Source of the DNA: Aurantiacibacter xanthus
Lineage (GTDB): Bacteria; Pseudomonadota; Alphaproteobacteria; Sphingomonadales; Sphingomonadaceae
DNA length: 64,000 bases
Direction of reading: 5' to 3'
Assembly (NCBI RefSeq): GCF_003584015.1
Contig: NZ_QXFM01000144.1
Coordinates: 1-64,000, forward strand
Shown: positions 1 to 64,000 of the stretch, one piece after another
How positions within the stretch are numbered: the stretch's first letter is position 1
Layout of the letters: each line of letters opens with the position of its first letter
Notes under the pieces: generated by a model
The model's input: only the letters and a program-made list of their open reading frames with translations
What the model was told of the DNA's origin: nothing
Database searches by the model: none
Program-made: the position numbers and the translations under genes

Positions 1-52
1 ACTGCTCGACGATCCGGATGATCTCGAGCTTCTCGGATGCGGGATATCTCAT
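1..52 (-). CDS. IS3-family transposase OrfB, N-terminal fragment
   Basis: Only the first 17 codons are in the window. They read MRYPASEKLEIIRIVEQ, a start typical of the integrase-like (DDE) OrfB of one IS3 subgroup. The ATG overlaps the orfA stop codon (ATGA), so the two frames are translationally coupled or joined by programmed frameshifting, as is known for IS3 elements. The catalytic DDE residues lie beyond the window. The gene is truncated by the window edge; whether it is intact outside cannot be seen. Confidence 0.75.
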   Translation of the reverse strand, partial: MRYPASEKLEIIRIVEQ

Positions 53-435
53 TCGTCGTCGCCCCCATCCGCGATCATGCTTTTTTTGAGCAGACGGTTT
101 TCGAGCGTCAGGTCGGCCACGCATTCCTTCAGGGCACGGGCTTCGCGGCGCAGGTCCTGCACCTCGCCGCTGGTCGCGGCACGAGCCGTGTCACCCGCCA
201 GGCGCCGCTTGCCCGCTTCCATGAACTCCTTCGACCAGGTGTAATACAGGCTCTGGGCAATGCCTTCCTTGCGGCATAGTTCGGCAATGCTGTCTTCGCC
301 ACGCAGCCCATCGAGCACAATGCGGATCTTGTCTTCGGCCGAAAAATGCCGCCGGGTCTGCCGCCGGATGTCCTTCACCACCCGCTCAGCAGGGGCCTTG
401 GCAGGCGATTTTTTCAAGGAGTGTTGGGGCTTCAT
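49..435 (-). CDS. IS3-family transposase OrfA (helix-turn-helix protein)
   Basis: This is a protein of about 128 residues beginning MKPQHSLKKS. It has an HTH_Tnp_1-type DNA-binding region (roughly residues 25-75: RRHFSAEDKIRIVLDGL, SIAELCRKEGIAQSLYYTW) and a C-terminal helical, leucine-rich segment (VADLTLENRLLKKSM) of the kind OrfA uses for oligomerisation. The ATG at 435 is preceded by GAAGGA and was preferred to an upstream ATG at 471, because that longer version would be translated from the terminal stem itself. It ends in GGDDE with the stop overlapping orfB. It appears intact. Confidence 0.85.
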   Translation of the reverse strand: MKPQHSLKKSPAKAPAERVVKDIRRQTRRHFSAEDKIRIVLDGLRGEDSIAELCRKEGIAQSLYYTWSKEFMEAGKRRLAGDTARAATSGEVQDLRREARALKECVADLTLENRLLKKSMIADGGDDE

Positions 436-476
436 CTTCGTTCCTTCGTCACTACGACGAAGCCCCAACACTCCTT
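416..476 (-). repeat. 18-bp inverted repeat enclosing the transposase ribosome-binding site
   Basis: AAGGAGTGTTGGGGCTTC (416-433) is repeated as its exact reverse complement at 459-476, with 25 bases between. In a transcript entering from outside the element the arms would form an 18-bp stem. The orfA ribosome-binding site and most of its start codon lie in the loop, and the second arm encodes orfA codons 2-7. The pairing is directly visible; a role in blocking read-through expression of the transposase is inferred by analogy with IS10 and IS50. Confidence 0.65.
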
Positions 477-520
477 AATTCACAACCTCAAATCTGTGCC
501 ATTGGCGCTGACGGGGAACA

Positions 521-1480
521 GCGATCGACGGCCGCGAAACCTGGCTGATCCACAACTACCTCCTGCCGGATGAAACCGACTTCGAGAGCGTCGACCGGGA
601 TGCCTGGATCCGCGCGCTGCTGGGGGTCGACGAGACTTTCGAGTATGACGTGATCCGTCAGGAAGACTGGATCGGGCGGCGACTGGTCGCCAACCGGTTC
701 CGCCAGGATCGCGTTTTTATCTGCGGCGATGCGGCGCACCTCTGGGTGCCCTATGCCGGCTATGGCATGAATGCCGGGATCGCCGATGCCATGAGCCTCT
801 CGTGGCAACTTGCGGCCCGTCTAAACGGATGGGCCGGAGCAGGCATTCTGGATGGATATGAAACCGAGCGCGGACCGATCACCGATCAGGTCTCGCGCTT
901 CGCCATGAACCACGCGCAAAAGGCCATTTCCGAGCGCCTCAGCATCCCGCTCGCGATCAACGACGATGGCCCCGAGGCCGATGCCCTGCGCGCGCAGATC
1001 GGGGCCGATGCCTACGATCTCCATGTCCAGCAGTTCGCCTGTGCCGGGCTGAATTTCGGCTATTTCTACCCGGATTCCCCGCTGATCGCCTATGATGACG
1101 AGACCGCGCCGAGCTACACGATGTATGACTACACCGCCTCCACCGTGCCCGGCTGCCGGACCCCGCATTTCTGGCTGGCGGACGGGCAATCGCTGTATGA
1201 CGCGCTTGGCCCTGAGTTCACGCTCCTCCGCTTCTCGCGCGAGGCGGATGTCGCCCCGCTGGTGAACGCCGCCGAGAAGGCCGGGATGCCGCTGGCGGTG
1301 CTCGACGTGACCCTGCCCGAACCGGGCGAAGCCTATCGTCATCGCCTCCTGCTCAGCCGCCCGGATCGCCATGTGGCGTGGCGGGGCGACGAAGTGCCAG
1401 CCGATCCCGACAAGCTCATCGCACTGGTGACCGGGCACCTGCCTCAAGGCCAGCCCGCCCATGCAAGAACGCTCGCCTGA
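521..1480 (+). pseudogene. FAD-dependent aromatic monooxygenase, 5'-truncated by the IS element
   Basis: The frame, beginning IDGRETWLIHNYL, matches the C-terminal 320 residues or so of PheA/TfdB-family flavin hydroxylases, which are usually 530-560 residues. The conserved FAD ribityl-binding segment is clear (CGDAAHLWVPYAGYGMNAGI, residues about 70-90 of the remnant), followed by SLSWQLAARLNG and the thioredoxin-like C-terminal domain. The N-terminal GxGxxG dinucleotide fold is missing, and an in-frame stop at 509 lies within the presumed IS end. A GTG at 650 could start a shorter product, but it would lack the FAD fold. This is probably a dead gene interrupted by transposition. Confidence 0.8.
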
Positions 1481-1514
1481 GCGGGCCGAAATCGCGCCAC
1501 GAGAGGAGAAGACA

Positions 1515-3167
1515 ATGAAGCTGGGTCGCCGTGAATTCGTGATGGGGCTGTCTGCTCCGCTGGTCCTGCAAGCTTGCACTGTGTCGCAAGCGCGAACGGC
1601 CCGGAACCGGGCGGGGCCGATCATCGCGAACACGCGCTATGGCCCGGTGATCGGGCGCGAAGAACGCGGCGCTCTGCAATTCAAGGGCCTGCGCTACGGC
1701 GCCACGACCAGCGGCAATTCCCGCTTCATGGCGCCTTCCCCGCCGACACCCTGGAGCGAACCGCAGACAGCCTTCACCGATGGCCCGATTGCGCCACAGC
1801 TCGATCCTGCGCAGGCCGGGCAAAAGGCTGAAGAGAGCGAGGACTGCCTTACGCTGAACGTCTGGACCCCGGCGCTGGCAGACGGGCGCAAGCGCCCGGT
1901 CATGGTCTGGCTGCACGGCGGCGGCCTGTGGCGGTTGTCGGCTGGCGGTGACTATCAGAACGGCGCGCGCCTCGCCGCGAACAACGATGTCGTGATGGTG
2001 AGCCCCAACCATCGCCTGAACGTGCTCGGCCACGCCTACTTCGACGAGTTCGATCCCGCCTTCGCAGGATCGTCGAGCGCCGGGATGCTCGATCTCGTGC
2101 TGGCGCTGGAATGGGTCCGCGACAATATCGAGGAATTCGGCGGCGACCCTGAAAACGTCACCATCTTCGGCCAGTCGGGCGGCGGCCAGAAGGTGTCACT
2201 GTTGATGGCGATGCCCGCCGCGTATGGCCTGTTTCACAAGGCGATCATCCAAAGCGGCCCCGCACCGCTCGCCCTCGAACGCCCCTATGCGAAGGATCTG
2301 GCGGCACGGCTGCTGGCCTTGCTCGACATCCCGCAGCACCGGGTGCGCGAGATCCAGACCGTTCCGCTCGACGCTATCATGCGTGCCTATTACCGCATCT
2401 TTCAGGAGATCGGCGGCTTCGGCACCATGGGAGTCATTCAGGATTTCGCCCCGGTCGTCGACGATGTCGCGCTGCCGCAGCATCCGTTCTGGAACGGCGC
2501 GTCACCGCTTTCCAAAGACATCCCCTTGCTGCTCGGCACGGTACGCACCGAAATGACCGAGTACTTTCTGGCGGAGAACCCTGAGGCTCCGCAACGCGAT
2601 CTTGCCGCCGTCGTGGCGCAACTCGAACCGATTTTCGGAGCCGACGCCGAAGCCATCGTCGCCCATTACCGGGCCGCGCATCCGCAAGCGGGTTTGTGGG
2701 AAGTGGATGCGCTCATCCGCGCTGACTGGCCCACCCGCCTGTTCACCCAGCGCATTGCCGACGAGCAGAGCAAGGCAGGAGCGCCGGTCTATCTCTACCG
2801 GATGGACTGGGAGACGAGCGCCCGCAACGGCCTGCTGATGTCGCCGCACGCAATCGACATCCCCTTCGTGCTCGACACGGTGGGAAGCGAGCCGGTCGAA
2901 GCGGGACAGCTCGACGAACAGGTGCGGATGATGCAGCAGATGAGCGCAGCATGGGTCTCGTTCGCCCGCGACGGTGCCCCGCGCAGCCCGACGTTCCCGG
3001 AATGGACAGCCTATAACCGCACCAGCCGCCCCACCCTGCTGTTCAATCTGCAAAGCCGGATGGCAAATGACCCCGACGGGTCGGATCTTGATCGGCTGAA
3101 ACGCAATCTGGCCAATTATCGCGTTGTCGCCGGCGGCGTTACAACGCCCGCTAACCAAGGGAGATAG
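1515..3167 (+). CDS. Carboxylesterase type B family hydrolase, probable Tat-exported lipoprotein
   Basis: This is a 550-residue alpha/beta hydrolase. The N-terminus has a twin-arginine pair (LGRREF) followed by a hydrophobic stretch and a lipobox-like LQAC at residue 21, suggesting export and perhaps lipidation. The oxyanion-hole motif WLHGGG lies near residue 135, the nucleophile Ser221 in GQSGGG, and the catalytic-His-type motif HAIDIPFV follows toward the C-terminus. The common GESAGG nucleophile elbow is GQSGGG here. The start at 1515 follows GAGAGGAGAA; an upstream in-frame ATG overlaps the monooxygenase remnant. It likely hydrolyses an ester or carbamate in the periplasm. The substrate is unknown. 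Two bases separate it from the next gene, implying an operon. Confidence 0.85.
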   Translation: MKLGRREFVMGLSAPLVLQACTVSQARTARNRAGPIIANTRYGPVIGREERGALQFKGLRYGATTSGNSRFMAPSPPTPWSEPQTAFTDGPIAPQLDPAQAGQKAEESEDCLTLNVWTPALADGRKRPVMVWLHGGGLWRLSAGGDYQNGARLAANNDVVMVSPNHRLNVLGHAYFDEFDPAFAGSSSAGMLDLVLALEWVRDNIEEFGGDPENVTIFGQSGGGQKVSLLMAMPAAYGLFHKAIIQSGPAPLALERPYAKDLAARLLALLDIPQHRVREIQTVPLDAIMRAYYRIFQEIGGFGTMGVIQDFAPVVDDVALPQHPFWNGASPLSKDIPLLLGTVRTEMTEYFLAENPEAPQRDLAAVVAQLEPIFGADAEAIVAHYRAAHPQAGLWEVDALIRADWPTRLFTQRIADEQSKAGAPVYLYRMDWETSARNGLLMSPHAIDIPFVLDTVGSEPVEAGQLDEQVRMMQQMSAAWVSFARDGAPRSPTFPEWTAYNRTSRPTLLFNLQSRMANDPDGSDLDRLKRNLANYRVVAGGVTTPANQGR

Positions 3168-3169
3168 TT

Positions 3170-4381
3170 ATGAAGATTCTTCACGCCGGTGTGGCCACTG
3201 CCGCGCTCGCCATCGCCGCCCTGCCCCTTCCTGCCGTCGCGCAGGACGGCCAGACCGGCCCCTCCCCAGCCGTCATGCAGTATCGCGAAAGTATGTTCGA
3301 CGAAGCCATCCGGCCACTGGCCAATCGCACGATGGCGCTGATGTTCAACACCGCCCCGGTCGAAGCGGGCGACAGCCCGCTTGAGCTTCCGGTCCGCAGC
3401 GCACCGCTCGACTTCACCTACGAAGCGAATGGCGAAATTCATCAGGCGTCGGACGTTATCGAGAACACCTTTGTCGATGGCCTGCTGATCATCAAGCACG
3501 GCACCATCGTCTACGAGGGCAACTTCAACCGATCCACGGCAGAGAGCCGCTACAACTCGTACTCGATGGCCAAGTCCCTCAACGCCATCATGGTTGGGCT
3601 GGCCGTGAAGGAGGGCTTGATCGGATCGGTCACCGACCAGGTGACGCAATATCTGCCCGAATTGAACGGCACCGGCTACGACGGCGCCACCATCCGCGAC
3701 CTGATGGAAATGCGCTCGGGCATCGCCTGGGACGAGAATTTCTTCTCGCCCGGTACGCCCTCCTATGACGCCCACGTTGCCTCGTGGGTGCAAGAACGCA
3801 CGCGCTATACCGATGCCGCCCTGATAACCGAGCGGGAGCACGAGCCGGGCACCTTCAACCGCTACAACAGCCTCGATGCAGCCGTGGCCGGCTGGGTCGT
3901 GGAACGGGCGGCCGGTATGCCGGTGAGCGAGTACCTCTCCACCCGCCTGTGGAAGCCTGCGGGCATGCAGGCCGACGCATTTTACGTGATCGACGGCGAG
4001 CCCGGCGTGGGCCGCGAGTTCACCGCCGGCGGTTTCAACGCGGTGCTGCGCGACTACGGGCGGCTCGGCCTGCTGATGCTCAACGACGGGCACGCCAAAG
4101 GCACGCCCTTCTTTCCCGACGGTTTCGTCGCCAATCTGCGCAGGGACATCACCGAAGGTTCAGCAGGCGACGGCCTCGGCTATGGCTGGTTCTGGTGGAC
4201 CGTCAACGGAACCGAAGCTTTCACCGCCCTCGGAGGCGAAGGGCAGTACATCTATGTCGATCCGGAAACCGAGACGGTGATTGTCAAGATGAGCCATGGT
4301 CCGGTCGGCCCGGCGGCAGATCCTGTCGGAGCCGAGGAACTGGCCTTCCTCAAGGCCGCTTCCAGATGGGATGGCAGATAG
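3170..4381 (+). CDS. Serine hydrolase, beta-lactamase/6-aminohexanoate-dimer hydrolase (NylB-like) family
   Basis: This is a 403-residue exported protein with a signal peptide (residues 1-25, cleavage after PAVAQ). The penicillin-binding fold signature Ser132-x-x-Lys135 (SMAK) is present, as is the downstream tyrosine region FNRYNSLD (Tyr232), with HGPVGP near the C-terminus. Members of this family are mostly esterases or amidases rather than drug-inactivating beta-lactamases. The gene follows the esterase by 2 bp with ribosome-binding site AAGGGAGAT. It may act on the same extracellular ester or amide, but no substrate can be inferred. Confidence 0.82.
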   Translation: MKILHAGVATAALAIAALPLPAVAQDGQTGPSPAVMQYRESMFDEAIRPLANRTMALMFNTAPVEAGDSPLELPVRSAPLDFTYEANGEIHQASDVIENTFVDGLLIIKHGTIVYEGNFNRSTAESRYNSYSMAKSLNAIMVGLAVKEGLIGSVTDQVTQYLPELNGTGYDGATIRDLMEMRSGIAWDENFFSPGTPSYDAHVASWVQERTRYTDAALITEREHEPGTFNRYNSLDAAVAGWVVERAAGMPVSEYLSTRLWKPAGMQADAFYVIDGEPGVGREFTAGGFNAVLRDYGRLGLLMLNDGHAKGTPFFPDGFVANLRRDITEGSAGDGLGYGWFWWTVNGTEAFTALGGEGQYIYVDPETETVIVKMSHGPVGPAADPVGAEELAFLKAASRWDGR

Positions 4382-4607
4382 GGCGGAACGAGCTGCCGCC
4401 GAGCCAATGCCTGGATCGTGCAAAGGAGGGCGGCCTGACCCGGTAATGGCGAGGCAGGTCTGACTCGTGCCGAACCGATCCACACGGATGGAGCCGCCGC
4501 CCGGCGCTCGCCAGCCGTCGATCCCGGCCTCGCTGCAAATCGAAAACGGGGGTGCGGATCATCGCCGCCCCCCGCCTCCTGCCGGGCTTACGCGATCACA
4601 CACCGGC

Positions 4608-6905
4608 TCATCGTGCGAAGTCCAGCACCACGGATTCGATGGTGCCGGGATAAATGAACGGCGACTCGTAGCTGTCGCTCAGCGTCGTGCCGTAATCCCG
4701 CCCGATGGACGCGCCGCCTTCGCTCACAAACAGATATCCGGGGGTGCGCGCGATACGGCCGCTGGCAACCTCGCGGCCATCCACTTCCAGACGGACATCG
4801 GCACCCGCGCCGCGCCCGGCGCCTTCGTCGTAGTCGAAGTGCACGGTAATCTTGTGCTCACCCGGAGACAGCGCCTGCGGGCCTGCAATGACGGTCCGGT
4901 CACGGTCCTCGATGGAGGCGTTGTAACGGAACACCGGGATGCCGTTTTCGATCAACAGGCCCCATCCGCACAGGCGGCTGCCCTGCGCGACGATCGCGCC
5001 ATCGCTGTCCCCGTCGATCACTTCGATCGTCGCCTCCAGCGTCCACGCGCGGTTCATCACGCTGGGGAAGCTGTAGCGGGAATAGCGACGGTCGCTGTTG
5101 CGGAAGACGAAGCGGGTCTGGTCCTTGTTGAGGAACGGTCGCTCTCCGGTGGCGGCATCGTCCGGCAGACCGACGTTATAGAGCCCGGCGGCGACTTCGT
5201 AGGCGGCCTGAAGCTCTGCCAGCTTTTCCGGGTTGCTCGCCGCGATGTCGTGCGACTGGCTGTAGTCCTCGCGCAGGTTGTACAGTTCCCAGTTCAGCGG
5301 CGTGCCGGTGGGCGGAGGCGATTCCTTGTCCCATGGCAGCACCCGCGGCGTGGTCGAAGCCAGCCAGCCATCTTCGTAGAATGCGCGGTTGTCACGCAGT
5401 TCGAAATACTGGCTTTCATGCCGTTCCGCCGCCTGCGGATCTTCGAAGGTGTATACGAGGCTGGTGCCGGCGATGGGCATCTGCTCGACGCCGCGGAACG
5501 TTGCCGGGGCAGTAACTCCTGCCGCTTCGAAGATGGTCGGCGCGATGTCGGTGACATGGGCGAACTGCTGGCGCACCCCGCCCTGCTCTGCCAGACGGCC
5601 CGGCCACGATACGACCATCCCGTTGCGCACGCCGCCCAGATGAGAGGCAATGGCCTTGCCCCACTGGAACGGCGTGTTGGTCGCCCATGCCCAGCCTGCG
5701 GGATAGTTGTTCCACGAGTAGCGCGTGCCAAAATCCTCGAGATGGTCGAGCTGATCCTGCAGGTTATCGGGCATGGCGTTCTTGCCGCGCGCAACCTCGT
5801 CGATCGTGCCCAGCGGAGAGCCTTCGAGGCTGCCGCCGTTGTCGCCCTGAATATAGATGATCAGGGTGTTATCGAACTGCCCATTGGCCTTGAGCTGATC
5901 GAAGATCCGACCGATCTGGTTGTCGCTGTAGGCGAGCTGGGCCGCGAAAACTTCCATCATCCGCGCGGCGACGAGCTTCTCGTCGGCGCTGAGCGATGAC
6001 CAGGCGGGAATCTCGGCAGGCCGCGGAGTGAGTTCCGCATCGGCGGGAATGACGCCCAGCTCCTTCTGACGCGCGAAGGACTGCTCGCGCAGTTCGTCCC
6101 AGCCGCCGTCGAACTGGCCCTTGAACTTGGCGATCCACTCCGGCGGAGCCTGATGCGGAGAGTGGGCCGAGCCGGGGGCGTAGTACATCAGAAACGGCGC
6201 ATCGGCGTGGATCGCGCGCTGCATGTTGATCCACTCGATGGCATGATCCGCCAGATCCGTGTCGAGGATGTAGTCAGGCCGATCCTGCGGAATTTCGACA
6301 GCATTGCGGTTCTCGTACAGGGCAGGAGCGAACTGGTTGGTCGCCCCGCCCATGAAGCCGTAGAAGTAGTCGAACCCGAGGGCGTTGGGCCAGTGATCGA
6401 ACGGCCCCACCGGGGTATCTTCCCACAGCGGCGCATTGTGATGCTTGCCGAGCATCGCCGTGTCATAGCCGGCTGCGGAAAGCACCTGCGCGAAGGTGGC
6501 TGCACTCTCCGGGATGACCGAGGTGTAGCCCGGATTGGGCGACGCTTCCTCGCTGATGACGCCGAAGCCGACCGAATGGGAATTGCGGCCCGTCAACAGC
6601 GCCGCCCGCGTGGGCGAACACATCGCGGTGTTGTTGTAGTTGTTGTATCGCACGCCCTGCTCGGCAAGGGCGTCCAGCACCGGAGTGGGGACCGCCCCGC
6701 CGAACGAGGTTCCGGCCGCAAAGCCGACGTCGTCGGTCAGGATGACCATCACATTGGGCGCGTTTTCAGGCGGAAGCGGGCGCGAGGGATAGCCCCCTTC
6801 CCGCTCCTGCCCGACGACCGGAGTGGCCAGCGCCCCAAGGGCCAGCGCAATTGCCCCCATGCAGGCAGTTGCGCTGTAAAGTTTCCGCAGTCTTTTGCTG
6901 GCCAT
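4608..6905 (-). CDS. Secreted arylsulfatase (family S1 sulfatase)
   Basis: This is a 765-residue type-I sulfatase with a signal peptide (residues 1-33, ATPVVGQ). The metal site LTDDVG (Asp58/59) and the formylglycine motif CSPTR, with Cys96 as the residue to be modified, show an apparently active enzyme. The sulfatase core is followed by about 170 residues resembling a lectin-like beta-sandwich, as in long S1_4-type arylsulfatases. The start at 6905 follows GGGAGAG; an ATG 24 bases upstream is less likely. It lies 59 bp downstream of a TonB receptor on the same strand and is the last gene of the P450 operon, so it probably removes sulfate from the substrate taken up by that system. No dedicated maturase is in the window. 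Confidence 0.9.
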   Translation of the reverse strand: MASKRLRKLYSATACMGAIALALGALATPVVGQEREGGYPSRPLPPENAPNVMVILTDDVGFAAGTSFGGAVPTPVLDALAEQGVRYNNYNNTAMCSPTRAALLTGRNSHSVGFGVISEEASPNPGYTSVIPESAATFAQVLSAAGYDTAMLGKHHNAPLWEDTPVGPFDHWPNALGFDYFYGFMGGATNQFAPALYENRNAVEIPQDRPDYILDTDLADHAIEWINMQRAIHADAPFLMYYAPGSAHSPHQAPPEWIAKFKGQFDGGWDELREQSFARQKELGVIPADAELTPRPAEIPAWSSLSADEKLVAARMMEVFAAQLAYSDNQIGRIFDQLKANGQFDNTLIIYIQGDNGGSLEGSPLGTIDEVARGKNAMPDNLQDQLDHLEDFGTRYSWNNYPAGWAWATNTPFQWGKAIASHLGGVRNGMVVSWPGRLAEQGGVRQQFAHVTDIAPTIFEAAGVTAPATFRGVEQMPIAGTSLVYTFEDPQAAERHESQYFELRDNRAFYEDGWLASTTPRVLPWDKESPPPTGTPLNWELYNLREDYSQSHDIAASNPEKLAELQAAYEVAAGLYNVGLPDDAATGERPFLNKDQTRFVFRNSDRRYSRYSFPSVMNRAWTLEATIEVIDGDSDGAIVAQGSRLCGWGLLIENGIPVFRYNASIEDRDRTVIAGPQALSPGEHKITVHFDYDEGAGRGAGADVRLEVDGREVASGRIARTPGYLFVSEGGASIGRDYGTTLSDSYESPFIYPGTIESVVLDFAR

Positions 6906-6964
6906 GTTATCTCTCCCGGTCATTTTCATCGTCGATGGGTTCGGAATATTCTCCGAACGGTTTG

Positions 6965-9325
6965 TCAGAAGCGCTTGCGGACGCTAACCTTCCATTCGCG
7001 CGGTGTGGACGGCGTGCCCGAAACCACGCCGAGCGGATAGCGCAGCGCGCTCACCAGATAGTCCTCGTCGAACAGGTTGGTGACCAGCAGGGCGACCTGA
7101 AGATCTCCGTCGACGTTTTCCCAGCCGATCCGGGCATTCGCAAGCGCATAGCCGTCGATCTCCGCCCGCGGATCGTTGTCGATCTGCGGGAAGAAGCTGG
7201 AGGTATAGGCAAGATCGAAGCGCGGCGTGATGAAGCCGAAATCGCCGGCATCGATCTCGTACTGGATGCCGATGTTGCCCTTCCATTCCGGCGCGAAGGG
7301 CGCACGATTGTCGAGCGTGACATCGGAGATCGTGGCTCCTTCGGCACCGATGCGTTCGAACTCGAAGGCAAGGTAGCTGCCCGAGGCGTCGATCGACAGG
7401 CCATCGATCGGGCGCAGGTTAACCTCCAGCTCCGCCCCGACGAACCGCGCGTCCCCGGCGTTCACCGGCGTTGCGTTGATAATGCTGTTGGGGGTCGAGG
7501 TCTGGTTGTTGAACAGAATGCCGGTGTACTTGTTGAGGAACACCGAGCCGTTCAAACGCACTGCCCGGCCAAGAAGATCGGCCTTGAAGCCCGCTTCGTA
7601 GGCATTCAGCCGTTCCGGTTCGAACGGAACCAGCTGTTCCAGCACATAGGGGCGCGGGTTGACGCCGCCGCCACGATAACCGGTCGAGAACTGGATGTAG
7701 GTCATCACGTCAGGCGACCAGCGATATTGCAGGTTCGCGCGGTAATCGACGCTGTCTCCCGAGTATTCGCCGGTAAGCCCGTCGATCTGACCGGCCTGCG
7801 TGTACGATGGCATACTCGGATCGTAGGGATTGCGACGCCGGAATTCGTACTTCTTCTCGTCAGCCGTATACCGGATTCCGCCAATGAGTGTCAGCGAGTC
7901 CGTCAGATAGGCAGTGACGTGCGCAAAGACCGATTTGCTCTCGCTCGGGATGCGATCATCCTGCGCATAGAGGTTCTGGCGCGCGGTGCCGGGCAGCAGA
8001 TAGTTGGTGCCCTGGAACTTGCCGGTGGAGCGGAAATAGAACCCGCCCACGGTATATTCCAGCAACTCGTTGAGAGCCGTCCCGTTGAACCGCAGTTCCT
8101 GCGTGAACTGATCGTATTCGTAGCGCTGCGACACCGTATTCAGGCCGAATGGCGTGAGATCGATATCGGTCGCGTTCGAGCCGCGATAATGCTGATAGGA
8201 CGTGATCGATTTCAACGACATGCTGTCGCTGAACTTCCAGTCGAAAGTGTTCGAGAGGATCTGCGCCCGCAGCCGGAATTCGGGCTCCAGCACGGTCGTG
8301 GGATGGCTTCCGGCACCCGGCACGCCATTATACCGCGCCGGATCGGTGAAGGCCGGATTGGTGTAGTTCGCGTAGCTGTAGCGACCGTTGCGGGGCGTGA
8401 TAAAGATCTTCGGATCGATGCCCGCGGGAATGTTGGCGGTCTGCGTGATATCGAGCAGCACCTGCGGCGACACCTCGGAATTTTCCGAGGAGACCATGCC
8501 GACGAGATTGAACTCCATGTCCTCATTCGGCGTGAAGCGCAGCGCCAGACGGCCAGCCTGATAGTTGCGGCCCCCTTCGGTGCCGTTGCTGCAATCGCCG
8601 TCGGAGGCCGAGGGGACGCCGCTTCCGGGATTGAGGCAGCCATAGTCGTAGCGCTGGAACCAGCCGTCGACCTGCTTCGACATGCCCGAGACGCGCACCA
8701 TCAGCTTGTCGGGCACCAGCGTGAAGTTCGCCATGCCCTTGAGATCAAGCAGATCGAAGCTGCCATAGGCGGCTTCGACATAACCGCTGTTCCCATCGGT
8801 CGGCTTGGTGCTGAACAGCTTTACCGCACCGCCGATCGAGTTCTTGCCCGCCAGCGTGCCCTGCGGGCCGCGCAGAACCTCGACCCGGTCAAGATCGAGC
8901 AGGTCGAAGATCGAGCCGAACACCGTGCCATAGTAGACATCGTCGATGTACATGCCGACGCCAGGTTCGAAGGCGAAGGATGCATCGGACTGGCCGACAC
9001 CGCGCACGAACACCTGAGCCGCGCCGCCATTCGCGCCGCCGGCCTTTCGCATCGTAACGTTGGGGGCGGTTGTCGCGACATCGAGAACCGTGGTTGCGCC
9101 CTTGGACTCAAGCATCTCGCCGGTAACCGCAGTGATTGCCAGCGGGGTATCCTGCAGGTTCTGCTCGCGGAACTGGGCCGTCACCACGATGGTGTCATTG
9201 CCGCTGCGCTGGCTGCCGGCGTCGCTGGCGGTCTGCTCCTGCGCGGCGGCAGGAAGTGCCGCCACAAGAAGTGAAGCCAGTGCGCTGGTTGCGAGCACAC
9301 GGCTCTTGGGTGTCGAAATCCTCAT
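6965..9325 (-). CDS. TonB-dependent outer-membrane receptor
   Basis: This is a 786-residue receptor with a signal peptide (residues 1-28), a plug domain beginning DTIVVTAQFREQNLQDTP and containing VEVLRGPQGTLAGKNSIGG, and a 22-strand-type barrel ending in the aromatic residue of the sequence VSVRKRF. The start at 9325 follows TGGGAGAATAAG. It is placed between the dihydroxyacetone kinase (31 bp upstream) and the arylsulfatase, so the transported compound is probably the substrate of this operon rather than iron. The specificity cannot be read from sequence. Confidence 0.9.
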   Translation of the reverse strand: MRISTPKSRVLATSALASLLVAALPAAAQEQTASDAGSQRSGNDTIVVTAQFREQNLQDTPLAITAVTGEMLESKGATTVLDVATTAPNVTMRKAGGANGGAAQVFVRGVGQSDASFAFEPGVGMYIDDVYYGTVFGSIFDLLDLDRVEVLRGPQGTLAGKNSIGGAVKLFSTKPTDGNSGYVEAAYGSFDLLDLKGMANFTLVPDKLMVRVSGMSKQVDGWFQRYDYGCLNPGSGVPSASDGDCSNGTEGGRNYQAGRLALRFTPNEDMEFNLVGMVSSENSEVSPQVLLDITQTANIPAGIDPKIFITPRNGRYSYANYTNPAFTDPARYNGVPGAGSHPTTVLEPEFRLRAQILSNTFDWKFSDSMSLKSITSYQHYRGSNATDIDLTPFGLNTVSQRYEYDQFTQELRFNGTALNELLEYTVGGFYFRSTGKFQGTNYLLPGTARQNLYAQDDRIPSESKSVFAHVTAYLTDSLTLIGGIRYTADEKKYEFRRRNPYDPSMPSYTQAGQIDGLTGEYSGDSVDYRANLQYRWSPDVMTYIQFSTGYRGGGVNPRPYVLEQLVPFEPERLNAYEAGFKADLLGRAVRLNGSVFLNKYTGILFNNQTSTPNSIINATPVNAGDARFVGAELEVNLRPIDGLSIDASGSYLAFEFERIGAEGATISDVTLDNRAPFAPEWKGNIGIQYEIDAGDFGFITPRFDLAYTSSFFPQIDNDPRAEIDGYALANARIGWENVDGDLQVALLVTNLFDEDYLVSALRYPLGVVSGTPSTPREWKVSVRKRF

Positions 9326-9356
9326 CTTATTCTCCCAAATCAGATTGTGGTGTTTG

Positions 9357-11072
9357 TCAGGGCACTAAATTTCCGATGGCTTCGAGCCAGACAGTCACGG
9401 CCTGAGCGCCGGGATCGATGTGACCGACCGCCCGGTCGCCCACGTAGCTCGCGCGCCCAACCCGAGGGTTGATGTCGGCGGTCGATTGCGTGCCTGCCCG
9501 CGCCGCGGCGAGCGCCCGGGCCAGCATCTCGGAGGTCGAAGATCCCGCAGCAGCGGCCTCCTGCATCGCCTCTGCCGCAGGAATGATCGCGTCGAGCATC
9601 GTGCTGTCGCCGCGCTTCGCCCCGCCCAGTTCGGTGATCGCGGCAGCGCCGCTGGCCATGGCCTGTGCCCAGTCGGCCAGGCTGGCCGGCGAACTCGCCT
9701 CGCGCATGGATTGCGCCGCAGCCAGCAGGAACGCGGCATAAAGCGGCCCCGACGTGCCGCCCACGGCGCGCCGGACAATGGTCGAGAGGTCATTTGCCGC
9801 GCGGGCGGGATGGGTGCAGTCGACCGCGTCGATCCCCTCCAGCACTGCCTCGGACCCGCGTGCAAGGCTGATGCCGAGATCGCCATCGCCCACGATGCTG
9901 TCGAGATCGGTCAGCCCGGGCTCTGCGGCAATCAGCGCCTTGGCTACACCGGCAATCGTGCTGCGGAGCAGATCCTGCTGCGCCTGCGACAAGGCGACCA
10001 GATCGCCCTGCCCCTTGGCCAGACGCGCCTGCGGTTCGCCCAGCTCGTAGGCCGAAGCGGCGGGACAGGTCAGCCCAACCCAGGCCGGAGCCTCGACCGG
10101 CTGGTCGAGCAGTGCGAGGCGCTCGTCGTCGATCCGGGCCAGCGTCAGCGAGCAGCCCGCCATCTCCAGCGCGCTGAGCAGCGTGCCGCAGCTGACCCGC
10201 TCCACCGCGAGGCCATGGCGGCGGGCCGCCGCAAGGGCGCCGCCTGCCATGATCGCCAGTTCCGAAGGCGGGGTTCCGCCAAGGCCGTTGACCATCAGCG
10301 CCACCCGCTCGCCTCCGGCAAGCTTCAACTCCGCGACAATGCGATCGATCAGGCGGTCGGCGATGGCACTGGCTTCAGCGATCGTCTCGCGCGAAGCCCC
10401 GCGCTCGCCGTGGATGCCGAGGCCATATTCGATCTCGTCCGCTCCCAGTTCGAAGCCGGGCTTTCCGGCGCTGGGGTTGGTGCATGACGACAGGGCCACA
10501 CCCATGGTGCCGATGCCGCCAACGAACTGCGCCGCCATGGCGGCAACTTCGGCCAGAGGCTTGCCCGCAGCCGCCGCTGCGCCCGCGAGCTTGTGCACGA
10601 ACACCGTCCCCGCAAGCCCGCGCGCACCCGCACGGCTCCGGCCGACGTCAAGCGCGACATCATCGTCGACCAGCACCATCTCGACCTGCAGCCCTTCGCT
10701 GCGCGCAATCGAGGCGGCGAGGCCGAAGTTGAGCCGGTCGCCGGTGTAGTTCTTCACGATGAGCAGGCAGCCCGCCTCGCCTGTGACCAGACGGATCGCC
10801 CCCAGCACCGCATCGACGCTCGGCGAGGTGAAAACTGCGCCAGTAACCGCAGCGGTCAGCATACCCGCCCCGACATAGCCCGCGTGTGCAGGCTCGTGCC
10901 CGGCACCGCCGCCGGAAATCAGCGCGACCTCGCCGCGCTCGCGCACGGCCTCGTAGTCCGACCGCACGATCACGTTGAGCGACGGGATCAGGCGCAGGCG
11001 CTCGTCCGTGGCGCAGAGGCCGCGCAGCATGTCGGGAACCACATCGCGAGGTGAGTTGATGAGCTTTTTCAT
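9357..11072 (-). CDS. Dihydroxyacetone kinase, fused DhaK-DhaL (ATP-dependent type)
   Basis: This is a 571-residue fusion. Residues 1-330 are the DhaK domain with the SGGGAGHEPAHAGY loop (residues 53-66) and the covalent substrate-binding His221 in GLGIHGERG. Residues 345-571 are the DhaL nucleotide domain with Mg-binding aspartates Asp391, Asp396 and Asp398 (DSIVGDGDLG) and GGTSGPLYAAF. This is the single-chain, ATP-using architecture; no PTS DhaM is nearby. The ATG overlaps the MFS stop by 4 bp (ATGA). Family function is phosphorylation of dihydroxyacetone or related short hydroxyketones and aldoses. Its place behind a P450 and a transporter is unusual, and the true substrate is uncertain. 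Confidence 0.88.
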   Translation of the reverse strand: MKKLINSPRDVVPDMLRGLCATDERLRLIPSLNVIVRSDYEAVRERGEVALISGGGAGHEPAHAGYVGAGMLTAAVTGAVFTSPSVDAVLGAIRLVTGEAGCLLIVKNYTGDRLNFGLAASIARSEGLQVEMVLVDDDVALDVGRSRAGARGLAGTVFVHKLAGAAAAAGKPLAEVAAMAAQFVGGIGTMGVALSSCTNPSAGKPGFELGADEIEYGLGIHGERGASRETIAEASAIADRLIDRIVAELKLAGGERVALMVNGLGGTPPSELAIMAGGALAAARRHGLAVERVSCGTLLSALEMAGCSLTLARIDDERLALLDQPVEAPAWVGLTCPAASAYELGEPQARLAKGQGDLVALSQAQQDLLRSTIAGVAKALIAAEPGLTDLDSIVGDGDLGISLARGSEAVLEGIDAVDCTHPARAANDLSTIVRRAVGGTSGPLYAAFLLAAAQSMREASSPASLADWAQAMASGAAAITELGGAKRGDSTMLDAIIPAAEAMQEAAAAGSSTSEMLARALAAARAGTQSTADINPRVGRASYVGDRAVGHIDPGAQAVTVWLEAIGNLVP

Positions 11073-12421
11073 GCGTAGTCCGTCCGCTTCTGAATGCGCT
11101 GGGAAATCGAGAGACTGACAAAGCTGAGCGCGGCCGCACACGAGGCCACCAGCGCGAGCGACTTGCCGACAGCGTCTTCGCTGCCGAACAGATAGTCGGT
11201 GCCGAGCGCGATCAGCGTGGAGCCGAGCATCATGCCGATGAGCGTCACCGCAAACAGATACAGCGCCGTGACCTGTCCGCGGAACTGGTTGGGCGTGATC
11301 GCATAGAGCGCAACCGGAGCAAGGCCGGTCGGCAAGCCAAGCACGAAGCAGGTGAAGCCGAGGGCAACCAGCGCCATGGTCGGCGTGGTCGACAAGCCGA
11401 ACAGCACCAGCGAGGGGATCATCAACAAGGCCGCCGTGCGCATCACGACCAGCGCCGAGCCCTTGCCGAAGCGGCGCACCAGCCGGTCAGCCAGCCAGCC
11501 GCCGACCCAGACACCGGCAGAGCCGCAGATCATCAGCAGTGCGCCATAGACAGCGCCGATCTCGCCTGCGGTATAGCCGAACACGCGGATGAAGAAGGTC
11601 GGCGCCCAGCCCGCGAGGCCGAAATTGATCAGGCCATTGGCGCCAAAGGCGATAAGCATCGTGGCAAGAGCCGGTCCCTTGCGCCGGAAGAAGGCCAGCG
11701 TCTCGGGCACACCGACGCCTTCATCGCTCACTTCACGCCGCGCCGGTTCGCGCACGGTCATGATGATGGCCGCGAGGATAAGCCCCGGCGCGCCCACGGC
11801 GAAAAACGCAAGCTGCCAGGATTCGAAGGTGCCGAGATAGGGAATAGGCGTGCCCGCAAGCCCTCCGGTCGCGTCAATCGCCGCGCCGCCGACGATCAGG
11901 GCGAGGCCGGAACCGGCAAAAACACCCATCGAGAACACGCTGATCGCCCGGCCCCGCTTCTCCAGCGGAAAATAATCGGCGATCATCGAATAGGCGGCGG
12001 GCGAAAGCGTTGCCTCCCCTACCCCTACGAACATGCGCGCGACGAACAGCCCGGTGAAGCTGCTGGCAAGACCGCAGGTAACGGTGGCCAGGCACCACAA
12101 GGTCATCCCCGCAACGATAATGTTGCGCCGGTTGCGGCGATCGACCGCGCGGCCGATCAGCACCCCGAACAGCGTGTAGAAAATGGCGAAGGCCAGCCCG
12201 TGCAACAGGCTGATCTGGGTATCCGAGATATCCAGACTGGCCTTGATCGGCTCGACCAGAAGGCTGAGCACCTGCCGGTCGATCAGCGAGACCGTGTAGG
12301 CGCACAGCAGCAGCAGAACCACGATCCACGCGCGCACCGGCCCGTGCGAGAAATCGCTCCACCCGGACGCGGCAGCCGGCTGGCGGGCGTCATCGACGCC
12401 GGTGGCGTCCGCAGCGTTCAT
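11069..12421 (-). CDS. MFS transporter (spinster-like/anion:cation symporter type)
   Basis: This is a 450-residue integral membrane protein with about twelve hydrophobic segments. The first is WIVVLLLLCAYTVSLIDRQVLSLL. The LIDRQ motif in TM1 and the loop GRAVDRRNRRNIIV are typical of spinster-like MFS proteins common in sphingomonads. The start codon overlaps the P450 stop by 4 bp and its stop overlaps the kinase start by 4 bp, so it is translationally coupled to both. It probably imports the P450 substrate or exports a product across the inner membrane. Confidence 0.85.
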   Translation of the reverse strand: MNAADATGVDDARQPAAASGWSDFSHGPVRAWIVVLLLLCAYTVSLIDRQVLSLLVEPIKASLDISDTQISLLHGLAFAIFYTLFGVLIGRAVDRRNRRNIIVAGMTLWCLATVTCGLASSFTGLFVARMFVGVGEATLSPAAYSMIADYFPLEKRGRAISVFSMGVFAGSGLALIVGGAAIDATGGLAGTPIPYLGTFESWQLAFFAVGAPGLILAAIIMTVREPARREVSDEGVGVPETLAFFRRKGPALATMLIAFGANGLINFGLAGWAPTFFIRVFGYTAGEIGAVYGALLMICGSAGVWVGGWLADRLVRRFGKGSALVVMRTAALLMIPSLVLFGLSTTPTMALVALGFTCFVLGLPTGLAPVALYAITPNQFRGQVTALYLFAVTLIGMMLGSTLIALGTDYLFGSEDAVGKSLALVASCAAALSFVSLSISQRIQKRTDYA

Positions 12422-13620
12422 GCCGCCTCCACCTTCACCGGCAGCGAGGTATAGCCACGCAACCAGTTGTTCATGAGCAATTCCGGTTCGCCATCGAGCG
12501 TGATCGTGCGCGCGGCCCGCGCAAGCGCGCTCAGCGCCAGTTCGGCCTCCAGACGCGCAACCATCTGCCCGATGCAGGCATGGATGCCGACACCAAAGGC
12601 CACGTGACCGCTGTCGCTTCGGGCGATGTCGTACTCATCGGGCCTGTCGAAGCGGCGCGGATCGCGATTGGCGGCCGCCACCAGCATCAGCACCTTGCTG
12701 TCGGCAGGAATGGTGACGCCTTCGATCTCGACATCGCAGTTGGTCGTCCGCCCGATATAGGGGCTCGGGGAATGCCACCGCAGGCTCTCTTCGAACGCGG
12801 CAGTGGCGAGCGACGGATCGGCGTGCAGCATCGCCCACTGGTCCGGGCGGTTCGCCAGCGCCTCAATTGCAAAGGCGGTGCCGTTGATCGTGGTATCCAT
12901 GCTGGCGGAAAAGAAGGTGCGCAGCAGGATCGCCGCGTCTTCCTCGGGCAGCCCCTCGGCTGCGCACAGCTCGTAGATGCGGTCGCCCAGCCCGCCCTTG
13001 GTGAGATACCGGCGCTGGCAAAGCTCCATCACACGTTCGGTCAGCGGCTGCGCACGCTCGCGCGAGCGGCGCAGCAGATCGTTTTCCGGGCCCATCGAAT
13101 TGAAGTTGAGGTCGGAATAGACGAGCATGATCTCGCTCGCCTCTTCGGGCAGCCCCAGCATCGTCGGGACAACCGCCAGCGGGAAGGCTTCCGCATAGTC
13201 TGTGACCGCATCGAAGCGCCCGCGCGCGACGGCATCGCGTGCAAGAGCCTCGGCGGTCGCGGTGAAGCGCTCGCGAATCTCTTTCAGGGTCGCCCCGGTC
13301 AGCACCCTGGCGAGGATCTTGCGATACTGGCCATGGCTCGGAGGATCGTTCTCGAGAATGAGACTAGGACGACGCCAGTTCTCCGACTTTCCGATATGCG
13401 TAAGGCCGGTTCCGTTCGCCGACGAGAGCCGCCGCCAGTCGGCAAAGGCAGCCTTTACGAGATCGTGCCGGGCCAGCGCCCACAGATCATAGCGAGGCAG
13501 ATAAATGACCGATTCGGCCGCCAGCGCAGCCTGATCGAACGCGCCAAAATCGCGCAGCGTCTCTTCCGCAAAAGGATCGATGTCGATCTGCGTCGGACGC
13601 AGACCCGTCGGGGCACTCAT
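12418..13620 (-). CDS. Cytochrome P450, CYP199-like
   Basis: This is a 400-residue soluble bacterial P450. It has the heme-binding loop FGVGIHACIGQ (Cys349), the ExxR motif Glu278-Arg281 (ESLRW) and an I-helix SASMDTT (238-244) in which the usual AGxDTT glycine is replaced by Met. The C-terminus MNNWLRGYTSLPVKV resembles CYP199 enzymes, known for oxidative O-demethylation of 4-methoxybenzoates; that substrate class is inference. It is the first gene of the five-gene operon, directly behind the MarR operators. No ferredoxin or ferredoxin reductase is present, so electron partners must be encoded elsewhere. Confidence 0.88.
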   Translation of the reverse strand: MSAPTGLRPTQIDIDPFAEETLRDFGAFDQAALAAESVIYLPRYDLWALARHDLVKAAFADWRRLSSANGTGLTHIGKSENWRRPSLILENDPPSHGQYRKILARVLTGATLKEIRERFTATAEALARDAVARGRFDAVTDYAEAFPLAVVPTMLGLPEEASEIMLVYSDLNFNSMGPENDLLRRSRERAQPLTERVMELCQRRYLTKGGLGDRIYELCAAEGLPEEDAAILLRTFFSASMDTTINGTAFAIEALANRPDQWAMLHADPSLATAAFEESLRWHSPSPYIGRTTNCDVEIEGVTIPADSKVLMLVAAANRDPRRFDRPDEYDIARSDSGHVAFGVGIHACIGQMVARLEAELALSALARAARTITLDGEPELLMNNWLRGYTSLPVKVEAA

Positions 13621-13652
13621 GCCAAATCTCCCACCTCGCCATCACAGCGAGC

Positions 13653-13685
13653 GTTTATATCTAAACTTGACGTTTATACCTAAAC
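13653..13685. promoter_or_regulatory. Tandem palindromic operators for the divergent MarR/P450 promoter
   Basis: Two near-identical 14-bp palindromes, GTTTATATCTAAAC (13653-13666) and GTTTATACCTAAAC (13672-13685), have perfect GTTTA/TAAAC arms around a 4-bp centre. They are spaced 19 bp apart, about two helical turns. They sit 33 bp upstream of the P450 start and 68 bp upstream of the MarR gene. This is the expected arrangement for an autoregulated MarR repressor; binding is inferred. Confidence 0.7.
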
Positions 13686-13709
13686 TGTGGACAGTCAAGG
13701 CCGATTGTT

Positions 13710-13726
13710 GCAGGTCATTGACCTGC
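13710..13726. promoter_or_regulatory. Perfect 17-bp palindrome in the MarR leader
   Basis: GCAGGTCA-T-TGACCTGC has eight-base perfectly complementary arms around one base. It ends 27 bp before the MarR start codon. It differs in sequence from the two GTTTA/TAAAC sites, so it may bind a different regulator or act as a leader hairpin. Confidence 0.5.
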
Positions 13727-13753
13727 CTCAAAATGCCATGACGAGATGATAAA

Positions 13754-14254
13754 ATGCAGGATGATCCGGTTAATCGGCTGCCGTCGGAATATGATACCGA
13801 AGAAGTCCTGGAAAATGCCAAGTTTCTGCCCCACATTCTGACTGTTGCGAACAACAACTACGCCTGGCACACCTCCAAGATGTACCTCGAAATTCTGGGG
13901 ATCGGCGTAAACGAGACGCGCATCCTCTCCATTTTATACGAATATGGTGAGCTTCAAGCCTGGAAGATCTGTGACATTCTTCAAATGAACAAGGCAACTG
14001 TCAGCCAGAGCATCAGATCGTTACAGGGAAAAGGCCTCGTCGAAATCCACCACCAGCGGGAAGGCCGCTTCATTCGCCCAACCAGCGCCAGCAAAAGCGT
14101 CCACCGGCAAATCGTGCGGATGGCGCGGTCACGCGAGGAAATACTTCTGGACGGCTTTTCGGCTGAGGAACGCCGGATGTTCATCGACTTTCTCGAGCGA
14201 TTCCATCGCAACCTGCCCAAGGCCATCGCCTATGCCGAAAAGCACTTCGGCTGA
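13754..14254 (+). CDS. MarR-family transcriptional regulator
   Basis: This is a 166-residue winged-helix protein. The DNA-binding region is about residues 55-105, with recognition helix KATVSQSIRSLQGKGLVEI followed by a wing (HHQREGRFIRPT), and helices on both sides form the dimer interface. It is transcribed divergently from the P450 operon with tandem palindromes between them, so it is probably the autoregulated repressor of that operon, released by an aromatic ligand. The ribosome-binding site is weak. Confidence 0.8.
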   Translation: MQDDPVNRLPSEYDTEEVLENAKFLPHILTVANNNYAWHTSKMYLEILGIGVNETRILSILYEYGELQAWKICDILQMNKATVSQSIRSLQGKGLVEIHHQREGRFIRPTSASKSVHRQIVRMARSREEILLDGFSAEERRMFIDFLERFHRNLPKAIAYAEKHFG

Positions 14255-14327
14255 AGGCACAAACATAGAGAATATGAAGGCATGAAGGCGTGTTGGATAA
14301 GCGCCTTGAATACTATATCCTGCCTCG

Positions 14328-15236
14328 ATGCGGTTTAAGGGTCTCGATCTCAATCTCATCTTCGCTCTCGACGTCCTGCTGAAGGAGCGCAGCGTCTCTC
14401 GCACGGCCGAGCGGCTCAATCTGAGCCAGCCGGCCGTCAGCTCGACCCTGGCGCGCCTGCGGCAGTACTTCGACGACGAGTTGCTGGTGCAATCTGGCCG
14501 CAAGATGATCCCCACCGCCTTTGCCGACAATCTGCAAGGGCCCATCCGGCAGTTCCTGCAAAGCGCCGAAGACCTCGTCAGCGGTTCAAGCTCTTTCGAT
14601 CCTGCCACAACCAAACGAAATTTCCGCATCGGCGCATCGGACTATGTAACGCTCGTCGTGATCGCCCCGCTGCTGCGCCGCCTGCAACATGAGGCGCCCA
14701 GCCTGACTTTCCATATCCTGCCCACCGGCGTGGAGACCATGCGCCTGCTGGAAAGTGGCGAGATCGACTGCCTGCTGTGCCCGGAAGACTTCACGAGTCA
14801 CGGCCAGCCGGCAGAGTGCCTGTTCGAAGATGGCCACGTCATCGTCGGAGACAGGGCCAATCCCCTGCTCAAGGGGCCACTCTCGGTCGACGCGTTTCTG
14901 GCAGCCCCGCAGGTGCGCCTGACGATCGGGGTCGAGCAGTCATCCACCTTTGCAGAACGCCATCTGCGGAGCCTGGGGGCGGAGCGGCGGATCGAGATTT
15001 CCTGCTCGAACTTCACCTTGATCAGCCATCTGCTGCTGGGGACGAACCGCATTGCCGTGGTGCAGGAAAAGCTCGCCAAGGTGTTGATGAGAGACTTCGC
15101 GCTGGCCTCTCAGCCGCTCCCCATCGAAATCCCGCCACTGGTCGAAATGGCGCAATACCACAGCACCCGCGCCAGCGATGCGAGCCTGCGCTGGTTGCTC
15201 GACCAATTGCGCTCCGAATCGAACCGTTTGCTCTGA
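14328..15236 (+). CDS. LysR-family transcriptional regulator (NodD-like)
   Basis: This is a 302-residue LysR protein. The N-terminal helix-turn-helix (residues 1-65: LLKERSVSRTAERLNLSQPAVSSTLARLRQYF) is followed by a periplasmic-binding-like effector domain. The opening MRFKGLDLNLIFALDVLL closely matches the NodD/LeuO subgroup, which often responds to phenolic or flavonoid-like inducers. It lies 73 bp after the MarR gene and before a SnoaL-like gene. Its targets cannot be assigned; neither neighbour is divergent to it. Confidence 0.85.
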   Translation: MRFKGLDLNLIFALDVLLKERSVSRTAERLNLSQPAVSSTLARLRQYFDDELLVQSGRKMIPTAFADNLQGPIRQFLQSAEDLVSGSSSFDPATTKRNFRIGASDYVTLVVIAPLLRRLQHEAPSLTFHILPTGVETMRLLESGEIDCLLCPEDFTSHGQPAECLFEDGHVIVGDRANPLLKGPLSVDAFLAAPQVRLTIGVEQSSTFAERHLRSLGAERRIEISCSNFTLISHLLLGTNRIAVVQEKLAKVLMRDFALASQPLPIEIPPLVEMAQYHSTRASDASLRWLLDQLRSESNRLL

Positions 15237-15346
15237 GGCTGCGCGGGGAACTTGCGGGCCTGCGAGGAAGGTCTGCATGTCGGTTGCCCCCAAGCCTCGG
15301 GCGGACAGTCGGGTTCGAAATATCATTCCCTTCGTCACATATGCTA

Positions 15347-15363
15347 TGTTACGTAACGTGCAA
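15347..15363. promoter_or_regulatory. Operator-like palindrome, site A of the TGTTACG-N3-CGT family
   Basis: TGTTACGTAACGTGCAA contains the perfect 10-bp palindrome GTTACGTAAC (15348-15357). It matches 11 of 17 positions of the site at 23820-23836. It is 71 bp upstream of the SnoaL-like gene start. Binding is inferred from recurrence at other promoters of this region. Confidence 0.5.
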
Positions 15364-15433
15364 TATAACCGCACGTCCCGATAGCGCTTCGGGCGCGATG
15401 CCGATCTGAACGACCGAACAGAGGATCCCCGAC

Positions 15434-16087
15434 TTGGCAAACGAGACGCTTGAACGCGAGATAGCCGCACTGCGCACCGAGGTCCGGCGCCTGAGCGCCT
15501 GGACCGACATCGCCAACCTGCAAGCCGCCTATGGCTACTACGTGGACAAGGCGCTTTACGACGAAGCCGCCGACCTGTTCGCGCGCGATGCGACGCTCGA
15601 AATCGCCGGGCGGGGCCTGTTCCGCGGGCAGGACCGGATCCGCACCTACCTCAATGCCCTGCCGCCGATGGAATATGGCGGCGTGTTCAACCATATGCAG
15701 TTGCAGCCCGTGATCACGGTGAGCGAGGATGGCCTGACCGCGAAGGCCCGCTGGCGCGCCTTCATCCAGATCGGCTGGCTGGGCCGCGAGGCGCGCTGGG
15801 CCGAGGGCACTTACGAGAACCGCTATGTGTTCGAGGACGACCGCTGGAAGATCGATCGGCTGCACTTCTTCACCACCTACTATGTCGAATACGACAAGGG
15901 CTGGAACGAGGGCGGCGTCGAGCTGGCCAAGCCGCTCGACGGGGTCGAGCCGGACGAGACCGTGACCGTCGCCTATGGGGCATTCCCGCATGTTTACGTG
16001 CCGCCGTTCCACTATGCCAATCCGGTCAGCGGCCGCGAATGGACCGAGGAACGCAGCCGCCAGCTGTCCACGCTGACCGGGAAGTAA
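15434..16087 (+). CDS. SnoaL-like (NTF2-fold) protein
   Basis: This is a 217-residue protein with an N-terminal coiled segment (LEREIAALRTEVRRLSAW) and a SnoaL_4-type domain (DIANLQAAYGYYVDKALYDEAADLFARDATLEIAGRG). Such proteins may be cyclases, isomerases, dehydratases or ring-hydroxylating-dioxygenase-like small subunits; no catalytic residue can be assigned. The start is TTG, since no in-frame ATG or GTG precedes the domain, with GAGGA upstream. It is monocistronic and converges with the quinohemoprotein gene. Confidence 0.75.
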   Translation: MANETLEREIAALRTEVRRLSAWTDIANLQAAYGYYVDKALYDEAADLFARDATLEIAGRGLFRGQDRIRTYLNALPPMEYGGVFNHMQLQPVITVSEDGLTAKARWRAFIQIGWLGREARWAEGTYENRYVFEDDRWKIDRLHFFTTYYVEYDKGWNEGGVELAKPLDGVEPDETVTVAYGAFPHVYVPPFHYANPVSGREWTEERSRQLSTLTGK

Positions 16088-16108
16088 GCGGCCGGTCCGC
16101 TGCTGCCG

Positions 16109-18295
16109 CTATTTCGCCAGAGTCATACCTGTGCTCTGGCGGTCGAGCGGCAGCCCTTCGGCTTGCAGTTGCAGGTCGCGCTGGCGGTTGCGGCGTTGCA
16201 GATCGCGCAGATAGGCCTGAATTGCGCGCACCTCATCCTCGCTGAGCAAGTCGCCCCAGGCGGGCATTCCGCGTGTTTCCAGCAGGCCACCCGACACGAT
16301 GGCGGAGAAAGCGTTCTGCACACCGGGCATTAGCCGCGTCAGGTCGGGAGCCGTCGAGCGCGGGTGGTTGGCATGGCAGATGCCGCAATTGGCCATGAAC
16401 AACCCCTCGCCCTGCGCGATCGCCGCCGGTGTCTCCCAGCTTTCCCTCGGGCCGACGTCCGGCGTCACCTCCAGCGGCGGCAGCGGCTCGGGCATGGGCA
16501 CCGGTTTGCCATCGAGCCTGAACACCAGCAGCTTGTTGGCGTTGCCATAACGGTAGGCAGCCGAATAGGCGGGCACATAGGGCCAGCCGCCCCCGCCCCA
16601 GCCCGTCGTCAACGCGATATATTGCACGCCATCGACGCTGTAGGTCATCGGCGCGGCCATGATCGAGCGGCCCGTCTGCACCGCGCGCAGCAGTTTGCCC
16701 GAGCCCGCATCGAAGAAGCGCAAGGCACCGGCAAGGTTGCCCTGCACCACCAGACCGCTGGCCGTGGCGAGCACCCCACCGCGATCCTGCCACCCCTCCA
16801 TCGGCTGCGACCAGACCGTCTGCCCGGTCACGACGTCGATCGCCCGCAGCTCGCTGATCCACGGGGCCTTGCGGACCTCGTCCATCTCCGGGAGCTTCTC
16901 GACCTCCTCGCGCGCTGCCGGGGGCAGACCGGGCAGGATGTTCTCCAGCTCGGCGGTAAACAGCACCGAGGCGAACAGGTTAAGTGCGCGATCCCTATGC
17001 TCGTAGGGCCCCGGCTGCGCGATCATCAGGTTGCCCATGTCCACCACCGGCGCGAAGTAGATCCCGCTGTCGGGATCGAAGGCCCCGGCCTGCCAGTTGC
17101 GCGCGCCGACCGTCGCCGGGAACACGATCTTCGGCCCTTGCGAATAGTCGCTCGATGCAGGCGTAAGGTTGGGCCGCCCGGTCTCGATGTCGATGGAATC
17201 GGCCCAGTTCGTGCGCACCAGCCTGTGCGCATCGAGCAACCTGCCGCTCCGGCGGTCGATCAGGTAAAGAAAGCCGTTCTTCGGTGCGTGGATGATGACC
17301 GGCGTGGTTTCGCCGTCGATGTCGAGATCGGCCAGCACCATCGGCTGGGTCGCGGTGTAGTCCCAGCTGTCGCCCGGCACCTCCTGATAGTGCCACGCGA
17401 CCCGGCCCGTCTCGGGATCGAGCGCGACGATGGAGGACAGATACAGATTGTCGCCGCCGCCCGGCGAACGGGCCGCGCGGTAGTATGGCCCGCCGTTGCC
17501 GGTGCCGACCAGCACCAACCCGGTTTCGCTGTCATAGGCGATGGCATCCCACGGCGCGCCGCCGCCGCCCATGTCCCACAAGGTGTCCTTGGGCCAGGTG
17601 GCGAGCGCCGCTTCGAGGTCGGGATGGTCCTGGGGCCCAAGCGCCGGATCGCGCGGCACCACGTGAAAGCGCCAGCGCAGATCGCCGCTCTTGCGGTCGT
17701 AGGCGCTGACATAGCCACGCGTACCATATTCCGCGCCGCTGTTGCCGATCACCACGACATCGCCCGCCACCTCCGGCGCGCCGGTGCTGACGAGGCCGCC
17801 TGCACCCTGCTCGATAGTGTCGGCCTGCCACAGCACCTCACCGCTGCCCGCATCGAGCGCATAGAGAATGCCGTCAAGCGCCGCCACATAGACCACGCCA
17901 TCGGCCAGCGCGACGCCGCGGTTGACCGTGTCGCAGCAGGCGGTGCGATAGGCCTCGGGGCGGATTTCGGGCGTGAACTCCCAGAGCGGCTTCCCGCTCG
18001 CGGCATCGAACGCCCCGACATATCCGGCCTGCCCCGAGACATAGAGCACACCGTCCACCACCACCGGCGTCGCCTCCATCCCGCGCTGGCCGGGCAGGTC
18101 CGCGCTCCAGGCCAGCCCGATGCGCGCGACATTGTCCGGTGCGATCTCCTGCAGGCGGGAGAAGTGGCTCTTGCCCGCATCGCCGCCGGGTGACGGCCAG
18201 TCGTCGCCGGCCCCGCTCTGGTGGCTGGCCGGTTGCTGACAGGCGGCACTCGCAAGCGTGCAGGCCAGCAGCAGGAGGTGTCGGATCTCACGCAT
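16109..18295 (-). CDS. PQQ-dependent quinohemoprotein alcohol dehydrogenase, probable lipoprotein
   Basis: This is a 728-residue periplasmic enzyme. It has a signal peptide with lipobox ASAAC (Cys19), an eight-bladed propeller with the vicinal disulfide Cys120-Cys121 (TACCDT) next to PQQ, the active-site segment GDSWDYTATQPM, and a C-terminal cytochrome c domain with CGICH (637-641) and probable axial Met677 (GMPAWG). This is the type II quinohemoprotein layout: alcohols are oxidised to aldehydes and electrons pass through the heme. The start at 18295 follows GAGAGG. It lies 25 bp after an aldehyde dehydrogenase gene, giving an alcohol-to-acid pair. PQQ synthesis genes are not in the window. 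Confidence 0.9.
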   Translation of the reverse strand: MREIRHLLLLACTLASAACQQPASHQSGAGDDWPSPGGDAGKSHFSRLQEIAPDNVARIGLAWSADLPGQRGMEATPVVVDGVLYVSGQAGYVGAFDAASGKPLWEFTPEIRPEAYRTACCDTVNRGVALADGVVYVAALDGILYALDAGSGEVLWQADTIEQGAGGLVSTGAPEVAGDVVVIGNSGAEYGTRGYVSAYDRKSGDLRWRFHVVPRDPALGPQDHPDLEAALATWPKDTLWDMGGGGAPWDAIAYDSETGLVLVGTGNGGPYYRAARSPGGGDNLYLSSIVALDPETGRVAWHYQEVPGDSWDYTATQPMVLADLDIDGETTPVIIHAPKNGFLYLIDRRSGRLLDAHRLVRTNWADSIDIETGRPNLTPASSDYSQGPKIVFPATVGARNWQAGAFDPDSGIYFAPVVDMGNLMIAQPGPYEHRDRALNLFASVLFTAELENILPGLPPAAREEVEKLPEMDEVRKAPWISELRAIDVVTGQTVWSQPMEGWQDRGGVLATASGLVVQGNLAGALRFFDAGSGKLLRAVQTGRSIMAAPMTYSVDGVQYIALTTGWGGGGWPYVPAYSAAYRYGNANKLLVFRLDGKPVPMPEPLPPLEVTPDVGPRESWETPAAIAQGEGLFMANCGICHANHPRSTAPDLTRLMPGVQNAFSAIVSGGLLETRGMPAWGDLLSEDEVRAIQAYLRDLQRRNRQRDLQLQAEGLPLDRQSTGMTLAK

Positions 18296-18320
18296 GGGCG
18301 TCCCTCTCATCCGGTTTTTC

Positions 18321-19793
18321 CTAGGCGAACTGGTCGGGCAGGCCGTCGAGCAGCAGGGTCTTGCTCTCGGTGTAGCCGAGCAGCCCCTCGAGCCCGCCCT
18401 CGCGGCCAATGCCCGATTGCTTGAACCCGCCGAACGGAACGGTGAATTCCAGCTTCATGCCGTTCTGCCCCACCCCGCCCGTGCGCAGCCGCCGACCGAC
18501 GCGATAGGCCGCGTTCGGATCATTGGTGAGCACCGCGCCGTTCAGACCATAGTGGCTTTCGTTCGCGAGCCGGATGGCATCCTCCTCGTCCTTCGCCGGG
18601 ATCAGGCAGAGGACCGGGCCGAAGATTTCCTCCTGCGCGATGCGGCTCTGGTTATCGACATTGGCGAACAGGGTCGGCTCGACATAAAAGCCCTTGCCCA
18701 TATGCGCCGGGCGCTGGCCGCCGGTCACGAGATCGGCCTGCGCCTTGCCCTCTTCGACATAGCCCAGCACGCGGTCGAGCTGGCGCTTCATCGCCAGCGG
18801 GCCGAGCTGCGTGGCGGGATCGCGCGGAGCACCAATCGTCACCCGCTCCATCACCGCCTTGATCGCCTCGGCCAGTTCGTCATGACGGTGCTGCGGGACG
18901 ATGACCCGGCTGAGCATGGCGCAGACCTGCCCGCTCATCATGGTGATCGTATTGCCGAGAATTTCCGCCGCCTGCCCGGTCGGGAAATCGTCAAGCAGCA
19001 GCGCGGCGGACTTGCCGCCCAGTTCGAGCGTGTAGCGCCCGATCCGCTCGCCGCAGACGGTGGCGATGCGCTTGCCGACGCCGGTCGAGCCGGTGAAGGC
19101 CACCTTGTCGACGCGCGCATCGCAGATGAGGCTGTCCGAGGCCTCCCGGTCGCCGCACACGAGGTTGAGCACGCCCGGAGGCAGCCCTGCCTCTTCCGCA
19201 GCTTCGGCGATGATATAGGCCTCTATGGGCGTTTCGGGCGATGGCTTCATGATCACCGTGCAGCCCGCCGCCAGAGCGCAGCCGACCTTGCCGATCATGA
19301 TCTGATAGGGCGCATTCCACGGCGCGATTGCCGCCACCACGCCCACCGGCTCGTGCGCGACGATGGCGGCCTTGGTCATCATTGCCGGACGCTGTTCGAC
19401 AAAGGCGAACTCCCGCGCCATGCCCGCGATGTGCCGCAGCGTCATCGTCCCGCCACCGACCATGACCGGCGCGAACGAGGCGAGCCCGCCGACCTGCGAC
19501 GTCCAGGCTTCGGCCAGTTCGCCGTGGCGCTGCTCAAGAATGTCGGCCATCGCCTCGATCAGCGCCACGCGCTCGGCCACCGGCATCTGCGGCCACGGGC
19601 CGTGGTCGAAGGCCTTGCGTGCGGCGGCAACGGCGCGGTCCATATCGGCGGCACTGGCCTCGGCAATCTCGCCCACGACCTCTTCGCTCGCCGGATCGAC
19701 CAGCTTGAGCACCTTGTCCGATGTCGGTTCGACCCAGAGGTCGTCGATAAAGACGCGATCGGGATGTTTGAGAGCAATGTTCGCGGGCAGCAC
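18321..19793 (-). CDS. NAD(P)-dependent aldehyde dehydrogenase
   Basis: This is a 490-residue ALDH-superfamily protein with Asn160 (PWN), Glu257 (LELGGKS), nucleophile Cys291 (SGQVCAMLSR) and the nucleotide-binding motif FTGSTGVGK. The start is GTG, preceded by GGAAGG at good spacing. It is the first gene of a two-gene unit with the quinohemoprotein alcohol dehydrogenase, and an operator-like site lies 39 bp upstream. It probably oxidises the aldehyde produced by that enzyme or by the lignostilbene-type dioxygenase (a vanillin-like aldehyde); the substrate is inferred from context only. Confidence 0.88.
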   Translation of the reverse strand: MLPANIALKHPDRVFIDDLWVEPTSDKVLKLVDPASEEVVGEIAEASAADMDRAVAAARKAFDHGPWPQMPVAERVALIEAMADILEQRHGELAEAWTSQVGGLASFAPVMVGGGTMTLRHIAGMAREFAFVEQRPAMMTKAAIVAHEPVGVVAAIAPWNAPYQIMIGKVGCALAAGCTVIMKPSPETPIEAYIIAEAAEEAGLPPGVLNLVCGDREASDSLICDARVDKVAFTGSTGVGKRIATVCGERIGRYTLELGGKSAALLLDDFPTGQAAEILGNTITMMSGQVCAMLSRVIVPQHRHDELAEAIKAVMERVTIGAPRDPATQLGPLAMKRQLDRVLGYVEEGKAQADLVTGGQRPAHMGKGFYVEPTLFANVDNQSRIAQEEIFGPVLCLIPAKDEEDAIRLANESHYGLNGAVLTNDPNAAYRVGRRLRTGGVGQNGMKLEFTVPFGGFKQSGIGREGGLEGLLGYTESKTLLLDGLPDQFA

Positions 19794-19831
19794 AGCAATT
19801 CCTTCCCGGCCTAACCTTGGCCATCAAGATT

Positions 19832-19848
19832 AATGACGTGACGTAATA
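19832..19848. promoter_or_regulatory. Operator-like site B of the TGTTACG-N3-CGT family
   Basis: On the minus strand this reads TATTACGTCACGTCATT, matching 12 of 17 positions of the site at 32954-32970 and sharing the core TTACGTCACGT. It lies in the 79-bp gap between the MFS stop and the aldehyde dehydrogenase start, suggesting a separate promoter for the dehydrogenase pair. Confidence 0.5.
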
Positions 19849-19872
19849 TAACGCATGGAGCAAAAGCGCGGA

Positions 19873-21060
19873 TCATGGCTCGGCAGGCTTTCGCACCGTG
19901 GGAACCAGCAACACGCCCAGAGCACAAAGCGCCAGCGGCACGGTCGCCGCGAGCAGGAATTGCTGCACGTCGAACCCCCAGCCCAGCAATGCCGCGCCCA
20001 CCAGCGGCCCGGCAACAGCGCCCACCCTCGCCACGGCCACCGCCAGACCGATCGCGGTGCTGAGCATCGCCGGAGGATAGAACGATGCCCCCACCGCCAT
20101 CAGCGCCAGATGCGTGCCCGAAGAGCCAAGACCGACGACCACCATCGCCGCCGCCCAGACCCAGAATTGCGGCGCGACAAAGCCAATCGCCACCAGCGCG
20201 GCAATCGCGGCGGCATAGGCGGCAAGCAGCGTGGCCACGGTCTTCCCCCGGTCGAGGAAGAAGGCCAGCCCCAGCCCTCCGATCAGTCCGCCCGCCTGCG
20301 TGAATGCCGTGAGCCGCGCGGCATCGGCCAGCGTGAACCCGACATCGGGCAGGATCGCCGGCAACCAGCTGGAGAGCAGATAGAGCACCAGCGCATTGGT
20401 GGTGTAGAGCCCGATAAAGACCGCACTCGCCCGCCAGTAAGGGCGGGTCAGCGGCGCCAGCATCGGCGCGCGGGTGACGGGCGGCGCGTCCTGCGCATGC
20501 TGCGACGATGGCAGCCACAGCAGGGCTGCGAGAACCAGCAGCCCGGTCAGGATCGCGGGGCCGACGAACAGGCTATGCCAGCCCCACCGCTCCACCAGCA
20601 CCGGAGCGATGAGCCCCGCCAGCAGCCCGCCGACGGGAACCGCGCAGGAAATCGCCGTCATGGCCCCGGCGCGAAAGTGGCGCGGCGCGATTTCCGCCGT
20701 CATCGCGGTCACATTCGGCAGGCAAATCCCCAGACCCAGACCCGTGGCAAACCGCCAGACGAACAAAGCGGTGATCGAACCCGACAAGGCCGTGCCCAGC
20801 GTGCTGACGGCGAGCAGGCCAAGCCCCGAGACGATCATCACCCGGCGGCCGTATTTGTCGCCATAAGGCGCGAGCAGGAAGGCCCCCGCCCCCAGCCCGA
20901 TCAGCACCGCCGACAGCACGAAGCCGAGCCGCTCCGGGGCGACGCTCCACTCGGCAGCGACATGCGGCAGCGCCAGCGGCATGGCCGCAAGGTCGATCCC
21001 GTCGAGCAGCATGATCGCGGCGCAGATTGCCAAGGGGAGCAGCGGCGTGCGCGCTGTCAC
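19873..21060 (-). CDS. MFS transporter, aromatic acid:H+ symporter (AAHS) type
   Basis: This is a membrane protein of about 395 residues with twelve predicted segments. The AAHS signature in TM1 (LLDGIDLAAMPLALP) and the TM2-3 loop GDKYGRRVMIV are present, as in PcaK and VanK carriers of aromatic acids. I place the start at GTG 21060, which overlaps the preceding stop as GTGA with GGGA upstream; a GTG at 21075 is also possible. It ends a four-gene minus-strand operon with the SnoaL and DUF3237 genes. Uptake of a benzoate- or cinnamate-like acid is likely but inferred. Confidence 0.85.
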   Translation of the reverse strand: MTARTPLLPLAICAAIMLLDGIDLAAMPLALPHVAAEWSVAPERLGFVLSAVLIGLGAGAFLLAPYGDKYGRRVMIVSGLGLLAVSTLGTALSGSITALFVWRFATGLGLGICLPNVTAMTAEIAPRHFRAGAMTAISCAVPVGGLLAGLIAPVLVERWGWHSLFVGPAILTGLLVLAALLWLPSSQHAQDAPPVTRAPMLAPLTRPYWRASAVFIGLYTTNALVLYLLSSWLPAILPDVGFTLADAARLTAFTQAGGLIGGLGLAFFLDRGKTVATLLAAYAAAIAALVAIGFVAPQFWVWAAAMVVVGLGSSGTHLALMAVGASFYPPAMLSTAIGLAVAVARVGAVAGPLVGAALLGWGFDVQQFLLAATVPLALCALGVLLVPTVRKPAEP

Positions 21061-21953
21061 CGCCAGGCGTCCCACGGGGTGGGCATGTGATAGGGCACGG
21101 TGATGAAATTGGCCTCGATCTGCTCGATCATGCCGTGGCGGATCTTGAACAGTTCGAGCATGTAGAAGCTGTGCGGGCGGCGCAGCGGCGAGGTCACCTT
21201 GGTGCCGTCGGTCAGCGTGTAGTCGCCGATCCTGCCGCTGTGGTCGATGAAGGCCGTGGCCAGCACCAGACCCCGTTCCTCGTCGACCAGCGGATAGTGC
21301 CGCGCGCGCAGACGATCATCGTAAATGTAGTTGCCGAGCCTCAGCTGATCCTCGCACCCGAGATGGGCAACCGAAGTGAAGAACTCCGGGTTGTTGGTGG
21401 TCTGCAAGCCGTTTTCGATGCGGTTGCACTCGGGATGGATGCGGGTGAGGATCGTCCCGTCGTTACGCTCCAGCGTGCTGAAATAGCCATCGGCCAGAGC
21501 GATCATCCGTTCGCGCGAAACCCGCGCAGATGGCGGAACGATCTCCTCCATCACCGGCTTGCGCTCGAAGGCCTGCGGTTCGAACCGGATGCCCGAGTCG
21601 AGCTGCCGCACGACAATCGTCTCGACCTCGACGATCCGGCCCTTGCGATCCACTCCGAGGCGCAGCGAGCAAGCGGACAGGTCGTCCGTTTCGGTCACCG
21701 TGGTGAACAGGCCCACCTGCCCGGTCAGCGGATCGGCAAAGCGAAGATCGTAGGGGCCGAGATCGGTGATCGTGTTCCACAAGCCGTCGCCCAGCATCAG
21801 CGCGACGTTGTTCTCGCTGTTCCGCACAGTCTCGCCCCACGAAACCCGCGAGGGATCGCGCGCCTTGAGCGCGGCAAGATAGCTGTCGAGCACGGCATAG
21901 AGCGCGGTGCGGTCGAGGCCGGAGGGCAGGGCATTTGTCATCGGCTGGTTCAC
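21057..21953 (-). CDS. Conserved hypothetical protein, possibly two NTF2-like halves
   Basis: This is a 298-residue soluble protein without signal peptide or membrane segment. I do not recognise a named family with confidence. Each half contains a helix and beta pattern resembling NTF2/SnoaL proteins (ALYAVLDSYLAALKARDPSRV; RMIALADGYFSTLERNDGTIL), and the second half carries the acidic and histidine-rich stretch RIHPECNRIENG. The start is GTG preceded by GCGAGG. It is linked to DUF3237 and MFS genes by close spacing, so it probably acts on the same catabolic intermediate. No function is proposed. Confidence 0.6.
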   Translation of the reverse strand: MNQPMTNALPSGLDRTALYAVLDSYLAALKARDPSRVSWGETVRNSENNVALMLGDGLWNTITDLGPYDLRFADPLTGQVGLFTTVTETDDLSACSLRLGVDRKGRIVEVETIVVRQLDSGIRFEPQAFERKPVMEEIVPPSARVSRERMIALADGYFSTLERNDGTILTRIHPECNRIENGLQTTNNPEFFTSVAHLGCEDQLRLGNYIYDDRLRARHYPLVDEERGLVLATAFIDHSGRIGDYTLTDGTKVTSPLRRPHSFYMLELFKIRHGMIEQIEANFITVPYHMPTPWDAWR

Positions 21954-21977
21954 GAAGAGGGCCTCGCTGGCGATGGA

Positions 21978-22502
21978 TCAGGTGAGCGCGAAATAACGTA
22001 TCAGGTTGCCGTCCCCCTGCCGCTCGCCGATGCCGACGATCACGTGCCGGGTCAGCCACTCGTGCGGTCCGGAGGGGCATTCGAAGGTCGGGAAGGCGCG
22101 CAGGTAATAGTCGGCATAGTCCACCGGCGGGCCATCGGCCGTCACCCACTGGCGGATGCGTGCCATCACGCCCGGCTTGCGCCCCCACAGATAGCCGCGG
22201 TTGCGCATGAGGATCGCTGTGCCGTCATCCGCCTCAAGGGCATAGACCGAATCGAACGAAATCACGCCATCGGGCCGGAACAGGGCATAGTCGCCGCCGC
22301 TGTTGGGCACCGCCCTGCCCTTGAGCATCGGCCCCTCGATCGTACCGTCATCGATATAGACCGCCCCGCGCGCACCGCCGCTGGGCAAGGCGCCGAAGTC
22401 CTGAATCCGCTCGAACCGGAGGCGGATCGCAAAGACCGGTTCGAGGTGGGGCCGGTCACGCAGCGACGTGCTGGCAAAGGGGCCGGAGAAACCGTCATCC
22501 AT
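21978..22502 (-). CDS. DUF3237 domain protein
   Basis: This 174-residue protein matches the DUF3237 pattern: LEPVFAIRLRFERIQDFGALPSGGARG near the N-terminus, GGDYALFRPDGVISFDSVYALEADDG in the middle and FPTFECPSGPHEWLTRHVIVGIG near the C-terminus. Its biochemical role is unestablished, though family members recur in aromatic and terpenoid degradation clusters. The start follows GCGAGG. It is 24 bp from the next gene in the same operon. Confidence 0.75.
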   Translation of the reverse strand: MDDGFSGPFASTSLRDRPHLEPVFAIRLRFERIQDFGALPSGGARGAVYIDDGTIEGPMLKGRAVPNSGGDYALFRPDGVISFDSVYALEADDGTAILMRNRGYLWGRKPGVMARIRQWVTADGPPVDYADYYLRAFPTFECPSGPHEWLTRHVIVGIGERQGDGNLIRYFALT

Positions 22503-22547
22503 GGCGAAACCTCGCAGTCAGAGCGAACGGGCAGATGCGGCGCGCGG

Positions 22548-23048
22548 TCACATCCACGGCTTCGTCTTGCGGGTATCGTCCCAGTGTTCGACGATCAGCC
22601 CGTCTTCGAGGCGGAACATGTCGAACGCCTGCCCGACATAGGTCTCCTCGGGGTTTTCCGGATCGCGCTGCGGCTGGTCCCAGATCACGATCACCCGGTC
22701 GTCCTGCGCCATCGTGTAGAGCACGGTCTTGTAGCCGGGGACGGGAAAGCCCTCGGGCGGGTCCTTCACGATGTCGGCCAGCCGCAACAGCGCGTCGCGG
22801 CCCGAGGGCATGTTCACATTGTGCTGGATGTAGTCGGGATGGACATAGCGCAGCGCCGCCTCCCTATCGCCATTGCGAATGACGCCTTCCCACATCGCCA
22901 GAACGATTGCGACATTGCGTTCCTGCTCGGTCTGGCTGGTCTTACCTGGCTGTTGCATCGGTTCCTCCCTTTCCGAGGCCGACGAAACAGTAGCCGACAG
23001 GCCGATTGCACCAATTGCAACGGCTAACGGCACCCGTAACAGGGTCAT
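22548..23048 (-). CDS. Exported SnoaL-like protein
   Basis: This 166-residue protein has a signal peptide (MTLLRVPLAVAIGAIGLSATVSSAS) and a single SnoaL-like aldol-condensation-type domain (REAALRYVHPDYIQHNVNMPSGRDALLRL, then FDMFRLEDGLIVEHWD). The start at 23048 follows AAGGAGAGG. It is the first gene of the unit leading to DUF3237 and the AAHS transporter, and it diverges from a MarR regulator. A periplasmic location is inferred; the reaction is unknown. Confidence 0.78.
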   Translation of the reverse strand: MTLLRVPLAVAIGAIGLSATVSSASEREEPMQQPGKTSQTEQERNVAIVLAMWEGVIRNGDREAALRYVHPDYIQHNVNMPSGRDALLRLADIVKDPPEGFPVPGYKTVLYTMAQDDRVIVIWDQPQRDPENPEETYVGQAFDMFRLEDGLIVEHWDDTRKTKPWM

Positions 23049-23096
23049 TATGGCCTCTCCTTGAAACAGCAATTCTGCTTATTTTTGCCAGTGTAT

Positions 23097-23110
23097 GTAC
23101 CATATGATAC
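23097..23110. promoter_or_regulatory. Palindrome between divergent SnoaL and MarR genes
   Basis: GTACCATATGATAC is a 14-bp imperfect palindrome (GTA-CATATG-TAC) lying 49 bp upstream of the SnoaL start and 104 bp upstream of the MarR TTG start. It resembles the TGTTACATATAACA site at 23779 in its CATAT centre. It may be an autoregulatory site. Confidence 0.4.
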
Positions 23111-23213
23111 TTATGCGCAAGAGCCGCCGCGCCTGAAAGCAGGCCCTCCGCCTCCCCACGCAATTGACTTTCGTCGCCGCAACCATCAGTCGCCCGAAGC
23201 TTGGAGGCACCCA

Positions 23214-23711
23214 TTGTCCGAGAAATTTTCCGCGACCTGCGAACCCGGCACCGAAGCGTTCGACTACTTTTCGGACCAGGTCCGGCTGCTGATCGGCGTG
23301 CTGAAATTCGGCACCCTGCTGGACCGTCCGATGCTGGAGGGCGTGGCCACGCCCGAGCGCATCGGCCTCAACGAACTGCGCATCCTGCTGAGCATCGCCG
23401 GCGAGCAATGCGCGACGGGCGCCCATCTGGCGCGGCTGCTCAGTATCCCCCGTATGAACGTCAGCCGCGCGCTGAGGATACTCGACGATCTGGGCTGGCT
23501 GGTGGAGGTGCCCGACACCAGCAACCGGCGGCGCAGACCCTATTCGCTCAGCGACAAGGGCAAGCAGGCGCTGCTGAGCATGGCACCTGAGTTCGAGTCG
23601 ATCGCAGCACAGGTGTTTGCCGACCTGACCGTGGCCGAGCGGATCGTGTTGCAGTCGGTGCTCGACAAGATGAGCAAACGCGCGGTCGAATGGCCCTGGC
23701 ACAGCCCCTGA
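23214..23711 (+). CDS. MarR-family transcriptional regulator
   Basis: This is a 165-residue winged-helix regulator. The recognition helix is IPRMNVSRALRILDDLGWL, followed by the wing VPDTSNRRRRPYSLSDKGK. The start is taken as TTG at 23214, because GGAGG lies 7 bases upstream and the reading frame further upstream is non-homologous leader. It sits between the SnoaL/DUF3237 operon and the dioxygenase operon, so it is the best local candidate for binding the TGTTACG-type palindromes. That link is inferred. Confidence 0.75.
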   Translation: MSEKFSATCEPGTEAFDYFSDQVRLLIGVLKFGTLLDRPMLEGVATPERIGLNELRILLSIAGEQCATGAHLARLLSIPRMNVSRALRILDDLGWLVEVPDTSNRRRRPYSLSDKGKQALLSMAPEFESIAAQVFADLTVAERIVLQSVLDKMSKRAVEWPWHSP

Positions 23712-23778
23712 CGCGCATTCCAGCGGCCCATCGCGAGGTCGCAGCTTGACAGTCCCGATGAGCGGCTATTATACCATT

Positions 23779-23792
23779 TGTTACATATAACA
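23779..23792. promoter_or_regulatory. Palindrome upstream of the dioxygenase operon (site D1)
   Basis: TGTTACATATAACA has perfect TGTTA/TAACA arms around CATA. It lies 55 bp upstream of the GMC oxidoreductase start, in an AT-rich island of an otherwise GC-rich region, and probably overlaps the promoter. Confidence 0.5.
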
Positions 23793-23819
23793 AAATGGAG
23801 AGGCTGCTGCGATGGGCAA

Positions 23820-23836
23820 TGTTACGACCCGTAACA
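23820..23836. promoter_or_regulatory. 17-bp palindromic operator upstream of the dioxygenase operon (site D2)
   Basis: TGTTACG-ACC-CGTAACA has seven-base perfect arms and ends 10 bp before the GMC oxidoreductase ATG. It matches 13 of 17 positions of the site at 32954-32970. A repressor bound here would overlap the start of the mRNA. Confidence 0.6.
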
Positions 23837-23846
23837 TCGCTGGTGA

Positions 23847-25526
23847 ATGCTGGTGAGCAGGATTACCGACGGTGATGCTTACGACCTGATCGTGGTGGGC
23901 GGCGGCTCTGCCGGTTGCGCCATGGCCGCGCGGCTGTCGGAGCGTGAGGACTTGTCGGTCCTGCTGCTTGAGGCAGGCCGGTCGGACAAGCATCCGTTCA
24001 CGCGGGTGCCCGCCGCCAACGTCAACGCCGTGCTCAATCCCGAGTTCGACTGGTGTTTCCCGGTCGAGCCCGATGCCTCCATCGGCGGACGCGCCGACAC
24101 ATGGCCCGCAGCCAAGGTGCTGGGCGGCGGCAGTGCGATCAACGGGATGATGTTCATCCGCGGCCACCGGCACGATTACGACAGCTGGCACGATCTGGGC
24201 GCGACCGGATGGAACTACCAATCCGTGCTGCCCTATTTCCGCCGGATGGAAACGAACGAGCGCGGTGCCGACGCCTATCGCGGCGGCGAGGGTCCGCTCA
24301 GCGTATCGGAAGGCCGTGCCCGCTACCCGCTCACCGATGCGTGGATCGAGGCGGCGGTACAGGCCGGTGTCCCCCGCAGTCCCGACCTCAACGGCGGGCT
24401 CGCCGAGGGAGTCGACTTCGTGCAGGTCTCGCAGCGCAAGGGCATGCGCCATTCGACGGCAGTCGCCTATATCTGGCCCAATCTGAACCGCGCCTCGCTC
24501 ACGCTTCAGCTGCACAGCCGGGTCAACCGGATCATCGTCGAAAACCGCCGTGCAACCGGCGTCGAAATCACCGGCGAGGATGGCACGATCCGGCGGATCA
24601 GCGCCCGGCGCGGCGTCGTGGTCTGCGCTGGCACGATGAACAGCCCACGTCTGCTGATGCTGTCGGGCATTGGTGAGGCCGCGCAACTGAAGGCAAGCGG
24701 TATCGAGGTCGTCCATGACCTGCCCGGCGTGGGGCAGAACCTGCAGGATCATCCGGGCACCCACCTGGTCAACGAAGCCGAAGGCCGCACGCTGAATGCC
24801 GAGGTTCAGGGCCTGCGCGGTCTCGGCCATCTGGCGAGCTTCCTCACCGCGCGCAAAGGCGCTCTGACCACCAGCATCGGCCACGCCCAGGCCTTCGTCC
24901 GCACGAACGGCGCGATGGCGGTGCCCAATATCCAGCTGATCTTTGCCCCGCTCGCCTTCGACTATGGCGAGGACGGCAAGATCAGGCTGCGCAAGAGCCC
25001 CAGCGTCAGCACCGCCGTTGCCCTGATGCGGCCGCGCAGCCGTGGGCGCATTACTCTGGCCGGGCCGGACCCCGCGCTGCCCCCGCTGATCCGCCACGAA
25101 TTGCTGGGCGATCCGCAGGACGTCGACGAGATGGTCGACGGCATCGAGTTCGCGCGCCGGATCATGGAGCAACCCGCCATTGCCGGGGCGATCACAGGCG
25201 AAGTGCGCCCCGCCCTCGCGCCAGAGCACCAGACCGCCGATCGCACCGCCATGCGCGACTATGTGCGCGGAGCCGTCTCCAGCTTCTACCACCAGATCGG
25301 CACCTGCAAGATGGGCAGCGACGCCATGGCGGTGGTCGACCCGGAGCTGAAGGTGCGGGGCCTTGAGGGCCTGTGGGTGGCCGATGCCTCGGTCATGCCG
25401 GCCATGCCTTCTGGCAACACCAACGCGACGGCGATCATGATCGGCGAGAAAGGCAGCGACCACGTGCTGCGCGCCATCGGCAACCGGCCCTCAGCCAGCC
25501 TCAACCAAGAGCAGGGACACCCATGA
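23847..25526 (+). CDS. GMC-family FAD oxidoreductase (choline/alcohol dehydrogenase-like)
   Basis: This is a 559-residue flavoprotein. The ADP-binding motif VVGGGSAGCAMAARL (about residues 16-30) and LLLEAG follow, then GMC signature 1 (KVLGGGSAINGMMFIRG), signature 2 (CAGTMNSPRLLMLSGIG) and the C-terminal active-site region VSSFYHQIGTCKMG with VMPAMPSGNTNA. It probably oxidises an alcohol, perhaps the benzylic or allylic alcohol upstream of the stilbene cleavage step. The ribosome-binding site is weak and a palindrome lies 10 bp upstream. The stop overlaps the next start by 4 bp. Confidence 0.88.
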   Translation: MLVSRITDGDAYDLIVVGGGSAGCAMAARLSEREDLSVLLLEAGRSDKHPFTRVPAANVNAVLNPEFDWCFPVEPDASIGGRADTWPAAKVLGGGSAINGMMFIRGHRHDYDSWHDLGATGWNYQSVLPYFRRMETNERGADAYRGGEGPLSVSEGRARYPLTDAWIEAAVQAGVPRSPDLNGGLAEGVDFVQVSQRKGMRHSTAVAYIWPNLNRASLTLQLHSRVNRIIVENRRATGVEITGEDGTIRRISARRGVVVCAGTMNSPRLLMLSGIGEAAQLKASGIEVVHDLPGVGQNLQDHPGTHLVNEAEGRTLNAEVQGLRGLGHLASFLTARKGALTTSIGHAQAFVRTNGAMAVPNIQLIFAPLAFDYGEDGKIRLRKSPSVSTAVALMRPRSRGRITLAGPDPALPPLIRHELLGDPQDVDEMVDGIEFARRIMEQPAIAGAITGEVRPALAPEHQTADRTAMRDYVRGAVSSFYHQIGTCKMGSDAMAVVDPELKVRGLEGLWVADASVMPAMPSGNTNATAIMIGEKGSDHVLRAIGNRPSASLNQEQGHP

Positions 25527-27013
25527 GCACAGCGAAGACATATCCCGATTCCTTCGACTTTCAGGGCTTCAACGAGCCGATCGGCATCGAATGGTCGGTG
25601 GCCAACCTGCCGGTCGAAGGCACGATCCCCGACGAGATCAAGGGCAGCTTCTTCCGCGCCGTGCCCGACCCGGCGCACCCGCCCTTCGTGAAGGAAGACA
25701 CCATGCTGTCGGGCGATGGCATGATCGGGCGCTTCCGCATCGACGGCAACCAAGTCGACTTCGCGCTGCGCTATGTCGAAACCGACCGCTATCTGGCCGA
25801 GAAGACCGCCCGGCGCGCGCTGTTCGGGGCCTATCGCAATCCCTACACCGACGATCCTTCGGTCAAGGGCGTGGACCGCACGGTCGCCAACACCACGCCG
25901 GTGTGGCACGCGGGCCGCCTGCTGATGACGAAGGAAGACGGCCTCCCCTACGAAATCGACCCCGAAACGCTCGAGACCATCGGCCGCTACGATTTCGGCG
26001 GCAAGCTGCGCTCCGAAACGATGACCGCGCATGTCCGGATCGATCCCGGGACGCAGGAGATGTTCCTGTTCGGCTACGAAGCCGACGGGCTGGCGTCGCG
26101 CGCGGTGTCCTACAGCGTCGCTGACAAGGACGGCAATCTGCTGTTCGAGAAGTGGTTCGACGCGCCCTACTGCTCGATGCTCCACGACTTCGCCGTCACC
26201 GAGCGCTTTGCGGTGTTTCCGATCTTCCCCACCACGGCAGACCGCGAACGGATCGAACAGGGCGGCGCACACTGGATTCACGAGCCCGAGGGGCAGACGT
26301 GGATCGGCATCATGCCGCGCTATGGCGACCCGGCAGACCTGCGCTGGTTCAAGGGGCCGGTTGGTGCCTCGGGCTTCCATATCATGAACGCCTTTGAAGA
26401 GGGCGACCTCATCCATCTCGATCTCAACGTGATGGACACCAATGTCTTCCCGTTCATCCGCGCTGCCTCCGGGATCGACGCCGACATGTCGCAAATGCGC
26501 GCATCGCTGGTGCGCTGGACCTTCGACATGGCAGCGGATGACGACGGCTATTCCGAACGCGTGATCGGCCCGCCCGGCGATATGCCGCGCACGGCGGCGA
26601 AGGATCAGTGCCGCCCCTATCAGGTCGGCTACTATGCCACGCTCGACCCCTCGCTTGGGCCGCCGAACATCCATGGCGTGGTCGGCGCGGGCTTCAATGC
26701 CCTTATCAGGGTCGAGGTGGGCAATGGCGGGCTGGAGGCGCTCCAGCTTTCCCCCACCCAGTCGATCAGCGAGCCGATCCATATCCCCGCGCAAGACCCC
26801 GACCACGAAGGCTGGCTGGCAGCGGTGATCGACGATCACGCGGACATGTCTTCGCGCCTGTGTTTTCTCGAAGCCGAGCATCCGGCCAGGGGGCCGATTG
26901 CCAGCGTGTTGCTGCCGCTCCGGCTCAGGCCGCAGATCCACGGCTGGTGGGTGCCGGAAGACGAGCTGGAAGCTGCCGCGAAGGCACGCGCACATCGGAC
27001 TGAGGCCAGCTGA
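25523..27013 (+). CDS. Carotenoid-oxygenase-family dioxygenase, lignostilbene dioxygenase-like
   Basis: This is a 496-residue propeller enzyme with the four iron-binding histidines of the family in their usual contexts: MTAHVRID, MLHDFAV, FHIMNAFEEGD and RPQIHGWWVP. Tyr104 and Lys137 (LLMTKEDGLPYE) fall close to the Tyr101 and Lys134 that bind the phenol of the substrate in lignostilbene dioxygenases. Those enzymes cleave the central double bond of hydroxystilbenes to two aromatic aldehydes. Substrate assignment is by this motif comparison only. The ATG overlaps the GMC stop, giving a coupled operon. Confidence 0.88.
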   Translation: MSTAKTYPDSFDFQGFNEPIGIEWSVANLPVEGTIPDEIKGSFFRAVPDPAHPPFVKEDTMLSGDGMIGRFRIDGNQVDFALRYVETDRYLAEKTARRALFGAYRNPYTDDPSVKGVDRTVANTTPVWHAGRLLMTKEDGLPYEIDPETLETIGRYDFGGKLRSETMTAHVRIDPGTQEMFLFGYEADGLASRAVSYSVADKDGNLLFEKWFDAPYCSMLHDFAVTERFAVFPIFPTTADRERIEQGGAHWIHEPEGQTWIGIMPRYGDPADLRWFKGPVGASGFHIMNAFEEGDLIHLDLNVMDTNVFPFIRAASGIDADMSQMRASLVRWTFDMAADDDGYSERVIGPPGDMPRTAAKDQCRPYQVGYYATLDPSLGPPNIHGVVGAGFNALIRVEVGNGGLEALQLSPTQSISEPIHIPAQDPDHEGWLAAVIDDHADMSSRLCFLEAEHPARGPIASVLLPLRLRPQIHGWWVPEDELEAAAKARAHRTEAS

Positions 27014-27036
27014 AAGCCATTTTCAGGGAGAGAACA

Positions 27037-27975
27037 ATGACAATAGTAATTACCGGAGCATCAGGAAATTACGGGCGGGCCGCCGCCGAGCGCCTGATCG
27101 AACGCGTCGGCGCGGACCAGCTGATCCTGATGACGCGCAACCCCGCCAAGCTCGCCGACCTCGCGGCGCGCGGATGCACGGTGCGGCAGGGCGATTTCGA
27201 CGACCCCGCCTCGCTGCGAAAGGCCTTTGCCGGGGGCGAGAAGCTGCTGCTGATCAGCACCGCGCGCGTGGGCAAGCGCCTGCCGCAGCACCGCAATGCC
27301 ATCGATGCGGCGGTCGAGGCTGGAATCAAGCATGTGGTCTACACCTCCTTCATCGGGGTGGCCGACGACAATCCCGCGCTGGTCATTCGCGATCACGGCG
27401 GCACCGAAGAGATGCTGCGCACATCCGGCCTCGCCTGGACTGCCCTGCGCGACAGCCAGTATTCCGATGCCATGGTCGAAGCCGCCGGGCCGAACGCCCT
27501 GCGCGCCGGGCACTGGCAGGCCGCAACCGCCGGGGGCAAGATCGCCTTCATCACCCGCAGCGACTGCGTCGATTGCGCGGTCGAAGTGCTGGCCACGCCG
27601 GGGCACGAGAACCGCGTTTACGACATCACCGGGCCCGAGCTGCTCGGTTTCGAGGATGTCGCCCGGATCATCGGCAGGGTCGCGGGCAAACCGATCGCGT
27701 TCACATCGGTCTCGCCCGACGAAATGTACGCGATGTTCGACGCCATTGGAGTGCCGAGGGAATCGCAGGATGACAACGTCGCCGCCGGCTTCCCCTGGTG
27801 CAGCGAGGATATGGTGACGTTCGAAATGGCGATTGCCTCGGGGCATTTTGGTGTGTTGTCGGACGATGCCGCCAAATTGCTGGGCCGCACGCCCGAGAGT
27901 TTCGAACACTTCGTCGAACGGCGCGGCGACGAACTGCGCGCCTTCGTAAACACCCTGCCCAAGGAAAGCGCATGA
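27037..27975 (+). CDS. NmrA-like NAD(P)-binding protein (atypical SDR)
   Basis: This is a 312-residue Rossmann-fold protein starting MTIVITGASGNYGRAAAERL, with GxxGxxG at residues 7-13. It resembles the QorB/azoreductase-like atypical SDRs. The YxxxK catalytic pair is not evident, so it may be a quinone reductase or a redox sensor rather than an alcohol dehydrogenase. The start follows AGGGAGAG. It is the third gene of the dioxygenase operon. Confidence 0.8.
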   Translation: MTIVITGASGNYGRAAAERLIERVGADQLILMTRNPAKLADLAARGCTVRQGDFDDPASLRKAFAGGEKLLLISTARVGKRLPQHRNAIDAAVEAGIKHVVYTSFIGVADDNPALVIRDHGGTEEMLRTSGLAWTALRDSQYSDAMVEAAGPNALRAGHWQAATAGGKIAFITRSDCVDCAVEVLATPGHENRVYDITGPELLGFEDVARIIGRVAGKPIAFTSVSPDEMYAMFDAIGVPRESQDDNVAAGFPWCSEDMVTFEMAIASGHFGVLSDDAAKLLGRTPESFEHFVERRGDELRAFVNTLPKESA

Positions 27976-28472
27976 GCACCCGGATATCGACCGAAGACCG
28001 CCACGCCATCGAGGACCTGTTCGCCCGCTACAGCTGGGCGCTCGACACCGGCGATCCCGAGGCTCTGGCTGCAACCTTCGCGCCTGACGGCAAGTGCATC
28101 GAGCAGGTGTTCGAGGAGCCGGACATCTGGGAAGGCCGCGAGGGAGTGGCGGCGATGGGCCGTCACTACATGTCCTCACCGAACTTCCCCGGCCGCCAGC
28201 ACCACCTGACCATGCCGCTTTACGAGATGGTGGGGCCGGACCTGTGCAAGGCGAAGTCCTTCGTCTTCGTCACCGAAACGCACGGCGAGCCGCCGATGGT
28301 CCTGCGCTTTTCGGGCCACTACGAGGACGAGATCGTCAGGCGCGACGGCGAATGGCTTTTCCTCAATCGCCTCATCCGCATGTGGGATGGCGAGGTGCTG
28401 CAGAACTTCCCCGGCAAGGGCGGCGTAGCCACCCGCAAGCGCCCCGACGATCTGATCGTGAAGCGCGACTAG
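27972..28472 (+). CDS. SnoaL-like (NTF2-fold) protein
   Basis: This is a 166-residue protein with a SnoaL_4-type domain: IEDLFARYSWALDTGDPEALAATFAPDGKCIEQ, WEGREGVAAMGRHYMSS and FSGHYEDEIVRRDGEWLFLNRLIRMWDG. It is coupled to the NmrA-like gene by an ATGA overlap and is the last gene of the dioxygenase operon. Together with those at 15.4 and 22.5 kb it is one of three such proteins in this region. No reaction is assigned. Confidence 0.78.
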   Translation: MSTRISTEDRHAIEDLFARYSWALDTGDPEALAATFAPDGKCIEQVFEEPDIWEGREGVAAMGRHYMSSPNFPGRQHHLTMPLYEMVGPDLCKAKSFVFVTETHGEPPMVLRFSGHYEDEIVRRDGEWLFLNRLIRMWDGEVLQNFPGKGGVATRKRPDDLIVKRD

Positions 28473-28498
28473 AAGCGGCCACGCGTGGCGGGAGGAAC

Positions 28499-28972
28499 TC
28501 AGTCCTCCTCCTGCCACAGTCGCTGCAGCAGCTTTCTGAGAAGGCGGCGCTCTTCCGGGTCGAGCTTGGAATTGACGTATTCGAGGTGGCGATCATGCGC
28601 CGCCTCCAGCTCCACCATCAGCTTCTTGCCCTTCTTGCTGAGGCGAAAAGCCTGGGCCCGGCTTTTGGTCGGGCCATCGCCGCGCTCGATCAGGCCGCGC
28701 GCTTCCAGTTCGCGCAGCAGGACCACCATGTTCGAACGCGGCACCGCCAGATATTCGCTCAGCTGGGCACCGGACGAGCCCGGATGTTCGTGGATCAGCC
28801 ACATCACCGAGAACAGCGTGACCCGGAAATCGTAGGGTTCGAACTCGCGGTTGAGGTTCTTCAGGACAGCATTGGACGCCCTGCGCAGATGGCGTCCGAG
28901 CCAGTCGTTCATGCCCTCGTTGGGACTGGACACATCTTTCATGGACCCTGTCATTGTATTGGTTTCTGACAT
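28499..28972 (-). CDS. MarR-family transcriptional regulator
   Basis: This is a protein of about 157 residues. The winged helix contains SSGAQLSEYLAVPRSNMVVLLRELEARGLIERGDGPTKSRAQAFRLSKKGK. The C-terminus is strongly basic and helical (RRLLRKLLQRLWQEED). The start at 28972 is uncertain; in-frame ATGs at 28954 and 28942 are alternatives. It converges with the dioxygenase operon. A short palindrome TTGT-CTA-ACAA near 29054-29064 lies upstream and could be its own operator. Confidence 0.78.
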   Translation of the reverse strand: MSETNTMTGSMKDVSSPNEGMNDWLGRHLRRASNAVLKNLNREFEPYDFRVTLFSVMWLIHEHPGSSGAQLSEYLAVPRSNMVVLLRELEARGLIERGDGPTKSRAQAFRLSKKGKKLMVELEAAHDRHLEYVNSKLDPEERRLLRKLLQRLWQEED

Positions 28973-29230
28973 CCGGAGTTTAGGCGATGAACCGCGCGGG
29001 GGAACATCATGACGAGCGTTCCTCCGGCAAAAGGTTATGCGCAACGATGCCGGAGTTGTCTAACAAGCGAGCGCTCATTCGCAGAGTTTTCCGGCTTTTT
29101 TGCGCCGAGCCGACCTGTTTGGCCAGGCGTTGCTCATGGCGGTTGCTCGCCAGCGCGCCCCGCAGCGGCGGGGCCAGGATCGAAGCAGGCCAATGCGTGA
29201 GCTTCCAGAGATCATATCGCAAGGCGACCG

Positions 29231-30415
29231 TCACGCCGATGTCATCGCCGTTGTGCGGCCAAGGAAGGCGCCCAGCACCACCGCTATGAGCCAGCACAGC
29301 GCCAGGATCGCGCCAAAGATCGCCCATCCACTGTGGGCGGCGAGCGAGAGCCAGATTGGCGGGCTGATCAGCGTAGCCAGCGCACCCGCCTGATTGACCA
29401 GCGCGGCACCGGCAGACAGGCGCGCCTCGCCCGCGATCCGCGGCAGGGCCGCCAGCAAGGCCGCGATGGCGGCACCGCTGCTCGCAAACCAGCAGGCAAG
29501 AACAACATAGGTCTGCCCCCGCGAGAGCCCTGGCACGAAGGCGAACGTCCCTGCAATTACCCCCGCGCAAGCCGCAAGGGCGAACACCCGTTGCACAGGG
29601 ATCCCTCGGGTGAAGACGCCCCCGGCGAGGGCAGAACCCGCCAGCATTGCGAGCGTGGTCGCCGCCACGATCCCCGATGCCTCGGCCATCGAATAGCCGC
29701 CCACCCGGGCGAGGTAGGCAGGCATGGCGAAGGTGATCCCGATGCCCAGCCCGATCACGATCAGGTAACTCAGCGCATAGGCTAGCAGATCGGCCTGCAC
29801 AACAGCCTTGCCCAACACCGCGACCCGTTGGGCGAGACCCGCGCCGACAGGTCCCTGCCCCCCTGCTTGCGGCAACCGCAATCCGACCAGCAAGGCCATG
29901 GCCATCATCGCGCCGTGCACCGCAAAGATCATCCGCCAGTTCTCGGTTTCGGAAAACCATCCTCCCATCGCCATACCCAGCGCCGTCCCGACCGGCATAT
30001 AGCTTGACCACACCGTCATTGCGGTCGTCCGGCGCGCTCCGTCCATCATCCGCATCATCAACGCCGGAGCCGCCGTGTAGACGTGGACAACGGCGACGCC
30101 CTCCAGCAGCCGTGCCGCCCAGAACAGCGCGACATCGTCGGCAAGGTAAAACACGGCGTTTGTCAGCACTCCGGTGCCGGCGGCCGCGATCAGGACTGTC
30201 CGCGATCCGAAGCGTTCGACGACCAGCGCGCTCGTCAACGCCAGCACCACCGCCGGAAACGCAAAGATCGAGACGAACAGCCCGAAGGTCCCCGCCCCGA
30301 AGGCAAAGGCGCCTGCAAAGTCGCCGGCAAGCGGCACGATCTTCGAGACCGACGAGGTACCGCAGACCCCGAACAGGTAGATGCCGAGCATCAGCCGCCA
30401 ACTGTTGCGGGTCAT
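29231..30415 (-). CDS. MFS transporter
   Basis: This is a 394-residue membrane protein with about twelve hydrophobic segments. It has the TM2-3 loop VVERFGSRTVLIAAAG and a proton-coupled-type TM4-5 region (RLLEGVAVVHVYTAAPALMMRMMDGARRTTAMTVWSSYMPVG). The start is ATG 30415; TTG at 30421 is the alternative, and no clear ribosome-binding site was seen. It is on the same strand as the TonB receptor 109 bp upstream, so the two may form an outer plus inner membrane uptake pair. Substrate unknown. Confidence 0.8.
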   Translation of the reverse strand: MTRNSWRLMLGIYLFGVCGTSSVSKIVPLAGDFAGAFAFGAGTFGLFVSIFAFPAVVLALTSALVVERFGSRTVLIAAAGTGVLTNAVFYLADDVALFWAARLLEGVAVVHVYTAAPALMMRMMDGARRTTAMTVWSSYMPVGTALGMAMGGWFSETENWRMIFAVHGAMMAMALLVGLRLPQAGGQGPVGAGLAQRVAVLGKAVVQADLLAYALSYLIVIGLGIGITFAMPAYLARVGGYSMAEASGIVAATTLAMLAGSALAGGVFTRGIPVQRVFALAACAGVIAGTFAFVPGLSRGQTYVVLACWFASSGAAIAALLAALPRIAGEARLSAGAALVNQAGALATLISPPIWLSLAAHSGWAIFGAILALCWLIAVVLGAFLGRTTAMTSA

Positions 30416-30524
30416 AGCCAAGAACGAAGTCCGGTTATGCAGAGGTTTGCGAGCTGGTCAGCCTGCAATCTCGCCACAGAACAACCGCTACGGAGGCTGG
30501 ATGGGTCACCGGCTCAGGCCCCGC

Positions 30525-32924
30525 TCACTTCCGGATCGAGAATTGCAAAGCCACCGACCGCCCGCGCTCAAGCATGGCCAGCACGCTGCCGTCCGCACCC
30601 GGTACGCCCAGACGATAGGACGCGGTCGCCTTATCGGTCAGGTTGCGGCCGATCAGCGCCAGCTCCCAGCCCCCTTCATGCGAGCTGAGTCCGAGGCGAA
30701 GGTCGATCTTGGCATAGCCCTCCTGTTGCAGCAGGGGATCGCCCGTCGCGGTCATGAAGTAGGACGAGCTGAACGCCACCACCGGGTTGGCGGTGAAGTC
30801 GAGGTCGCTGCTGACCGGGAGCATCAGCTCGGCCCCGACCGCCCCGCTCCACTCAGGGGCATAGCTGCGCGGCGAGCCGGACAGGTCCTGCACACAGGTT
30901 TGCCCCCGCGGCGTATTCGCGATCTCCAGCTTCGTGCATTCGGCATTGGGATAGTTGCGATAGACCGAGTCCAGATAGGCGACGTCGGCATTCAGCCGCA
31001 GCCAGTCCGAAGCCCGCAGGCCAAGCCCAAGCTCGACGCCCTGCGAGCGCGCCTCGGCCACGTTGCTGACGCTGGCCGCAGCGTTGGAATCGAAGACGGT
31101 CTCCTGCAGACCCTGATAGTCCATGCGGAAGGCCGCCAGACTGTATGTCACCACGTTGCCCGCCAGCGATCCCTTGATGCCCGCCTCATAGGCATCGACC
31201 GTTTCCGGGCCGAACACGTCAGCCGCGCTGTTGGCGCTGAAGCCGCCCGCCTTGAAGCCGCGCGAATACTTGGCGTAGACCATCGCATCCGGCGAGACAT
31301 CGTATTGCAGGCTGACAGAGGGCATGAACGCATCGTCGGTGATCTCGCTCACCGGGAAGTCGCCCAGCGCGCAGCCGATGATGGCGCAGAAGGCGACGCT
31401 GCCCGTGATCGGCGCGCCGATGGTGCCCGAAAAGGCCGTGCCATTGTCGAAGGGCACATAGGATGCCGGATCGCCGTTGAGCGACGTTCCCGCCGTGAGG
31501 TCGCGCGTGCCATCCTTCGACACCCGCGAATAGCGCGCGCCGAGGTTGATCCGCAGGTTGTCGGTCGGGCGGATGGTTACAGCGGCAAAGGCCGAGAAGG
31601 TGTCCTCGCTCTGGGTCGAGGTATAACCGCTCGCCAACGGGGTGGATGGCGTGATGTTGGGGAAATCGACCGCCAGCGCGTTCTCGATCACGGCCCCGAA
31701 CGGCAGGAAGTAGAAATTGGAAAGCCCGCCGAATTGCAGCCTGGCGTGCTGGTAATATCCGCCAAACAGATATTCGAAGGTGCCGCCGGTTTCCGATTCA
31801 TACCGCAGCTCCTGACTGAAGAAGCGGTAGCGCTCGTTCTGCGAGATCGGGAAGCCGACATTGCCGCCCACGGCCGTGGGATAGAAGGCCGGGACCAGAC
31901 TGAGCTCGGAATCCACCTTCATCCAGTTATAGGCGGTGATCGAGCGGACCGTGCCCGCGCCTGTATCGAGGCTGTTGGTCAGGGCCGCTTCGTGGAAGTC
32001 GAAGTCCTGAAAACTGGGCACGCCCTCGCTGACGAAATCGAGTTCGCTGCCGAAGGTCTTGTCGTTCGCGGCAAGGATCTGGCCGCAGACCGCCGACATC
32101 GGGAAACCCGGCGGCGGCGGACAGTTCAGGAGCTGAAAGGCCGCATTGTCGTCGGTCCGGCTCTGGGCGATGTCGAAGCGGAAGTCGGTGCGCCAGTTCG
32201 CGCTCGGCTCCCACCTGAGCGACACGCGGCCCTGCAAGCTGTCATCGTGCGGAGCATCCCCGCCGTTGGCCAGCTCCACCCAGCCATTGGTACCCGAGGC
32301 GCGGCCCGCGATACGGCCACTGAGCGTCTCGCCCAGCGGAACGCTGACCCCGGCTTCGAAGCTGTACTCGCCATCGGTGGCGTAGAGCCCGCTGGCGTTC
32401 CAGTCGAAGGTGCCATCCGGCTTGCGGGTGGTGATGGAGAGCGCGCCCGCGCTGGCATTGGCGCCGAAGAAGGTTCCCTGCGGCCCCTTGAGGACTTCCA
32501 GCCGCTCGATATCGAACAGCGCCGCCACCGATGCGCGCGAGCGGCTGCGGTAAACACCGTCGGAGAAGGTGGCCACGGCCTGCTCGAAACCGGGGTTCTC
32601 GCCCGATCCGACGCCGCGGATATTGATCGAATTGACCTGCGTGCCCTGCGTAATCTTCACGTTACCGAGGCGCTGCGAAACATCCTGCAACGAGCGGATA
32701 CCCTGCTCGGCCAGCGTTTCGCCGGAGACGACCGAGACGGCCACCGGCACATCCTGCAACCGCTGCTCGCGCCCCTGCGCGGTAACGATGATCTCATCGG
32801 TCGAGGCGCGCGCGCCCTCGCCGCCTTCGCCTGCTGCTTGCTGAGCCCAGCCAGCCGTCGCCCAGCCGCCGGAAATGGCAACGGCGAGCGCAAGACTGGA
32901 CAGACCTCTCATCGAGATTTTCAT
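30525..32924 (-). CDS. TonB-dependent outer-membrane receptor
   Basis: This is a 799-residue receptor with a signal peptide (cleavage after ATAGWAQ), a plug domain (DEIIVTAQGREQRLQDVPVAV and LEVLKGPQGTFFGANASAG) and a barrel ending in VALQFSIRK. The start at 32924 follows GGGAGATGTGCC; an ATG at 32951 falls next to the 17-bp operator and is rejected. The upstream operator ties it to the dioxygenase and dehydrogenase units, suggesting uptake of their aromatic substrate. Confidence 0.88.
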   Translation of the reverse strand: MKISMRGLSSLALAVAISGGWATAGWAQQAAGEGGEGARASTDEIIVTAQGREQRLQDVPVAVSVVSGETLAEQGIRSLQDVSQRLGNVKITQGTQVNSINIRGVGSGENPGFEQAVATFSDGVYRSRSRASVAALFDIERLEVLKGPQGTFFGANASAGALSITTRKPDGTFDWNASGLYATDGEYSFEAGVSVPLGETLSGRIAGRASGTNGWVELANGGDAPHDDSLQGRVSLRWEPSANWRTDFRFDIAQSRTDDNAAFQLLNCPPPPGFPMSAVCGQILAANDKTFGSELDFVSEGVPSFQDFDFHEAALTNSLDTGAGTVRSITAYNWMKVDSELSLVPAFYPTAVGGNVGFPISQNERYRFFSQELRYESETGGTFEYLFGGYYQHARLQFGGLSNFYFLPFGAVIENALAVDFPNITPSTPLASGYTSTQSEDTFSAFAAVTIRPTDNLRINLGARYSRVSKDGTRDLTAGTSLNGDPASYVPFDNGTAFSGTIGAPITGSVAFCAIIGCALGDFPVSEITDDAFMPSVSLQYDVSPDAMVYAKYSRGFKAGGFSANSAADVFGPETVDAYEAGIKGSLAGNVVTYSLAAFRMDYQGLQETVFDSNAAASVSNVAEARSQGVELGLGLRASDWLRLNADVAYLDSVYRNYPNAECTKLEIANTPRGQTCVQDLSGSPRSYAPEWSGAVGAELMLPVSSDLDFTANPVVAFSSSYFMTATGDPLLQQEGYAKIDLRLGLSSHEGGWELALIGRNLTDKATASYRLGVPGADGSVLAMLERGRSVALQFSIRK

Positions 32925-33268
32925 GGCACATCTCCCACAGTTACACGTCATTATGTTATGTCACGTTACATAGAGAGATTGGGCAACCTCGCAAGCGGAA
33001 ATCGATGATGCTCGCTCATCGCTTGGGCTCAGGCCCGGCTGTCGGTGGCCCATCGTGGGCACGGCATTATCGTGGGCGCAGCATTGGCGCGGGCGATCGG
33101 GGCGGCATGCCCTCGGCAAAGGCCATCAGCACGATCCGCCAGGCACCCGGCGCGATTGCAAAGCACAGCCCTTCGCGCTCCCCGAACCCGAGAGCACAAC
33201 GCGCAGGCGCGAACGCTGCAACTATGGCAAGCCGCCGGGCTGGAGCCAGTGCAGCCCGGCGCCAGCCC
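32925..33268. other. Intergenic region, no gene seen
   Basis: These 344 bases hold the receptor promoter region with operator site C at the left end. The rest (about 33000-33268) contains short open frames on both strands without recognisable protein, codon bias or ribosome-binding sites. No convincing terminator hairpin was found for either neighbour. Confidence 0.6.
32954..32970. promoter_or_regulatory. 17-bp operator-like site C upstream of the TonB receptor
   Basis: TGTTATGTCACGTTACA is a quasi-palindrome located 30 bp upstream of the receptor ATG. It agrees with site D2 at 13 of 17 positions (TGTTA-y-G-w-C-m-CGT-w-ACA). Such agreement 9 kb away in a GC-rich genome argues for a shared regulator. 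Confidence 0.6.
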
Positions 33269-34324
33269 TCAGTCGATTCCCATGATCCGCCTGTTGAGAT
33301 CGCGGTCAGCCCCGCCGGCGGCGAAATCATCGAAGGCAGTTTCGGTCACGCGGATGATGTGATCGGCGATAAACGGCGCGCCTTCGGCGGCGCCCTGCTC
33401 GGGATGCTTCAACGCGCATTCCCATTCGAGCACGGCCCAGCCGGCGAAATCGTACTGCGCCATCTTCGAGAAGATAGCCGAGAAATCGACCTGTCCATCG
33501 CCCAGCGAACGGAAACGGCCCGCGCGATCCACCCAGCCCTGGTATCCGCCATAAACGCCCTGCCTGCCGGTCGGATTGAACTCGGCGTCCTTCACGTGGA
33601 AGCACTTGATGCGCTCGTGATAGATGTCGATGAAGTCGAGATAGTCGAGGCACTGCAGCACGAAGTGGCTCGGATCGTACAGAATATTGGCGCGCGGGTG
33701 GTTGCCCACGCGTTCGAGGAACATCTCGTAGGTCACACCGTCGTGCAGGTCTTCGCCGGGGTGGATCTCATAGGCGATGTCCACCCCGCACTCGTCGAAG
33801 TGATCGAGGATCGGCCTCCACCGACGCGCCAGTTCGTCGAAGGCATCTTCGACGAGGCCGGCGGGCCGCTGCGGCCAGGGGTAGATATAGGGCCATGCGA
33901 GCGCGCCCGAGAAGCTGGCATGGGCATTGAGGCCCAGGTGCTGGCTGGCCGTACCCGCCTTCTTCACCTGATCGACCGCCCATTCCTGCCGTGCCCTGGG
34001 GTTGCCGCGCACGTGCTCGGCGGCAAAGCCGTCGAACTGGGCGTCATAGGCGGGGTGGACGGCGACAAGCTGGCCTTGCAGGTGTGTCGACAGCTCGGTG
34101 ATCGTGAGGCCATGCGATGCGGCCACGCCCGCCACCTCGTCGCAATAGTCCTTGCTGCTGGCGGCCTTGTCGAGATCGAACAGCCGCGCGTCCCAGCTGG
34201 GGATCTGGATGCCTTTGTAACCGAGCGAACCAACCCACTGGCAGATCGCATCGAGCGAATTGAACGGCGCCTTGTCACCCGCGAACTGGGCGAGGAAGAT
34301 GGCTGGTCCCTTGATGGTCTTCAT
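33269..34324 (-). CDS. Sugar phosphate isomerase/epimerase-like TIM-barrel protein
   Basis: This is a 351-residue AP-endonuclease-2-like TIM barrel with metal-binding residues in the usual strands: IAYEIHPGEDLHDG, ANILYDPSHFVLQ, IKCFHVKDAEF and AVLEWECALKHPE. It resembles proteins paired with Gfo/Idh/MocA dehydrogenases, such as the YcjR-type 3-keto-sugar epimerases. The start at 34324 follows GGAGAGAAATT. It is downstream of the Gfo/Idh/MocA gene on the same strand. The exact sugar is unknown. Confidence 0.83.
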   Translation of the reverse strand: MKTIKGPAIFLAQFAGDKAPFNSLDAICQWVGSLGYKGIQIPSWDARLFDLDKAASSKDYCDEVAGVAASHGLTITELSTHLQGQLVAVHPAYDAQFDGFAAEHVRGNPRARQEWAVDQVKKAGTASQHLGLNAHASFSGALAWPYIYPWPQRPAGLVEDAFDELARRWRPILDHFDECGVDIAYEIHPGEDLHDGVTYEMFLERVGNHPRANILYDPSHFVLQCLDYLDFIDIYHERIKCFHVKDAEFNPTGRQGVYGGYQGWVDRAGRFRSLGDGQVDFSAIFSKMAQYDFAGWAVLEWECALKHPEQGAAEGAPFIADHIIRVTETAFDDFAAGGADRDLNRRIMGID

Positions 34325-34469
34325 AATTTCTCTCCGAACTGCTTTCCGCCTTCCGCTCATTCCGAGCTTGTCGCGGGATAGTTCTTTCAGCTGACACCTG
34401 TGCGCAAGGCACGAAAACAAATGTGGCCCCTGGACAAGCTCCGGGCCAACGGATCACACGGCATCGAGG

Positions 34470-35585
34470 CTAGAGCGTCAGATCGACCCAGCCCGCCTCG
34501 GTCGCGCTGGCGCGCACCGCGGTATCGATGAAGGCCATGCCGCGCAGGCCCTCTTCCACGCCTTGCAGACATTCGGCCTGCTCACCCCGCAACAGTGCAG
34601 CAAAGTCGCGGTAAATATTTGCAAAGGCTTCAAGATATCCTTCAGGATGGCCGCCCGGCGTGCGGGTGCGGGCTCTGGCAAGGCCACCGAGCGAAGCGTC
34701 ACCCGCGCGCACCAGTTCGGTGCGCCCGTCGGCGTGGTGGATAGTGAGCCTATTGGGCTCTTCCTGCTTCCAGCTCATGCCGCCGTTCTCGCCATAGACA
34801 CGGATGCGGTGGCCGTTAAGTTCGCCGACCTCGATCTGGCTCGCCAGCAGCACGCCGCGCGCGCCATTGGCAAAGCGCATCAGCACCGTGCAGTCGTCAT
34901 CGAGTTGGCGCCCCGGAACCACCGCGGCAAGATCGGCCAGCAGCCGTGTCACCTTCTGGCCGGTGACGAATTCGGCAAGGTTGAAAGCATGCACGCCGAT
35001 GTCGCCGATGCAGCCACCTGCGCCCGCCCGCTCGGGATCGACGCGCCATTCGGCCTGCTTGCCCTCGGCCGGCTGCGACAGCCATCCTTGCGGATATTCC
35101 ACCACCACCTTGCGCAAGGTTCCCAGTGCACCGGCAGCAATGCGCTCGCGCATCTCACGCACCAGCGGATAGCCGGTATAGGTGAAGGTGAGCCCATAGG
35201 GCAGCCCCGCCTCCCGCACCACGCCCGCCAGTTCGCGCGCCTCGTCCAGCGTGGCGGTCATCGGCTTGTCGCTCATGGCGGGAAAACCGGCAGCCAGCGC
35301 GGCCTTTACCGAAGGCAGATGGTTGTGATTGGGAGTGACGACCGTGACGAAATCGATCCCGTCCTCGCGCGCCTTTTCCGCCGCCAGCATGGTGGCGAGG
35401 TCGCCGTAAGCCCGTTCGGGATCGATCAGATACTGGTCTGCCGCGGCGCGCGACCGGCCCGCATCCGAGGAGAACACGCCCGCCACCAGTTCGATCTCGC
35501 GATCAAGTTCCGCTGCGATCCGGTGCACGGGACCAATAAAGGCACCCGGCCCGCCGCCGATCATGCCCATTCTGAGGCGTCGCAT
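34470..35585 (-). CDS. Gfo/Idh/MocA-family NAD(P)-dependent sugar dehydrogenase
   Basis: This is a 371-residue oxidoreductase. The Rossmann domain starts MRRLRMGMIGGGPGAFIG. The family motif with catalytic lysine is SDKPMTATLDEA, and the C-terminal domain carries GGCIGDIGVHAFNLAEFVTG, whose Asp and His act in catalysis. Members oxidise or reduce sugars, including C3 oxidation of glycosides (ThuB, YcjS). The start follows GGGAGATAGT, and a sigma-70-like promoter can be drawn just upstream. It is paired with the TIM-barrel gene downstream. Confidence 0.87.
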   Translation of the reverse strand: MRRLRMGMIGGGPGAFIGPVHRIAAELDREIELVAGVFSSDAGRSRAAADQYLIDPERAYGDLATMLAAEKAREDGIDFVTVVTPNHNHLPSVKAALAAGFPAMSDKPMTATLDEARELAGVVREAGLPYGLTFTYTGYPLVREMRERIAAGALGTLRKVVVEYPQGWLSQPAEGKQAEWRVDPERAGAGGCIGDIGVHAFNLAEFVTGQKVTRLLADLAAVVPGRQLDDDCTVLMRFANGARGVLLASQIEVGELNGHRIRVYGENGGMSWKQEEPNRLTIHHADGRTELVRAGDASLGGLARARTRTPGGHPEGYLEAFANIYRDFAALLRGEQAECLQGVEEGLRGMAFIDTAVRASATEAGWVDLTL

Positions 35586-35616
35586 ACTATCTCCCGACGT
35601 TCATTTTGTTAGAGTA

Positions 35617-35646
35617 ATCCTAGTTTGCTGCCGAAGCCCGCGTCAA
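35617..35646 (-). promoter_or_regulatory. Probable sigma-70 promoter of the Gfo/Idh/MocA gene
   Basis: On the minus strand TTGACG (35646-35641) and TAGGAT (35622-35617) are separated by 18 bp. Transcription would begin about 25 bp before the ATG at 35585. The match to consensus is good for -35 and moderate for -10; no experimental support. Confidence 0.45.
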
Positions 35647-35859
35647 GGTTCATAGCCCGGACTTTGGGAACGGAGCACGATGTTTCACGGTATAGGTTGC
35701 AGCGTGCCTCGGCCGATGAGGCCGTGTCGGCCTTCCCGGCCATCTTCGCCACCATCGCGCGGCAAGAGAGGCGCCGCCCGCCGCCCGTCGCCCGCCGCCC
35801 GCACCATGAGCCGCGCGGGCGGACGGATTGGCGGCGGCGAGCAGGCCTGAACCGCGCTG

Positions 35860-37557
35860 TTACAACACGCCCTCGGACAGCATCGAGGCCGCCGTATCCG
35901 CCGCCCGTGCCGACAGGGCCATGTAGGTCAGCGAGGGGTTCTGACACCCGCTCGAAGCCATCGCCGCGCCGTCGGTGATGAACAGATTGGGCACCTCGTG
36001 CGTCTGGTTCCACTTGTTGAGCACCGACTTGCCCGGATCCTTGCCCATGCAGGCGGTGCCCATCTCGTGAATGCCGAGCCCCGGAGGCGAGCCACCGCTT
36101 ATCGAGGCCGTGACGGTGCCGCCCGCCGCCTCTGCCATGGCCCGGCCATCCGCCTGCACTGTCTCGGTCATCTTGCGCTCGTTCTCGCCGAAGGCGCAGG
36201 AGATGTTGACCAGCGGGATCCCCCATTGATCGGTTTCGCTCTTGTCGAGCGTCACGCGGTTCTCGGGATTGGGCAACACCTCGCCGAACCCGGCCAGAAA
36301 CAGCGTCCACGGCCCCAGTTCCCGAGCCCGTGCCTTCAGCTCTTCGCCGATCCCCGCCTGAGCGAGCGCAGCGCTCGCTCCGCCCTTGCGCGAGAAGCCG
36401 CCCTGAAAGCCGTAGCCACGCAGGAACGGCTCATCGTTGCCATTGAGATTGCGATAGCGCGGGATGTAGAAGCCGGTCGGTCTGCGCCCGAAATAATATG
36501 TGTCGGGCAGATTGTCGAAGGTCGCCACCGTCAGCATTTGATAGAGATGATCCATCAGGTTGCGGCCCACCATATCGCTGCCGTTGGCGAGGCCACGCGG
36601 CATCGCCTCGCTGGCCGAATTAAGCAGGATCTGCGCGGTGCCGATCGTCGAGGCGCAGCAGAAGATCACCTTCGCCTTGTAGGTCGAGCCCGCCTTCGTC
36701 TTGGCGTCCACCACCTGCACCCCGGTCGCCTTGCCGCTGGCGGGATCGTAGACAATCGAATGCACGATGGCATCGGTGATGACGGTCAGGTTGCCCGTCC
36801 GCTCGGCGGCAGGCAGCGAGGAATTGAGGCTGGAATGGTAAGCGCCGAACATGCAGCCACGCTCGCACAGCGATCGCACCTTGCACGGCGCGCGGCCCAG
36901 TTCCTGATGGTGCGGACGCGCCTCGCTCAGATTCGCGGCGCGCCCCGGAATGACCTTGCGGCCGGGGAACCGGCTTTCCACCGCCGCCTTGAAGGCAAGT
37001 TCGCCATCGTTCAGTGCGAATGGGGGCAAAAAGTCGCCATCGGGCAACTGCGGCAGTCCCTCGCGCGAGCCTGAGACGCCGATGAAATTCTCGACATGGC
37101 TGTACCACGGGGCGATGTCATCGTAGCGGATCGGCCAGTCCGACCCGATCCCGTCGCGCGCATTGGCCTCGAAGTCCATTTGCGACAGGCGGTAGGTCTG
37201 GCGTCCCCACATGATCGACCGGCCACCCAGATGATAGCCGCGGATCCAGCTGAAGGGCTTGCCCTCGGGTGTCTTGTAGGGGTGCTCGCTGTCTTTCACG
37301 AACAGATGCTTGGTCGCGCTGGACAGCGCATAGCACTGGCCTTGCACGGGGTAGTCCGCCGCCAGTTCGTCCTCGGGGACATTGCCGCCATTGGGCAGGT
37401 CCCATGGCTGCATCCAGTCGGTCTGGTCTTCCTTCTTACCGCGTTCGATATTCCTGCCGCGCTCGAGCACGAGCACCTTCAGCCCGCGCTCGGTCAGTTC
37501 CTTGGCGGCCATACCACCGCTCATTCCCGAGCCGATGACGATTGCGTCGAAATCCAT
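35860..37557 (-). CDS. GMC-family dehydrogenase large subunit (glucoside-3-dehydrogenase/gluconate-2-dehydrogenase type)
   Basis: This is a 565-residue flavoprotein starting MDFDAIVIGSGMSGGMAAKEL (GxGxxG at residues 9-14). It has the motif GRSIMWGRQTYRLS, a cysteine-containing segment CKVRSLCERGCMFGAYHSSLN, FCCASTIGTAQILLNS, and the C-terminal GIHEMGTACMG followed by DGAAMASSGCQNPSLTYMAL with the conserved Asn. This matches the large subunit of membrane-associated sugar dehydrogenases that oxidise C3 of glycosides. The start follows AAGGA. The small subunit gene lies 20 bp upstream. A cytochrome partner is not in the window. Confidence 0.87.
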   Translation of the reverse strand: MDFDAIVIGSGMSGGMAAKELTERGLKVLVLERGRNIERGKKEDQTDWMQPWDLPNGGNVPEDELAADYPVQGQCYALSSATKHLFVKDSEHPYKTPEGKPFSWIRGYHLGGRSIMWGRQTYRLSQMDFEANARDGIGSDWPIRYDDIAPWYSHVENFIGVSGSREGLPQLPDGDFLPPFALNDGELAFKAAVESRFPGRKVIPGRAANLSEARPHHQELGRAPCKVRSLCERGCMFGAYHSSLNSSLPAAERTGNLTVITDAIVHSIVYDPASGKATGVQVVDAKTKAGSTYKAKVIFCCASTIGTAQILLNSASEAMPRGLANGSDMVGRNLMDHLYQMLTVATFDNLPDTYYFGRRPTGFYIPRYRNLNGNDEPFLRGYGFQGGFSRKGGASAALAQAGIGEELKARARELGPWTLFLAGFGEVLPNPENRVTLDKSETDQWGIPLVNISCAFGENERKMTETVQADGRAMAEAAGGTVTASISGGSPPGLGIHEMGTACMGKDPGKSVLNKWNQTHEVPNLFITDGAAMASSGCQNPSLTYMALSARAADTAASMLSEGVL

Positions 37558-37577
37558 GGCAAACGATCCTTATTGAC

Positions 37578-38178
37578 TCAGAAACTGCCGGCCCCGCCTT
37601 CGGGGCGGGTCTCGGGAGTGACGGGAATGGACGGATCCCACCGTCCGGGCATGTGGGTGTAGGCGAGTTCGTGCGTCAGCGCCGGCTCCGATACGTAGAA
37701 CAGGAGGACGATGATCTGCTTGAACCTCTGATAATCCGCATCTTTCGCGGACGGCGGGCTGAACAGTTCCTCCTCGCCTTGCGGGGCCGGTGCCAGGGCG
37801 GCGGCGTCATAGTCAGCCAGCAGCCGCGACTGTTCGCCCGCCGGCAGCGCAGCAAAGCCGCCGCCCAGCGCGCCCAGAGCCGCCAGCACGCCCGCCATCT
37901 GCGCGCGCGTTTCCTCGCTCGCCCAGTTCGCCATCAGCCCCTCGAACGCAGCGGGCACACCGGCATCGAGCGCGCCCACGCTGTCACCCTTCGGCACGAT
38001 CCGGTCGGCCAGCGCGGTGATCAGCGCCATGTCCTCGGCGCTGTAGCGAAAGGGGCTGTCTTCGTCCGCAAGACCGATTGCGTCGCAAGCGCTGAGTGCA
38101 GCGCCGGCACCGGCCAGCAACAATAGGCGACGCAGCAGCGTGCTGCCGGTTCATCCCGTCCCAATCAGGCATCAACAT
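37578..38178 (-). pseudogene. Gluconate-2-dehydrogenase subunit 3-like small subunit, apparent frameshift near the start
   Basis: The frame from 38141 to 37578 encodes a subunit-3-type protein of about 187 residues (TLLRRLLLLAGAGAALSACD, then DMALITALADRIVPKGDSVGALDAGVPAAFEGLM and the C-terminal ELAYTHMPGRWDPS). It has no ATG: an in-frame TGA stands at the expected start. The ATGs with upstream ribosome-binding sites (38154 or 38178) are in another frame, encoding MNRQ. Removing one base from CAGC at 38142-38145 would join them as a twin-arginine-type leader reading MNRxTLLRRLLLLAGAG. Either a real frameshift, a sequencing error, or a rare TTG start (38123) explains this. The partner is the GMC large subunit downstream. 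Confidence 0.65.
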
Positions 38179-38305
38179 TCATCTCCCGATTTTCCCAAAA
38201 TCTAAACAAGGCTATGGCTTTCAGCAAATCAATCGATCCGGTATGCCCGGCTCGGACGAAGAAATTGTTCGGCCGTTCAAATAGCCGACACAAGGAGAGG
38301 AAATC

Positions 38306-39280
38306 ATGACCAGTTTCGATCGGCGTACCTTGCTGCGCACCACCGGCGCTGCCGGACTTGTTGTCCTGCTGGCGGGATGCGGCGGCGGGGAGCAGGCTCC
38401 GGCCCCGACCAGATTCTTCGAGCGGATCGGCAAGCCGATCGGGCTGCAACTCTATGCGCTGGGCGACGAGGTCGGTGCCGATCTGGGGGCCACGCTCGCC
38501 GCCGTGAAGGCGATGGGCTACGGCGAGATCGAACTGCCCGGCCTTTACGGCCAGACCCCGGCGGACATTCGCAAGCTGGCCGACGCCGCCGGTCTGCCGA
38601 TTGCCAGCCTGCACGTGCCGGCGGCAGCCTTTGTGCCGGGCAACGACCTCACCTTCGAGGCTGCCCCCGACACCATTGCCGAAGCCGCCCAGACGCTCGG
38701 CGTCAAGCAACTGGTGATCCCCTTTCCGATCCTGCCCGATGGCTTTGCCATGGGAGAAGGCGAGGCCTTTCCGGCAGCCATATCGCGCGCCTTTTCGGGC
38801 ACGGATCTGGCCTTCTGGCAACGCACGGCTGCGCGCTTCAACGAAATCGGCGCGCAGATGCAGGAACGCGGCATCCCGGTGGCCTACCACAACCACAATA
38901 TCGAATTTGCCCCGCTGGGGGATACCACGCCGTGGGCCGTGCTGATGGCCGAAACCGACCCGGCGCTGCTCAAGGTCGAGCTTGACCTCGGGTGGGTGGC
39001 GCAGGCCGGGCTCGACCCCGCCACCATGCTGACCGAACTCGGCCCTCGCGTCACTTCGCTGCACGTCAAGGATGTCGCCAAGGGCGGGGCGCAGAGCTTC
39101 TATTTCGGCGCCACTCCGACCGAGGTCGGCTCGGGCCGGATCGACTGGGCCAGTGTGCTGCCGATTGCCGCCGATATCGGCGTGGCGCACTACTTCGTCG
39201 AACAGGAACCGCCGTTCACCATCCCGCGCCCCGAAGCGATGGAGAAGTCGGCGCAATTCCTGCTGGGACTGGAAGCCTAG
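38306..39280 (+). CDS. TIM-barrel isomerase/epimerase-like lipoprotein with Tat signal
   Basis: This is a 324-residue protein. The leader FDRRTLLRTTGAAGLVVLLAGC has the twin-arginine motif and a lipobox (Cys28), so it is exported folded and probably lipidated. The barrel carries metal-site residues in GEIELPGLYG, VAYHNHNIEF, LKVELDLGWV and TSLHVKDVAKG. An exported epimerase-like barrel next to a periplasm-facing GMC dehydrogenase fits proposed 3-keto-glycoside cleavage or isomerisation outside the cytoplasm; that is inference. The start follows AAGGAGAGG. It diverges from the small-subunit gene and overlaps the next gene's 3' end by 4 bp. Confidence 0.85.
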   Translation: MTSFDRRTLLRTTGAAGLVVLLAGCGGGEQAPAPTRFFERIGKPIGLQLYALGDEVGADLGATLAAVKAMGYGEIELPGLYGQTPADIRKLADAAGLPIASLHVPAAAFVPGNDLTFEAAPDTIAEAAQTLGVKQLVIPFPILPDGFAMGEGEAFPAAISRAFSGTDLAFWQRTAARFNEIGAQMQERGIPVAYHNHNIEFAPLGDTTPWAVLMAETDPALLKVELDLGWVAQAGLDPATMLTELGPRVTSLHVKDVAKGGAQSFYFGATPTEVGSGRIDWASVLPIAADIGVAHYFVEQEPPFTIPRPEAMEKSAQFLLGLEA

Positions 39281-40134
39281 CATGCGGTGAGGCAGTGGCG
39301 GATATAGGCATATCCGCCCTCCACAACGTCGACCGGATCAGCAAAGAACGGCCGCCACACACGCGTGGCGGCGGCCAGTTCAGGCACCGCCTGGCCGAAG
39401 GCTTCGATGGTCAGCCAACCATCGTAGCCGCGTGTGGCGAGCAAGGCGATGGCCTCGGCGATGCGCGCCTGTCCGGTGCCCGGCGTGCCGCGATCGTTTT
39501 CCGAGATATGGACATGGGCGAGCGCGCCTGCCGCCAGCATCGCATCGAGCGCGGCAATGGGGTCGCGCTCCTCGATATGCGCGTGGAAGCTGTCGTAGAG
39601 GATGCCCACGGCCGGGTCGCCAACCCGCGCAATCATCTCGCGCGCCTGAGCGCCGGTATTGAGAACATGGGCCTCGAACCGGTTCAGCGGCTCCACCGCT
39701 AGGACGATCCCGCGCTCCGCGGCATAAGGCGCAAGGTCGCCAAGGAACTCTGCGCAGCGTTCACGCTCGGCCTCGCTCGGGCCCGTGCCGGTGAAATGAC
39801 CCAGCGGCTGAAACAGCGGGCCAACCACCAGCCCGGCGCCCAGTTCCGCCGCGCAATCCAGCACTGCGCGCGCATAGTCGAGCGCCGCCGCCCGCTCGCT
39901 CGCCGCGGGGGAAACCGGGTTCTGGCCCGGATCTGTGAAAGCGGTCGAAGCCGTGCGGGCCAGCCCCAGCCCGTCGAGCATGGCGCCCAGCCGCCGATAG
40001 TGAGCGGGGTCGCCCGTATCGAACAGCGGCACCTCGACCCCGTCAAACCCCGTGGCGGCGATATGCTCCAGCACCGGAAGAAGCTCCGGCGTGACGTGGC
40101 CGGTCCACAGCAGCAGGTTGATCCCGATCCGCAA
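39277..40134 (-). CDS. Sugar phosphate isomerase/epimerase-like protein (tagatose/psicose-3-epimerase type)
   Basis: This is a cytoplasmic TIM barrel of about 285 residues with the metal-binding pattern of ketose 3-epimerases: IVLAVEPLNRFEAH (Glu), VGILYDSFHAHIEE (Asp, His), AHVHISENDRGTPGTG and GWLTIEAFG (Glu). The start is uncertain; TTG at 40134 (protein MRIGINLLLW) has GCGGAG upstream and follows the MFS stop by 5 bp, while a GTG at 40176 would overlap it. It forms an operon with the MFS and ThuA genes. It probably interconverts a ketose or 3-keto-sugar. Confidence 0.82.
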   Translation of the reverse strand: MRIGINLLLWTGHVTPELLPVLEHIAATGFDGVEVPLFDTGDPAHYRRLGAMLDGLGLARTASTAFTDPGQNPVSPAASERAAALDYARAVLDCAAELGAGLVVGPLFQPLGHFTGTGPSEAERERCAEFLGDLAPYAAERGIVLAVEPLNRFEAHVLNTGAQAREMIARVGDPAVGILYDSFHAHIEERDPIAALDAMLAAGALAHVHISENDRGTPGTGQARIAEAIALLATRGYDGWLTIEAFGQAVPELAAATRVWRPFFADPVDVVEGGYAYIRHCLTAC

Positions 40135-40139
40135 GCGCC

Positions 40140-41444
40140 TCAGCTCCGCTGGCGCCTGCGGCGTTCGACCAGCCACAGCGCGCCGAAGATCACGAACAGG
40201 ATCACTGGCACCACGGCGATGGCCTGGAAGCTCTTCTCGGCGGCAAAGGCCAGCACTTCCTGCAATTCCGGCCCCGGCAGCAGCGCGGCAAAGGCCTCGG
40301 CCCCGCCCGCCTTCTCCAGCTTGGCACGGTCGTAGATCTCGCCGATCTTCGGGAGCACGGCGTAGATGGCCATGGCTCCGGCGAAGCCGACAATGCCGAT
40401 GCCCCAGGGGCCGCTGTCAGGATAGCGGCGGGAGGTCGCCGCGAGCATGGTCGGCCACATGAAGCACACGCCGACTGCCCAGGCAGTCGCCGCCACCAGC
40501 GCGGTGACCGGCGAGTTCGCAAGGCTCAGCAGGTAGAGCCCGATGGCGGCGGGCACACAGCACATGCACAGCAGACCAATGTCCGAAAAGCGCCGTTCGA
40601 GCGGCCCGGCAAAGTGCCGCATGACGAACATGATGGCCGAGACGTAAACCAGCACGAGAATGCCCGGCATGCCCACGGTCTGGGTCAATGCCACGTCGAC
40701 CCAACTGCCCGGAGCCAGTTCGGCCGAGGCGGTCAGGAACATGATCGCGGGGAACACCCAGAAGCTCGCGTGCCGGAACGGCTCCCGGATCATGGCGGAG
40801 AAAGACACGCCCTTGGCGGTGCTCTCGGTCACCGGGAAGGTCTGCGGCAGCGTCAGCACGAAACACAGCACTGCCGGGACCATGATAAGGCCGATCATCA
40901 GTTGCCAGCTAAGGCCCATCCCGTCCTTCAGGAACACCGAAGCCAGCCCGCCGAGGATTACGCCAAACGGCCACCACGCATGCAGCGCGTTGAGCTTGCC
41001 GGTCTTGTCCTCGGGATAGATTGCCGCCGTCACCGGATTGGTCGAGGCCTCCATCGCCCCCCAGCCCAGCCCGCATACGATCATGCCGATATTGAGCATG
41101 AGGTACATGGCCTCCCCCGCGCCCGCCATGGGCGAGAGCAGGATCAGCAGCGGCCCGACGATGAACGAGGACGACGAGAACAGCACCACCTTCTTGGCGC
41201 CGATCACATCGAGAAACGGCGAGATCACGAGCAGGCTGAGCGCGAAGCCGAGGAACGAATAGCCGAGCGTGGCAGCGATCATCTCGCCCGAACTCATCGG
41301 CATCCATGGATCGAGCAACTCGGCCTTGATCGCCCCGGACACGCCGGTGCGGATCGAAAAGCCCATCGCCGCGGTCAGAACCGCGAGCAGGCATACTCTG
41401 AACAGCGCACGGGCATTGCCCGCGCTGGCTTGCGCTTCAGTCAT
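40140..41444 (-). CDS. MFS transporter, sugar-type
   Basis: This is a 434-residue membrane protein with about twelve hydrophobic segments, including IGAKKVVLFSSSSFIVGPLLILL, LNIGMIVCGLGWGAMEASTNPVTAAIYPEDKTGKLNALHAWWPFGVILGG and AVVPVILFVIFGALWLVERRRRQ. The segment around NALHAWWPFG resembles the FucP/sugar-permease group. It lies between the ThuA and epimerase genes, so it likely imports the sugar or keto-sugar they process. Confidence 0.82.
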   Translation of the reverse strand: MTEAQASAGNARALFRVCLLAVLTAAMGFSIRTGVSGAIKAELLDPWMPMSSGEMIAATLGYSFLGFALSLLVISPFLDVIGAKKVVLFSSSSFIVGPLLILLSPMAGAGEAMYLMLNIGMIVCGLGWGAMEASTNPVTAAIYPEDKTGKLNALHAWWPFGVILGGLASVFLKDGMGLSWQLMIGLIMVPAVLCFVLTLPQTFPVTESTAKGVSFSAMIREPFRHASFWVFPAIMFLTASAELAPGSWVDVALTQTVGMPGILVLVYVSAIMFVMRHFAGPLERRFSDIGLLCMCCVPAAIGLYLLSLANSPVTALVAATAWAVGVCFMWPTMLAATSRRYPDSGPWGIGIVGFAGAMAIYAVLPKIGEIYDRAKLEKAGGAEAFAALLPGPELQEVLAFAAEKSFQAIAVVPVILFVIFGALWLVERRRRQRS

Positions 41445-41486
41445 GTAAATCCGTCCATCTCCCGCGCCGGCTTATTTTCCGGCTTA

Positions 41487-42350
41487 CTATTCGCAACCGT
41501 TGCCCTCCAGCCGGAGCGCCCATCGTGTCGCGCCAAGCAGCATGGCCTGATATTCGGGCTCTGTATAGCTCTCAGGCCGGTGACCGAGGGCGGAATAGAA
41601 CGCGCGGCCGCCGCCCTGACAGTGCCACCAGGCCATCGGGTGATCGCTGCCCATCGCCAGACGCTCGGGCGCGTAGCTCTCCTCATCGATCGTCAGCAGG
41701 ATATCGTAGCCCTTGGCGCGCGGGGAAGCTTCGAAGCTGTAGAACTCGTCGATCCAGAACCAGTGCGGCGGCAGCCCGGCAGTAGCGGGATGGTCTCCGC
41801 CTTCAGGCACCAGCCGCCCGCTCTGAAACTGCGGGGCCATCGGGTGCCCGATGAACTGCGCGCCGATCAGTTCATCGACGTACCAGCGCCAGGCATATTC
41901 GTTGTCACCGCCCGAACCATGAAACCCGACGAAGCCGCCGCCGCCTTCGACATAGGCGCGAAACGCCTCGCGCTGCTGCGGCGTGAACACGTCTCCGCTG
42001 ACATTGTTGAACACCACCGCATCGAACCGGGCGAGCATCTCGGGGGTGAAGTTGGCGGCGTTCTCGGTCTGGAAGTAGTCCCATCCCTGCTCGCGGGCGA
42101 AGCGGGCGAACAGGTCGTTGGCAGCCGGGATCGCATCATCATGGCGATATCCGCGGGTCTTGGAGAAGACGAGGATCGCAGGCCGCTCGGCCTCGTCCGG
42201 TGCGGTGGCGGCCAGCAGCTTCACCCCGTCAACGTAGTACCGCTGAAACCCGCTCCAGCCGAAGGCCACCAGCGCCACGATCGCCGCCAGCGCGAACACC
42301 GTCACCAGATCGAGAGCACGCGCCAATCGCGCGCGCGAAATCCCTGCCAT
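41487..42350 (-). CDS. ThuA-domain protein with N-terminal membrane anchor
   Basis: This is a 287-residue protein with one N-terminal transmembrane helix (LDLVTVFALAAIVALVAFGWSGF) and a ThuA, glutamine-amidotransferase-like domain: ILVFSKTRGYRHDDAIPA, FDAVVFNNVSGDVFTPQQREAFRAYVEGGGGFVGFHG, then GGGRAFYSALGH. ThuA proteins take part in 3-keto-trehalose and related glycoside metabolism, though the reaction is not settled. The start at 42350 follows GAGAGGGAG. It is the first gene of a three-gene unit with MFS and epimerase genes. Confidence 0.83.
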   Translation of the reverse strand: MAGISRARLARALDLVTVFALAAIVALVAFGWSGFQRYYVDGVKLLAATAPDEAERPAILVFSKTRGYRHDDAIPAANDLFARFAREQGWDYFQTENAANFTPEMLARFDAVVFNNVSGDVFTPQQREAFRAYVEGGGGFVGFHGSGGDNEYAWRWYVDELIGAQFIGHPMAPQFQSGRLVPEGGDHPATAGLPPHWFWIDEFYSFEASPRAKGYDILLTIDEESYAPERLAMGSDHPMAWWHCQGGGRAFYSALGHRPESYTEPEYQAMLLGATRWALRLEGNGCE

Positions 42351-42414
42351 AAATCCACTCCCTCTCACCGCGTCGTCTTATTGCGACAGCATCTGAATCA
42401 GATTCGAACACCGT

Positions 42415-42427
42415 TGTAGCGCTACCA
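42415..42427. promoter_or_regulatory. LacI-family-type operator upstream of the ThuA operon
   Basis: TGTAGCGCTACCA contains the perfect 10-bp palindrome GTAGCGCTAC (42416-42425). It is close to the TGGTAGCGCTAACA/TGGTAGCGCTACCA sites bound by LacI-family sugar repressors in related proteobacteria. It lies 65 bp upstream of the ThuA start. No LacI gene is in the window. Confidence 0.55.
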
Positions 42428-42487
42428 TTCACAAAATCGACCACTAATCGCAAGAAACAGGGAAGAAGCCGGGGAAGTGGGAGAGCG

Positions 42488-42625
42488 CTACTTCTTGCAG
42501 AGGCCCGCGATATACCGGAGCGCTGCGGCCGTATCGTCTTTCGTCGGCTGGCACTCGACATCAATGGCCCGGCCATCGCCTCCGGCTGAGCGGCATTGTG
42601 GCGAGCCGCGCTTCGTCCCTGTCAG
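42488..42625 (-). pseudogene. Possible 3' remnant of an unidentified gene
   Basis: Within the 319-bp gap 42351-42669 the minus strand holds one frame of about 45 codons with coding-like GC-rich third positions. It ends DDTAAALRYIAGLCKK before a TAG stop, but has no upstream ATG or GTG in frame before a stop at 42626. It could be the tail of a decayed gene or a CTG-initiated small protein. No homology is recognised. The rest of the gap holds only the LacI-type operator and the ThuA leader. Confidence 0.25.
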
Positions 42626-42669
42626 TCAGGGGCGGCAAGCGCATAGCGGCGGCGCATTTGGTCTGACGC

Positions 42670-44193
42670 TCAGCAATTCAGGGCCACTCCGACCGACTTC
42701 AGCTCGGTGTACAGTTCAATCGCACTCCACCCCATTTCGCGCCCCCAACCGGACTGACGGAAACCCCCGAACGGAAGAGCCGGATCGATCACATGGTGCG
42801 TGTTGATCCCGACCGTGCCAGCCTTGATCTTTTTCGCTACCGAATGCGCACGGTCGATATTTTGCGTGAACAGGCTCGCGGCAAGGCCGTAGATGCTGTT
42901 GTTCGCCTCCCGCACCGCGCTGGCGACATCGCCATCAGCAAAGGTGGAGGAGACGAGGACCGGGCCGAAGATCTCTTCCCTGACCACGGCCATATCGGGC
43001 CTTGTCTCGGCCAGGATCGTCGGCTGGACGAAATAGCCGACCTCTCCGTGGCGCTCACCACCGCAGAGCAATCTGGCACCCTCGGCTAAGCCCGAACGGA
43101 TATAGCCCAGCACCTTGTCCTGCTGCTCGGCCGAGACCAGCGGCCCGATCTGCGTCGCCGGGTCGAGACCCGGCCCGATCCGCAGGCCCTTCGCATGATC
43201 GGCCAGCGCCTCGTGCGCATGCTCGGCAATGCTCTCCTCGACATAGAGGCGGCTGCCGGCGGTGCAGGTCTGCCCCATGTTGTAAAAAATGCCGGAGGCG
43301 ATCGCCGGAATGGCCACATCGAGATCGGCATCGGCAAACAGGATCATGGGCGACTTTCCACCCAGCTCCAGCGAGACCTTCTTCAGATTGCCTTTTGCCG
43401 CATCGAGGATTTTCTTCCCGACCTCGGTCGAGCCGGTGAAGGCGACCTTGTCGACAGCATCGTGCGCGGCAAGCGCCGCCCCGACCTCCTCGCCAAGGCC
43501 CGTCACCACGTTGAAGACACCGTCCGGGAAGCCTGCTTCCTGCACGAGTTCGGCCAGCCGCAAGGCGGTCAGAGGCGTCTGCTCCGCCGGTTTGAGAACG
43601 ATGGTGCACCCGGTCGCCAGCGCCGGGGCGACTTTCCAGATCGCCATCATGAAGGAGAAATTCCACGGCACGATCTGCGCGCAGACCCCGACCGGCTCGC
43701 GCAGGGTATAGGCATGAAAGGCACTGGGCTGCGAAAGGGGGATCGTCTCGCCCGTCAGCTTCGTGCTCCAGCCGGCCATGTAGCGCAGCAGTTCGTGCGA
43801 AAAGGCCACATCGCCCCACCTCGCATCTGTCACCGGCTTGCCGTTGTCGATCGCCTCCAGTTCGGCCAGTTCGTCTGCATGGCGCTCGACCAGATCGCCC
43901 AGCCGCCACACCAGCTTGCCTCGCTCAGCAGGCGTCATCCTTGCCCAGGGCCCTTCGTCGAACGCCTTTCGCGCGGCGGCCACGGCAAGATCGACATCCG
44001 CCGCATTGCCCCGCGCGACGGTGGTGATCCGCTTGGCGGTCGCCGGATCGAGCACGTCGATCCGCGCCTCGCGCTGATGCCATTCGCCATCGATGAACAG
44101 GCCGCGATTGCGGGCGATAAAGGCTTGGGCCGCGTCTCCCAGACGCACAAGATTGGGGGTGGTTTCGGTCACGATCTGCGGTCTTCCTGTCAT
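42670..44193 (-). CDS. NAD-dependent aldehyde dehydrogenase (aminobutyraldehyde/phenylacetaldehyde type)
   Basis: This is a protein of about 507 residues with Asn178 (PWNF), Glu276 (LELGGKS), nucleophile Cys310 (MGQTCTAGSR), FTGSTEVGK, and C-terminal PFGGFRQSGWGREMGWSAIELYTELKSV. It belongs to the class-1/2-like ALDHs that include PuuC-type aminoaldehyde and FeaB-type arylacetaldehyde enzymes. In this cluster the 4-aminobutyraldehyde role would complete putrescine breakdown; that is inference. The start is uncertain: the ATG at 44193 sits just after a strong hairpin, and GTG 44172 has a better ribosome-binding site (AGGAAG). It is last in the minus-strand run. Confidence 0.87.
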   Translation of the reverse strand: MTGRPQIVTETTPNLVRLGDAAQAFIARNRGLFIDGEWHQREARIDVLDPATAKRITTVARGNAADVDLAVAAARKAFDEGPWARMTPAERGKLVWRLGDLVERHADELAELEAIDNGKPVTDARWGDVAFSHELLRYMAGWSTKLTGETIPLSQPSAFHAYTLREPVGVCAQIVPWNFSFMMAIWKVAPALATGCTIVLKPAEQTPLTALRLAELVQEAGFPDGVFNVVTGLGEEVGAALAAHDAVDKVAFTGSTEVGKKILDAAKGNLKKVSLELGGKSPMILFADADLDVAIPAIASGIFYNMGQTCTAGSRLYVEESIAEHAHEALADHAKGLRIGPGLDPATQIGPLVSAEQQDKVLGYIRSGLAEGARLLCGGERHGEVGYFVQPTILAETRPDMAVVREEIFGPVLVSSTFADGDVASAVREANNSIYGLAASLFTQNIDRAHSVAKKIKAGTVGINTHHVIDPALPFGGFRQSGWGREMGWSAIELYTELKSVGVALNC

Positions 44194-44197
44194 GGGA

Positions 44198-44224
44198 GGC
44201 TGCCCCACAACGGGTGGGGCAGCC
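44198..44224 (-). terminator. Strong intercistronic hairpin after the PAD gene
   Basis: On the minus strand GGCTGCCCCAC (44224-44214) and GTGGGGCAGCC (44208-44198) form a perfect 11-bp stem with a 5-base loop. No T-tract follows. It lies immediately before the aldehyde dehydrogenase start and may terminate, stabilise or attenuate the transcript. A weaker CTTCGC/GCGAAG hairpin precedes it at 44241-44258. Confidence 0.5.
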
Positions 44225-44269
44225 CTGTACATGCAGAGGACTTCGCAAAGTCGCGAAGACGTGGAAAGT

Positions 44270-44284
44270 CACCCCGGGGTGGTA
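44270..44284. promoter_or_regulatory. GC-rich operator of the ACCC-N5-GGGT family, upstream of the aldehyde dehydrogenase
   Basis: CACCCCGGGGTGGTA contains a 12-bp perfect palindrome (CACCCCGGGGTG, 44270-44281) and fits the pattern cACCC-N5-GGGTA with one mismatch. It is 77 bp upstream of the ATG at 44193. It is one of six related sites in the 44-60 kb region. Confidence 0.5.
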
Positions 44285-44297
44285 GGAGCGCGCGCGC

Positions 44298-46100
44298 TCA
44301 ACGCCACCACGCGTCACCGATTTCGCGCATGGCATTGGTGCCGCAATGCACTTCGCCGCCGAGAACGTGATGACTGCGCCAGTCGTCGACCGACCATGTC
44401 GTGATGCCAAGCTTCGCATAGGCCGCGCTGACCGCTTCGCCCAGCAGATCAACACCGTCGATCACCGGGCCCCACTGGCTTGGCATGATGTAATTGTGCC
44501 GATCCACCACCACGCCGTTCACAGCCGCCGGATAGTAGGCGATGAGCGTACCGGGGCCGTAGACGATTTCCTCGCGCGGCCAGTCGAGATCCGGCGGCAG
44601 CATTGGCGGCGGTGCGCCCTCCGTCAGGGCATCCTCCGGATCAACGGCAAATTCGGCGGTGTGGAACAGGCCGGGCACGCGCAGCACCTCGTCTTCGGTG
44701 ACACCCGTCTCTGCCATAAGGATGGCGAGGTTCAGCTCCACCCGCCGCCTTGCAAGCTCGTTCTTGCGCATCAGATCGTCGTCGGCCAGCACGTCGTCGA
44801 TGGTCAGCTCGTGGCCACCCGCGACGGAGAAAGCGGGGCGATCGCCGAAGCCGCGCCGCTGGGCATCGCGCAGCACTTCCAGACCGCTCGGCACATCCTT
44901 GATCGCAATCACCCAGCCGCGCGCGTTGTCGGTGGGCAGGAACTGCACGAACTCGTCGACATGGGCGATTGCCAGCCATGAGGTATCAAGCAGGATCGGA
45001 TCCTGCACCTCCTGCGCCTCGAAAAAGGACACCATGTCATGATGCGGCGACAGCCCGTCTCCGGCATCGCCATAGATCACGCGGCCGCCAGGATAGCGTC
45101 GTCCGTTCGTCTCGTAAGGCGGCACCGTTTCCAGATTGCCGAAGGAATCGGCCTGATGATAGTTGTCGCCGCCGATCTGCACCACGCCCACGCCGGGGCC
45201 GCGAAGGTCGAACAAGGCGCGCCCGGCTGAGCGCGTGGGCTGGGGAGAGCGGATCGCCACCCTGATGACCTTCATCGCGCCTTCAGGAGCGGGCATGGCC
45301 ATATAGCCGAACTCGACGAAGTCCTGCGCCCAGTTGTCGAAGGTGTCGATGATTTCGACCGGTTGCTGGAAACCGATCTGCGACAAGGTGCTGGAGAGGT
45401 CGGCAACAAATTGCTGGTGAGCCTTCGCGCGCCCACTCTTGACGGCGAAGATGCGGGTCGCATTCTGCGTGTGGTTGTGCAGCACCACCGGCGCAACACG
45501 CATGGCCACGCGATCGGAACGGGTCTGTCCCGCCGCGTCGACGGCAAGTTCGAGCGTGATGCGGCCATCCCAGACCGCAGCATCGCGCGCGACATCGCGC
45601 GCATCGACCCCGAGCTGCAATCCTGCGCGAAGGTCTTCGGCCGAAAGTCGATCCGTCGGGGCCAGGAATTTCCACCCCTCGCCTCGCTTGACGAATACGC
45701 GAATGTTCTGCGCCCCGGCGCCAACCGCAATCACGCGGCCAGTGGCGCCCTGTGCCACGTCAGCAATGGGCATCACCCGAACGGGCGCGAAGTACTCTGG
45801 AGCGCGGGCCTCCTCGCCCTGCGCATCGTTGCAGGCCTCCAGTTCGTCATCGCTGAGGTCGGTCTGCGCGGGCTTGGGGCAGCGGTTTGCCACATCGCCG
45901 ATATTCGCCAGCAAGATCGCGCCGCGATCGTCGCTCCACAGCGCCTTTCCGTCCCGGTCCGCCGCGTCGACAAGTCCGTCGCGGTTGGTGTCGGCCAGTA
46001 TCTCAGGCTCGACCGCATGGGCGCGCGCCGAAGCGCAGAGCATGGCTCCAGCCACACCGCAGAGCAGCATCTTCCTTCGTGCGACGTTGCAAGACCTCAT
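44298..46100 (-). CDS. Exported protein-arginine deiminase (PAD) family enzyme
   Basis: This is a 600-residue protein with a signal peptide (residues 1-29, cleavage after ARAHA) and an EF-hand-like calcium loop ADTNRDGLVDAADRD (residues 36-50). The C-terminal catalytic domain has all PAD active-site residues in context: Asp260 (DNWAQDF), His380 and Asp382 (AHVDEF), and nucleophile Cys586 (GEVHCGTNAMR), plus the PAD-type stretch GNLETVPPYETNGRRYPGGR. PADs convert peptidyl-arginine to citrulline and ammonia in a calcium-dependent way; bacterial members are uncommon. Whether this one acts on protein, peptide or a small guanidino compound is unknown. The start follows GGGAGGG; an operator-like palindrome is 59 bp upstream. 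Confidence 0.88.
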   Translation of the reverse strand: MRSCNVARRKMLLCGVAGAMLCASARAHAVEPEILADTNRDGLVDAADRDGKALWSDDRGAILLANIGDVANRCPKPAQTDLSDDELEACNDAQGEEARAPEYFAPVRVMPIADVAQGATGRVIAVGAGAQNIRVFVKRGEGWKFLAPTDRLSAEDLRAGLQLGVDARDVARDAAVWDGRITLELAVDAAGQTRSDRVAMRVAPVVLHNHTQNATRIFAVKSGRAKAHQQFVADLSSTLSQIGFQQPVEIIDTFDNWAQDFVEFGYMAMPAPEGAMKVIRVAIRSPQPTRSAGRALFDLRGPGVGVVQIGGDNYHQADSFGNLETVPPYETNGRRYPGGRVIYGDAGDGLSPHHDMVSFFEAQEVQDPILLDTSWLAIAHVDEFVQFLPTDNARGWVIAIKDVPSGLEVLRDAQRRGFGDRPAFSVAGGHELTIDDVLADDDLMRKNELARRRVELNLAILMAETGVTEDEVLRVPGLFHTAEFAVDPEDALTEGAPPPMLPPDLDWPREEIVYGPGTLIAYYPAAVNGVVVDRHNYIMPSQWGPVIDGVDLLGEAVSAAYAKLGITTWSVDDWRSHHVLGGEVHCGTNAMREIGDAWWR

Positions 46101-46158
46101 GGCACAACCCTCCCTTGGTTTCTGCGATAAGGGCATATGGTCGCGCACCCGAGCAAGT

Positions 46159-46173
46159 CCCCTGAAGGGGGTA
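46159..46173. promoter_or_regulatory. GC-rich operator of the ACCC-N5-GGGT family, upstream of the PAD gene
   Basis: CCCCTGAAGGGGGTA has perfect CCCCT/AGGGG arms around GA and, on the minus strand, begins TACCCC as the other members do. The spacing differs by one or two bases from the best sites. It lies 59 bp upstream of the PAD start, in the gap after the GabD gene. Confidence 0.45.
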
Positions 46174-46199
46174 GTTCGGCTACGCGCCGCCTCAGCCGG

Positions 46200-47672
46200 T
46201 CAGGACGGCTGAACCGCCAGACACCCGAGTTTGATATTCAGATAGTCGTCCATCCCGAGGTGCGATCCCTCGCGTCCAAGCCCGGACTCCTTGATGCCCC
46301 CAAAAGGCGCCACCTCGGTCGAGATGAGGCCGGTGTTCACGCCCACCATTCCGTATGCGAGCTGCTCCATCGTCCGCCATTGGCGCGAGGCATCGGCAGT
46401 ATAGACATAGGCGGCAAGGCCTGCCCTGCTGCGGTTGGCCAGCGCAATCGCCTCCCCCTCACTGGCGAACGGGGTGATCGCGGCGACCGGCCCAAAGGTC
46501 TCCTCGCGCCACAGCAAGGCATCGGGCGAAACCGCTGAAAGCACCGTAGGCGCGTAAAAGCGGTCGCCCGCCTGATGCTGCTCGCCGCCGCTGTGCAACA
46601 TCGCCCCGCCCGCAAGCGCGTCGCGCACATGGCGGCCAACCCTGTCTGCCGCAGACCTTGCAATGAGCGGGCCCTGGTCTGTGTTGCCGGCAAGGCCATT
46701 GCCGACCACAAAGCCTTCCACCGCAGCGCTCAAAGCCTCGGCGAAGGGCGCAACCATCGCTTCCTGAACGAGGAAGCGGTTTGCGCAAACGCAGGTCTGC
46801 CCGGAATTGCGGAACTTGGACGCCAACGCCCCCTTCACCGCTTCGGCAAGATCGGCGTCATCGAACACGATGAACGGCGCATTGCCTCCCAGTTCAAGGC
46901 TCACCCGCTTGACGGTGCCCATGCACTTGGCCGCCAGCATCTTGCCCACCGCGGTGGAGCCGGTGAAGGTAAACTTGTTCACCAGTTCGCTCGTGGTCAG
47001 CACCTCGCCGATGGCAGCCGCATCGCCCGTCACCACATTGAACACCCCCGGCGGAACCCCCGCCTCCTCGGCAAGCGCGGCCAGAGCCAGCGCCGAAAGA
47101 GGGGTCAGCTCCGAGGGCTTCACCACGAAAGTGCAGCCCGCCGCCAGCGCCGGCCCAGCCTTGCGCGTGATCATCGCGAGCGGAAAATTCCACGGCGTTA
47201 TCGCCGCCACCACGCCCACCGGCTGACGGAACACCAGCAATCGGCGATCGGCCTGATGCGGCGCGATCATCTCGCCCATCACCCTGCGCGCTTCCTCGGA
47301 AAACCACTCGAGAAATGCTGCGGCATAGCCGACCTCGCCCTTGGCCTCGGCCAGCGGCTTGCCTTGCTCGGCGGTCAGGATGGTGGCGAGATCGTCTGCA
47401 TGCTCGTTGAGAAGCTCGCCCCAGCGGCGCAGGATAACGCCGCGCTCCTTTGCCGGGCGCGCTTTCCACTCTGCCAGAGCCGCATTGGCTGCGGTTACGG
47501 CGCGCTCGGCTTCCCCTGCCCCGAGGTCGGGCACGTAGCCAAGAACGGCGTCCGTTGCGGGGTTGTCGACGGCGAGCCGCCGGTCTGCATCGACCCACGC
47601 ACCGCCGATGTAGGCCTCCTGACGCAGCAGCCGAGGCTGGCGCAACATAGCCGTCAGGTCGTGCGCCTGCAT
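46200..47672 (-). CDS. gabD: Succinate-semialdehyde dehydrogenase (GabD-like)
   Basis: This is a 490-residue ALDH with Asn162 (PWNFP), Glu260 (LELGGNAPF), nucleophile Cys294 in SGQTCVCANR, and the C-terminus ESGLGREGSHLGMDDYLNIKLGCL. The C-x-C active-site motif and the GREGSxxGxxDYLxIK ending are hallmarks of GabD rather than of general aldehyde dehydrogenases. It oxidises succinate semialdehyde to succinate. The ATG overlaps the GabT stop as TGATG. It is third in the alanine dehydrogenase, GabT, GabD run and completes the GABA shunt. Confidence 0.9.
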   Translation of the reverse strand: MQAHDLTAMLRQPRLLRQEAYIGGAWVDADRRLAVDNPATDAVLGYVPDLGAGEAERAVTAANAALAEWKARPAKERGVILRRWGELLNEHADDLATILTAEQGKPLAEAKGEVGYAAAFLEWFSEEARRVMGEMIAPHQADRRLLVFRQPVGVVAAITPWNFPLAMITRKAGPALAAGCTFVVKPSELTPLSALALAALAEEAGVPPGVFNVVTGDAAAIGEVLTTSELVNKFTFTGSTAVGKMLAAKCMGTVKRVSLELGGNAPFIVFDDADLAEAVKGALASKFRNSGQTCVCANRFLVQEAMVAPFAEALSAAVEGFVVGNGLAGNTDQGPLIARSAADRVGRHVRDALAGGAMLHSGGEQHQAGDRFYAPTVLSAVSPDALLWREETFGPVAAITPFASEGEAIALANRSRAGLAAYVYTADASRQWRTMEQLAYGMVGVNTGLISTEVAPFGGIKESGLGREGSHLGMDDYLNIKLGCLAVQPS

Positions 47673-48958
47673 CACAGTACCGATCCCGTGGCCGTGCTGG
47701 CGAGCGCATCTGCCAGCACGGCCAGCCCCTCCTCGATCAGGCTGTCTTCCGCCGTCAGCGGAACGAGGATGCGGATGGTTTCACCGCCCGCGCCGCATGA
47801 GAGCACGACCAGCCCGTTCTCGAGCGCGGCACGGATCACTGCCTTGGTCTGCGCACCATCGGGTTTGCCGTTCTTGTCGATGACATCGAACCCGATCATC
47901 GCACCCAGTCCGCGGACGTTGGCGACGGGCAAACCGGCGGTACACCAGCCGCGCAGGCGTTCCTTTATGGCCTGCCCGATGGCCTCGGCACGGGCGCACA
48001 GGCCGTCTTTCTCGATCACATCGAGCACGGCCAGGGCCGCAGCGCAGCCAACTGGCGAACCGCCATAGGTGCCGCCAAGCCCGCCCGGCTCGACCGCATC
48101 CATCACCTCAGCTTTGCCGATCACGCCGGACAGCGGAAAGCCGCCCGCCAATGACTTGGCGATACAGACAAGGTCCGGCTCGACGCCGCTGTGCTCGATC
48201 CCGAACAGCTTGCCGGTGCGCGCGAACCCGGCCTGCACCTCGTCAGCGATCAGCAGGATGCCGTGGGCATCGCAAAGCGTGCGCAGCGCGGCGAAAAACT
48301 CAGGCGGCGCGACGTGAAAACCGCCCTCGCCCTGCACCGGCTCGATGATGATGCAGGCCACCCGCTCGGGCTCGATATCGGTCGCGAAAAGCTGCGCGAT
48401 GGCGGCCAGCGAAGCCTCCACTCCCGCGCCATCCCGCCCGGTGGGGAAAGGCACATGGTAGACCTCGCCCGGCATGGGGCCGAAACCGCGCTTGTAGGGC
48501 GCGACCTTGCCGGTCATCGCCGATGCCAGCAAGGTGCGCCCGTGAAACGCGCCGCCAAAGGCGATCACCGCCGAGCGTCCGGTCGCCACGCGGGCGATCT
48601 TGACGGCGTTTTCGGTCGCTTCGGAGCCGGTGGTGAACAGGATTGCCTTCGCATCGCCGGAAAACGGCGCCCGCTCGACGAGCCGTTCGCAAAGGCGGAT
48701 GTAGGGCTCGTAGGCGGACACCTGAAAGGCGGTGTGGGTGAAGCGGTCAAGCTGGCCCTGCACCGCCTCCATCACCGCAGGGTTGCGATGCCCGGTGTTG
48801 AGCACGGCGATCCCGCCGGCAAAATCGATATACCGCCTGCCCTCGACATCCCACATTTGCGCGTTCTGCGCCTTGTCGATGAAGATCGCAGTGGCCGAAG
48901 CCACGCCGCGCGGCACAACCCGCTCACGGCGGGCCTGAAGGCTCTTGTTGTCGCTCAT
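47672..48958 (-). CDS. gabT: 4-aminobutyrate aminotransferase (GabT-like, class III, PLP)
   Basis: This is a 428-residue class III aminotransferase with the cofactor-binding GSEATENAVKIAR, FHGRTLLASAMTGK and IIEPVQGEGGF motifs, Asp239 in LLIADEVQAGFARTGK and Schiff-base Lys268 in CIAKSLAGGFPLSG. The E-P-V-Q-G-E-G and the opening RRERVVPRGVASA strongly match GABA aminotransferases. It converts GABA to succinate semialdehyde. The start overlaps the alanine dehydrogenase stop (ATGA); an upstream ATG at 49066 is not used. Confidence 0.9.
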   Translation of the reverse strand: MSDNKSLQARRERVVPRGVASATAIFIDKAQNAQMWDVEGRRYIDFAGGIAVLNTGHRNPAVMEAVQGQLDRFTHTAFQVSAYEPYIRLCERLVERAPFSGDAKAILFTTGSEATENAVKIARVATGRSAVIAFGGAFHGRTLLASAMTGKVAPYKRGFGPMPGEVYHVPFPTGRDGAGVEASLAAIAQLFATDIEPERVACIIIEPVQGEGGFHVAPPEFFAALRTLCDAHGILLIADEVQAGFARTGKLFGIEHSGVEPDLVCIAKSLAGGFPLSGVIGKAEVMDAVEPGGLGGTYGGSPVGCAAALAVLDVIEKDGLCARAEAIGQAIKERLRGWCTAGLPVANVRGLGAMIGFDVIDKNGKPDGAQTKAVIRAALENGLVVLSCGAGGETIRILVPLTAEDSLIEEGLAVLADALASTATGSVL

Positions 48959-50100
48959 TTGCCCTCTCCCGAAGCGGCCGCCGCGATGCCAAGCGCAGTT
49001 TCCGGCGACGTCCATTCCTCGCCAAGCTCGCGCGCCACCGGTTCGCAAGTGATCGCGCCATTCCACACGTTCAGCCCCTGACGCAGGTGCCCGTCGCGCC
49101 TGAGTGCCTCTTGCCAGCCGAGATCCGCCATCGCGATGACATGCGGCAAGGTCACTGCGTTAAGCGCATAGGTGCTGGTGCGCGCCACGGCGCCGGGCAT
49201 ATTGGCGACGCAGTAATGCACGATGCCATCGACGATATAGGTCGGATCGGCATGCGAGGTCGCCCGGGAAGTCTCGAAACATCCGCCCTGATCGATCGCG
49301 ACATCGACCAGCACCGCGCCCTTCTGCATGGTGGACAGCATTGCGCGCGTCACCATTTTCGGAGCCGATGCGCCGGGCACCAGCACCGCGCCGATCACGA
49401 GGTCGGCCTCGGCAACCAGCCGCTCGACCGCCGCCTGACTGGCGAAGGACGTCCGCGCCCGGTTTTCGAAATGGGTGGCGAGGCGCTCAAGCACCGCCGG
49501 ATTGCGGTCGACAATGGTGACTTCGGCGCCAAGCCCCACGGCCATCTGCGCCGCGTGGAAGCCCACCACGCCGCCGCCAAGGATCGTGACTCTGGCCGGA
49601 AGCACGCCGGGCACGCCGCCCAGAAGCACGCCGCGACCGCCATGCACCTTCTGCAAGGCGGTCGCGCCTGCCTGAGCGGACATTCGCCCGGCAACCTGGC
49701 TCATCGGCTTCAGCAAGGGCAGACCGCCAGCGGCATCGGTCACCGTCTCATAGGCGATGCAGGTTGCGCCAGACTTGACCAGATCATGCGTCTGCGCCGG
49801 ATCGGGCGCGAGATGCAGATAGGTGAAGAGAACCTGCCCCGGACGCAGCATGGCGCGCTCGACAGGCTGAGGCTCCTTGACCTTGACGATCATCTCGGCC
49901 TCGTCGAACACGGCCCTGGCGTGATCGCGGATCTCGGCTCCCGCGGCGAGATAGGCTTCGTCGGTGGCATCGATGCCCGAGCCCGCCCCCGTCTCCACCA
50001 GCACCCTGTGGCCTCGCGCTGTAAGCTCCATCACGCTTTCGGGCGCAAGACCCACCCGGTCTTCCTGGCTCTTAATTTCCCGCACAGTTCCGATAATCAT
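48955..50100 (-). CDS. ald: Alanine dehydrogenase
   Basis: This is a 381-residue enzyme starting MIIGTVREIKSQEDRVGLAP. Residues Arg15, Lys75 and His96, which bind substrate in characterised alanine dehydrogenases, fall at the same numbers here. The nucleotide fold VTILGGGVVGFHAAQMAVGLGAEVT and the catalytic region VLVDVAIDQGGC follow. It interconverts L-alanine and pyruvate plus ammonia with NAD. Being coupled to GabT, and close to a SpuC-like pyruvate-dependent aminotransferase, it probably recycles alanine to pyruvate during amine breakdown. It diverges from the amidohydrolase gene. Confidence 0.92.
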   Translation of the reverse strand: MIIGTVREIKSQEDRVGLAPESVMELTARGHRVLVETGAGSGIDATDEAYLAAGAEIRDHARAVFDEAEMIVKVKEPQPVERAMLRPGQVLFTYLHLAPDPAQTHDLVKSGATCIAYETVTDAAGGLPLLKPMSQVAGRMSAQAGATALQKVHGGRGVLLGGVPGVLPARVTILGGGVVGFHAAQMAVGLGAEVTIVDRNPAVLERLATHFENRARTSFASQAAVERLVAEADLVIGAVLVPGASAPKMVTRAMLSTMQKGAVLVDVAIDQGGCFETSRATSHADPTYIVDGIVHYCVANMPGAVARTSTYALNAVTLPHVIAMADLGWQEALRRDGHLRQGLNVWNGAITCEPVARELGEEWTSPETALGIAAAASGEGK

Positions 50101-50220
50101 TCCCGCATTCCGCCCTGCTGCTGATTTGGCTGCGGATTGATTGCCACGGGCGGCGCGCACTTTCTTGTCCCCCCGTGGTGTTAGCTTCCGGCCTTCAAGG
50201 GCGTTTGCGAGAGGCGGGTG

Positions 50221-50237
50221 TAACCCCTCTGGGGGAA
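50221..50237. promoter_or_regulatory. GC-rich operator-like site between alanine dehydrogenase and amidohydrolase genes
   Basis: TAACCCCTCTGGGGGAA has CCCC/GGGG arms around TCT. It lies centrally in the 254-bp divergent gap, about 120 bp from each start codon, and could serve both promoters. It is a looser member of the ACCC-N5-GGGT family. Confidence 0.45.
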
Positions 50238-50354
50238 TGTCCTGCCCGGACCTCGGAGCATAGCCTCGGCCGTAAGAGTAGCTCCCGGAGAACAGGCGAC
50301 ACATCCAGGCCACTCGCACCATGCAAACAGAGCAAGATATCGAGGAGAACACCC

Positions 50355-52103
50355 ATGACTGCCTATCGCTCGCCCCAAGGACTTCTCGGCAAGGCCGGAT
50401 GGGCAATGTCGACATCGCTGGGGGCCTTGCTGTTCGCAACGCCTGCGCTGGCCGGGCCCGATCTCATTGTCGTCAACGGCGACGTCTATACCGTCGATGA
50501 AGAATATCCGCGTGCAGAGGCCTTTGCGGTCGAAGATGGCAAGTTCACCGCTATCGGCACGAACGAGGAAATCCGCGCGCTCGCCGATAGCGAAACCGAG
50601 GTTATCGACGCGGGCGGCCACACGGTCACGCCCGGCTTCATCGATTCCCATGCGCACTTCAGCGGCGATAGCAATCGGCTCAATCTCTATGTGCAGTCGC
50701 ACGAAGAGTGGGCGCGGCTGATCCGTGAAGAGAACGAGCGCCTCGCCCCCGGCGAATGGCTGCTGGGCAGCAACTGGGATCACACGATCATCGACGATGT
50801 CCTGCCGACCAAGGAATTCCTCGACGCAATCGTGGGCGACCGTCCCGCCGTCCTTACCCATATCGACGGCCACTTTGTCTGGGTAAACTCCGCCGTGATC
50901 AAATTGGCCGGTATCACCGCCGATACGCCGGTTCCGCCGGGCGGACAGATCGTGGTCGACCCCGAAACGGGCGAGCCCACCGGTATCCTGAAGGAAGGCG
51001 CGGTAGACCTCGTGCGCGCGCTCATCCCGCGCCCGACCGACGAGCAACGCTATGCCGCGCTGCCCGCCGCGATCCACTATGCCAACAGCCTCGGCATCAC
51101 CGGCATGCACAACATGGCCGCCTATGACGACTGGCTGCATGTGTTGCAGGATGGCGGCCTGACGATGCGCATGTGGCATGGTTTCTTCGGCGGCTTCGAT
51201 CCGGCCAAGGACCCGATGCGCCAGCCCGGCAGCATGGAGGAAAAGGTCGCCAACCTGCACGCCGAGCAGCAGCGCGTGCGCGCTCTGGTCGAAGCAACCG
51301 GCTTCGAGGACGAGGTCGGGCCGCTGTTCGAAATGGGCTTCGTCAAGCTGATCAACGACGGTGTCCTGTCGGTTCATACCGCCGTTCTGCTTGACGCCTA
51401 CCGCGACCAGCCGGGGTGGACCGGCGCATGGTTCGTCGAGCCGGAAGATCTTGCGACAGAGGTCTCGGCACTGGAAGCTGGCGGGTTTCAGGTCGCCATT
51501 CACTCGATCGGCGACGGCGCTGTCCATGCCTCGCTCGACGCCTATGAGAAGGCCCGCGCCGGCAGCACCGCGACGCTGCCGATGCGGATCGAGCATGTCG
51601 AACTGCTGAGCAAGGAAGACCTGCCGCGCTTCAACGAACTGAACGTGGTCGCCTCGATGACGCCGAACCACATGACCAAGGCCGTGGCCTATATCGAGGA
51701 ACGGATCGAACCGGCACGCGAAGACCGCGCCTATACCTGGCAGTCGCTGATCGACACCGGCGCCACGGTCATGTTCGGTGCCGACGGCACGACCTCGATG
51801 TACCTCGATCCGCTCAAGCAGATGGGCGATGCGATGTATCGCACCAACCACGTCGGCTTCAACGAGGGAGAGCCGTGGCACTCCGAGCAGGCGCTGACCT
51901 TCGCGCAGGCGCTTAAGGCCTACACGCTCTCGCCCGCGCAAACGACGAGCTGGGGCGATCAGATCGGCTCGATCACCCAAGGCAAGTGGGCCGACTTTGT
52001 CATCCTTGGTGGAACGGTGGGCGAGCCGGTCGACCCGCAGATCTTCGACATGGGGATCAAGGCGACCTATTTCGCAGGCCGTCCGGTGTTCGAGGCCGAA
52101 TAA
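50355..52103 (+). CDS. Exported amidohydrolase, family 3 (YtcJ/NfdA-like)
   Basis: This is a 582-residue metal-dependent hydrolase with a signal peptide (cleavage after ATPALA). It shows the entry strand DLIVVNGDVYTVDE, the metal motif GFIDSHAHFSG, GITGMHNMA, IHSIGDGAVHASLDAYE (His), RIEHVELL (His) and the Asp in MFGADGTTS. Family members deformylate or hydrolyse amide, formyl or ring bonds; the substrate is unpredictable. The start follows GAGGAGAA. A strong bidirectional terminator follows. Periplasmic location is shared with the PAD enzyme in this cluster. Confidence 0.87.
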   Translation: MTAYRSPQGLLGKAGWAMSTSLGALLFATPALAGPDLIVVNGDVYTVDEEYPRAEAFAVEDGKFTAIGTNEEIRALADSETEVIDAGGHTVTPGFIDSHAHFSGDSNRLNLYVQSHEEWARLIREENERLAPGEWLLGSNWDHTIIDDVLPTKEFLDAIVGDRPAVLTHIDGHFVWVNSAVIKLAGITADTPVPPGGQIVVDPETGEPTGILKEGAVDLVRALIPRPTDEQRYAALPAAIHYANSLGITGMHNMAAYDDWLHVLQDGGLTMRMWHGFFGGFDPAKDPMRQPGSMEEKVANLHAEQQRVRALVEATGFEDEVGPLFEMGFVKLINDGVLSVHTAVLLDAYRDQPGWTGAWFVEPEDLATEVSALEAGGFQVAIHSIGDGAVHASLDAYEKARAGSTATLPMRIEHVELLSKEDLPRFNELNVVASMTPNHMTKAVAYIEERIEPAREDRAYTWQSLIDTGATVMFGADGTTSMYLDPLKQMGDAMYRTNHVGFNEGEPWHSEQALTFAQALKAYTLSPAQTTSWGDQIGSITQGKWADFVILGGTVGEPVDPQIFDMGIKATYFAGRPVFEAE

Positions 52104-52115
52104 TCGGCAAACCTG

Positions 52116-52153
52116 TTGCTCCCCGGAAAAGGCGGCCTTTTTCCGGGGAGCAA
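52116..52153. terminator. Bidirectional rho-independent terminator
   Basis: TTGCTCCCCGGAAAA (52116-52130) and its exact complement TTTTCCGGGGAGCAA (52139-52153) form a 15-bp stem with an 8-base loop. The A/T ends give a T-run in either direction. It separates the convergent amidohydrolase and M20 hydrolase genes. Confidence 0.85.
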
Positions 52154-52161
52154 TCGATCCG

Positions 52162-53406
52162 CTAGCCGATTGTCACCCCGGCAAGCGTTGCCACCGCTTT
52201 CAACAACACGTTCGCGCCCGCTTCGAGGTCTGCCGGTTCCGCCGACTCCAGCTCGTTATGGCTAAGGCCATCGGCGCAGGGCACGAAGATCATCGCGGTG
52301 GGCGCAAACTGCGCGGTGTGGAGGCTGTCGTGCCCTGCCCCGCTGACCAGCCGCATATGCGCATAGCCGAGCGCTCCGGCAGCCTGCTCTATCGCATCCA
52401 CCAGATGCGGCGCGAAGGCGGTCGGCGGCATGTGCCACACCTCTTCGAGCGCGAAGTCCACCTCGGCCTCGGCACAGGCCGTCTCGATGATCCGGCGCAT
52501 GTCCGCCTCCATCGCGGCAAGCACATCGGCATCGGGATGGCGGATGTCGAGGCTGAGCGAGAGCGTGTGCGGCACCGTGTTGCGCGCGCCCGGTCGCGCG
52601 GAGATATCGCCAATCGTCGCCCGCCCCCAGGGCGCCTGTGCATCGGCCAGCGCCAGCACCTGCGATACGATGGGCGCAACTGCGCGCCATGGGTCCTTGC
52701 GCATGGTCATCGGGGTCGGCCCTGCGTGGGCGGACTGCCCGATTACCTTCAGATCGAACCAGTGGGCGCCCTGAATGCCGGTCACCACTCCGATGGTCTT
52801 TTCCTCTGCCTCGAGGATCGGCCCCTGCTCGATATGCGCTTCGAGCATCGCGGCATAGGGCCTTGGCGAGGCCGGAACCTCGCCGCGATAGCCGATCCGC
52901 TCCAGCTCGTCGCCCAGGCGCAAGCCTTCCTTGTCGGTCGCGGCGTAGGCATCTTCGAGCGAATAGGTGCCGCTCATCACGCCCGATCCCAGCATGGCAG
53001 GAGCAAACCGGCATCCCTCCTCGTTGGTCCAGACGGCAACTTCCAAAGGGTTCGCAAAGCGCGCCTGCGCATCGACCAGCGTGCGCACCACTTCCAGCCC
53101 TGCGAGCACGCCATAGACCCCGTCGAACTTGCCTCCGGTTGCCTGAGTATCGAGGTGGCTGCCCATCAGGACCGGCTCTGCGGAAGGATCGCTGCCTTCC
53201 AGCCGGGCGAAGATGTTGCCGATCGCGTCCACGGTGATGGAACACCCGGCGGCCTCGGCCCATGCCACAAACAGATCGCGCCCTTCCTTGTCGTGATCGG
53301 TCAGGGCCTGCCGATTGCAGCCGCCTTTGTCGGTCGCGCCGATTGCCGCCATTTGCATCAGGCTGTCCCACAGCCGTGCGCCGTCAATTTTGGGATCATC
53401 GCTCAT
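52162..53406 (-). CDS. M20-family amidase (N-carbamoyl-L-amino acid hydrolase/allantoate amidohydrolase type)
   Basis: This is a 414-residue cytoplasmic dinuclear-metal hydrolase with ligands in GSHLDTQATGGKFDG, VWTNEEGCRF, LEAHIEQGP and GLSHNE, plus the substrate-binding GAGHDS and RNTVPHTLSLSLDIRHPD. These are hallmarks of the hydantoinase/carbamoylase branch, which removes a carbamoyl group giving amine, CO2 and ammonia. In this cluster the substrate might be a carbamoylated amine or amino acid derived from a guanidino compound; that is inference. It diverges from the aminotransferase gene, with two GC-rich operators between. Confidence 0.88.
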   Translation of the reverse strand: MSDDPKIDGARLWDSLMQMAAIGATDKGGCNRQALTDHDKEGRDLFVAWAEAAGCSITVDAIGNIFARLEGSDPSAEPVLMGSHLDTQATGGKFDGVYGVLAGLEVVRTLVDAQARFANPLEVAVWTNEEGCRFAPAMLGSGVMSGTYSLEDAYAATDKEGLRLGDELERIGYRGEVPASPRPYAAMLEAHIEQGPILEAEEKTIGVVTGIQGAHWFDLKVIGQSAHAGPTPMTMRKDPWRAVAPIVSQVLALADAQAPWGRATIGDISARPGARNTVPHTLSLSLDIRHPDADVLAAMEADMRRIIETACAEAEVDFALEEVWHMPPTAFAPHLVDAIEQAAGALGYAHMRLVSGAGHDSLHTAQFAPTAMIFVPCADGLSHNELESAEPADLEAGANVLLKAVATLAGVTIG

Positions 53407-53474
53407 CTACCGCGTCCTTGTGCTGCTCTGGTGCAAAGCTCCAGTGTGACCGCTTGAGCGACCGGCTTTCAAGC

Positions 53475-53489
53475 TACCCCGAGAGGGTA
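53475..53489. promoter_or_regulatory. Best match of the ACCC-N5-GGGT operator family
   Basis: TACCC-CGAGA-GGGTA has perfect five-base arms. It lies 69 bp upstream of the M20 hydrolase start and 118 bp upstream of the aminotransferase start. The sequence GGGTAC at its end is shared with the site at 59943. Confidence 0.6.
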
Positions 53490-53518
53490 CATCTGCACCG
53501 CATGCCACGCCCCTCGCA

Positions 53519-53534
53519 TACCCCTTTGGGGGGA
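53519..53534. promoter_or_regulatory. ACCC-N5-GGGT family operator upstream of the aminotransferase
   Basis: TACCCCTTTGGGGGGA has CCCC/GGGG arms and reads CCC-CAAAG-GGGTA on the minus strand. It is 73 bp upstream of the aminotransferase ATG. Two such sites 44 bp apart serve this divergent promoter. Confidence 0.55.
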
Positions 53535-53606
53535 CTATCGGCATTCTCCATGCGCATTAGTCTCGGCACCAAGAAATCCTGCTGATGTATTTTTGGGAGC
53601 GAAGTA

Positions 53607-54998
53607 ATGGACAGTACCGCGAAATCGGATGCCTGGCGTGCTGATCGGGATCACTTCCTGCATCCTTACACCGACTTCACGACGTTTCAGGATAGCGGCA
53701 GCCAGGTCGTCAGCCATGGCGATGCGATGTACATCGTCGACGAGGCTGGGCGCTCCTACCTTGATGGTATTGCCGGCCTGTGGTGTGTGAACCTTGGCCA
53801 TGGCAGAAGCGAAATTGCCCAGGCCATGGGCGATCAGGCGCAGCAACTGGGCTATTTCAACACCTTCGGCCATTCGACGAACACGCCCGCCGCGCTGCTC
53901 GCCCGGCAACTGGCCGAGCGCACGCCGGGAGACCTCAACCACGTCTTCTTCACCACGGGCGGCTCCACTGCCAACGACACGGCGATCCGGCTGGCGCATT
54001 ACTATTTCAACCGGCTGGGCAAGCCGAAGAAGAAGAAGATCCTCGCCCGCAACGGCGGCTATCACGGTTCGACCTATTTCGCCGCAGCGCTGACTGGCAT
54101 TCACGGCATCCACTACGGCTTCGACCGAATTGCCGAGGACATCGTCCATCATCTGTCGGCGGCCAATTGCTATCGCCGACCCGAAGGCATGGACGAAGCG
54201 CAGTTCTGCGATTTCCTGATCGACGAAGCCCGCCATCGGATCGAGCAACTGGGCGCGGACAACATCGCCGCCTTTATCGCCGAACCGGTGATGGGGGCTG
54301 GCGGCGTGCTCGTGGCACCCGAAGGCTATCACCGCCGGATGGCCGAGGTCTGCCAGCAAAACGACATTCTCTACATTGCCGACGAAGTCGTCACGGGTTT
54401 TGGCAGGCTCGGCCACTGGTTCGCCTCGGAAGACCGGTTCGGCCATGTGCCCGATATCCTCATCACCGCGAAGGGGCTGAGTTCGGGCTATTGTCCGATC
54501 GGCGCGGCGGTGTTCTCCGAGCGGATGTATGAGGTGATCAGCAAGCCGCAGGGGCCCGGCGGGGTGTTGAGCCACGGCTTCACCTATTCGGGCCACCCGG
54601 TCTCATGCGCCGCGGCGCTGAAGTCCATCGAGCTGTACGAGCGGGAAGACATCTTCGGCAAGGTTCGCGATACCGGGCCCTATCTCCAGCAGCAGCTGAA
54701 GCGCCTTTCGCGCCATGACGTTGTGGGCGATATACGCGGAGATCATCTGATGGCGGGGGTCGAACTGGTGTCGGATCGCGATGCCAAACGCAATTTCCCG
54801 CCGGACCTTGCCGCCGCCGAAGTGGTGTTCGGCCGGGCCCGCGACTATGGCGTCATCGTGCGCCCGGTCGGTGATACGATCATTCTGTCACCGCCCCTGA
54901 TCATCTCGCGCGAACAGGTGGATACGCTTGTCGATAGTCTCGATCAGGCCATCGAGGATGTTTCGGGGCAACTGATGTCGAGGGCTGCAGCATCGTGA
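53607..54998 (+). CDS. Omega-amino acid/polyamine:pyruvate aminotransferase (SpuC-like, class III, PLP)
   Basis: This is a 463-residue class III aminotransferase opening with FLHPYTDFTTF and LDGIAGLWCVNLGHGR, typical of the putrescine/beta-alanine:pyruvate group. Cofactor motifs are TTGGSTANDTAIRLA, NGGYHGSTYFAAALTG, Asp259 in IADEVVTGFGRLG and Schiff-base Lys289 in ITAKGLSSGY. It would convert a terminal diamine or monoamine with pyruvate to an aldehyde and alanine. The nearby alanine dehydrogenase and PuuP-like permease favour putrescine or a relative; other amines remain possible. Confidence 0.87.
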   Translation: MDSTAKSDAWRADRDHFLHPYTDFTTFQDSGSQVVSHGDAMYIVDEAGRSYLDGIAGLWCVNLGHGRSEIAQAMGDQAQQLGYFNTFGHSTNTPAALLARQLAERTPGDLNHVFFTTGGSTANDTAIRLAHYYFNRLGKPKKKKILARNGGYHGSTYFAAALTGIHGIHYGFDRIAEDIVHHLSAANCYRRPEGMDEAQFCDFLIDEARHRIEQLGADNIAAFIAEPVMGAGGVLVAPEGYHRRMAEVCQQNDILYIADEVVTGFGRLGHWFASEDRFGHVPDILITAKGLSSGYCPIGAAVFSERMYEVISKPQGPGGVLSHGFTYSGHPVSCAAALKSIELYEREDIFGKVRDTGPYLQQQLKRLSRHDVVGDIRGDHLMAGVELVSDRDAKRNFPPDLAAAEVVFGRARDYGVIVRPVGDTIILSPPLIISREQVDTLVDSLDQAIEDVSGQLMSRAAAS

Positions 54999-55018
54999 GC
55001 GCGCAGGGGACGCGCGCT
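54998..55018. terminator. Short bidirectional terminator hairpin
   Basis: AGCGCGC (54998-55004) and GCGCGCT (55012-55018) form a 7-bp stem with a 7-base loop exactly between the stop codons of the convergent aminotransferase and LuxR genes. There is no clear T-run. Confidence 0.5.
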
Positions 55019-55836
55019 TAGAAATTCTTGCGGAAGAACATCGAATAGATCTCCCGCGTGCTGCGCGTTCCCAGTTTGCGATTGATCCGCTTGCGGTAGA
55101 CTTTCACCGTCTCGTGGCTGATCCCCAGTTCGCGGCCGATCATCTTGTTCGAGAAGCCGCGCAACAGGTGCCCGGTCACTTCCACCTCGCGGCCGACAAG
55201 CCCGCGTGCCCGACACATGCTCTGCAGGTTCTCGGCAGAATTGGATGCGATGGTCGAAAGGCTTGACCATTGCCGATACATCAGTTCCCGAATTGCCGGG
55301 AACAGCGCCCGCAATTCGCTGAGCTGGCCGCGCTTCCTGTCCCCCTCTTCCGAGGCGCGAATTCCCAACATCGTCACCAGGCAGATCTGCTTGCTCAGGC
55401 GCACGAATATCCCGCATTCGTCGGTCAGGCCGGTCGTGGCATAGAACGTGAGGTAGTACTCACTCTTGCGAAAGCCGTCGGGCACGCATTCGGAGAAGCG
55501 GTAGACACCGTCCTCGATCTGGGAACTGGCCATGTTGTACCAGGGATCGAGCAGGTAGGTGCCATCGAAATAGGGGCGCAGCGTTGTCCCCTCTTCCTCC
55601 GCATTGAGATTGCTGAACAGCCGCACCGGCTTGGTGCTCTCGGAAAGGGCAGCAACGACGGTCGAGGTATAGCCGCTTAGCCCTTCGAGCATATCGGCCA
55701 GACGCTCCCCAAACCCGTTCGAGCCGACAGACGAAATCGCCAGTGCAAGCGGGGCCGATACACTCTCCAGCAACGGATCCGGGTCATCGCCGCGGCGCGG
55801 CCTGCGACGTTTCGGAGGGCTTTCCGGCTGATTCAT
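55018..55836 (-). CDS. LuxR-family transcriptional regulator
   Basis: This is a 272-residue protein. The C-terminal LuxR/GerE helix-turn-helix occupies residues 211-266 (GREVEVTGHLLRGFSNKMIGRELGISHETVKVYRKRINRKLG). The N-terminal 200 residues have no receiver-domain phosphorylation site and no recognisable acyl-homoserine-lactone pocket, so this is a stand-alone regulator with an unknown ligand domain. The start at 55836 (MNQPES) is followed by a basic stretch. It lies 31 bp downstream of the permease, last in the TonB-permease-regulator run, and is the likely reader of the six GC-rich palindromes. Confidence 0.85.
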   Translation of the reverse strand: MNQPESPPKRRRPRRGDDPDPLLESVSAPLALAISSVGSNGFGERLADMLEGLSGYTSTVVAALSESTKPVRLFSNLNAEEEGTTLRPYFDGTYLLDPWYNMASSQIEDGVYRFSECVPDGFRKSEYYLTFYATTGLTDECGIFVRLSKQICLVTMLGIRASEEGDRKRGQLSELRALFPAIRELMYRQWSSLSTIASNSAENLQSMCRARGLVGREVEVTGHLLRGFSNKMIGRELGISHETVKVYRKRINRKLGTRSTREIYSMFFRKNF

Positions 55837-55867
55837 CCGATGCAACACCTTGCCTGCACGATTACGA

Positions 55868-57208
55868 TCACCCCGGCTGCGACAAAGCCGATGAAGAGGA
55901 CTTGCGCGCGAAACTCGTGATAAGCCCGACACCCAGCCACAGCAAGCCAACCGTCAGCGCCAGCCACGACAGGCTGAACCACAGCCAGATGGTAAGCAGC
56001 AAGCCGATGATCGGGCATACAAGGTATCGCAGCACCGAGACAGCGGACCTCTGCTCAAGACGGTCGCGGAAGATGACAGGCACCGAGAGGTTGACCATGG
56101 AAAAGGCGAACAGGGCGCCGAAGCTGATCAGCGAAGCGAGGCTTTCCAGGGAGGCAACAACGGCGACCAGCGAAAAGAGCGCCACGGTGAGAATGGCATA
56201 GGTCGGGGTACTGAAGCGCCGATCGAGGTGCCCGAACCAGGCCTTTGGCAGTTGCCCTTCCCGGCCCATTGCAAACAGCACCCGCGAGACGCTGGCCTGC
56301 GAAGCAATGGCAGAAGCGATGCACCCGGCGAGATAGGCCGCGATGAAGGCTGCCGAGATGACGGGTCCGAGCGGGGCCATCACCTCCAGCCCTGCCGTAT
56401 CGGCCGACGCCAAATGGTGCCAATCCCCGATTACCAGCGCGCCCGCATAGGACAGCACGATGAACAGCGCACCGCCGATCAGCGCGGTCAGCAAAATCGC
56501 CCGAGGCACGGTGCGCTGCGGATCGCGGGCCTCTTCCGACAGTGTCGAGACTGCATCGAAGCCCAGGAACGAAAGGCACAGGATCGCGGCACCGGCCAAC
56601 AACCCGTTCCATTCGAGGCCCGGGGAATAGAAAGGCGCGATCACCGGCACCGTCTCCTCACGCAGGAATACGATCGCGACGAAGGCTACCGCGAAGACGA
56701 TCTGGCCGACCACCAGAATCAGGCTGGCACGCTTCACCACGTCGACCCCGACGATATTCAGCGTTGTGACCAGGGCGATGGCCGCCACTATGAAGATCGC
56801 GCTCGGAATCGCGGGGAACTGTGCGTTGAGATAGATACCGATGATCAGGTAGTTGATCGCCGGCAGCAGCAGATAGTCGAGCAACAAGGTCCACCCTGTC
56901 ACGAACCCGGTTCGCCGGCCGAAGGCCGACGAGACATAGGCGAAGGCCGATCCGGCCGAGGGGATCTTGCGGACAAGTGCAGCATAACTCAGCGCGGTGA
57001 AAAGCATCGCGATTGTCGTGATGACATAGGCGAGCGGGAGATGACCCTGCGTTATCTCCGTTGCCGTGCCAAAGGTCGTGAAGACGGTCAGAGGCACCAG
57101 ATAGGCCAGCCCGAACATGGTGAGCGAGAACGTGCCCATCACGCGGCTAAGCCTGGGATCGGTGTCTTGTGGATGCGAACTGGCCGTATCGCGCGAGGTA
57201 ACTGTCAT
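55868..57208 (-). CDS. APC-family amino acid/polyamine permease, PuuP-like
   Basis: This is a 446-residue membrane protein with about twelve helices. The segments MFGLAYLVPLTVFTTFG, GHLPLAYVITTIAMLFTALSYAALVRKIPSAGSAFAYV and GFVTGWTLLLDYLLLPAINYLIIGIYL run closely parallel to the E. coli putrescine importer PuuP. It imports an amine or amino acid, and by this resemblance putrescine is the first candidate. The start at 57208 follows GGAGATACTGTC. It lies between the TonB receptor and LuxR genes on one strand. Confidence 0.85.
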   Translation of the reverse strand: MTVTSRDTASSHPQDTDPRLSRVMGTFSLTMFGLAYLVPLTVFTTFGTATEITQGHLPLAYVITTIAMLFTALSYAALVRKIPSAGSAFAYVSSAFGRRTGFVTGWTLLLDYLLLPAINYLIIGIYLNAQFPAIPSAIFIVAAIALVTTLNIVGVDVVKRASLILVVGQIVFAVAFVAIVFLREETVPVIAPFYSPGLEWNGLLAGAAILCLSFLGFDAVSTLSEEARDPQRTVPRAILLTALIGGALFIVLSYAGALVIGDWHHLASADTAGLEVMAPLGPVISAAFIAAYLAGCIASAIASQASVSRVLFAMGREGQLPKAWFGHLDRRFSTPTYAILTVALFSLVAVVASLESLASLISFGALFAFSMVNLSVPVIFRDRLEQRSAVSVLRYLVCPIIGLLLTIWLWFSLSWLALTVGLLWLGVGLITSFARKSSSSALSQPG

Positions 57209-57237
57209 GACAGTATCTCCGTCCTTTCCGGAATGCC

Positions 57238-57271
57238 GGGAGCCGCCACTGCAAGGCAATGGCCGGCTCCC
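57238..57271 (-). terminator. Intercistronic hairpin between TonB receptor and permease genes
   Basis: GGGAGCC (57238-57244) pairs with GGCTCCC (57265-57271), extended inward by GCCA/TGGC with one bulged base. It fills the 75-bp gap and may partly terminate after the receptor gene or stabilise its mRNA. Confidence 0.5.
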
Positions 57272-57283
57272 TGACATTTTGCA

Positions 57284-59839
57284 TCAGTAGCGATACGAAA
57301 CCGTCAGCCCCAGCGTACGCGGCCGCAGCGACGACGCTGTATAGACCACGTTGTTGAACTGGGCGTCGAGGCCGAACAGCGGCGAGGCGTTGGTAAGGTT
57401 ATCGACAAAGACCGACGCATCGACATTCCCGAACTCTGCCCCGACACGAAGGTTGATCGTGGTGTAGGCAGCATCGGGGCGCGAACGCGGATCGAACTGC
57501 GGCGATGCCGGATCGGTTTCGCCATATTCGTGGGCCCTGGTCAGGTGCGAAAGGTCCGCGCGGGCGTAGAACCGGTCGAGGTTGTACTGGCTATAGAGCG
57601 AGAAACGCCAGGGCCGCGTCGCCCCGATGGGGCTTCCTGCCGCGCCCAGAACCGTGCCATCGGGGGTAACGACATCGTCATCGTAGGTCGTCGAGTTATA
57701 GCCCACCGTTCCGCCGATACGCAGATCGTCGATAGGTTCGAGGTCCACAGCCAGATCGACGCCCTTCGACGTTGCATCGCCCAGATTGTCGACGAAGACA
57801 TAGAGGCAGGTGGGCAGGAACACGCTGTTCTGGATATTCGACCAGTTGATGTAATAGGCGCTGACATCAATGCCCACGCGGCCGTTGGCCAAGCGGTTCT
57901 TCGAGCCGACTTCATAGCTCCAGACCGAGTCCGAACCATAGCTTCCCGGCTGTGTCGGGTTGCCCTGCCCATCGACATAACCGATGTTTGCGAGGTCAGG
58001 CCCGCAGAACTGCGCCGGAACGCGCGCGTTTACGCCCGCCGGGCGGAAGCCCTTGGCAATCGTGCCATAGAAGAGATGGTCCCGCGTCGCCTGCCAGGAG
58101 ATCCCGAATTTGGGCGTGACAGCCGTTTCCGAGTTCTTGAACCCTGTCGTATCGACATAGACCGGCGCGTAGGTTCCAGAGCTGATGGTGCAGGTCTCCC
58201 CCGCCGGACACGGCGCACCGTAAGGAGCATTGTCGTTGTTGAGGGGGCCGCGGAACGTGGCGTCCAGCTCGAGATCGTTCTTTGCGACGCGGACGCCGGC
58301 GATAAGCGTGAGATCCTCAACGACCTCGTATTCGACCTGAGCATAACCGGCCAGCTGCTTCTCGGTCAGATCGCGGTTCTCGATATAGGAGCTGTTTTTG
58401 GCTCCCACGAGCGGGGTCCCGAAGGCGTTCTCGATTGCCGAGGAGCCCGGCCCGAACGGATTGCCGCCCGCCACGCCGCCATAGAGCGGGAGAACCGGGA
58501 GGTTGGCCACGAAGTTGTTGCCGATGTTCTGCGTCGAACCCTGCTTGTTCTCCGAGTAGAAGCCGCCGATCACCCAATTGAAGGGTGACGACGTGTCGGA
58601 CGATTGCAGGCGAATTTCCTGAACGAAATTTTCCTGCGACACACCATAGGCCGAAACAGACTTGTAGCCTTCGGGTACGAAGAACTCGAAGGCAAACTGG
58701 AAAGCGTCGATAACGGTGAAGTCGATAAAGGTCTCGCTATCGCGATCGAAATACGACGTGTTGCTGATGAGCTGGACACTATCCGACAGATCAATCTCGG
58801 TATCCAGAGAGTATAGCCAGAATGTGTCGTTCGCCGATTCAAGATCGGGAATATCGACCTGGGTAAAAAGCGGGTTCGAAGCAGGATCGCCCTGGAAGTT
58901 CACCCGCCGCACATAGTCGGCATCGTCAAGGTCGGACCCCGCGATCCAGAAGGCTCCCAGCCCGTCATCGCGGCGCAGACGCTGATAGCTGACGGATGGC
59001 GTGATGCTGAGCCAGTCGGTCGGCTGGAATTCCAGCGCGAGGCGCGCGGTCAGTGCATCCGAACTGTTGGTATCCTCCCGCAAAACCTGCGTTGTCGTAA
59101 AGTCGACGAGGTTGCCATAAGGATACTCCGGCGCCGGCGGATTGCCGCTGCTGTCGGTGGCCGGAGCAACATCGGCCAATACCGCATCCACATATCCGCC
59201 ATCCTTGCGGTAATAGACATGCCCGCGAAAACCGAGCACGCCCGGAATGATCGGCCCGCCGATTGCGGCGCCCGCCTCATAGGATTCATCGCCATTGTGC
59301 GTGGTGGAAATCTCCGTGCGCGCATAGCCCGACCAGTTGTCCATGTTGGGCGCGGTCTGGATGAAGCGGACGGTGCCACCCTCCGACCCGGCGCCGAACA
59401 AGGTGCCTTGCGGCCCGCGCAGCACTTCGACCCGCTCAAGATCGAAAATCTCCGGGAAGGCCGTCCCCGCGCCGTAGCCCAGATTGCGGACCTGGATCGG
59501 GGTGTCGTCGACGTAGACCCCCGTGGTCCCCGCACCGGCCCCCGAGGAGATCCCGCGGATGGAGATGTTGTTCGATCCGGTTACGGTCCGCCCCAGTTCT
59601 AGGCCGGGGGTCAGGCTGACGAGATCATCGATCTTCTTCGCGCCTACGACTTCCATGGTTTCTTCGTCGAACGCCGCCACGCTGACCGGGGTACGCTCGA
59701 TCGATTCCGAGCGGCGCGTCGCTGTCACAACGATCGTACCGAGTTGACCCGAGGCAGCTTTCGGCTCGACCTGCGCCATCGCGGGAAACCCGGCAAAGGC
59801 CGCAAGCGAGACGCCTGCCAGCAATACTACGTTTCTCAT
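57284..59839 (-). CDS. TonB-dependent outer-membrane receptor
   Basis: This is an 851-residue receptor with a signal peptide (FAGFPAMAQ), a plug beginning GTIVVTATRRSESIERTPVSV with VEVLRGPQGTLFGAGSEGG, and a barrel ending LGLTVSYRY. The start at 59839 follows an AGGGGGGAATTCGGGA stretch; an upstream in-frame start at 59929 is rejected. It heads the receptor-permease-LuxR run, so it is probably the outer-membrane route for the substrate of this amine cluster. That is an unusual cargo for a TonB receptor. A GC-rich operator lies 104 bp upstream. Confidence 0.88.
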   Translation of the reverse strand: MRNVVLLAGVSLAAFAGFPAMAQVEPKAASGQLGTIVVTATRRSESIERTPVSVAAFDEETMEVVGAKKIDDLVSLTPGLELGRTVTGSNNISIRGISSGAGAGTTGVYVDDTPIQVRNLGYGAGTAFPEIFDLERVEVLRGPQGTLFGAGSEGGTVRFIQTAPNMDNWSGYARTEISTTHNGDESYEAGAAIGGPIIPGVLGFRGHVYYRKDGGYVDAVLADVAPATDSSGNPPAPEYPYGNLVDFTTTQVLREDTNSSDALTARLALEFQPTDWLSITPSVSYQRLRRDDGLGAFWIAGSDLDDADYVRRVNFQGDPASNPLFTQVDIPDLESANDTFWLYSLDTEIDLSDSVQLISNTSYFDRDSETFIDFTVIDAFQFAFEFFVPEGYKSVSAYGVSQENFVQEIRLQSSDTSSPFNWVIGGFYSENKQGSTQNIGNNFVANLPVLPLYGGVAGGNPFGPGSSAIENAFGTPLVGAKNSSYIENRDLTEKQLAGYAQVEYEVVEDLTLIAGVRVAKNDLELDATFRGPLNNDNAPYGAPCPAGETCTISSGTYAPVYVDTTGFKNSETAVTPKFGISWQATRDHLFYGTIAKGFRPAGVNARVPAQFCGPDLANIGYVDGQGNPTQPGSYGSDSVWSYEVGSKNRLANGRVGIDVSAYYINWSNIQNSVFLPTCLYVFVDNLGDATSKGVDLAVDLEPIDDLRIGGTVGYNSTTYDDDVVTPDGTVLGAAGSPIGATRPWRFSLYSQYNLDRFYARADLSHLTRAHEYGETDPASPQFDPRSRPDAAYTTINLRVGAEFGNVDASVFVDNLTNASPLFGLDAQFNNVVYTASSLRPRTLGLTVSYRY

Positions 59840-59942
59840 TCCCGAATTCCCCCCTATGTTTCGGTAGGTTGATGATCCGTTCCTGACCTGCGTGTCTTTT
59901 TGACTTGAGGAATAGTCCCCCTCACCCATCCGATCAGCAAGT

Positions 59943-59957
59943 CACCCTGCGGGGGTA
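59943..59957. promoter_or_regulatory. ACCC-N5-GGGT family operator upstream of the TonB-permease-LuxR operon
   Basis: CACCC-TGCGG-GGGTA matches the spacing of the site at 53475 exactly, and both continue with C (GGGTAC). It is 104 bp upstream of the receptor ATG, implying that the LuxR gene in this operon is autoregulated. Confidence 0.55.
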
Positions 59958-60444
59958 CAGGCAGGGCCGCCGATCGACGCCGGGCGAGGCGCCAGACGCA
60001 ACCTCACCTTGGGAGGCGGTCCGTTCGAGAGGTGGGATTTGGACTGTTCAGGGCGCACGCAACTGGCGTGGGCGACGGGGCGACATTCCACGCCAGCGCG
60101 GAACACCACCGCACCAACGGTCGGCTCGATGAAGCCTCGGAAGATGTTGAATATTTGCACCAATGGGGCGCAAAGGGCTGTCGCCAGTGTATCCGCGCAC
60201 CTGCTGGATGGTGTTCGCGCTCACTCAGGAAAAGGCCAGGCACAAGCAGCAGACAGGCCGCGAGATTGGCCACCTCCGGCATCATCACGCGGCCACGATG
60301 CCGCCGCAACCATAGGGCGATGAAGAAAACGAAAGCCGAAAGCCGCGCCTCCACGTTGGAAGGCGTAAACATCCCTTCCTCTCTGCCACCACCGGGTCGA
60401 TCAACGAGGTAATGAAGCCTCACGCGAAGGGATAACGTAAGGCA

Positions 60445-60477
60445 GGTTGCCCGGCCGAACCGGGAGGCCGGGCAACC
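60445..60477 (-). terminator. Terminator-like hairpin after the carboxylesterase gene
   Basis: GGTTGCCCGGCC (60445-60456) and its exact complement GGCCGGGCAACC (60466-60477) form a 12-bp stem with a 9-base loop, 22 bp beyond the esterase stop. A T-run is not obvious, but position and stability fit a transcript end. Confidence 0.7.
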
Positions 60478-60498
60478 GGGTGTTCACGGGCACGAACC

Positions 60499-62157
60499 TT
60501 ATTGCGGAGACATCGGCACGGCGGCCAGTTCCGTGTCGATCCGCGCCATCATCTCATCGGTCAGCACCTGCGGCAGGTATACCGACAGCGCGGAAAGGCT
60601 CTGCCCCCGCGCCATGCCAATCTGTTCGGAATTGACCAGTTCCGGCAGGTAACGTTCGAGGATCGCGTGCGCCTGCGGATCATCCAGCATCTGGCCGAGC
60701 GGGGTCGTCAGGCTGTTGTATTTGCCGGACGCGAGCGCGACCTGGATCGCGCGGCGCTCTTCCTCGATTTCCGGCCCCCATGGGTCGCGTTGCGGCTCCG
60801 CCCGCCCGCTCACCGCGAAATCCATGATCTCATCGCCTGCGCGGGTGTGCTGCGGCCAGTAGACAAGGCCCGGTCCATTCGGATCGCCTGTCTTCACGAA
60901 ATTGAGCAGGTAGCTGCTGACCAGCTTGCCCGCGGCAATGTCCTTCTCGGTGGTAGCGTCGCCATACTTGATTGCCGTGGTATCGAAGAAATAGGGGATC
61001 TCGGCCGCGTGCTGCGCGCCGGGACGACCGATCGAATCCGCCACATACGAATAGCGATAGTGCCAGACGGGAATGCCCATGTCGGCAAGCATGCTGGAGG
61101 CATCGCGCGCGCCGGCGATCATGAACCCGCTCTTGCCGCCCATATCCGCACTGGTGGCACCGATCATCATCGGCACCCGCGCGAACTTACCACTGGCATA
61201 GGCTTCGTCGAGATCGACCAGCGCGGTGCCGTCGACGAACGGACCGGCATAGGTCGGCGGGCCGTCGCCTCGCGCCATCATGCTCAACCCATCGGTGACT
61301 TGCTCAGCCGACAGGGCCCGCAAGCGGTCGAGTGCATCCGACGCATCCGGATCGATGCCGTATTGCCGGGCAAGGTTCACCCCGAACTGCTCGATATCCG
61401 CCAGCCTGTTGCCTCCATCGGATTGCGCGCTCCCGCCCGACATCACCACCGCACGCTCGAACAGGCCTTGCGACAGCGGCGAGGTCACGAGATTGTGCAC
61501 CGACATGCCGCCAGCGCTTTCGCCGATGATCGTCACATTGTCGGGATCGCCGCCGAAGGCCTTGATATTCTCCTGCACCCATTGCAGCGCCGCGACCTGA
61601 TCGAGCATGAAATAGCTGCCGAGAACGCCATCGGGGTTCTCTTCGGAGAGCTGTGGGAAAGCGAAGGTGCCGAACCTGCCAAGGCGATAGTTGAAACTAA
61701 CGAAGATAACCCCTTGCCGCGCAAGGTTGGCGCCGGAATATGTCGGTGGTGACGCCCCGCCGTTCACAAACCCGCCGCCGTAGATCCATACCATCACAGG
61801 AAGATCGTCACCGCCTTGAGCAGGACGCCAGACGTTGGCGTAAAGGCAATCCTCCGCCGGTTCGGTGCCGAGCGGCGCCGCATCGCTGGGAAAGGGGACC
61901 TGCATGCAATCGTTGCTGTATTGCGTGGTCTCACGAACCCCGCTCCACGGCTGGACAGGCTGCGGCGCGCGCCAGCGAAGGTCGCCCACTGGCGGCTGCG
62001 CGAAAGGCACGCCTTTCCAGCTCAGCACGCCATCTTCCGAGCTGCCGCTGATCGTTCCGCTTGCGATGGTAACCTGCGTCGTTTGCGCCAGGACCAGTTG
62101 CGGAACTGCCAGGCAAGCCCCCGCCAGCAAGAGGGAGAGGATCGATGTTCTGGTCAT
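60499..62157 (-). CDS. Secreted carboxylesterase type B
   Basis: This is a 552-residue alpha/beta hydrolase with a signal peptide (cleavage after QLVLAQ). It has the entry motif WKGVPFAQPPVGDLRWRAPQP, the EDCLYANVW signature, oxyanion motif WIYGGGF, the canonical nucleophile elbow GESAGG, and AAEIPYFF with a Glu-Ile-Pro motif near the catalytic histidine. Unlike the esterase at 1.5 kb, the GESAGG motif is intact. It lies 81 bp downstream of a TonB receptor on the same strand, so it probably hydrolyses the ester that the receptor brings into the periplasm. Confidence 0.87.
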   Translation of the reverse strand: MTRTSILSLLLAGACLAVPQLVLAQTTQVTIASGTISGSSEDGVLSWKGVPFAQPPVGDLRWRAPQPVQPWSGVRETTQYSNDCMQVPFPSDAAPLGTEPAEDCLYANVWRPAQGGDDLPVMVWIYGGGFVNGGASPPTYSGANLARQGVIFVSFNYRLGRFGTFAFPQLSEENPDGVLGSYFMLDQVAALQWVQENIKAFGGDPDNVTIIGESAGGMSVHNLVTSPLSQGLFERAVVMSGGSAQSDGGNRLADIEQFGVNLARQYGIDPDASDALDRLRALSAEQVTDGLSMMARGDGPPTYAGPFVDGTALVDLDEAYASGKFARVPMMIGATSADMGGKSGFMIAGARDASSMLADMGIPVWHYRYSYVADSIGRPGAQHAAEIPYFFDTTAIKYGDATTEKDIAAGKLVSSYLLNFVKTGDPNGPGLVYWPQHTRAGDEIMDFAVSGRAEPQRDPWGPEIEEERRAIQVALASGKYNSLTTPLGQMLDDPQAHAILERYLPELVNSEQIGMARGQSLSALSVYLPQVLTDEMMARIDTELAAVPMSPQ

Positions 62158-62238
62158 GGTACAGTCTCCAGGGAAACAGGTTCGTCTTGAAGGCGGCGGC
62201 CTGTTGCGGCGCGTCCGCAGGATTGAGGAGCGCGGCGT

Positions 62239-64000
62239 TCAGAAACCGGCCGAAAGGGTGAAGGTAAAGGTCCGCCCGAACGGGTTGGAATAGGTCGGGT
62301 TGAATACCCCGCCGGTGGTGAAGACCAGCGGCGGATCGCGGTCCGTCAGGTTCTGGATGTTGATCCCCGCGCGGTAGCTCTTCACGAAGCCGCTTCCGCT
62401 TCCGAAACCATCGCCCCTGTAACCCAGGCTCAGGTCGAGCGTGACATAGGGATCGATCTCCACCGGGGCGATCGCCTGGTTCTGGGCATTGACCGCCTGA
62501 TCGTTGGTATAGGCGCCGGTGTAGTTTCCAAACAGCGTGGCATTGAACCTGCCGTAATTCACCCCCACCGAACCGCGCCCGCGCCATTTGATCGGCGAGG
62601 AATAGAAACCCGTCCGGTCGATAAACGGTTCGCCCTCAACCACCTGCTGTTCGTTGCTGAGCACCGCATTGGCGGCCAGGTTAAACGAAAGCCCGCCCCA
62701 TGGGGTTGGATGGAAATAGTCGATCTGGGCATCGATCCCGTCCTGCCTGGTGGCGGCAAGATTGGTGTTCCGGCCGTCCAGCAACACGTCGATCGAACAC
62801 GGATCGTTCAGGCCGTTTACGTAAAGCAGCGTCCGCCCCAGATAACCCCCCAGCACAGGATCGTAGGTCGACAAGTCGCCGTTGACACAGGTGGCCGGGT
62901 TGTTGATCGGGAAGATGAACTGCGCATAGCCGAGATAGTCGGGATAGGTGGTCGGGTTAAAGAACGCTCCGAACACATCCGGCCCGGCAATCCGGTCCTC
63001 GTACGCTATATTGTAATAGGTTGCCGACAGACGCAACCGGTCGAGAGGCTCGAAATCGAAGCCGATCTGCCAATTCGTCGCGCTTTCGGGTTTGATGTCG
63101 GGATTGGCCCCCGTGACGTAGCCAACGCTGATCGGTCCTTGCGGAAAACGCGGATCGGCACCGGTGTAGAAGAAGGGGAAAGCACCCCCGCTGGAAATCG
63201 CCGTCGGGTTGACGTCCGGCAGGTTGGGCGCACGGAACGAGGTGCCCCACGACCCGCGCAGGCTAAGCGCGTCGCTGATTTTCCAGGTGGCGCTGAACTT
63301 GGGATTGGTGGTGCTGCCCACGTCCGAGTAGTGGTCGTAACGCACTGCCGCACTGACTGTCAGCGACTGGACCAGCGGGACGTTCATGGCATCCCCGATG
63401 ATCGGAATATAAAGTTCGGCGAAGGCGGATTTGATGGTCCGTTTTCCCCGGCTGCTCGTCTCATCCGTGTCGAGCACGAATTCGTTGGTGTAAGGCCGGT
63501 TCGCGCCGTTGATATTGTAGTTATAGACCTGGTTGTGTTCACCACCCACCGCGGCGCGAACATCCCCTGCCGGCAGTGCGAAAAGCGGGCCATTTATCTT
63601 GATAACGAAGTCATCGAGACCATTGCCGCTGCGCTGGATATTGTCGCCAGTGAAACGGGAAATAACCTCTCCCCCCAGGCGATCGACATTGTTCAGCGGA
63701 TTGATGGCGCCGATGTCGATCTGGTACTGGAGCGCGGCAAGGTTGATGTTCGTACCCAGCTGGCAGTAATTGCAGGCCTCGTCGCGGCCGTAGGTGTAAT
63801 AGACTTCGCCGTCCCATCCGAACGGCAGTTCCGCCTTCAGACCCGCGGTAATGTTGTAGGATTCGTTCTCGCCGGTCCAGTTGTTCGTGCCGACACTTTG
63901 GAGCATATTGTACTGCACGGACAACGGCCCGTTGGTCAGCCCGTCGATGTAATAGGGATTGGGCGTGCCGGTGGGGGTATTTGTCTGCGGATCGTACAGG
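62239..64000 (-). CDS. TonB-dependent outer-membrane receptor, C-terminal part (runs off right edge)
   Basis: About 586 residues of the barrel are present; the signal peptide and plug lie beyond the window. The frame is open to the last base. Typical receptor features are SLRGSWGTSFRAPNLPDVNP, PDIKPESATNWQIGFDFEPLDRLRLSATYYNI, INIQNLTDRDPP and a terminal aromatic residue (TFTLSAGF). It contains paired cysteines (ACNYCQ and NPATC/NDPC) as often seen in sphingomonad receptors. It heads the unit with the type-B carboxylesterase. Confidence 0.85.
   Translation of the reverse strand, partial: LYDPQTNTPTGTPNPYYIDGLTNGPLSVQYNMLQSVGTNNWTGENESYNITAGLKAELPFGWDGEVYYTYGRDEACNYCQLGTNINLAALQYQIDIGAINPLNNVDRLGGEVISRFTGDNIQRSGNGLDDFVIKINGPLFALPAGDVRAAVGGEHNQVYNYNINGANRPYTNEFVLDTDETSSRGKRTIKSAFAELYIPIIGDAMNVPLVQSLTVSAAVRYDHYSDVGSTTNPKFSATWKISDALSLRGSWGTSFRAPNLPDVNPTAISSGGAFPFFYTGADPRFPQGPISVGYVTGANPDIKPESATNWQIGFDFEPLDRLRLSATYYNIAYEDRIAGPDVFGAFFNPTTYPDYLGYAQFIFPINNPATCVNGDLSTYDPVLGGYLGRTLLYVNGLNDPCSIDVLLDGRNTNLAATRQDGIDAQIDYFHPTPWGGLSFNLAANAVLSNEQQVVEGEPFIDRTGFYSSPIKWRGRGSVGVNYGRFNATLFGNYTGAYTNDQAVNAQNQAIAPVEIDPYVTLDLSLGYRGDGFGSGSGFVKSYRAGINIQNLTDRDPPLVFTTGGVFNPTYSNPFGRTFTFTLSAGF

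Follow-up and report, generated by a model that had tools for sequence, protein, structure and literature searches.

Protein-arginine deiminases (PADs, or PADIs) are best known for acting on arginyl substrates. Agmatine is handled by the AguA/AguB deiminase pathway, in which guanidine is turned into carbamoyl and then into amine by cytosolic enzymes, and the route from putrescine through GABA to succinate is run by SpuC, KauB, GabT and GabD. In the passages of Cummings et al. 2021 (PMC8826395) that concern PADIs outside animals, two-domain PADIs are placed in actinobacteria, fungi and some Proteobacteria and are described without PAD_N and PAD_M matches. The same passages assign PPAD of Porphyromonas gingivalis to an extended agmatine-deiminase type that is distantly related to PAD_C and lacks PAD_M and PAD_N, and bacterial and fungal PADIs are called there fertile ground for investigation.

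The window, which is the whole stretch of 64,000 nucleotides of Aurantiacibacter xanthus DNA that was analysed, carries a PAD gene that appears to be part of a catabolic regulon, because the same neighbour genes stand beside a PAD in Novosphingobium and a common dyad precedes them. The predicted product is a member of the known PAD family, of the two-domain type, and what is new is its functional setting, a catabolic gene cluster with a common dyad. With the two-domain PADIs it shares a PAD_C domain without detectable PAD_N and the same catalytic residues, and it is set apart from them by its tie to a catabolic cluster and an operator-like dyad and by the sequence HNH at residues 208-210. The three-domain PADIs of animals and cyanobacteria (human PAD1-4) have the same predicted fold, four catalytic residues and calcium-loop region, whereas the window PAD lacks PAD_N and any detected PAD_M and has Gly303 opposite an Asp of PAD4. 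The chemistry proposed here for the cluster, guanidine to carbamoyl to amine, is that of AguA/AguB, but the enzyme families are different. Downstream the enzyme families are those of the SpuC/KauB/GabT/GabD route, to which the window adds the PAD, an M20 amidase, an amidohydrolase, a LuxR regulator and a TonB receptor. Like PPAD, the window PAD would be an exported bacterial citrullinating enzyme. The cluster extends from 42670 to 59957 and comprises the following genes and dyad sites.

42670..44232, minus strand: aldehyde dehydrogenase (ALDH), nearest to the phenylacetaldehyde/betaine-aldehyde type
44298..46100, minus strand: PAD, two-domain protein-arginine deiminase, putatively exported (by eye), assigned by profile, PDB matches, alignment and model
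46158..46173, no strand: dyad TACCC-N6-GGGTA, one mismatch, 57 bp before the PAD start codon
46200..47675, minus strand: GabD, ALDH of the succinate-semialdehyde dehydrogenase type
47672..48958, minus strand: GabT, 4-aminobutyrate aminotransferase (TIGR00700 above cut-off)
48955..50100, minus strand: alanine dehydrogenase, AlaDH (TIGR00518 above cut-off)
50355..52103, plus strand: Amidohydro_3 amidohydrolase with a signal-peptide-like start (by eye)
52162..53406, minus strand: M20 carbamoylase-type amidase
53475..53489, no strand: dyad TACCC-N5-GGGTA, exact, between the M20 and aminotransferase genes
53519..53534, no strand: dyad TACCC-N6-GGGTA, one mismatch, in the same intergenic space
53607..54998, plus strand: class III omega-aminotransferase (NF005447 above cut-off)
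55018..55950, minus strand: LuxR-family regulator (GerE), with 59-60% orthologues in two Novosphingobium
55868..57277, minus strand: APC-superfamily amino-acid permease
57284..59929, minus strand: TonB-dependent receptor
59943..59957, no strand: dyad TACCC-N5-GGGTA, one mismatch, upstream of the TonB receptor

The open frame claimed in the initial annotation, which named no strand, is present on the minus strand, with an ATG at 46100, a stop at 44298 and a length of 600 aa. In the PAD-domain profile search proposed there, the protein scored 348.6 bits for PF03068, whose cut-off is 25 (E=6.1e-104; residues 194-599, profile positions 3-394 of 395), and all 27 distinct PDB sequences matched by phmmer at E<=0.01 were PAD1, 2, 3, 4 or 6. 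No match to PF04371 (AguA) was obtained in the protein, where PF03068 and a weak DUF5632 were the only families found at E<=1. D260, H380, D382 and C586, which had been named as the active site, proved to be numbered exactly; they align with the PAD4 motifs and each is identical in 85/85 aligned PADs (the window PAD, 80 loci of a species scan, three plasmid loci and locus L002). The EF-hand-like loop that had been noted, D37-x-N39-x-D41-G42-x-V44-x-x-x-D48, is real and conserved, with D37, D41 and G42 in 84/85 rows and D48 in 81/85, one row being without this end. It is not an added EF-hand, however, and represents the PAD's own calcium-loop region, because residues 37-48 align to the region where the middle domain begins in L002, an animal-type PAD. 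Neither PAD_M nor PAD_N of Pfam matched the window PAD at E<=1, and PAD_N was likewise without a match in the type-I-like L002; there is no room for PAD_N in the window protein, since the calcium loop starts already at residue 37. A putative signal peptide was recognized by eye (RR, a hydrophobic stretch, AHA|VE).

Structural modelling, which the initial annotation had also mentioned, agreed with the profile result. The AlphaFold model (29 aligned sequences; mean pLDDT 82.4, pTM 0.84) had human PAD4 as its best PDB match in Foldseek (E=5.4e-41, TM 0.74/0.70), and the first 50 PDB rows comprised 48 named PAD entries and two mouse egg-lattice entries, of which 12dl contains PAD6 according to phmmer against the PDB. 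The structure alignments cover about 600 columns, at 20-24% identity to animal PADs. At the domain junction, where the window PAD reads HNH, the majority of the 85 aligned PADs carry three histidines. Gly303 faces an Asp of PAD4 in the phmmer alignment (Asp388 by offset), which we take to be the calcium switch of that enzyme. In PAD2 the calcium switch is Asp389, as stated in a passage of PMC8826395. Loss of the switch was considered as a marker of two-domain PADs and was dropped, Asp being the commonest residue at that column (45/85).

The PAD gene is co-oriented with AlaDH, GabT and GabD upstream and with the ALDH gene downstream, all on the minus strand. AlaDH and GabT overlap by ATGA, and the gaps are about 100 bp between GabD and PAD and about 65 bp between PAD and ALDH. 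GABA-shunt and aldehyde dehydrogenase genes do flank the PAD, as first annotated, although the relevant cluster is larger. Curated NCBIfam cut-offs were passed by GabT, AlaDH, M20 and the aminotransferase, M20 exceeding the thresholds of both the hydantoinase/carbamoylase and the allantoate amidohydrolase models; GabD, at 637.7, lies just under the SSADH cut-off of 646.35.

In Novosphingobium piscinae the PAD stands in a cluster with two amidohydrolases and with genes for TonB (56% identity to the window's), APC (59%), LuxR (59%), ALDH (73%, over 447 of the 520 residues of the window enzyme), aminotransferase (70%), M20 (64%), GabD (66%) and GabT (63%). The cluster of N. taihuense is shorter and holds PAD, an amidohydrolase, APC (59%), LuxR (59%), aminotransferase (69%) and M20 (66%), so that PAD, M20 and aminotransferase are in the core common to all three. 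No AlaDH was found in either Novosphingobium cluster, and the N. taihuense stretches read held no orthologue of GabT, GabD or ALDH, the best ALDH-family match there being 40%. The amidohydrolases adjoining the PADs are of the same family as the window's, at 29-31% identity for the two of N. piscinae and 28% for that of N. taihuense; judged by these values of 28-31%, the amidohydrolases of the three clusters are non-orthologous. Flanks and gene order differ between N. piscinae and N. taihuense, and the PAD lies at different genomic places; the linkage of PAD and cluster is for this reason not simply one inherited locus. A PAD needs no such pathway in general, because the three Hyphomonadaceae PAD loci (3/3) had no cluster orthologue beside the PAD, and no gene family recurred, by crude gene calls, as a PAD neighbour in more than nine of the best 80 loci, 75 of them actinobacterial.

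Several further genes were seen around these clusters. An N-carbamoylputrescine amidase gene, aguB, lies about 1 kb before the N. piscinae PAD (L011:8078-8938; TIGR03381, 439 bits vs 410). It was dropped as pathway evidence and left out of the case made here because a folK-like frame (by eye) intervenes and aguB may be housekeeping. In the N. taihuense cluster a gene next to M20 encodes a tannase/feruloyl esterase family protein (L013:19189-20910), which hints at conjugates of plant phenolics. Frames that by eye resemble a puuB/puuP/puuD/puuA putrescine set lie at L097:15444-20000, some 25 kb away from the PAD of this species. Window 650-4381 and L097:1-6212 share an aromatic-ring-hydroxylase-like FAD protein (71%), a carboxylesterase (64%) and a beta-lactamase-fold hydrolase (42%), a set that recurs in this way near the N. 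taihuense PAD cluster. An RPE65/carotenoid-oxygenase family protein at window 25373-27013 is 38% identical to one in L097 and is surrounded by PQQ dehydrogenase, GMC oxidoreductase, P450 and sulfatase genes.

Comparison of the promoter regions yielded the dyad TACCC-N5/6-GGGTA. It precedes the PAD in 3/3 genomes (57, 78 and 80 bp from the start codon), the M20/aminotransferase pair in 3/3 and, in the two genomes whose cluster includes one, the TonB receptor. With up to one mismatch, ten distinct sites were found in eight sequences that total 207,552 bp and overlap by a few kb, all of the sites being upstream of cluster genes. The dyad figures are post hoc, because the dyad was derived from these regions and then counted in them: among 12,288 arm/spacer pairs it ranks top, at eight of nine promoter regions, with its own shifted register as the sole tie, the pairs at five or six regions being registers or one-letter variants of it and the remaining arms reaching four at most. 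Genome-wide, the cluster holds 4/45 sites in the source genome, 3/37 in N. piscinae and 3/35 in N. taihuense, where 0.18, 0.17 and 0.07 would be expected. All three exact sites of the two Novosphingobium genomes lie in the cluster, two of them before the PAD. In the source genome one of four exact sites does so, the other three being in or between genes that seem unrelated by eye, and 41 of the 45 sites with up to one mismatch lie outside the cluster. The dyad is rarer genome-wide than its backward-read control, both with N5 (16, 24 and 19 vs 111, 105 and 118) and with N6 (29, 14 and 16 vs 76, 47 and 92). In the window alone, with two mismatches and a spacer of 5, 15 dyads were counted vs 9.9 expected, and 6/100 shuffles were as high. 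A scan for sigma-70 promoters and terminators gave nothing above shuffles. As for a regulon, both a regulator gene within the cluster and a dyad common to its promoters were seen, and the LuxR protein may be what binds the dyad.

The LuxR gene was also followed as a marker of the cluster. An orthologue was found in one of 397 genomes of the family, which is the source genome, and in 3/14 PAD-bearing genomes, the source genome and the two Novosphingobium. Matches above 300 bits occurred in 2/195 Novosphingobium genomes, the same two that have a PAD, and one further genome (G853) gave a weak match of 67 bits. In a class sample of 347 genomes, 13 of the 346 others matched, at no more than 119 bits and 34% identity. 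Absence of the regulator is not absolute in these counts, because only the first few candidates per genome were scored (5, 11 or 6 in most). Versions of the cluster without a PAD were sought in six regions from five of the 13 class genomes and the weak match G853, and were rejected, as no region had a match to PAD, M20 or APC. One of these regions has a 47% aminotransferase homologue, another has aminotransferase homologues below 35%, and that of G853 has a partial TonB match of 32%.

Bacterial PADs are uncommon, as had been claimed. PF03068 is present in 1/40 genomes of the source genus, in 2/195 Novosphingobium genomes, in 2/385 genomes of the class sample, the second one under the cut-off, and in 3/397 family genomes. 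The three family PADs are of three different kinds: that of the source genome, an animal-like one with PAD and PAD_M, and a divergent one of 951 aa. The animal-like PAD (L002:652-2715, genome G278) has both domains above the Pfam cut-off and PAD1 as its best PDB match (E=2.5e-111), and a frame for a trypsin-like protease stands before it; the occurrence in this bacterial family of a PAD resembling those of animals and cyanobacteria would represent a further transfer. The 951-aa protein (L004:196-3051, genome G184) has four separate PAD-domain stretches and is a strongly divergent, enlarged PAD. When 84,980 species were scanned, each by a single genome, 262 stretches fitted the search pattern and 198 relatives emerged, and the best 80 of the 198 comprised five alphaproteobacterial PADs at 57-58% identity and 75 actinobacterial ones at no more than 47%. 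In the phylogeny, which had likewise been proposed at the outset, the window PAD falls in a clade of six alphaproteobacterial sequences (SH-aLRT 99) nested among the actinobacterial rows of an 85-PAD tree that is quick, midpoint-rooted, without fungal rows and has several long branches. The nearest relatives outside the clade are actinobacterial, and the tree is compatible with a transfer from actinobacteria. Other origins were considered and rejected: four actinobacterial plasmids have PADs, but distant ones, and phages gave no match, with none of 30 viral-contig stretches that fit the pattern being confirmed.

We consider it somewhat probable that the PAD is an exported enzyme which opens the guanidine in a dedicated catabolic pathway under LuxR control, leading from a compound with an agmatine-type core to succinate; export, activity, substrate and the order of steps are inferred. 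The TonB receptor would take up a guanidino compound with a 4-guanidinobutylamine core, free or amide-linked, and in the periplasm the PAD would hydrolyse the guanidine to a ureido group and ammonia. The amidohydrolase, putatively exported by eye, may free the core from its acyl partner, and the APC permease would bring the product into the cell. There the omega-aminotransferase (pyruvate to alanine) and the ALDH would convert the free amine end to a carboxylate, the M20 amidase would strip the carbamoyl group to leave GABA, GabT would give the semialdehyde and GabD succinate, with alanine dehydrogenase regenerating pyruvate and ammonia. By their predicted activities, these enzymes would together suffice for the whole conversion of an agmatine-type compound to succinate. 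An absent AguA as the reason for the PAD was ruled out, AguA being encoded elsewhere in 6/6 PAD-bearing genomes tested, including the source genome (contig C105). As AguA is present in all six, the PAD is not needed to fill a gap in agmatine breakdown and would therefore serve an external or conjugated substrate, which fits the putative export, seen by eye, of PAD and amidohydrolase. A PAD4 structure with benzoyl-L-arginine amide exists (PDB title), and acyl-agmatine, a benzoyl-arginine-amide-like compound minus the carboxamide, is an attractive candidate substrate class. It is rather doubtful that PAD and amidohydrolase act together in the periplasm on acyl-agmatines (for instance the hydroxycinnamoyl-agmatines of plants), with the PAD a nutrient enzyme and small-molecule catabolism native to two-domain PADs.

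The core of PAD, M20 and aminotransferase suits the sequence guanidine, ureido, amine, aldehyde on any backbone, and the PAD could instead convert arginine or arginyl peptides, the best-known substrates of its family, to citrulline. M20 would then yield ornithine, the aminotransferase and ALDH would pass it through glutamate semialdehyde to glutamate, and GabT and GabD would serve another amine. M20 carbamoylases, however, typically attack a ureido group close to a carboxylate and here would have to act on a distal one, and GabT and GabD would be left over despite their place in the string of the window PAD and in the N. piscinae cluster; we regard this route as doubtful. GabT, GabD and M20 would also suit N-carbamoyl-GABA, so that a cluster serving a different guanidino substrate (4-guanidinobutyrate, for example, or a natural product with a guanidino group), with the PAD as one of several entry enzymes, is conceivable and would agree with AguA being located elsewhere. 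It would leave the omega-aminotransferase and the ALDH without work, and we hold it to be very improbable.

A different job altogether would be citrullination of extracytoplasmic proteins or peptides, of the cell's own envelope or of neighbours, with the place in the cluster due to shared regulation or chance. The protein matches peptidyl-arginine deiminases in sequence and predicted fold, PADs stand free of the cluster in Hyphomonadaceae and, by crude gene calls, in actinobacteria, and PMC8826395 has a cyanobacterial PAD of the other type citrullinating proteins. Against this, the linkage recurs amid differing flanks and gene orders and the dyad precedes the PAD in 3/3 genomes, which makes chance unlikely, and protein citrullination appears to us an unlikely function of this gene. 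The nutritional, small-molecule setting suspected in the initial annotation has gained comparative support, with the same genes beside a PAD in two Novosphingobium and a common predicted operator, and the catabolic pathway for an agmatine-type compound is the reading that we retain.

This comparison of genomes suggests a dietary rather than a protein-editing job for the window PAD. In a literature search that covered few subscription journals, no paper joined 'protein-arginine deiminase' and Novosphingobium, and none of the titles listed concerned a PAD encoded within a catabolic cluster. The present context predicts a function for a PAD outside animals, together with a small set of candidate substrates. 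If the proposal is true, this would be a PAD working in nutrition, which would offer a reason for the spread of such genes between bacteria and a basis for comparison on the origin of peptidyl-arginine specificity.
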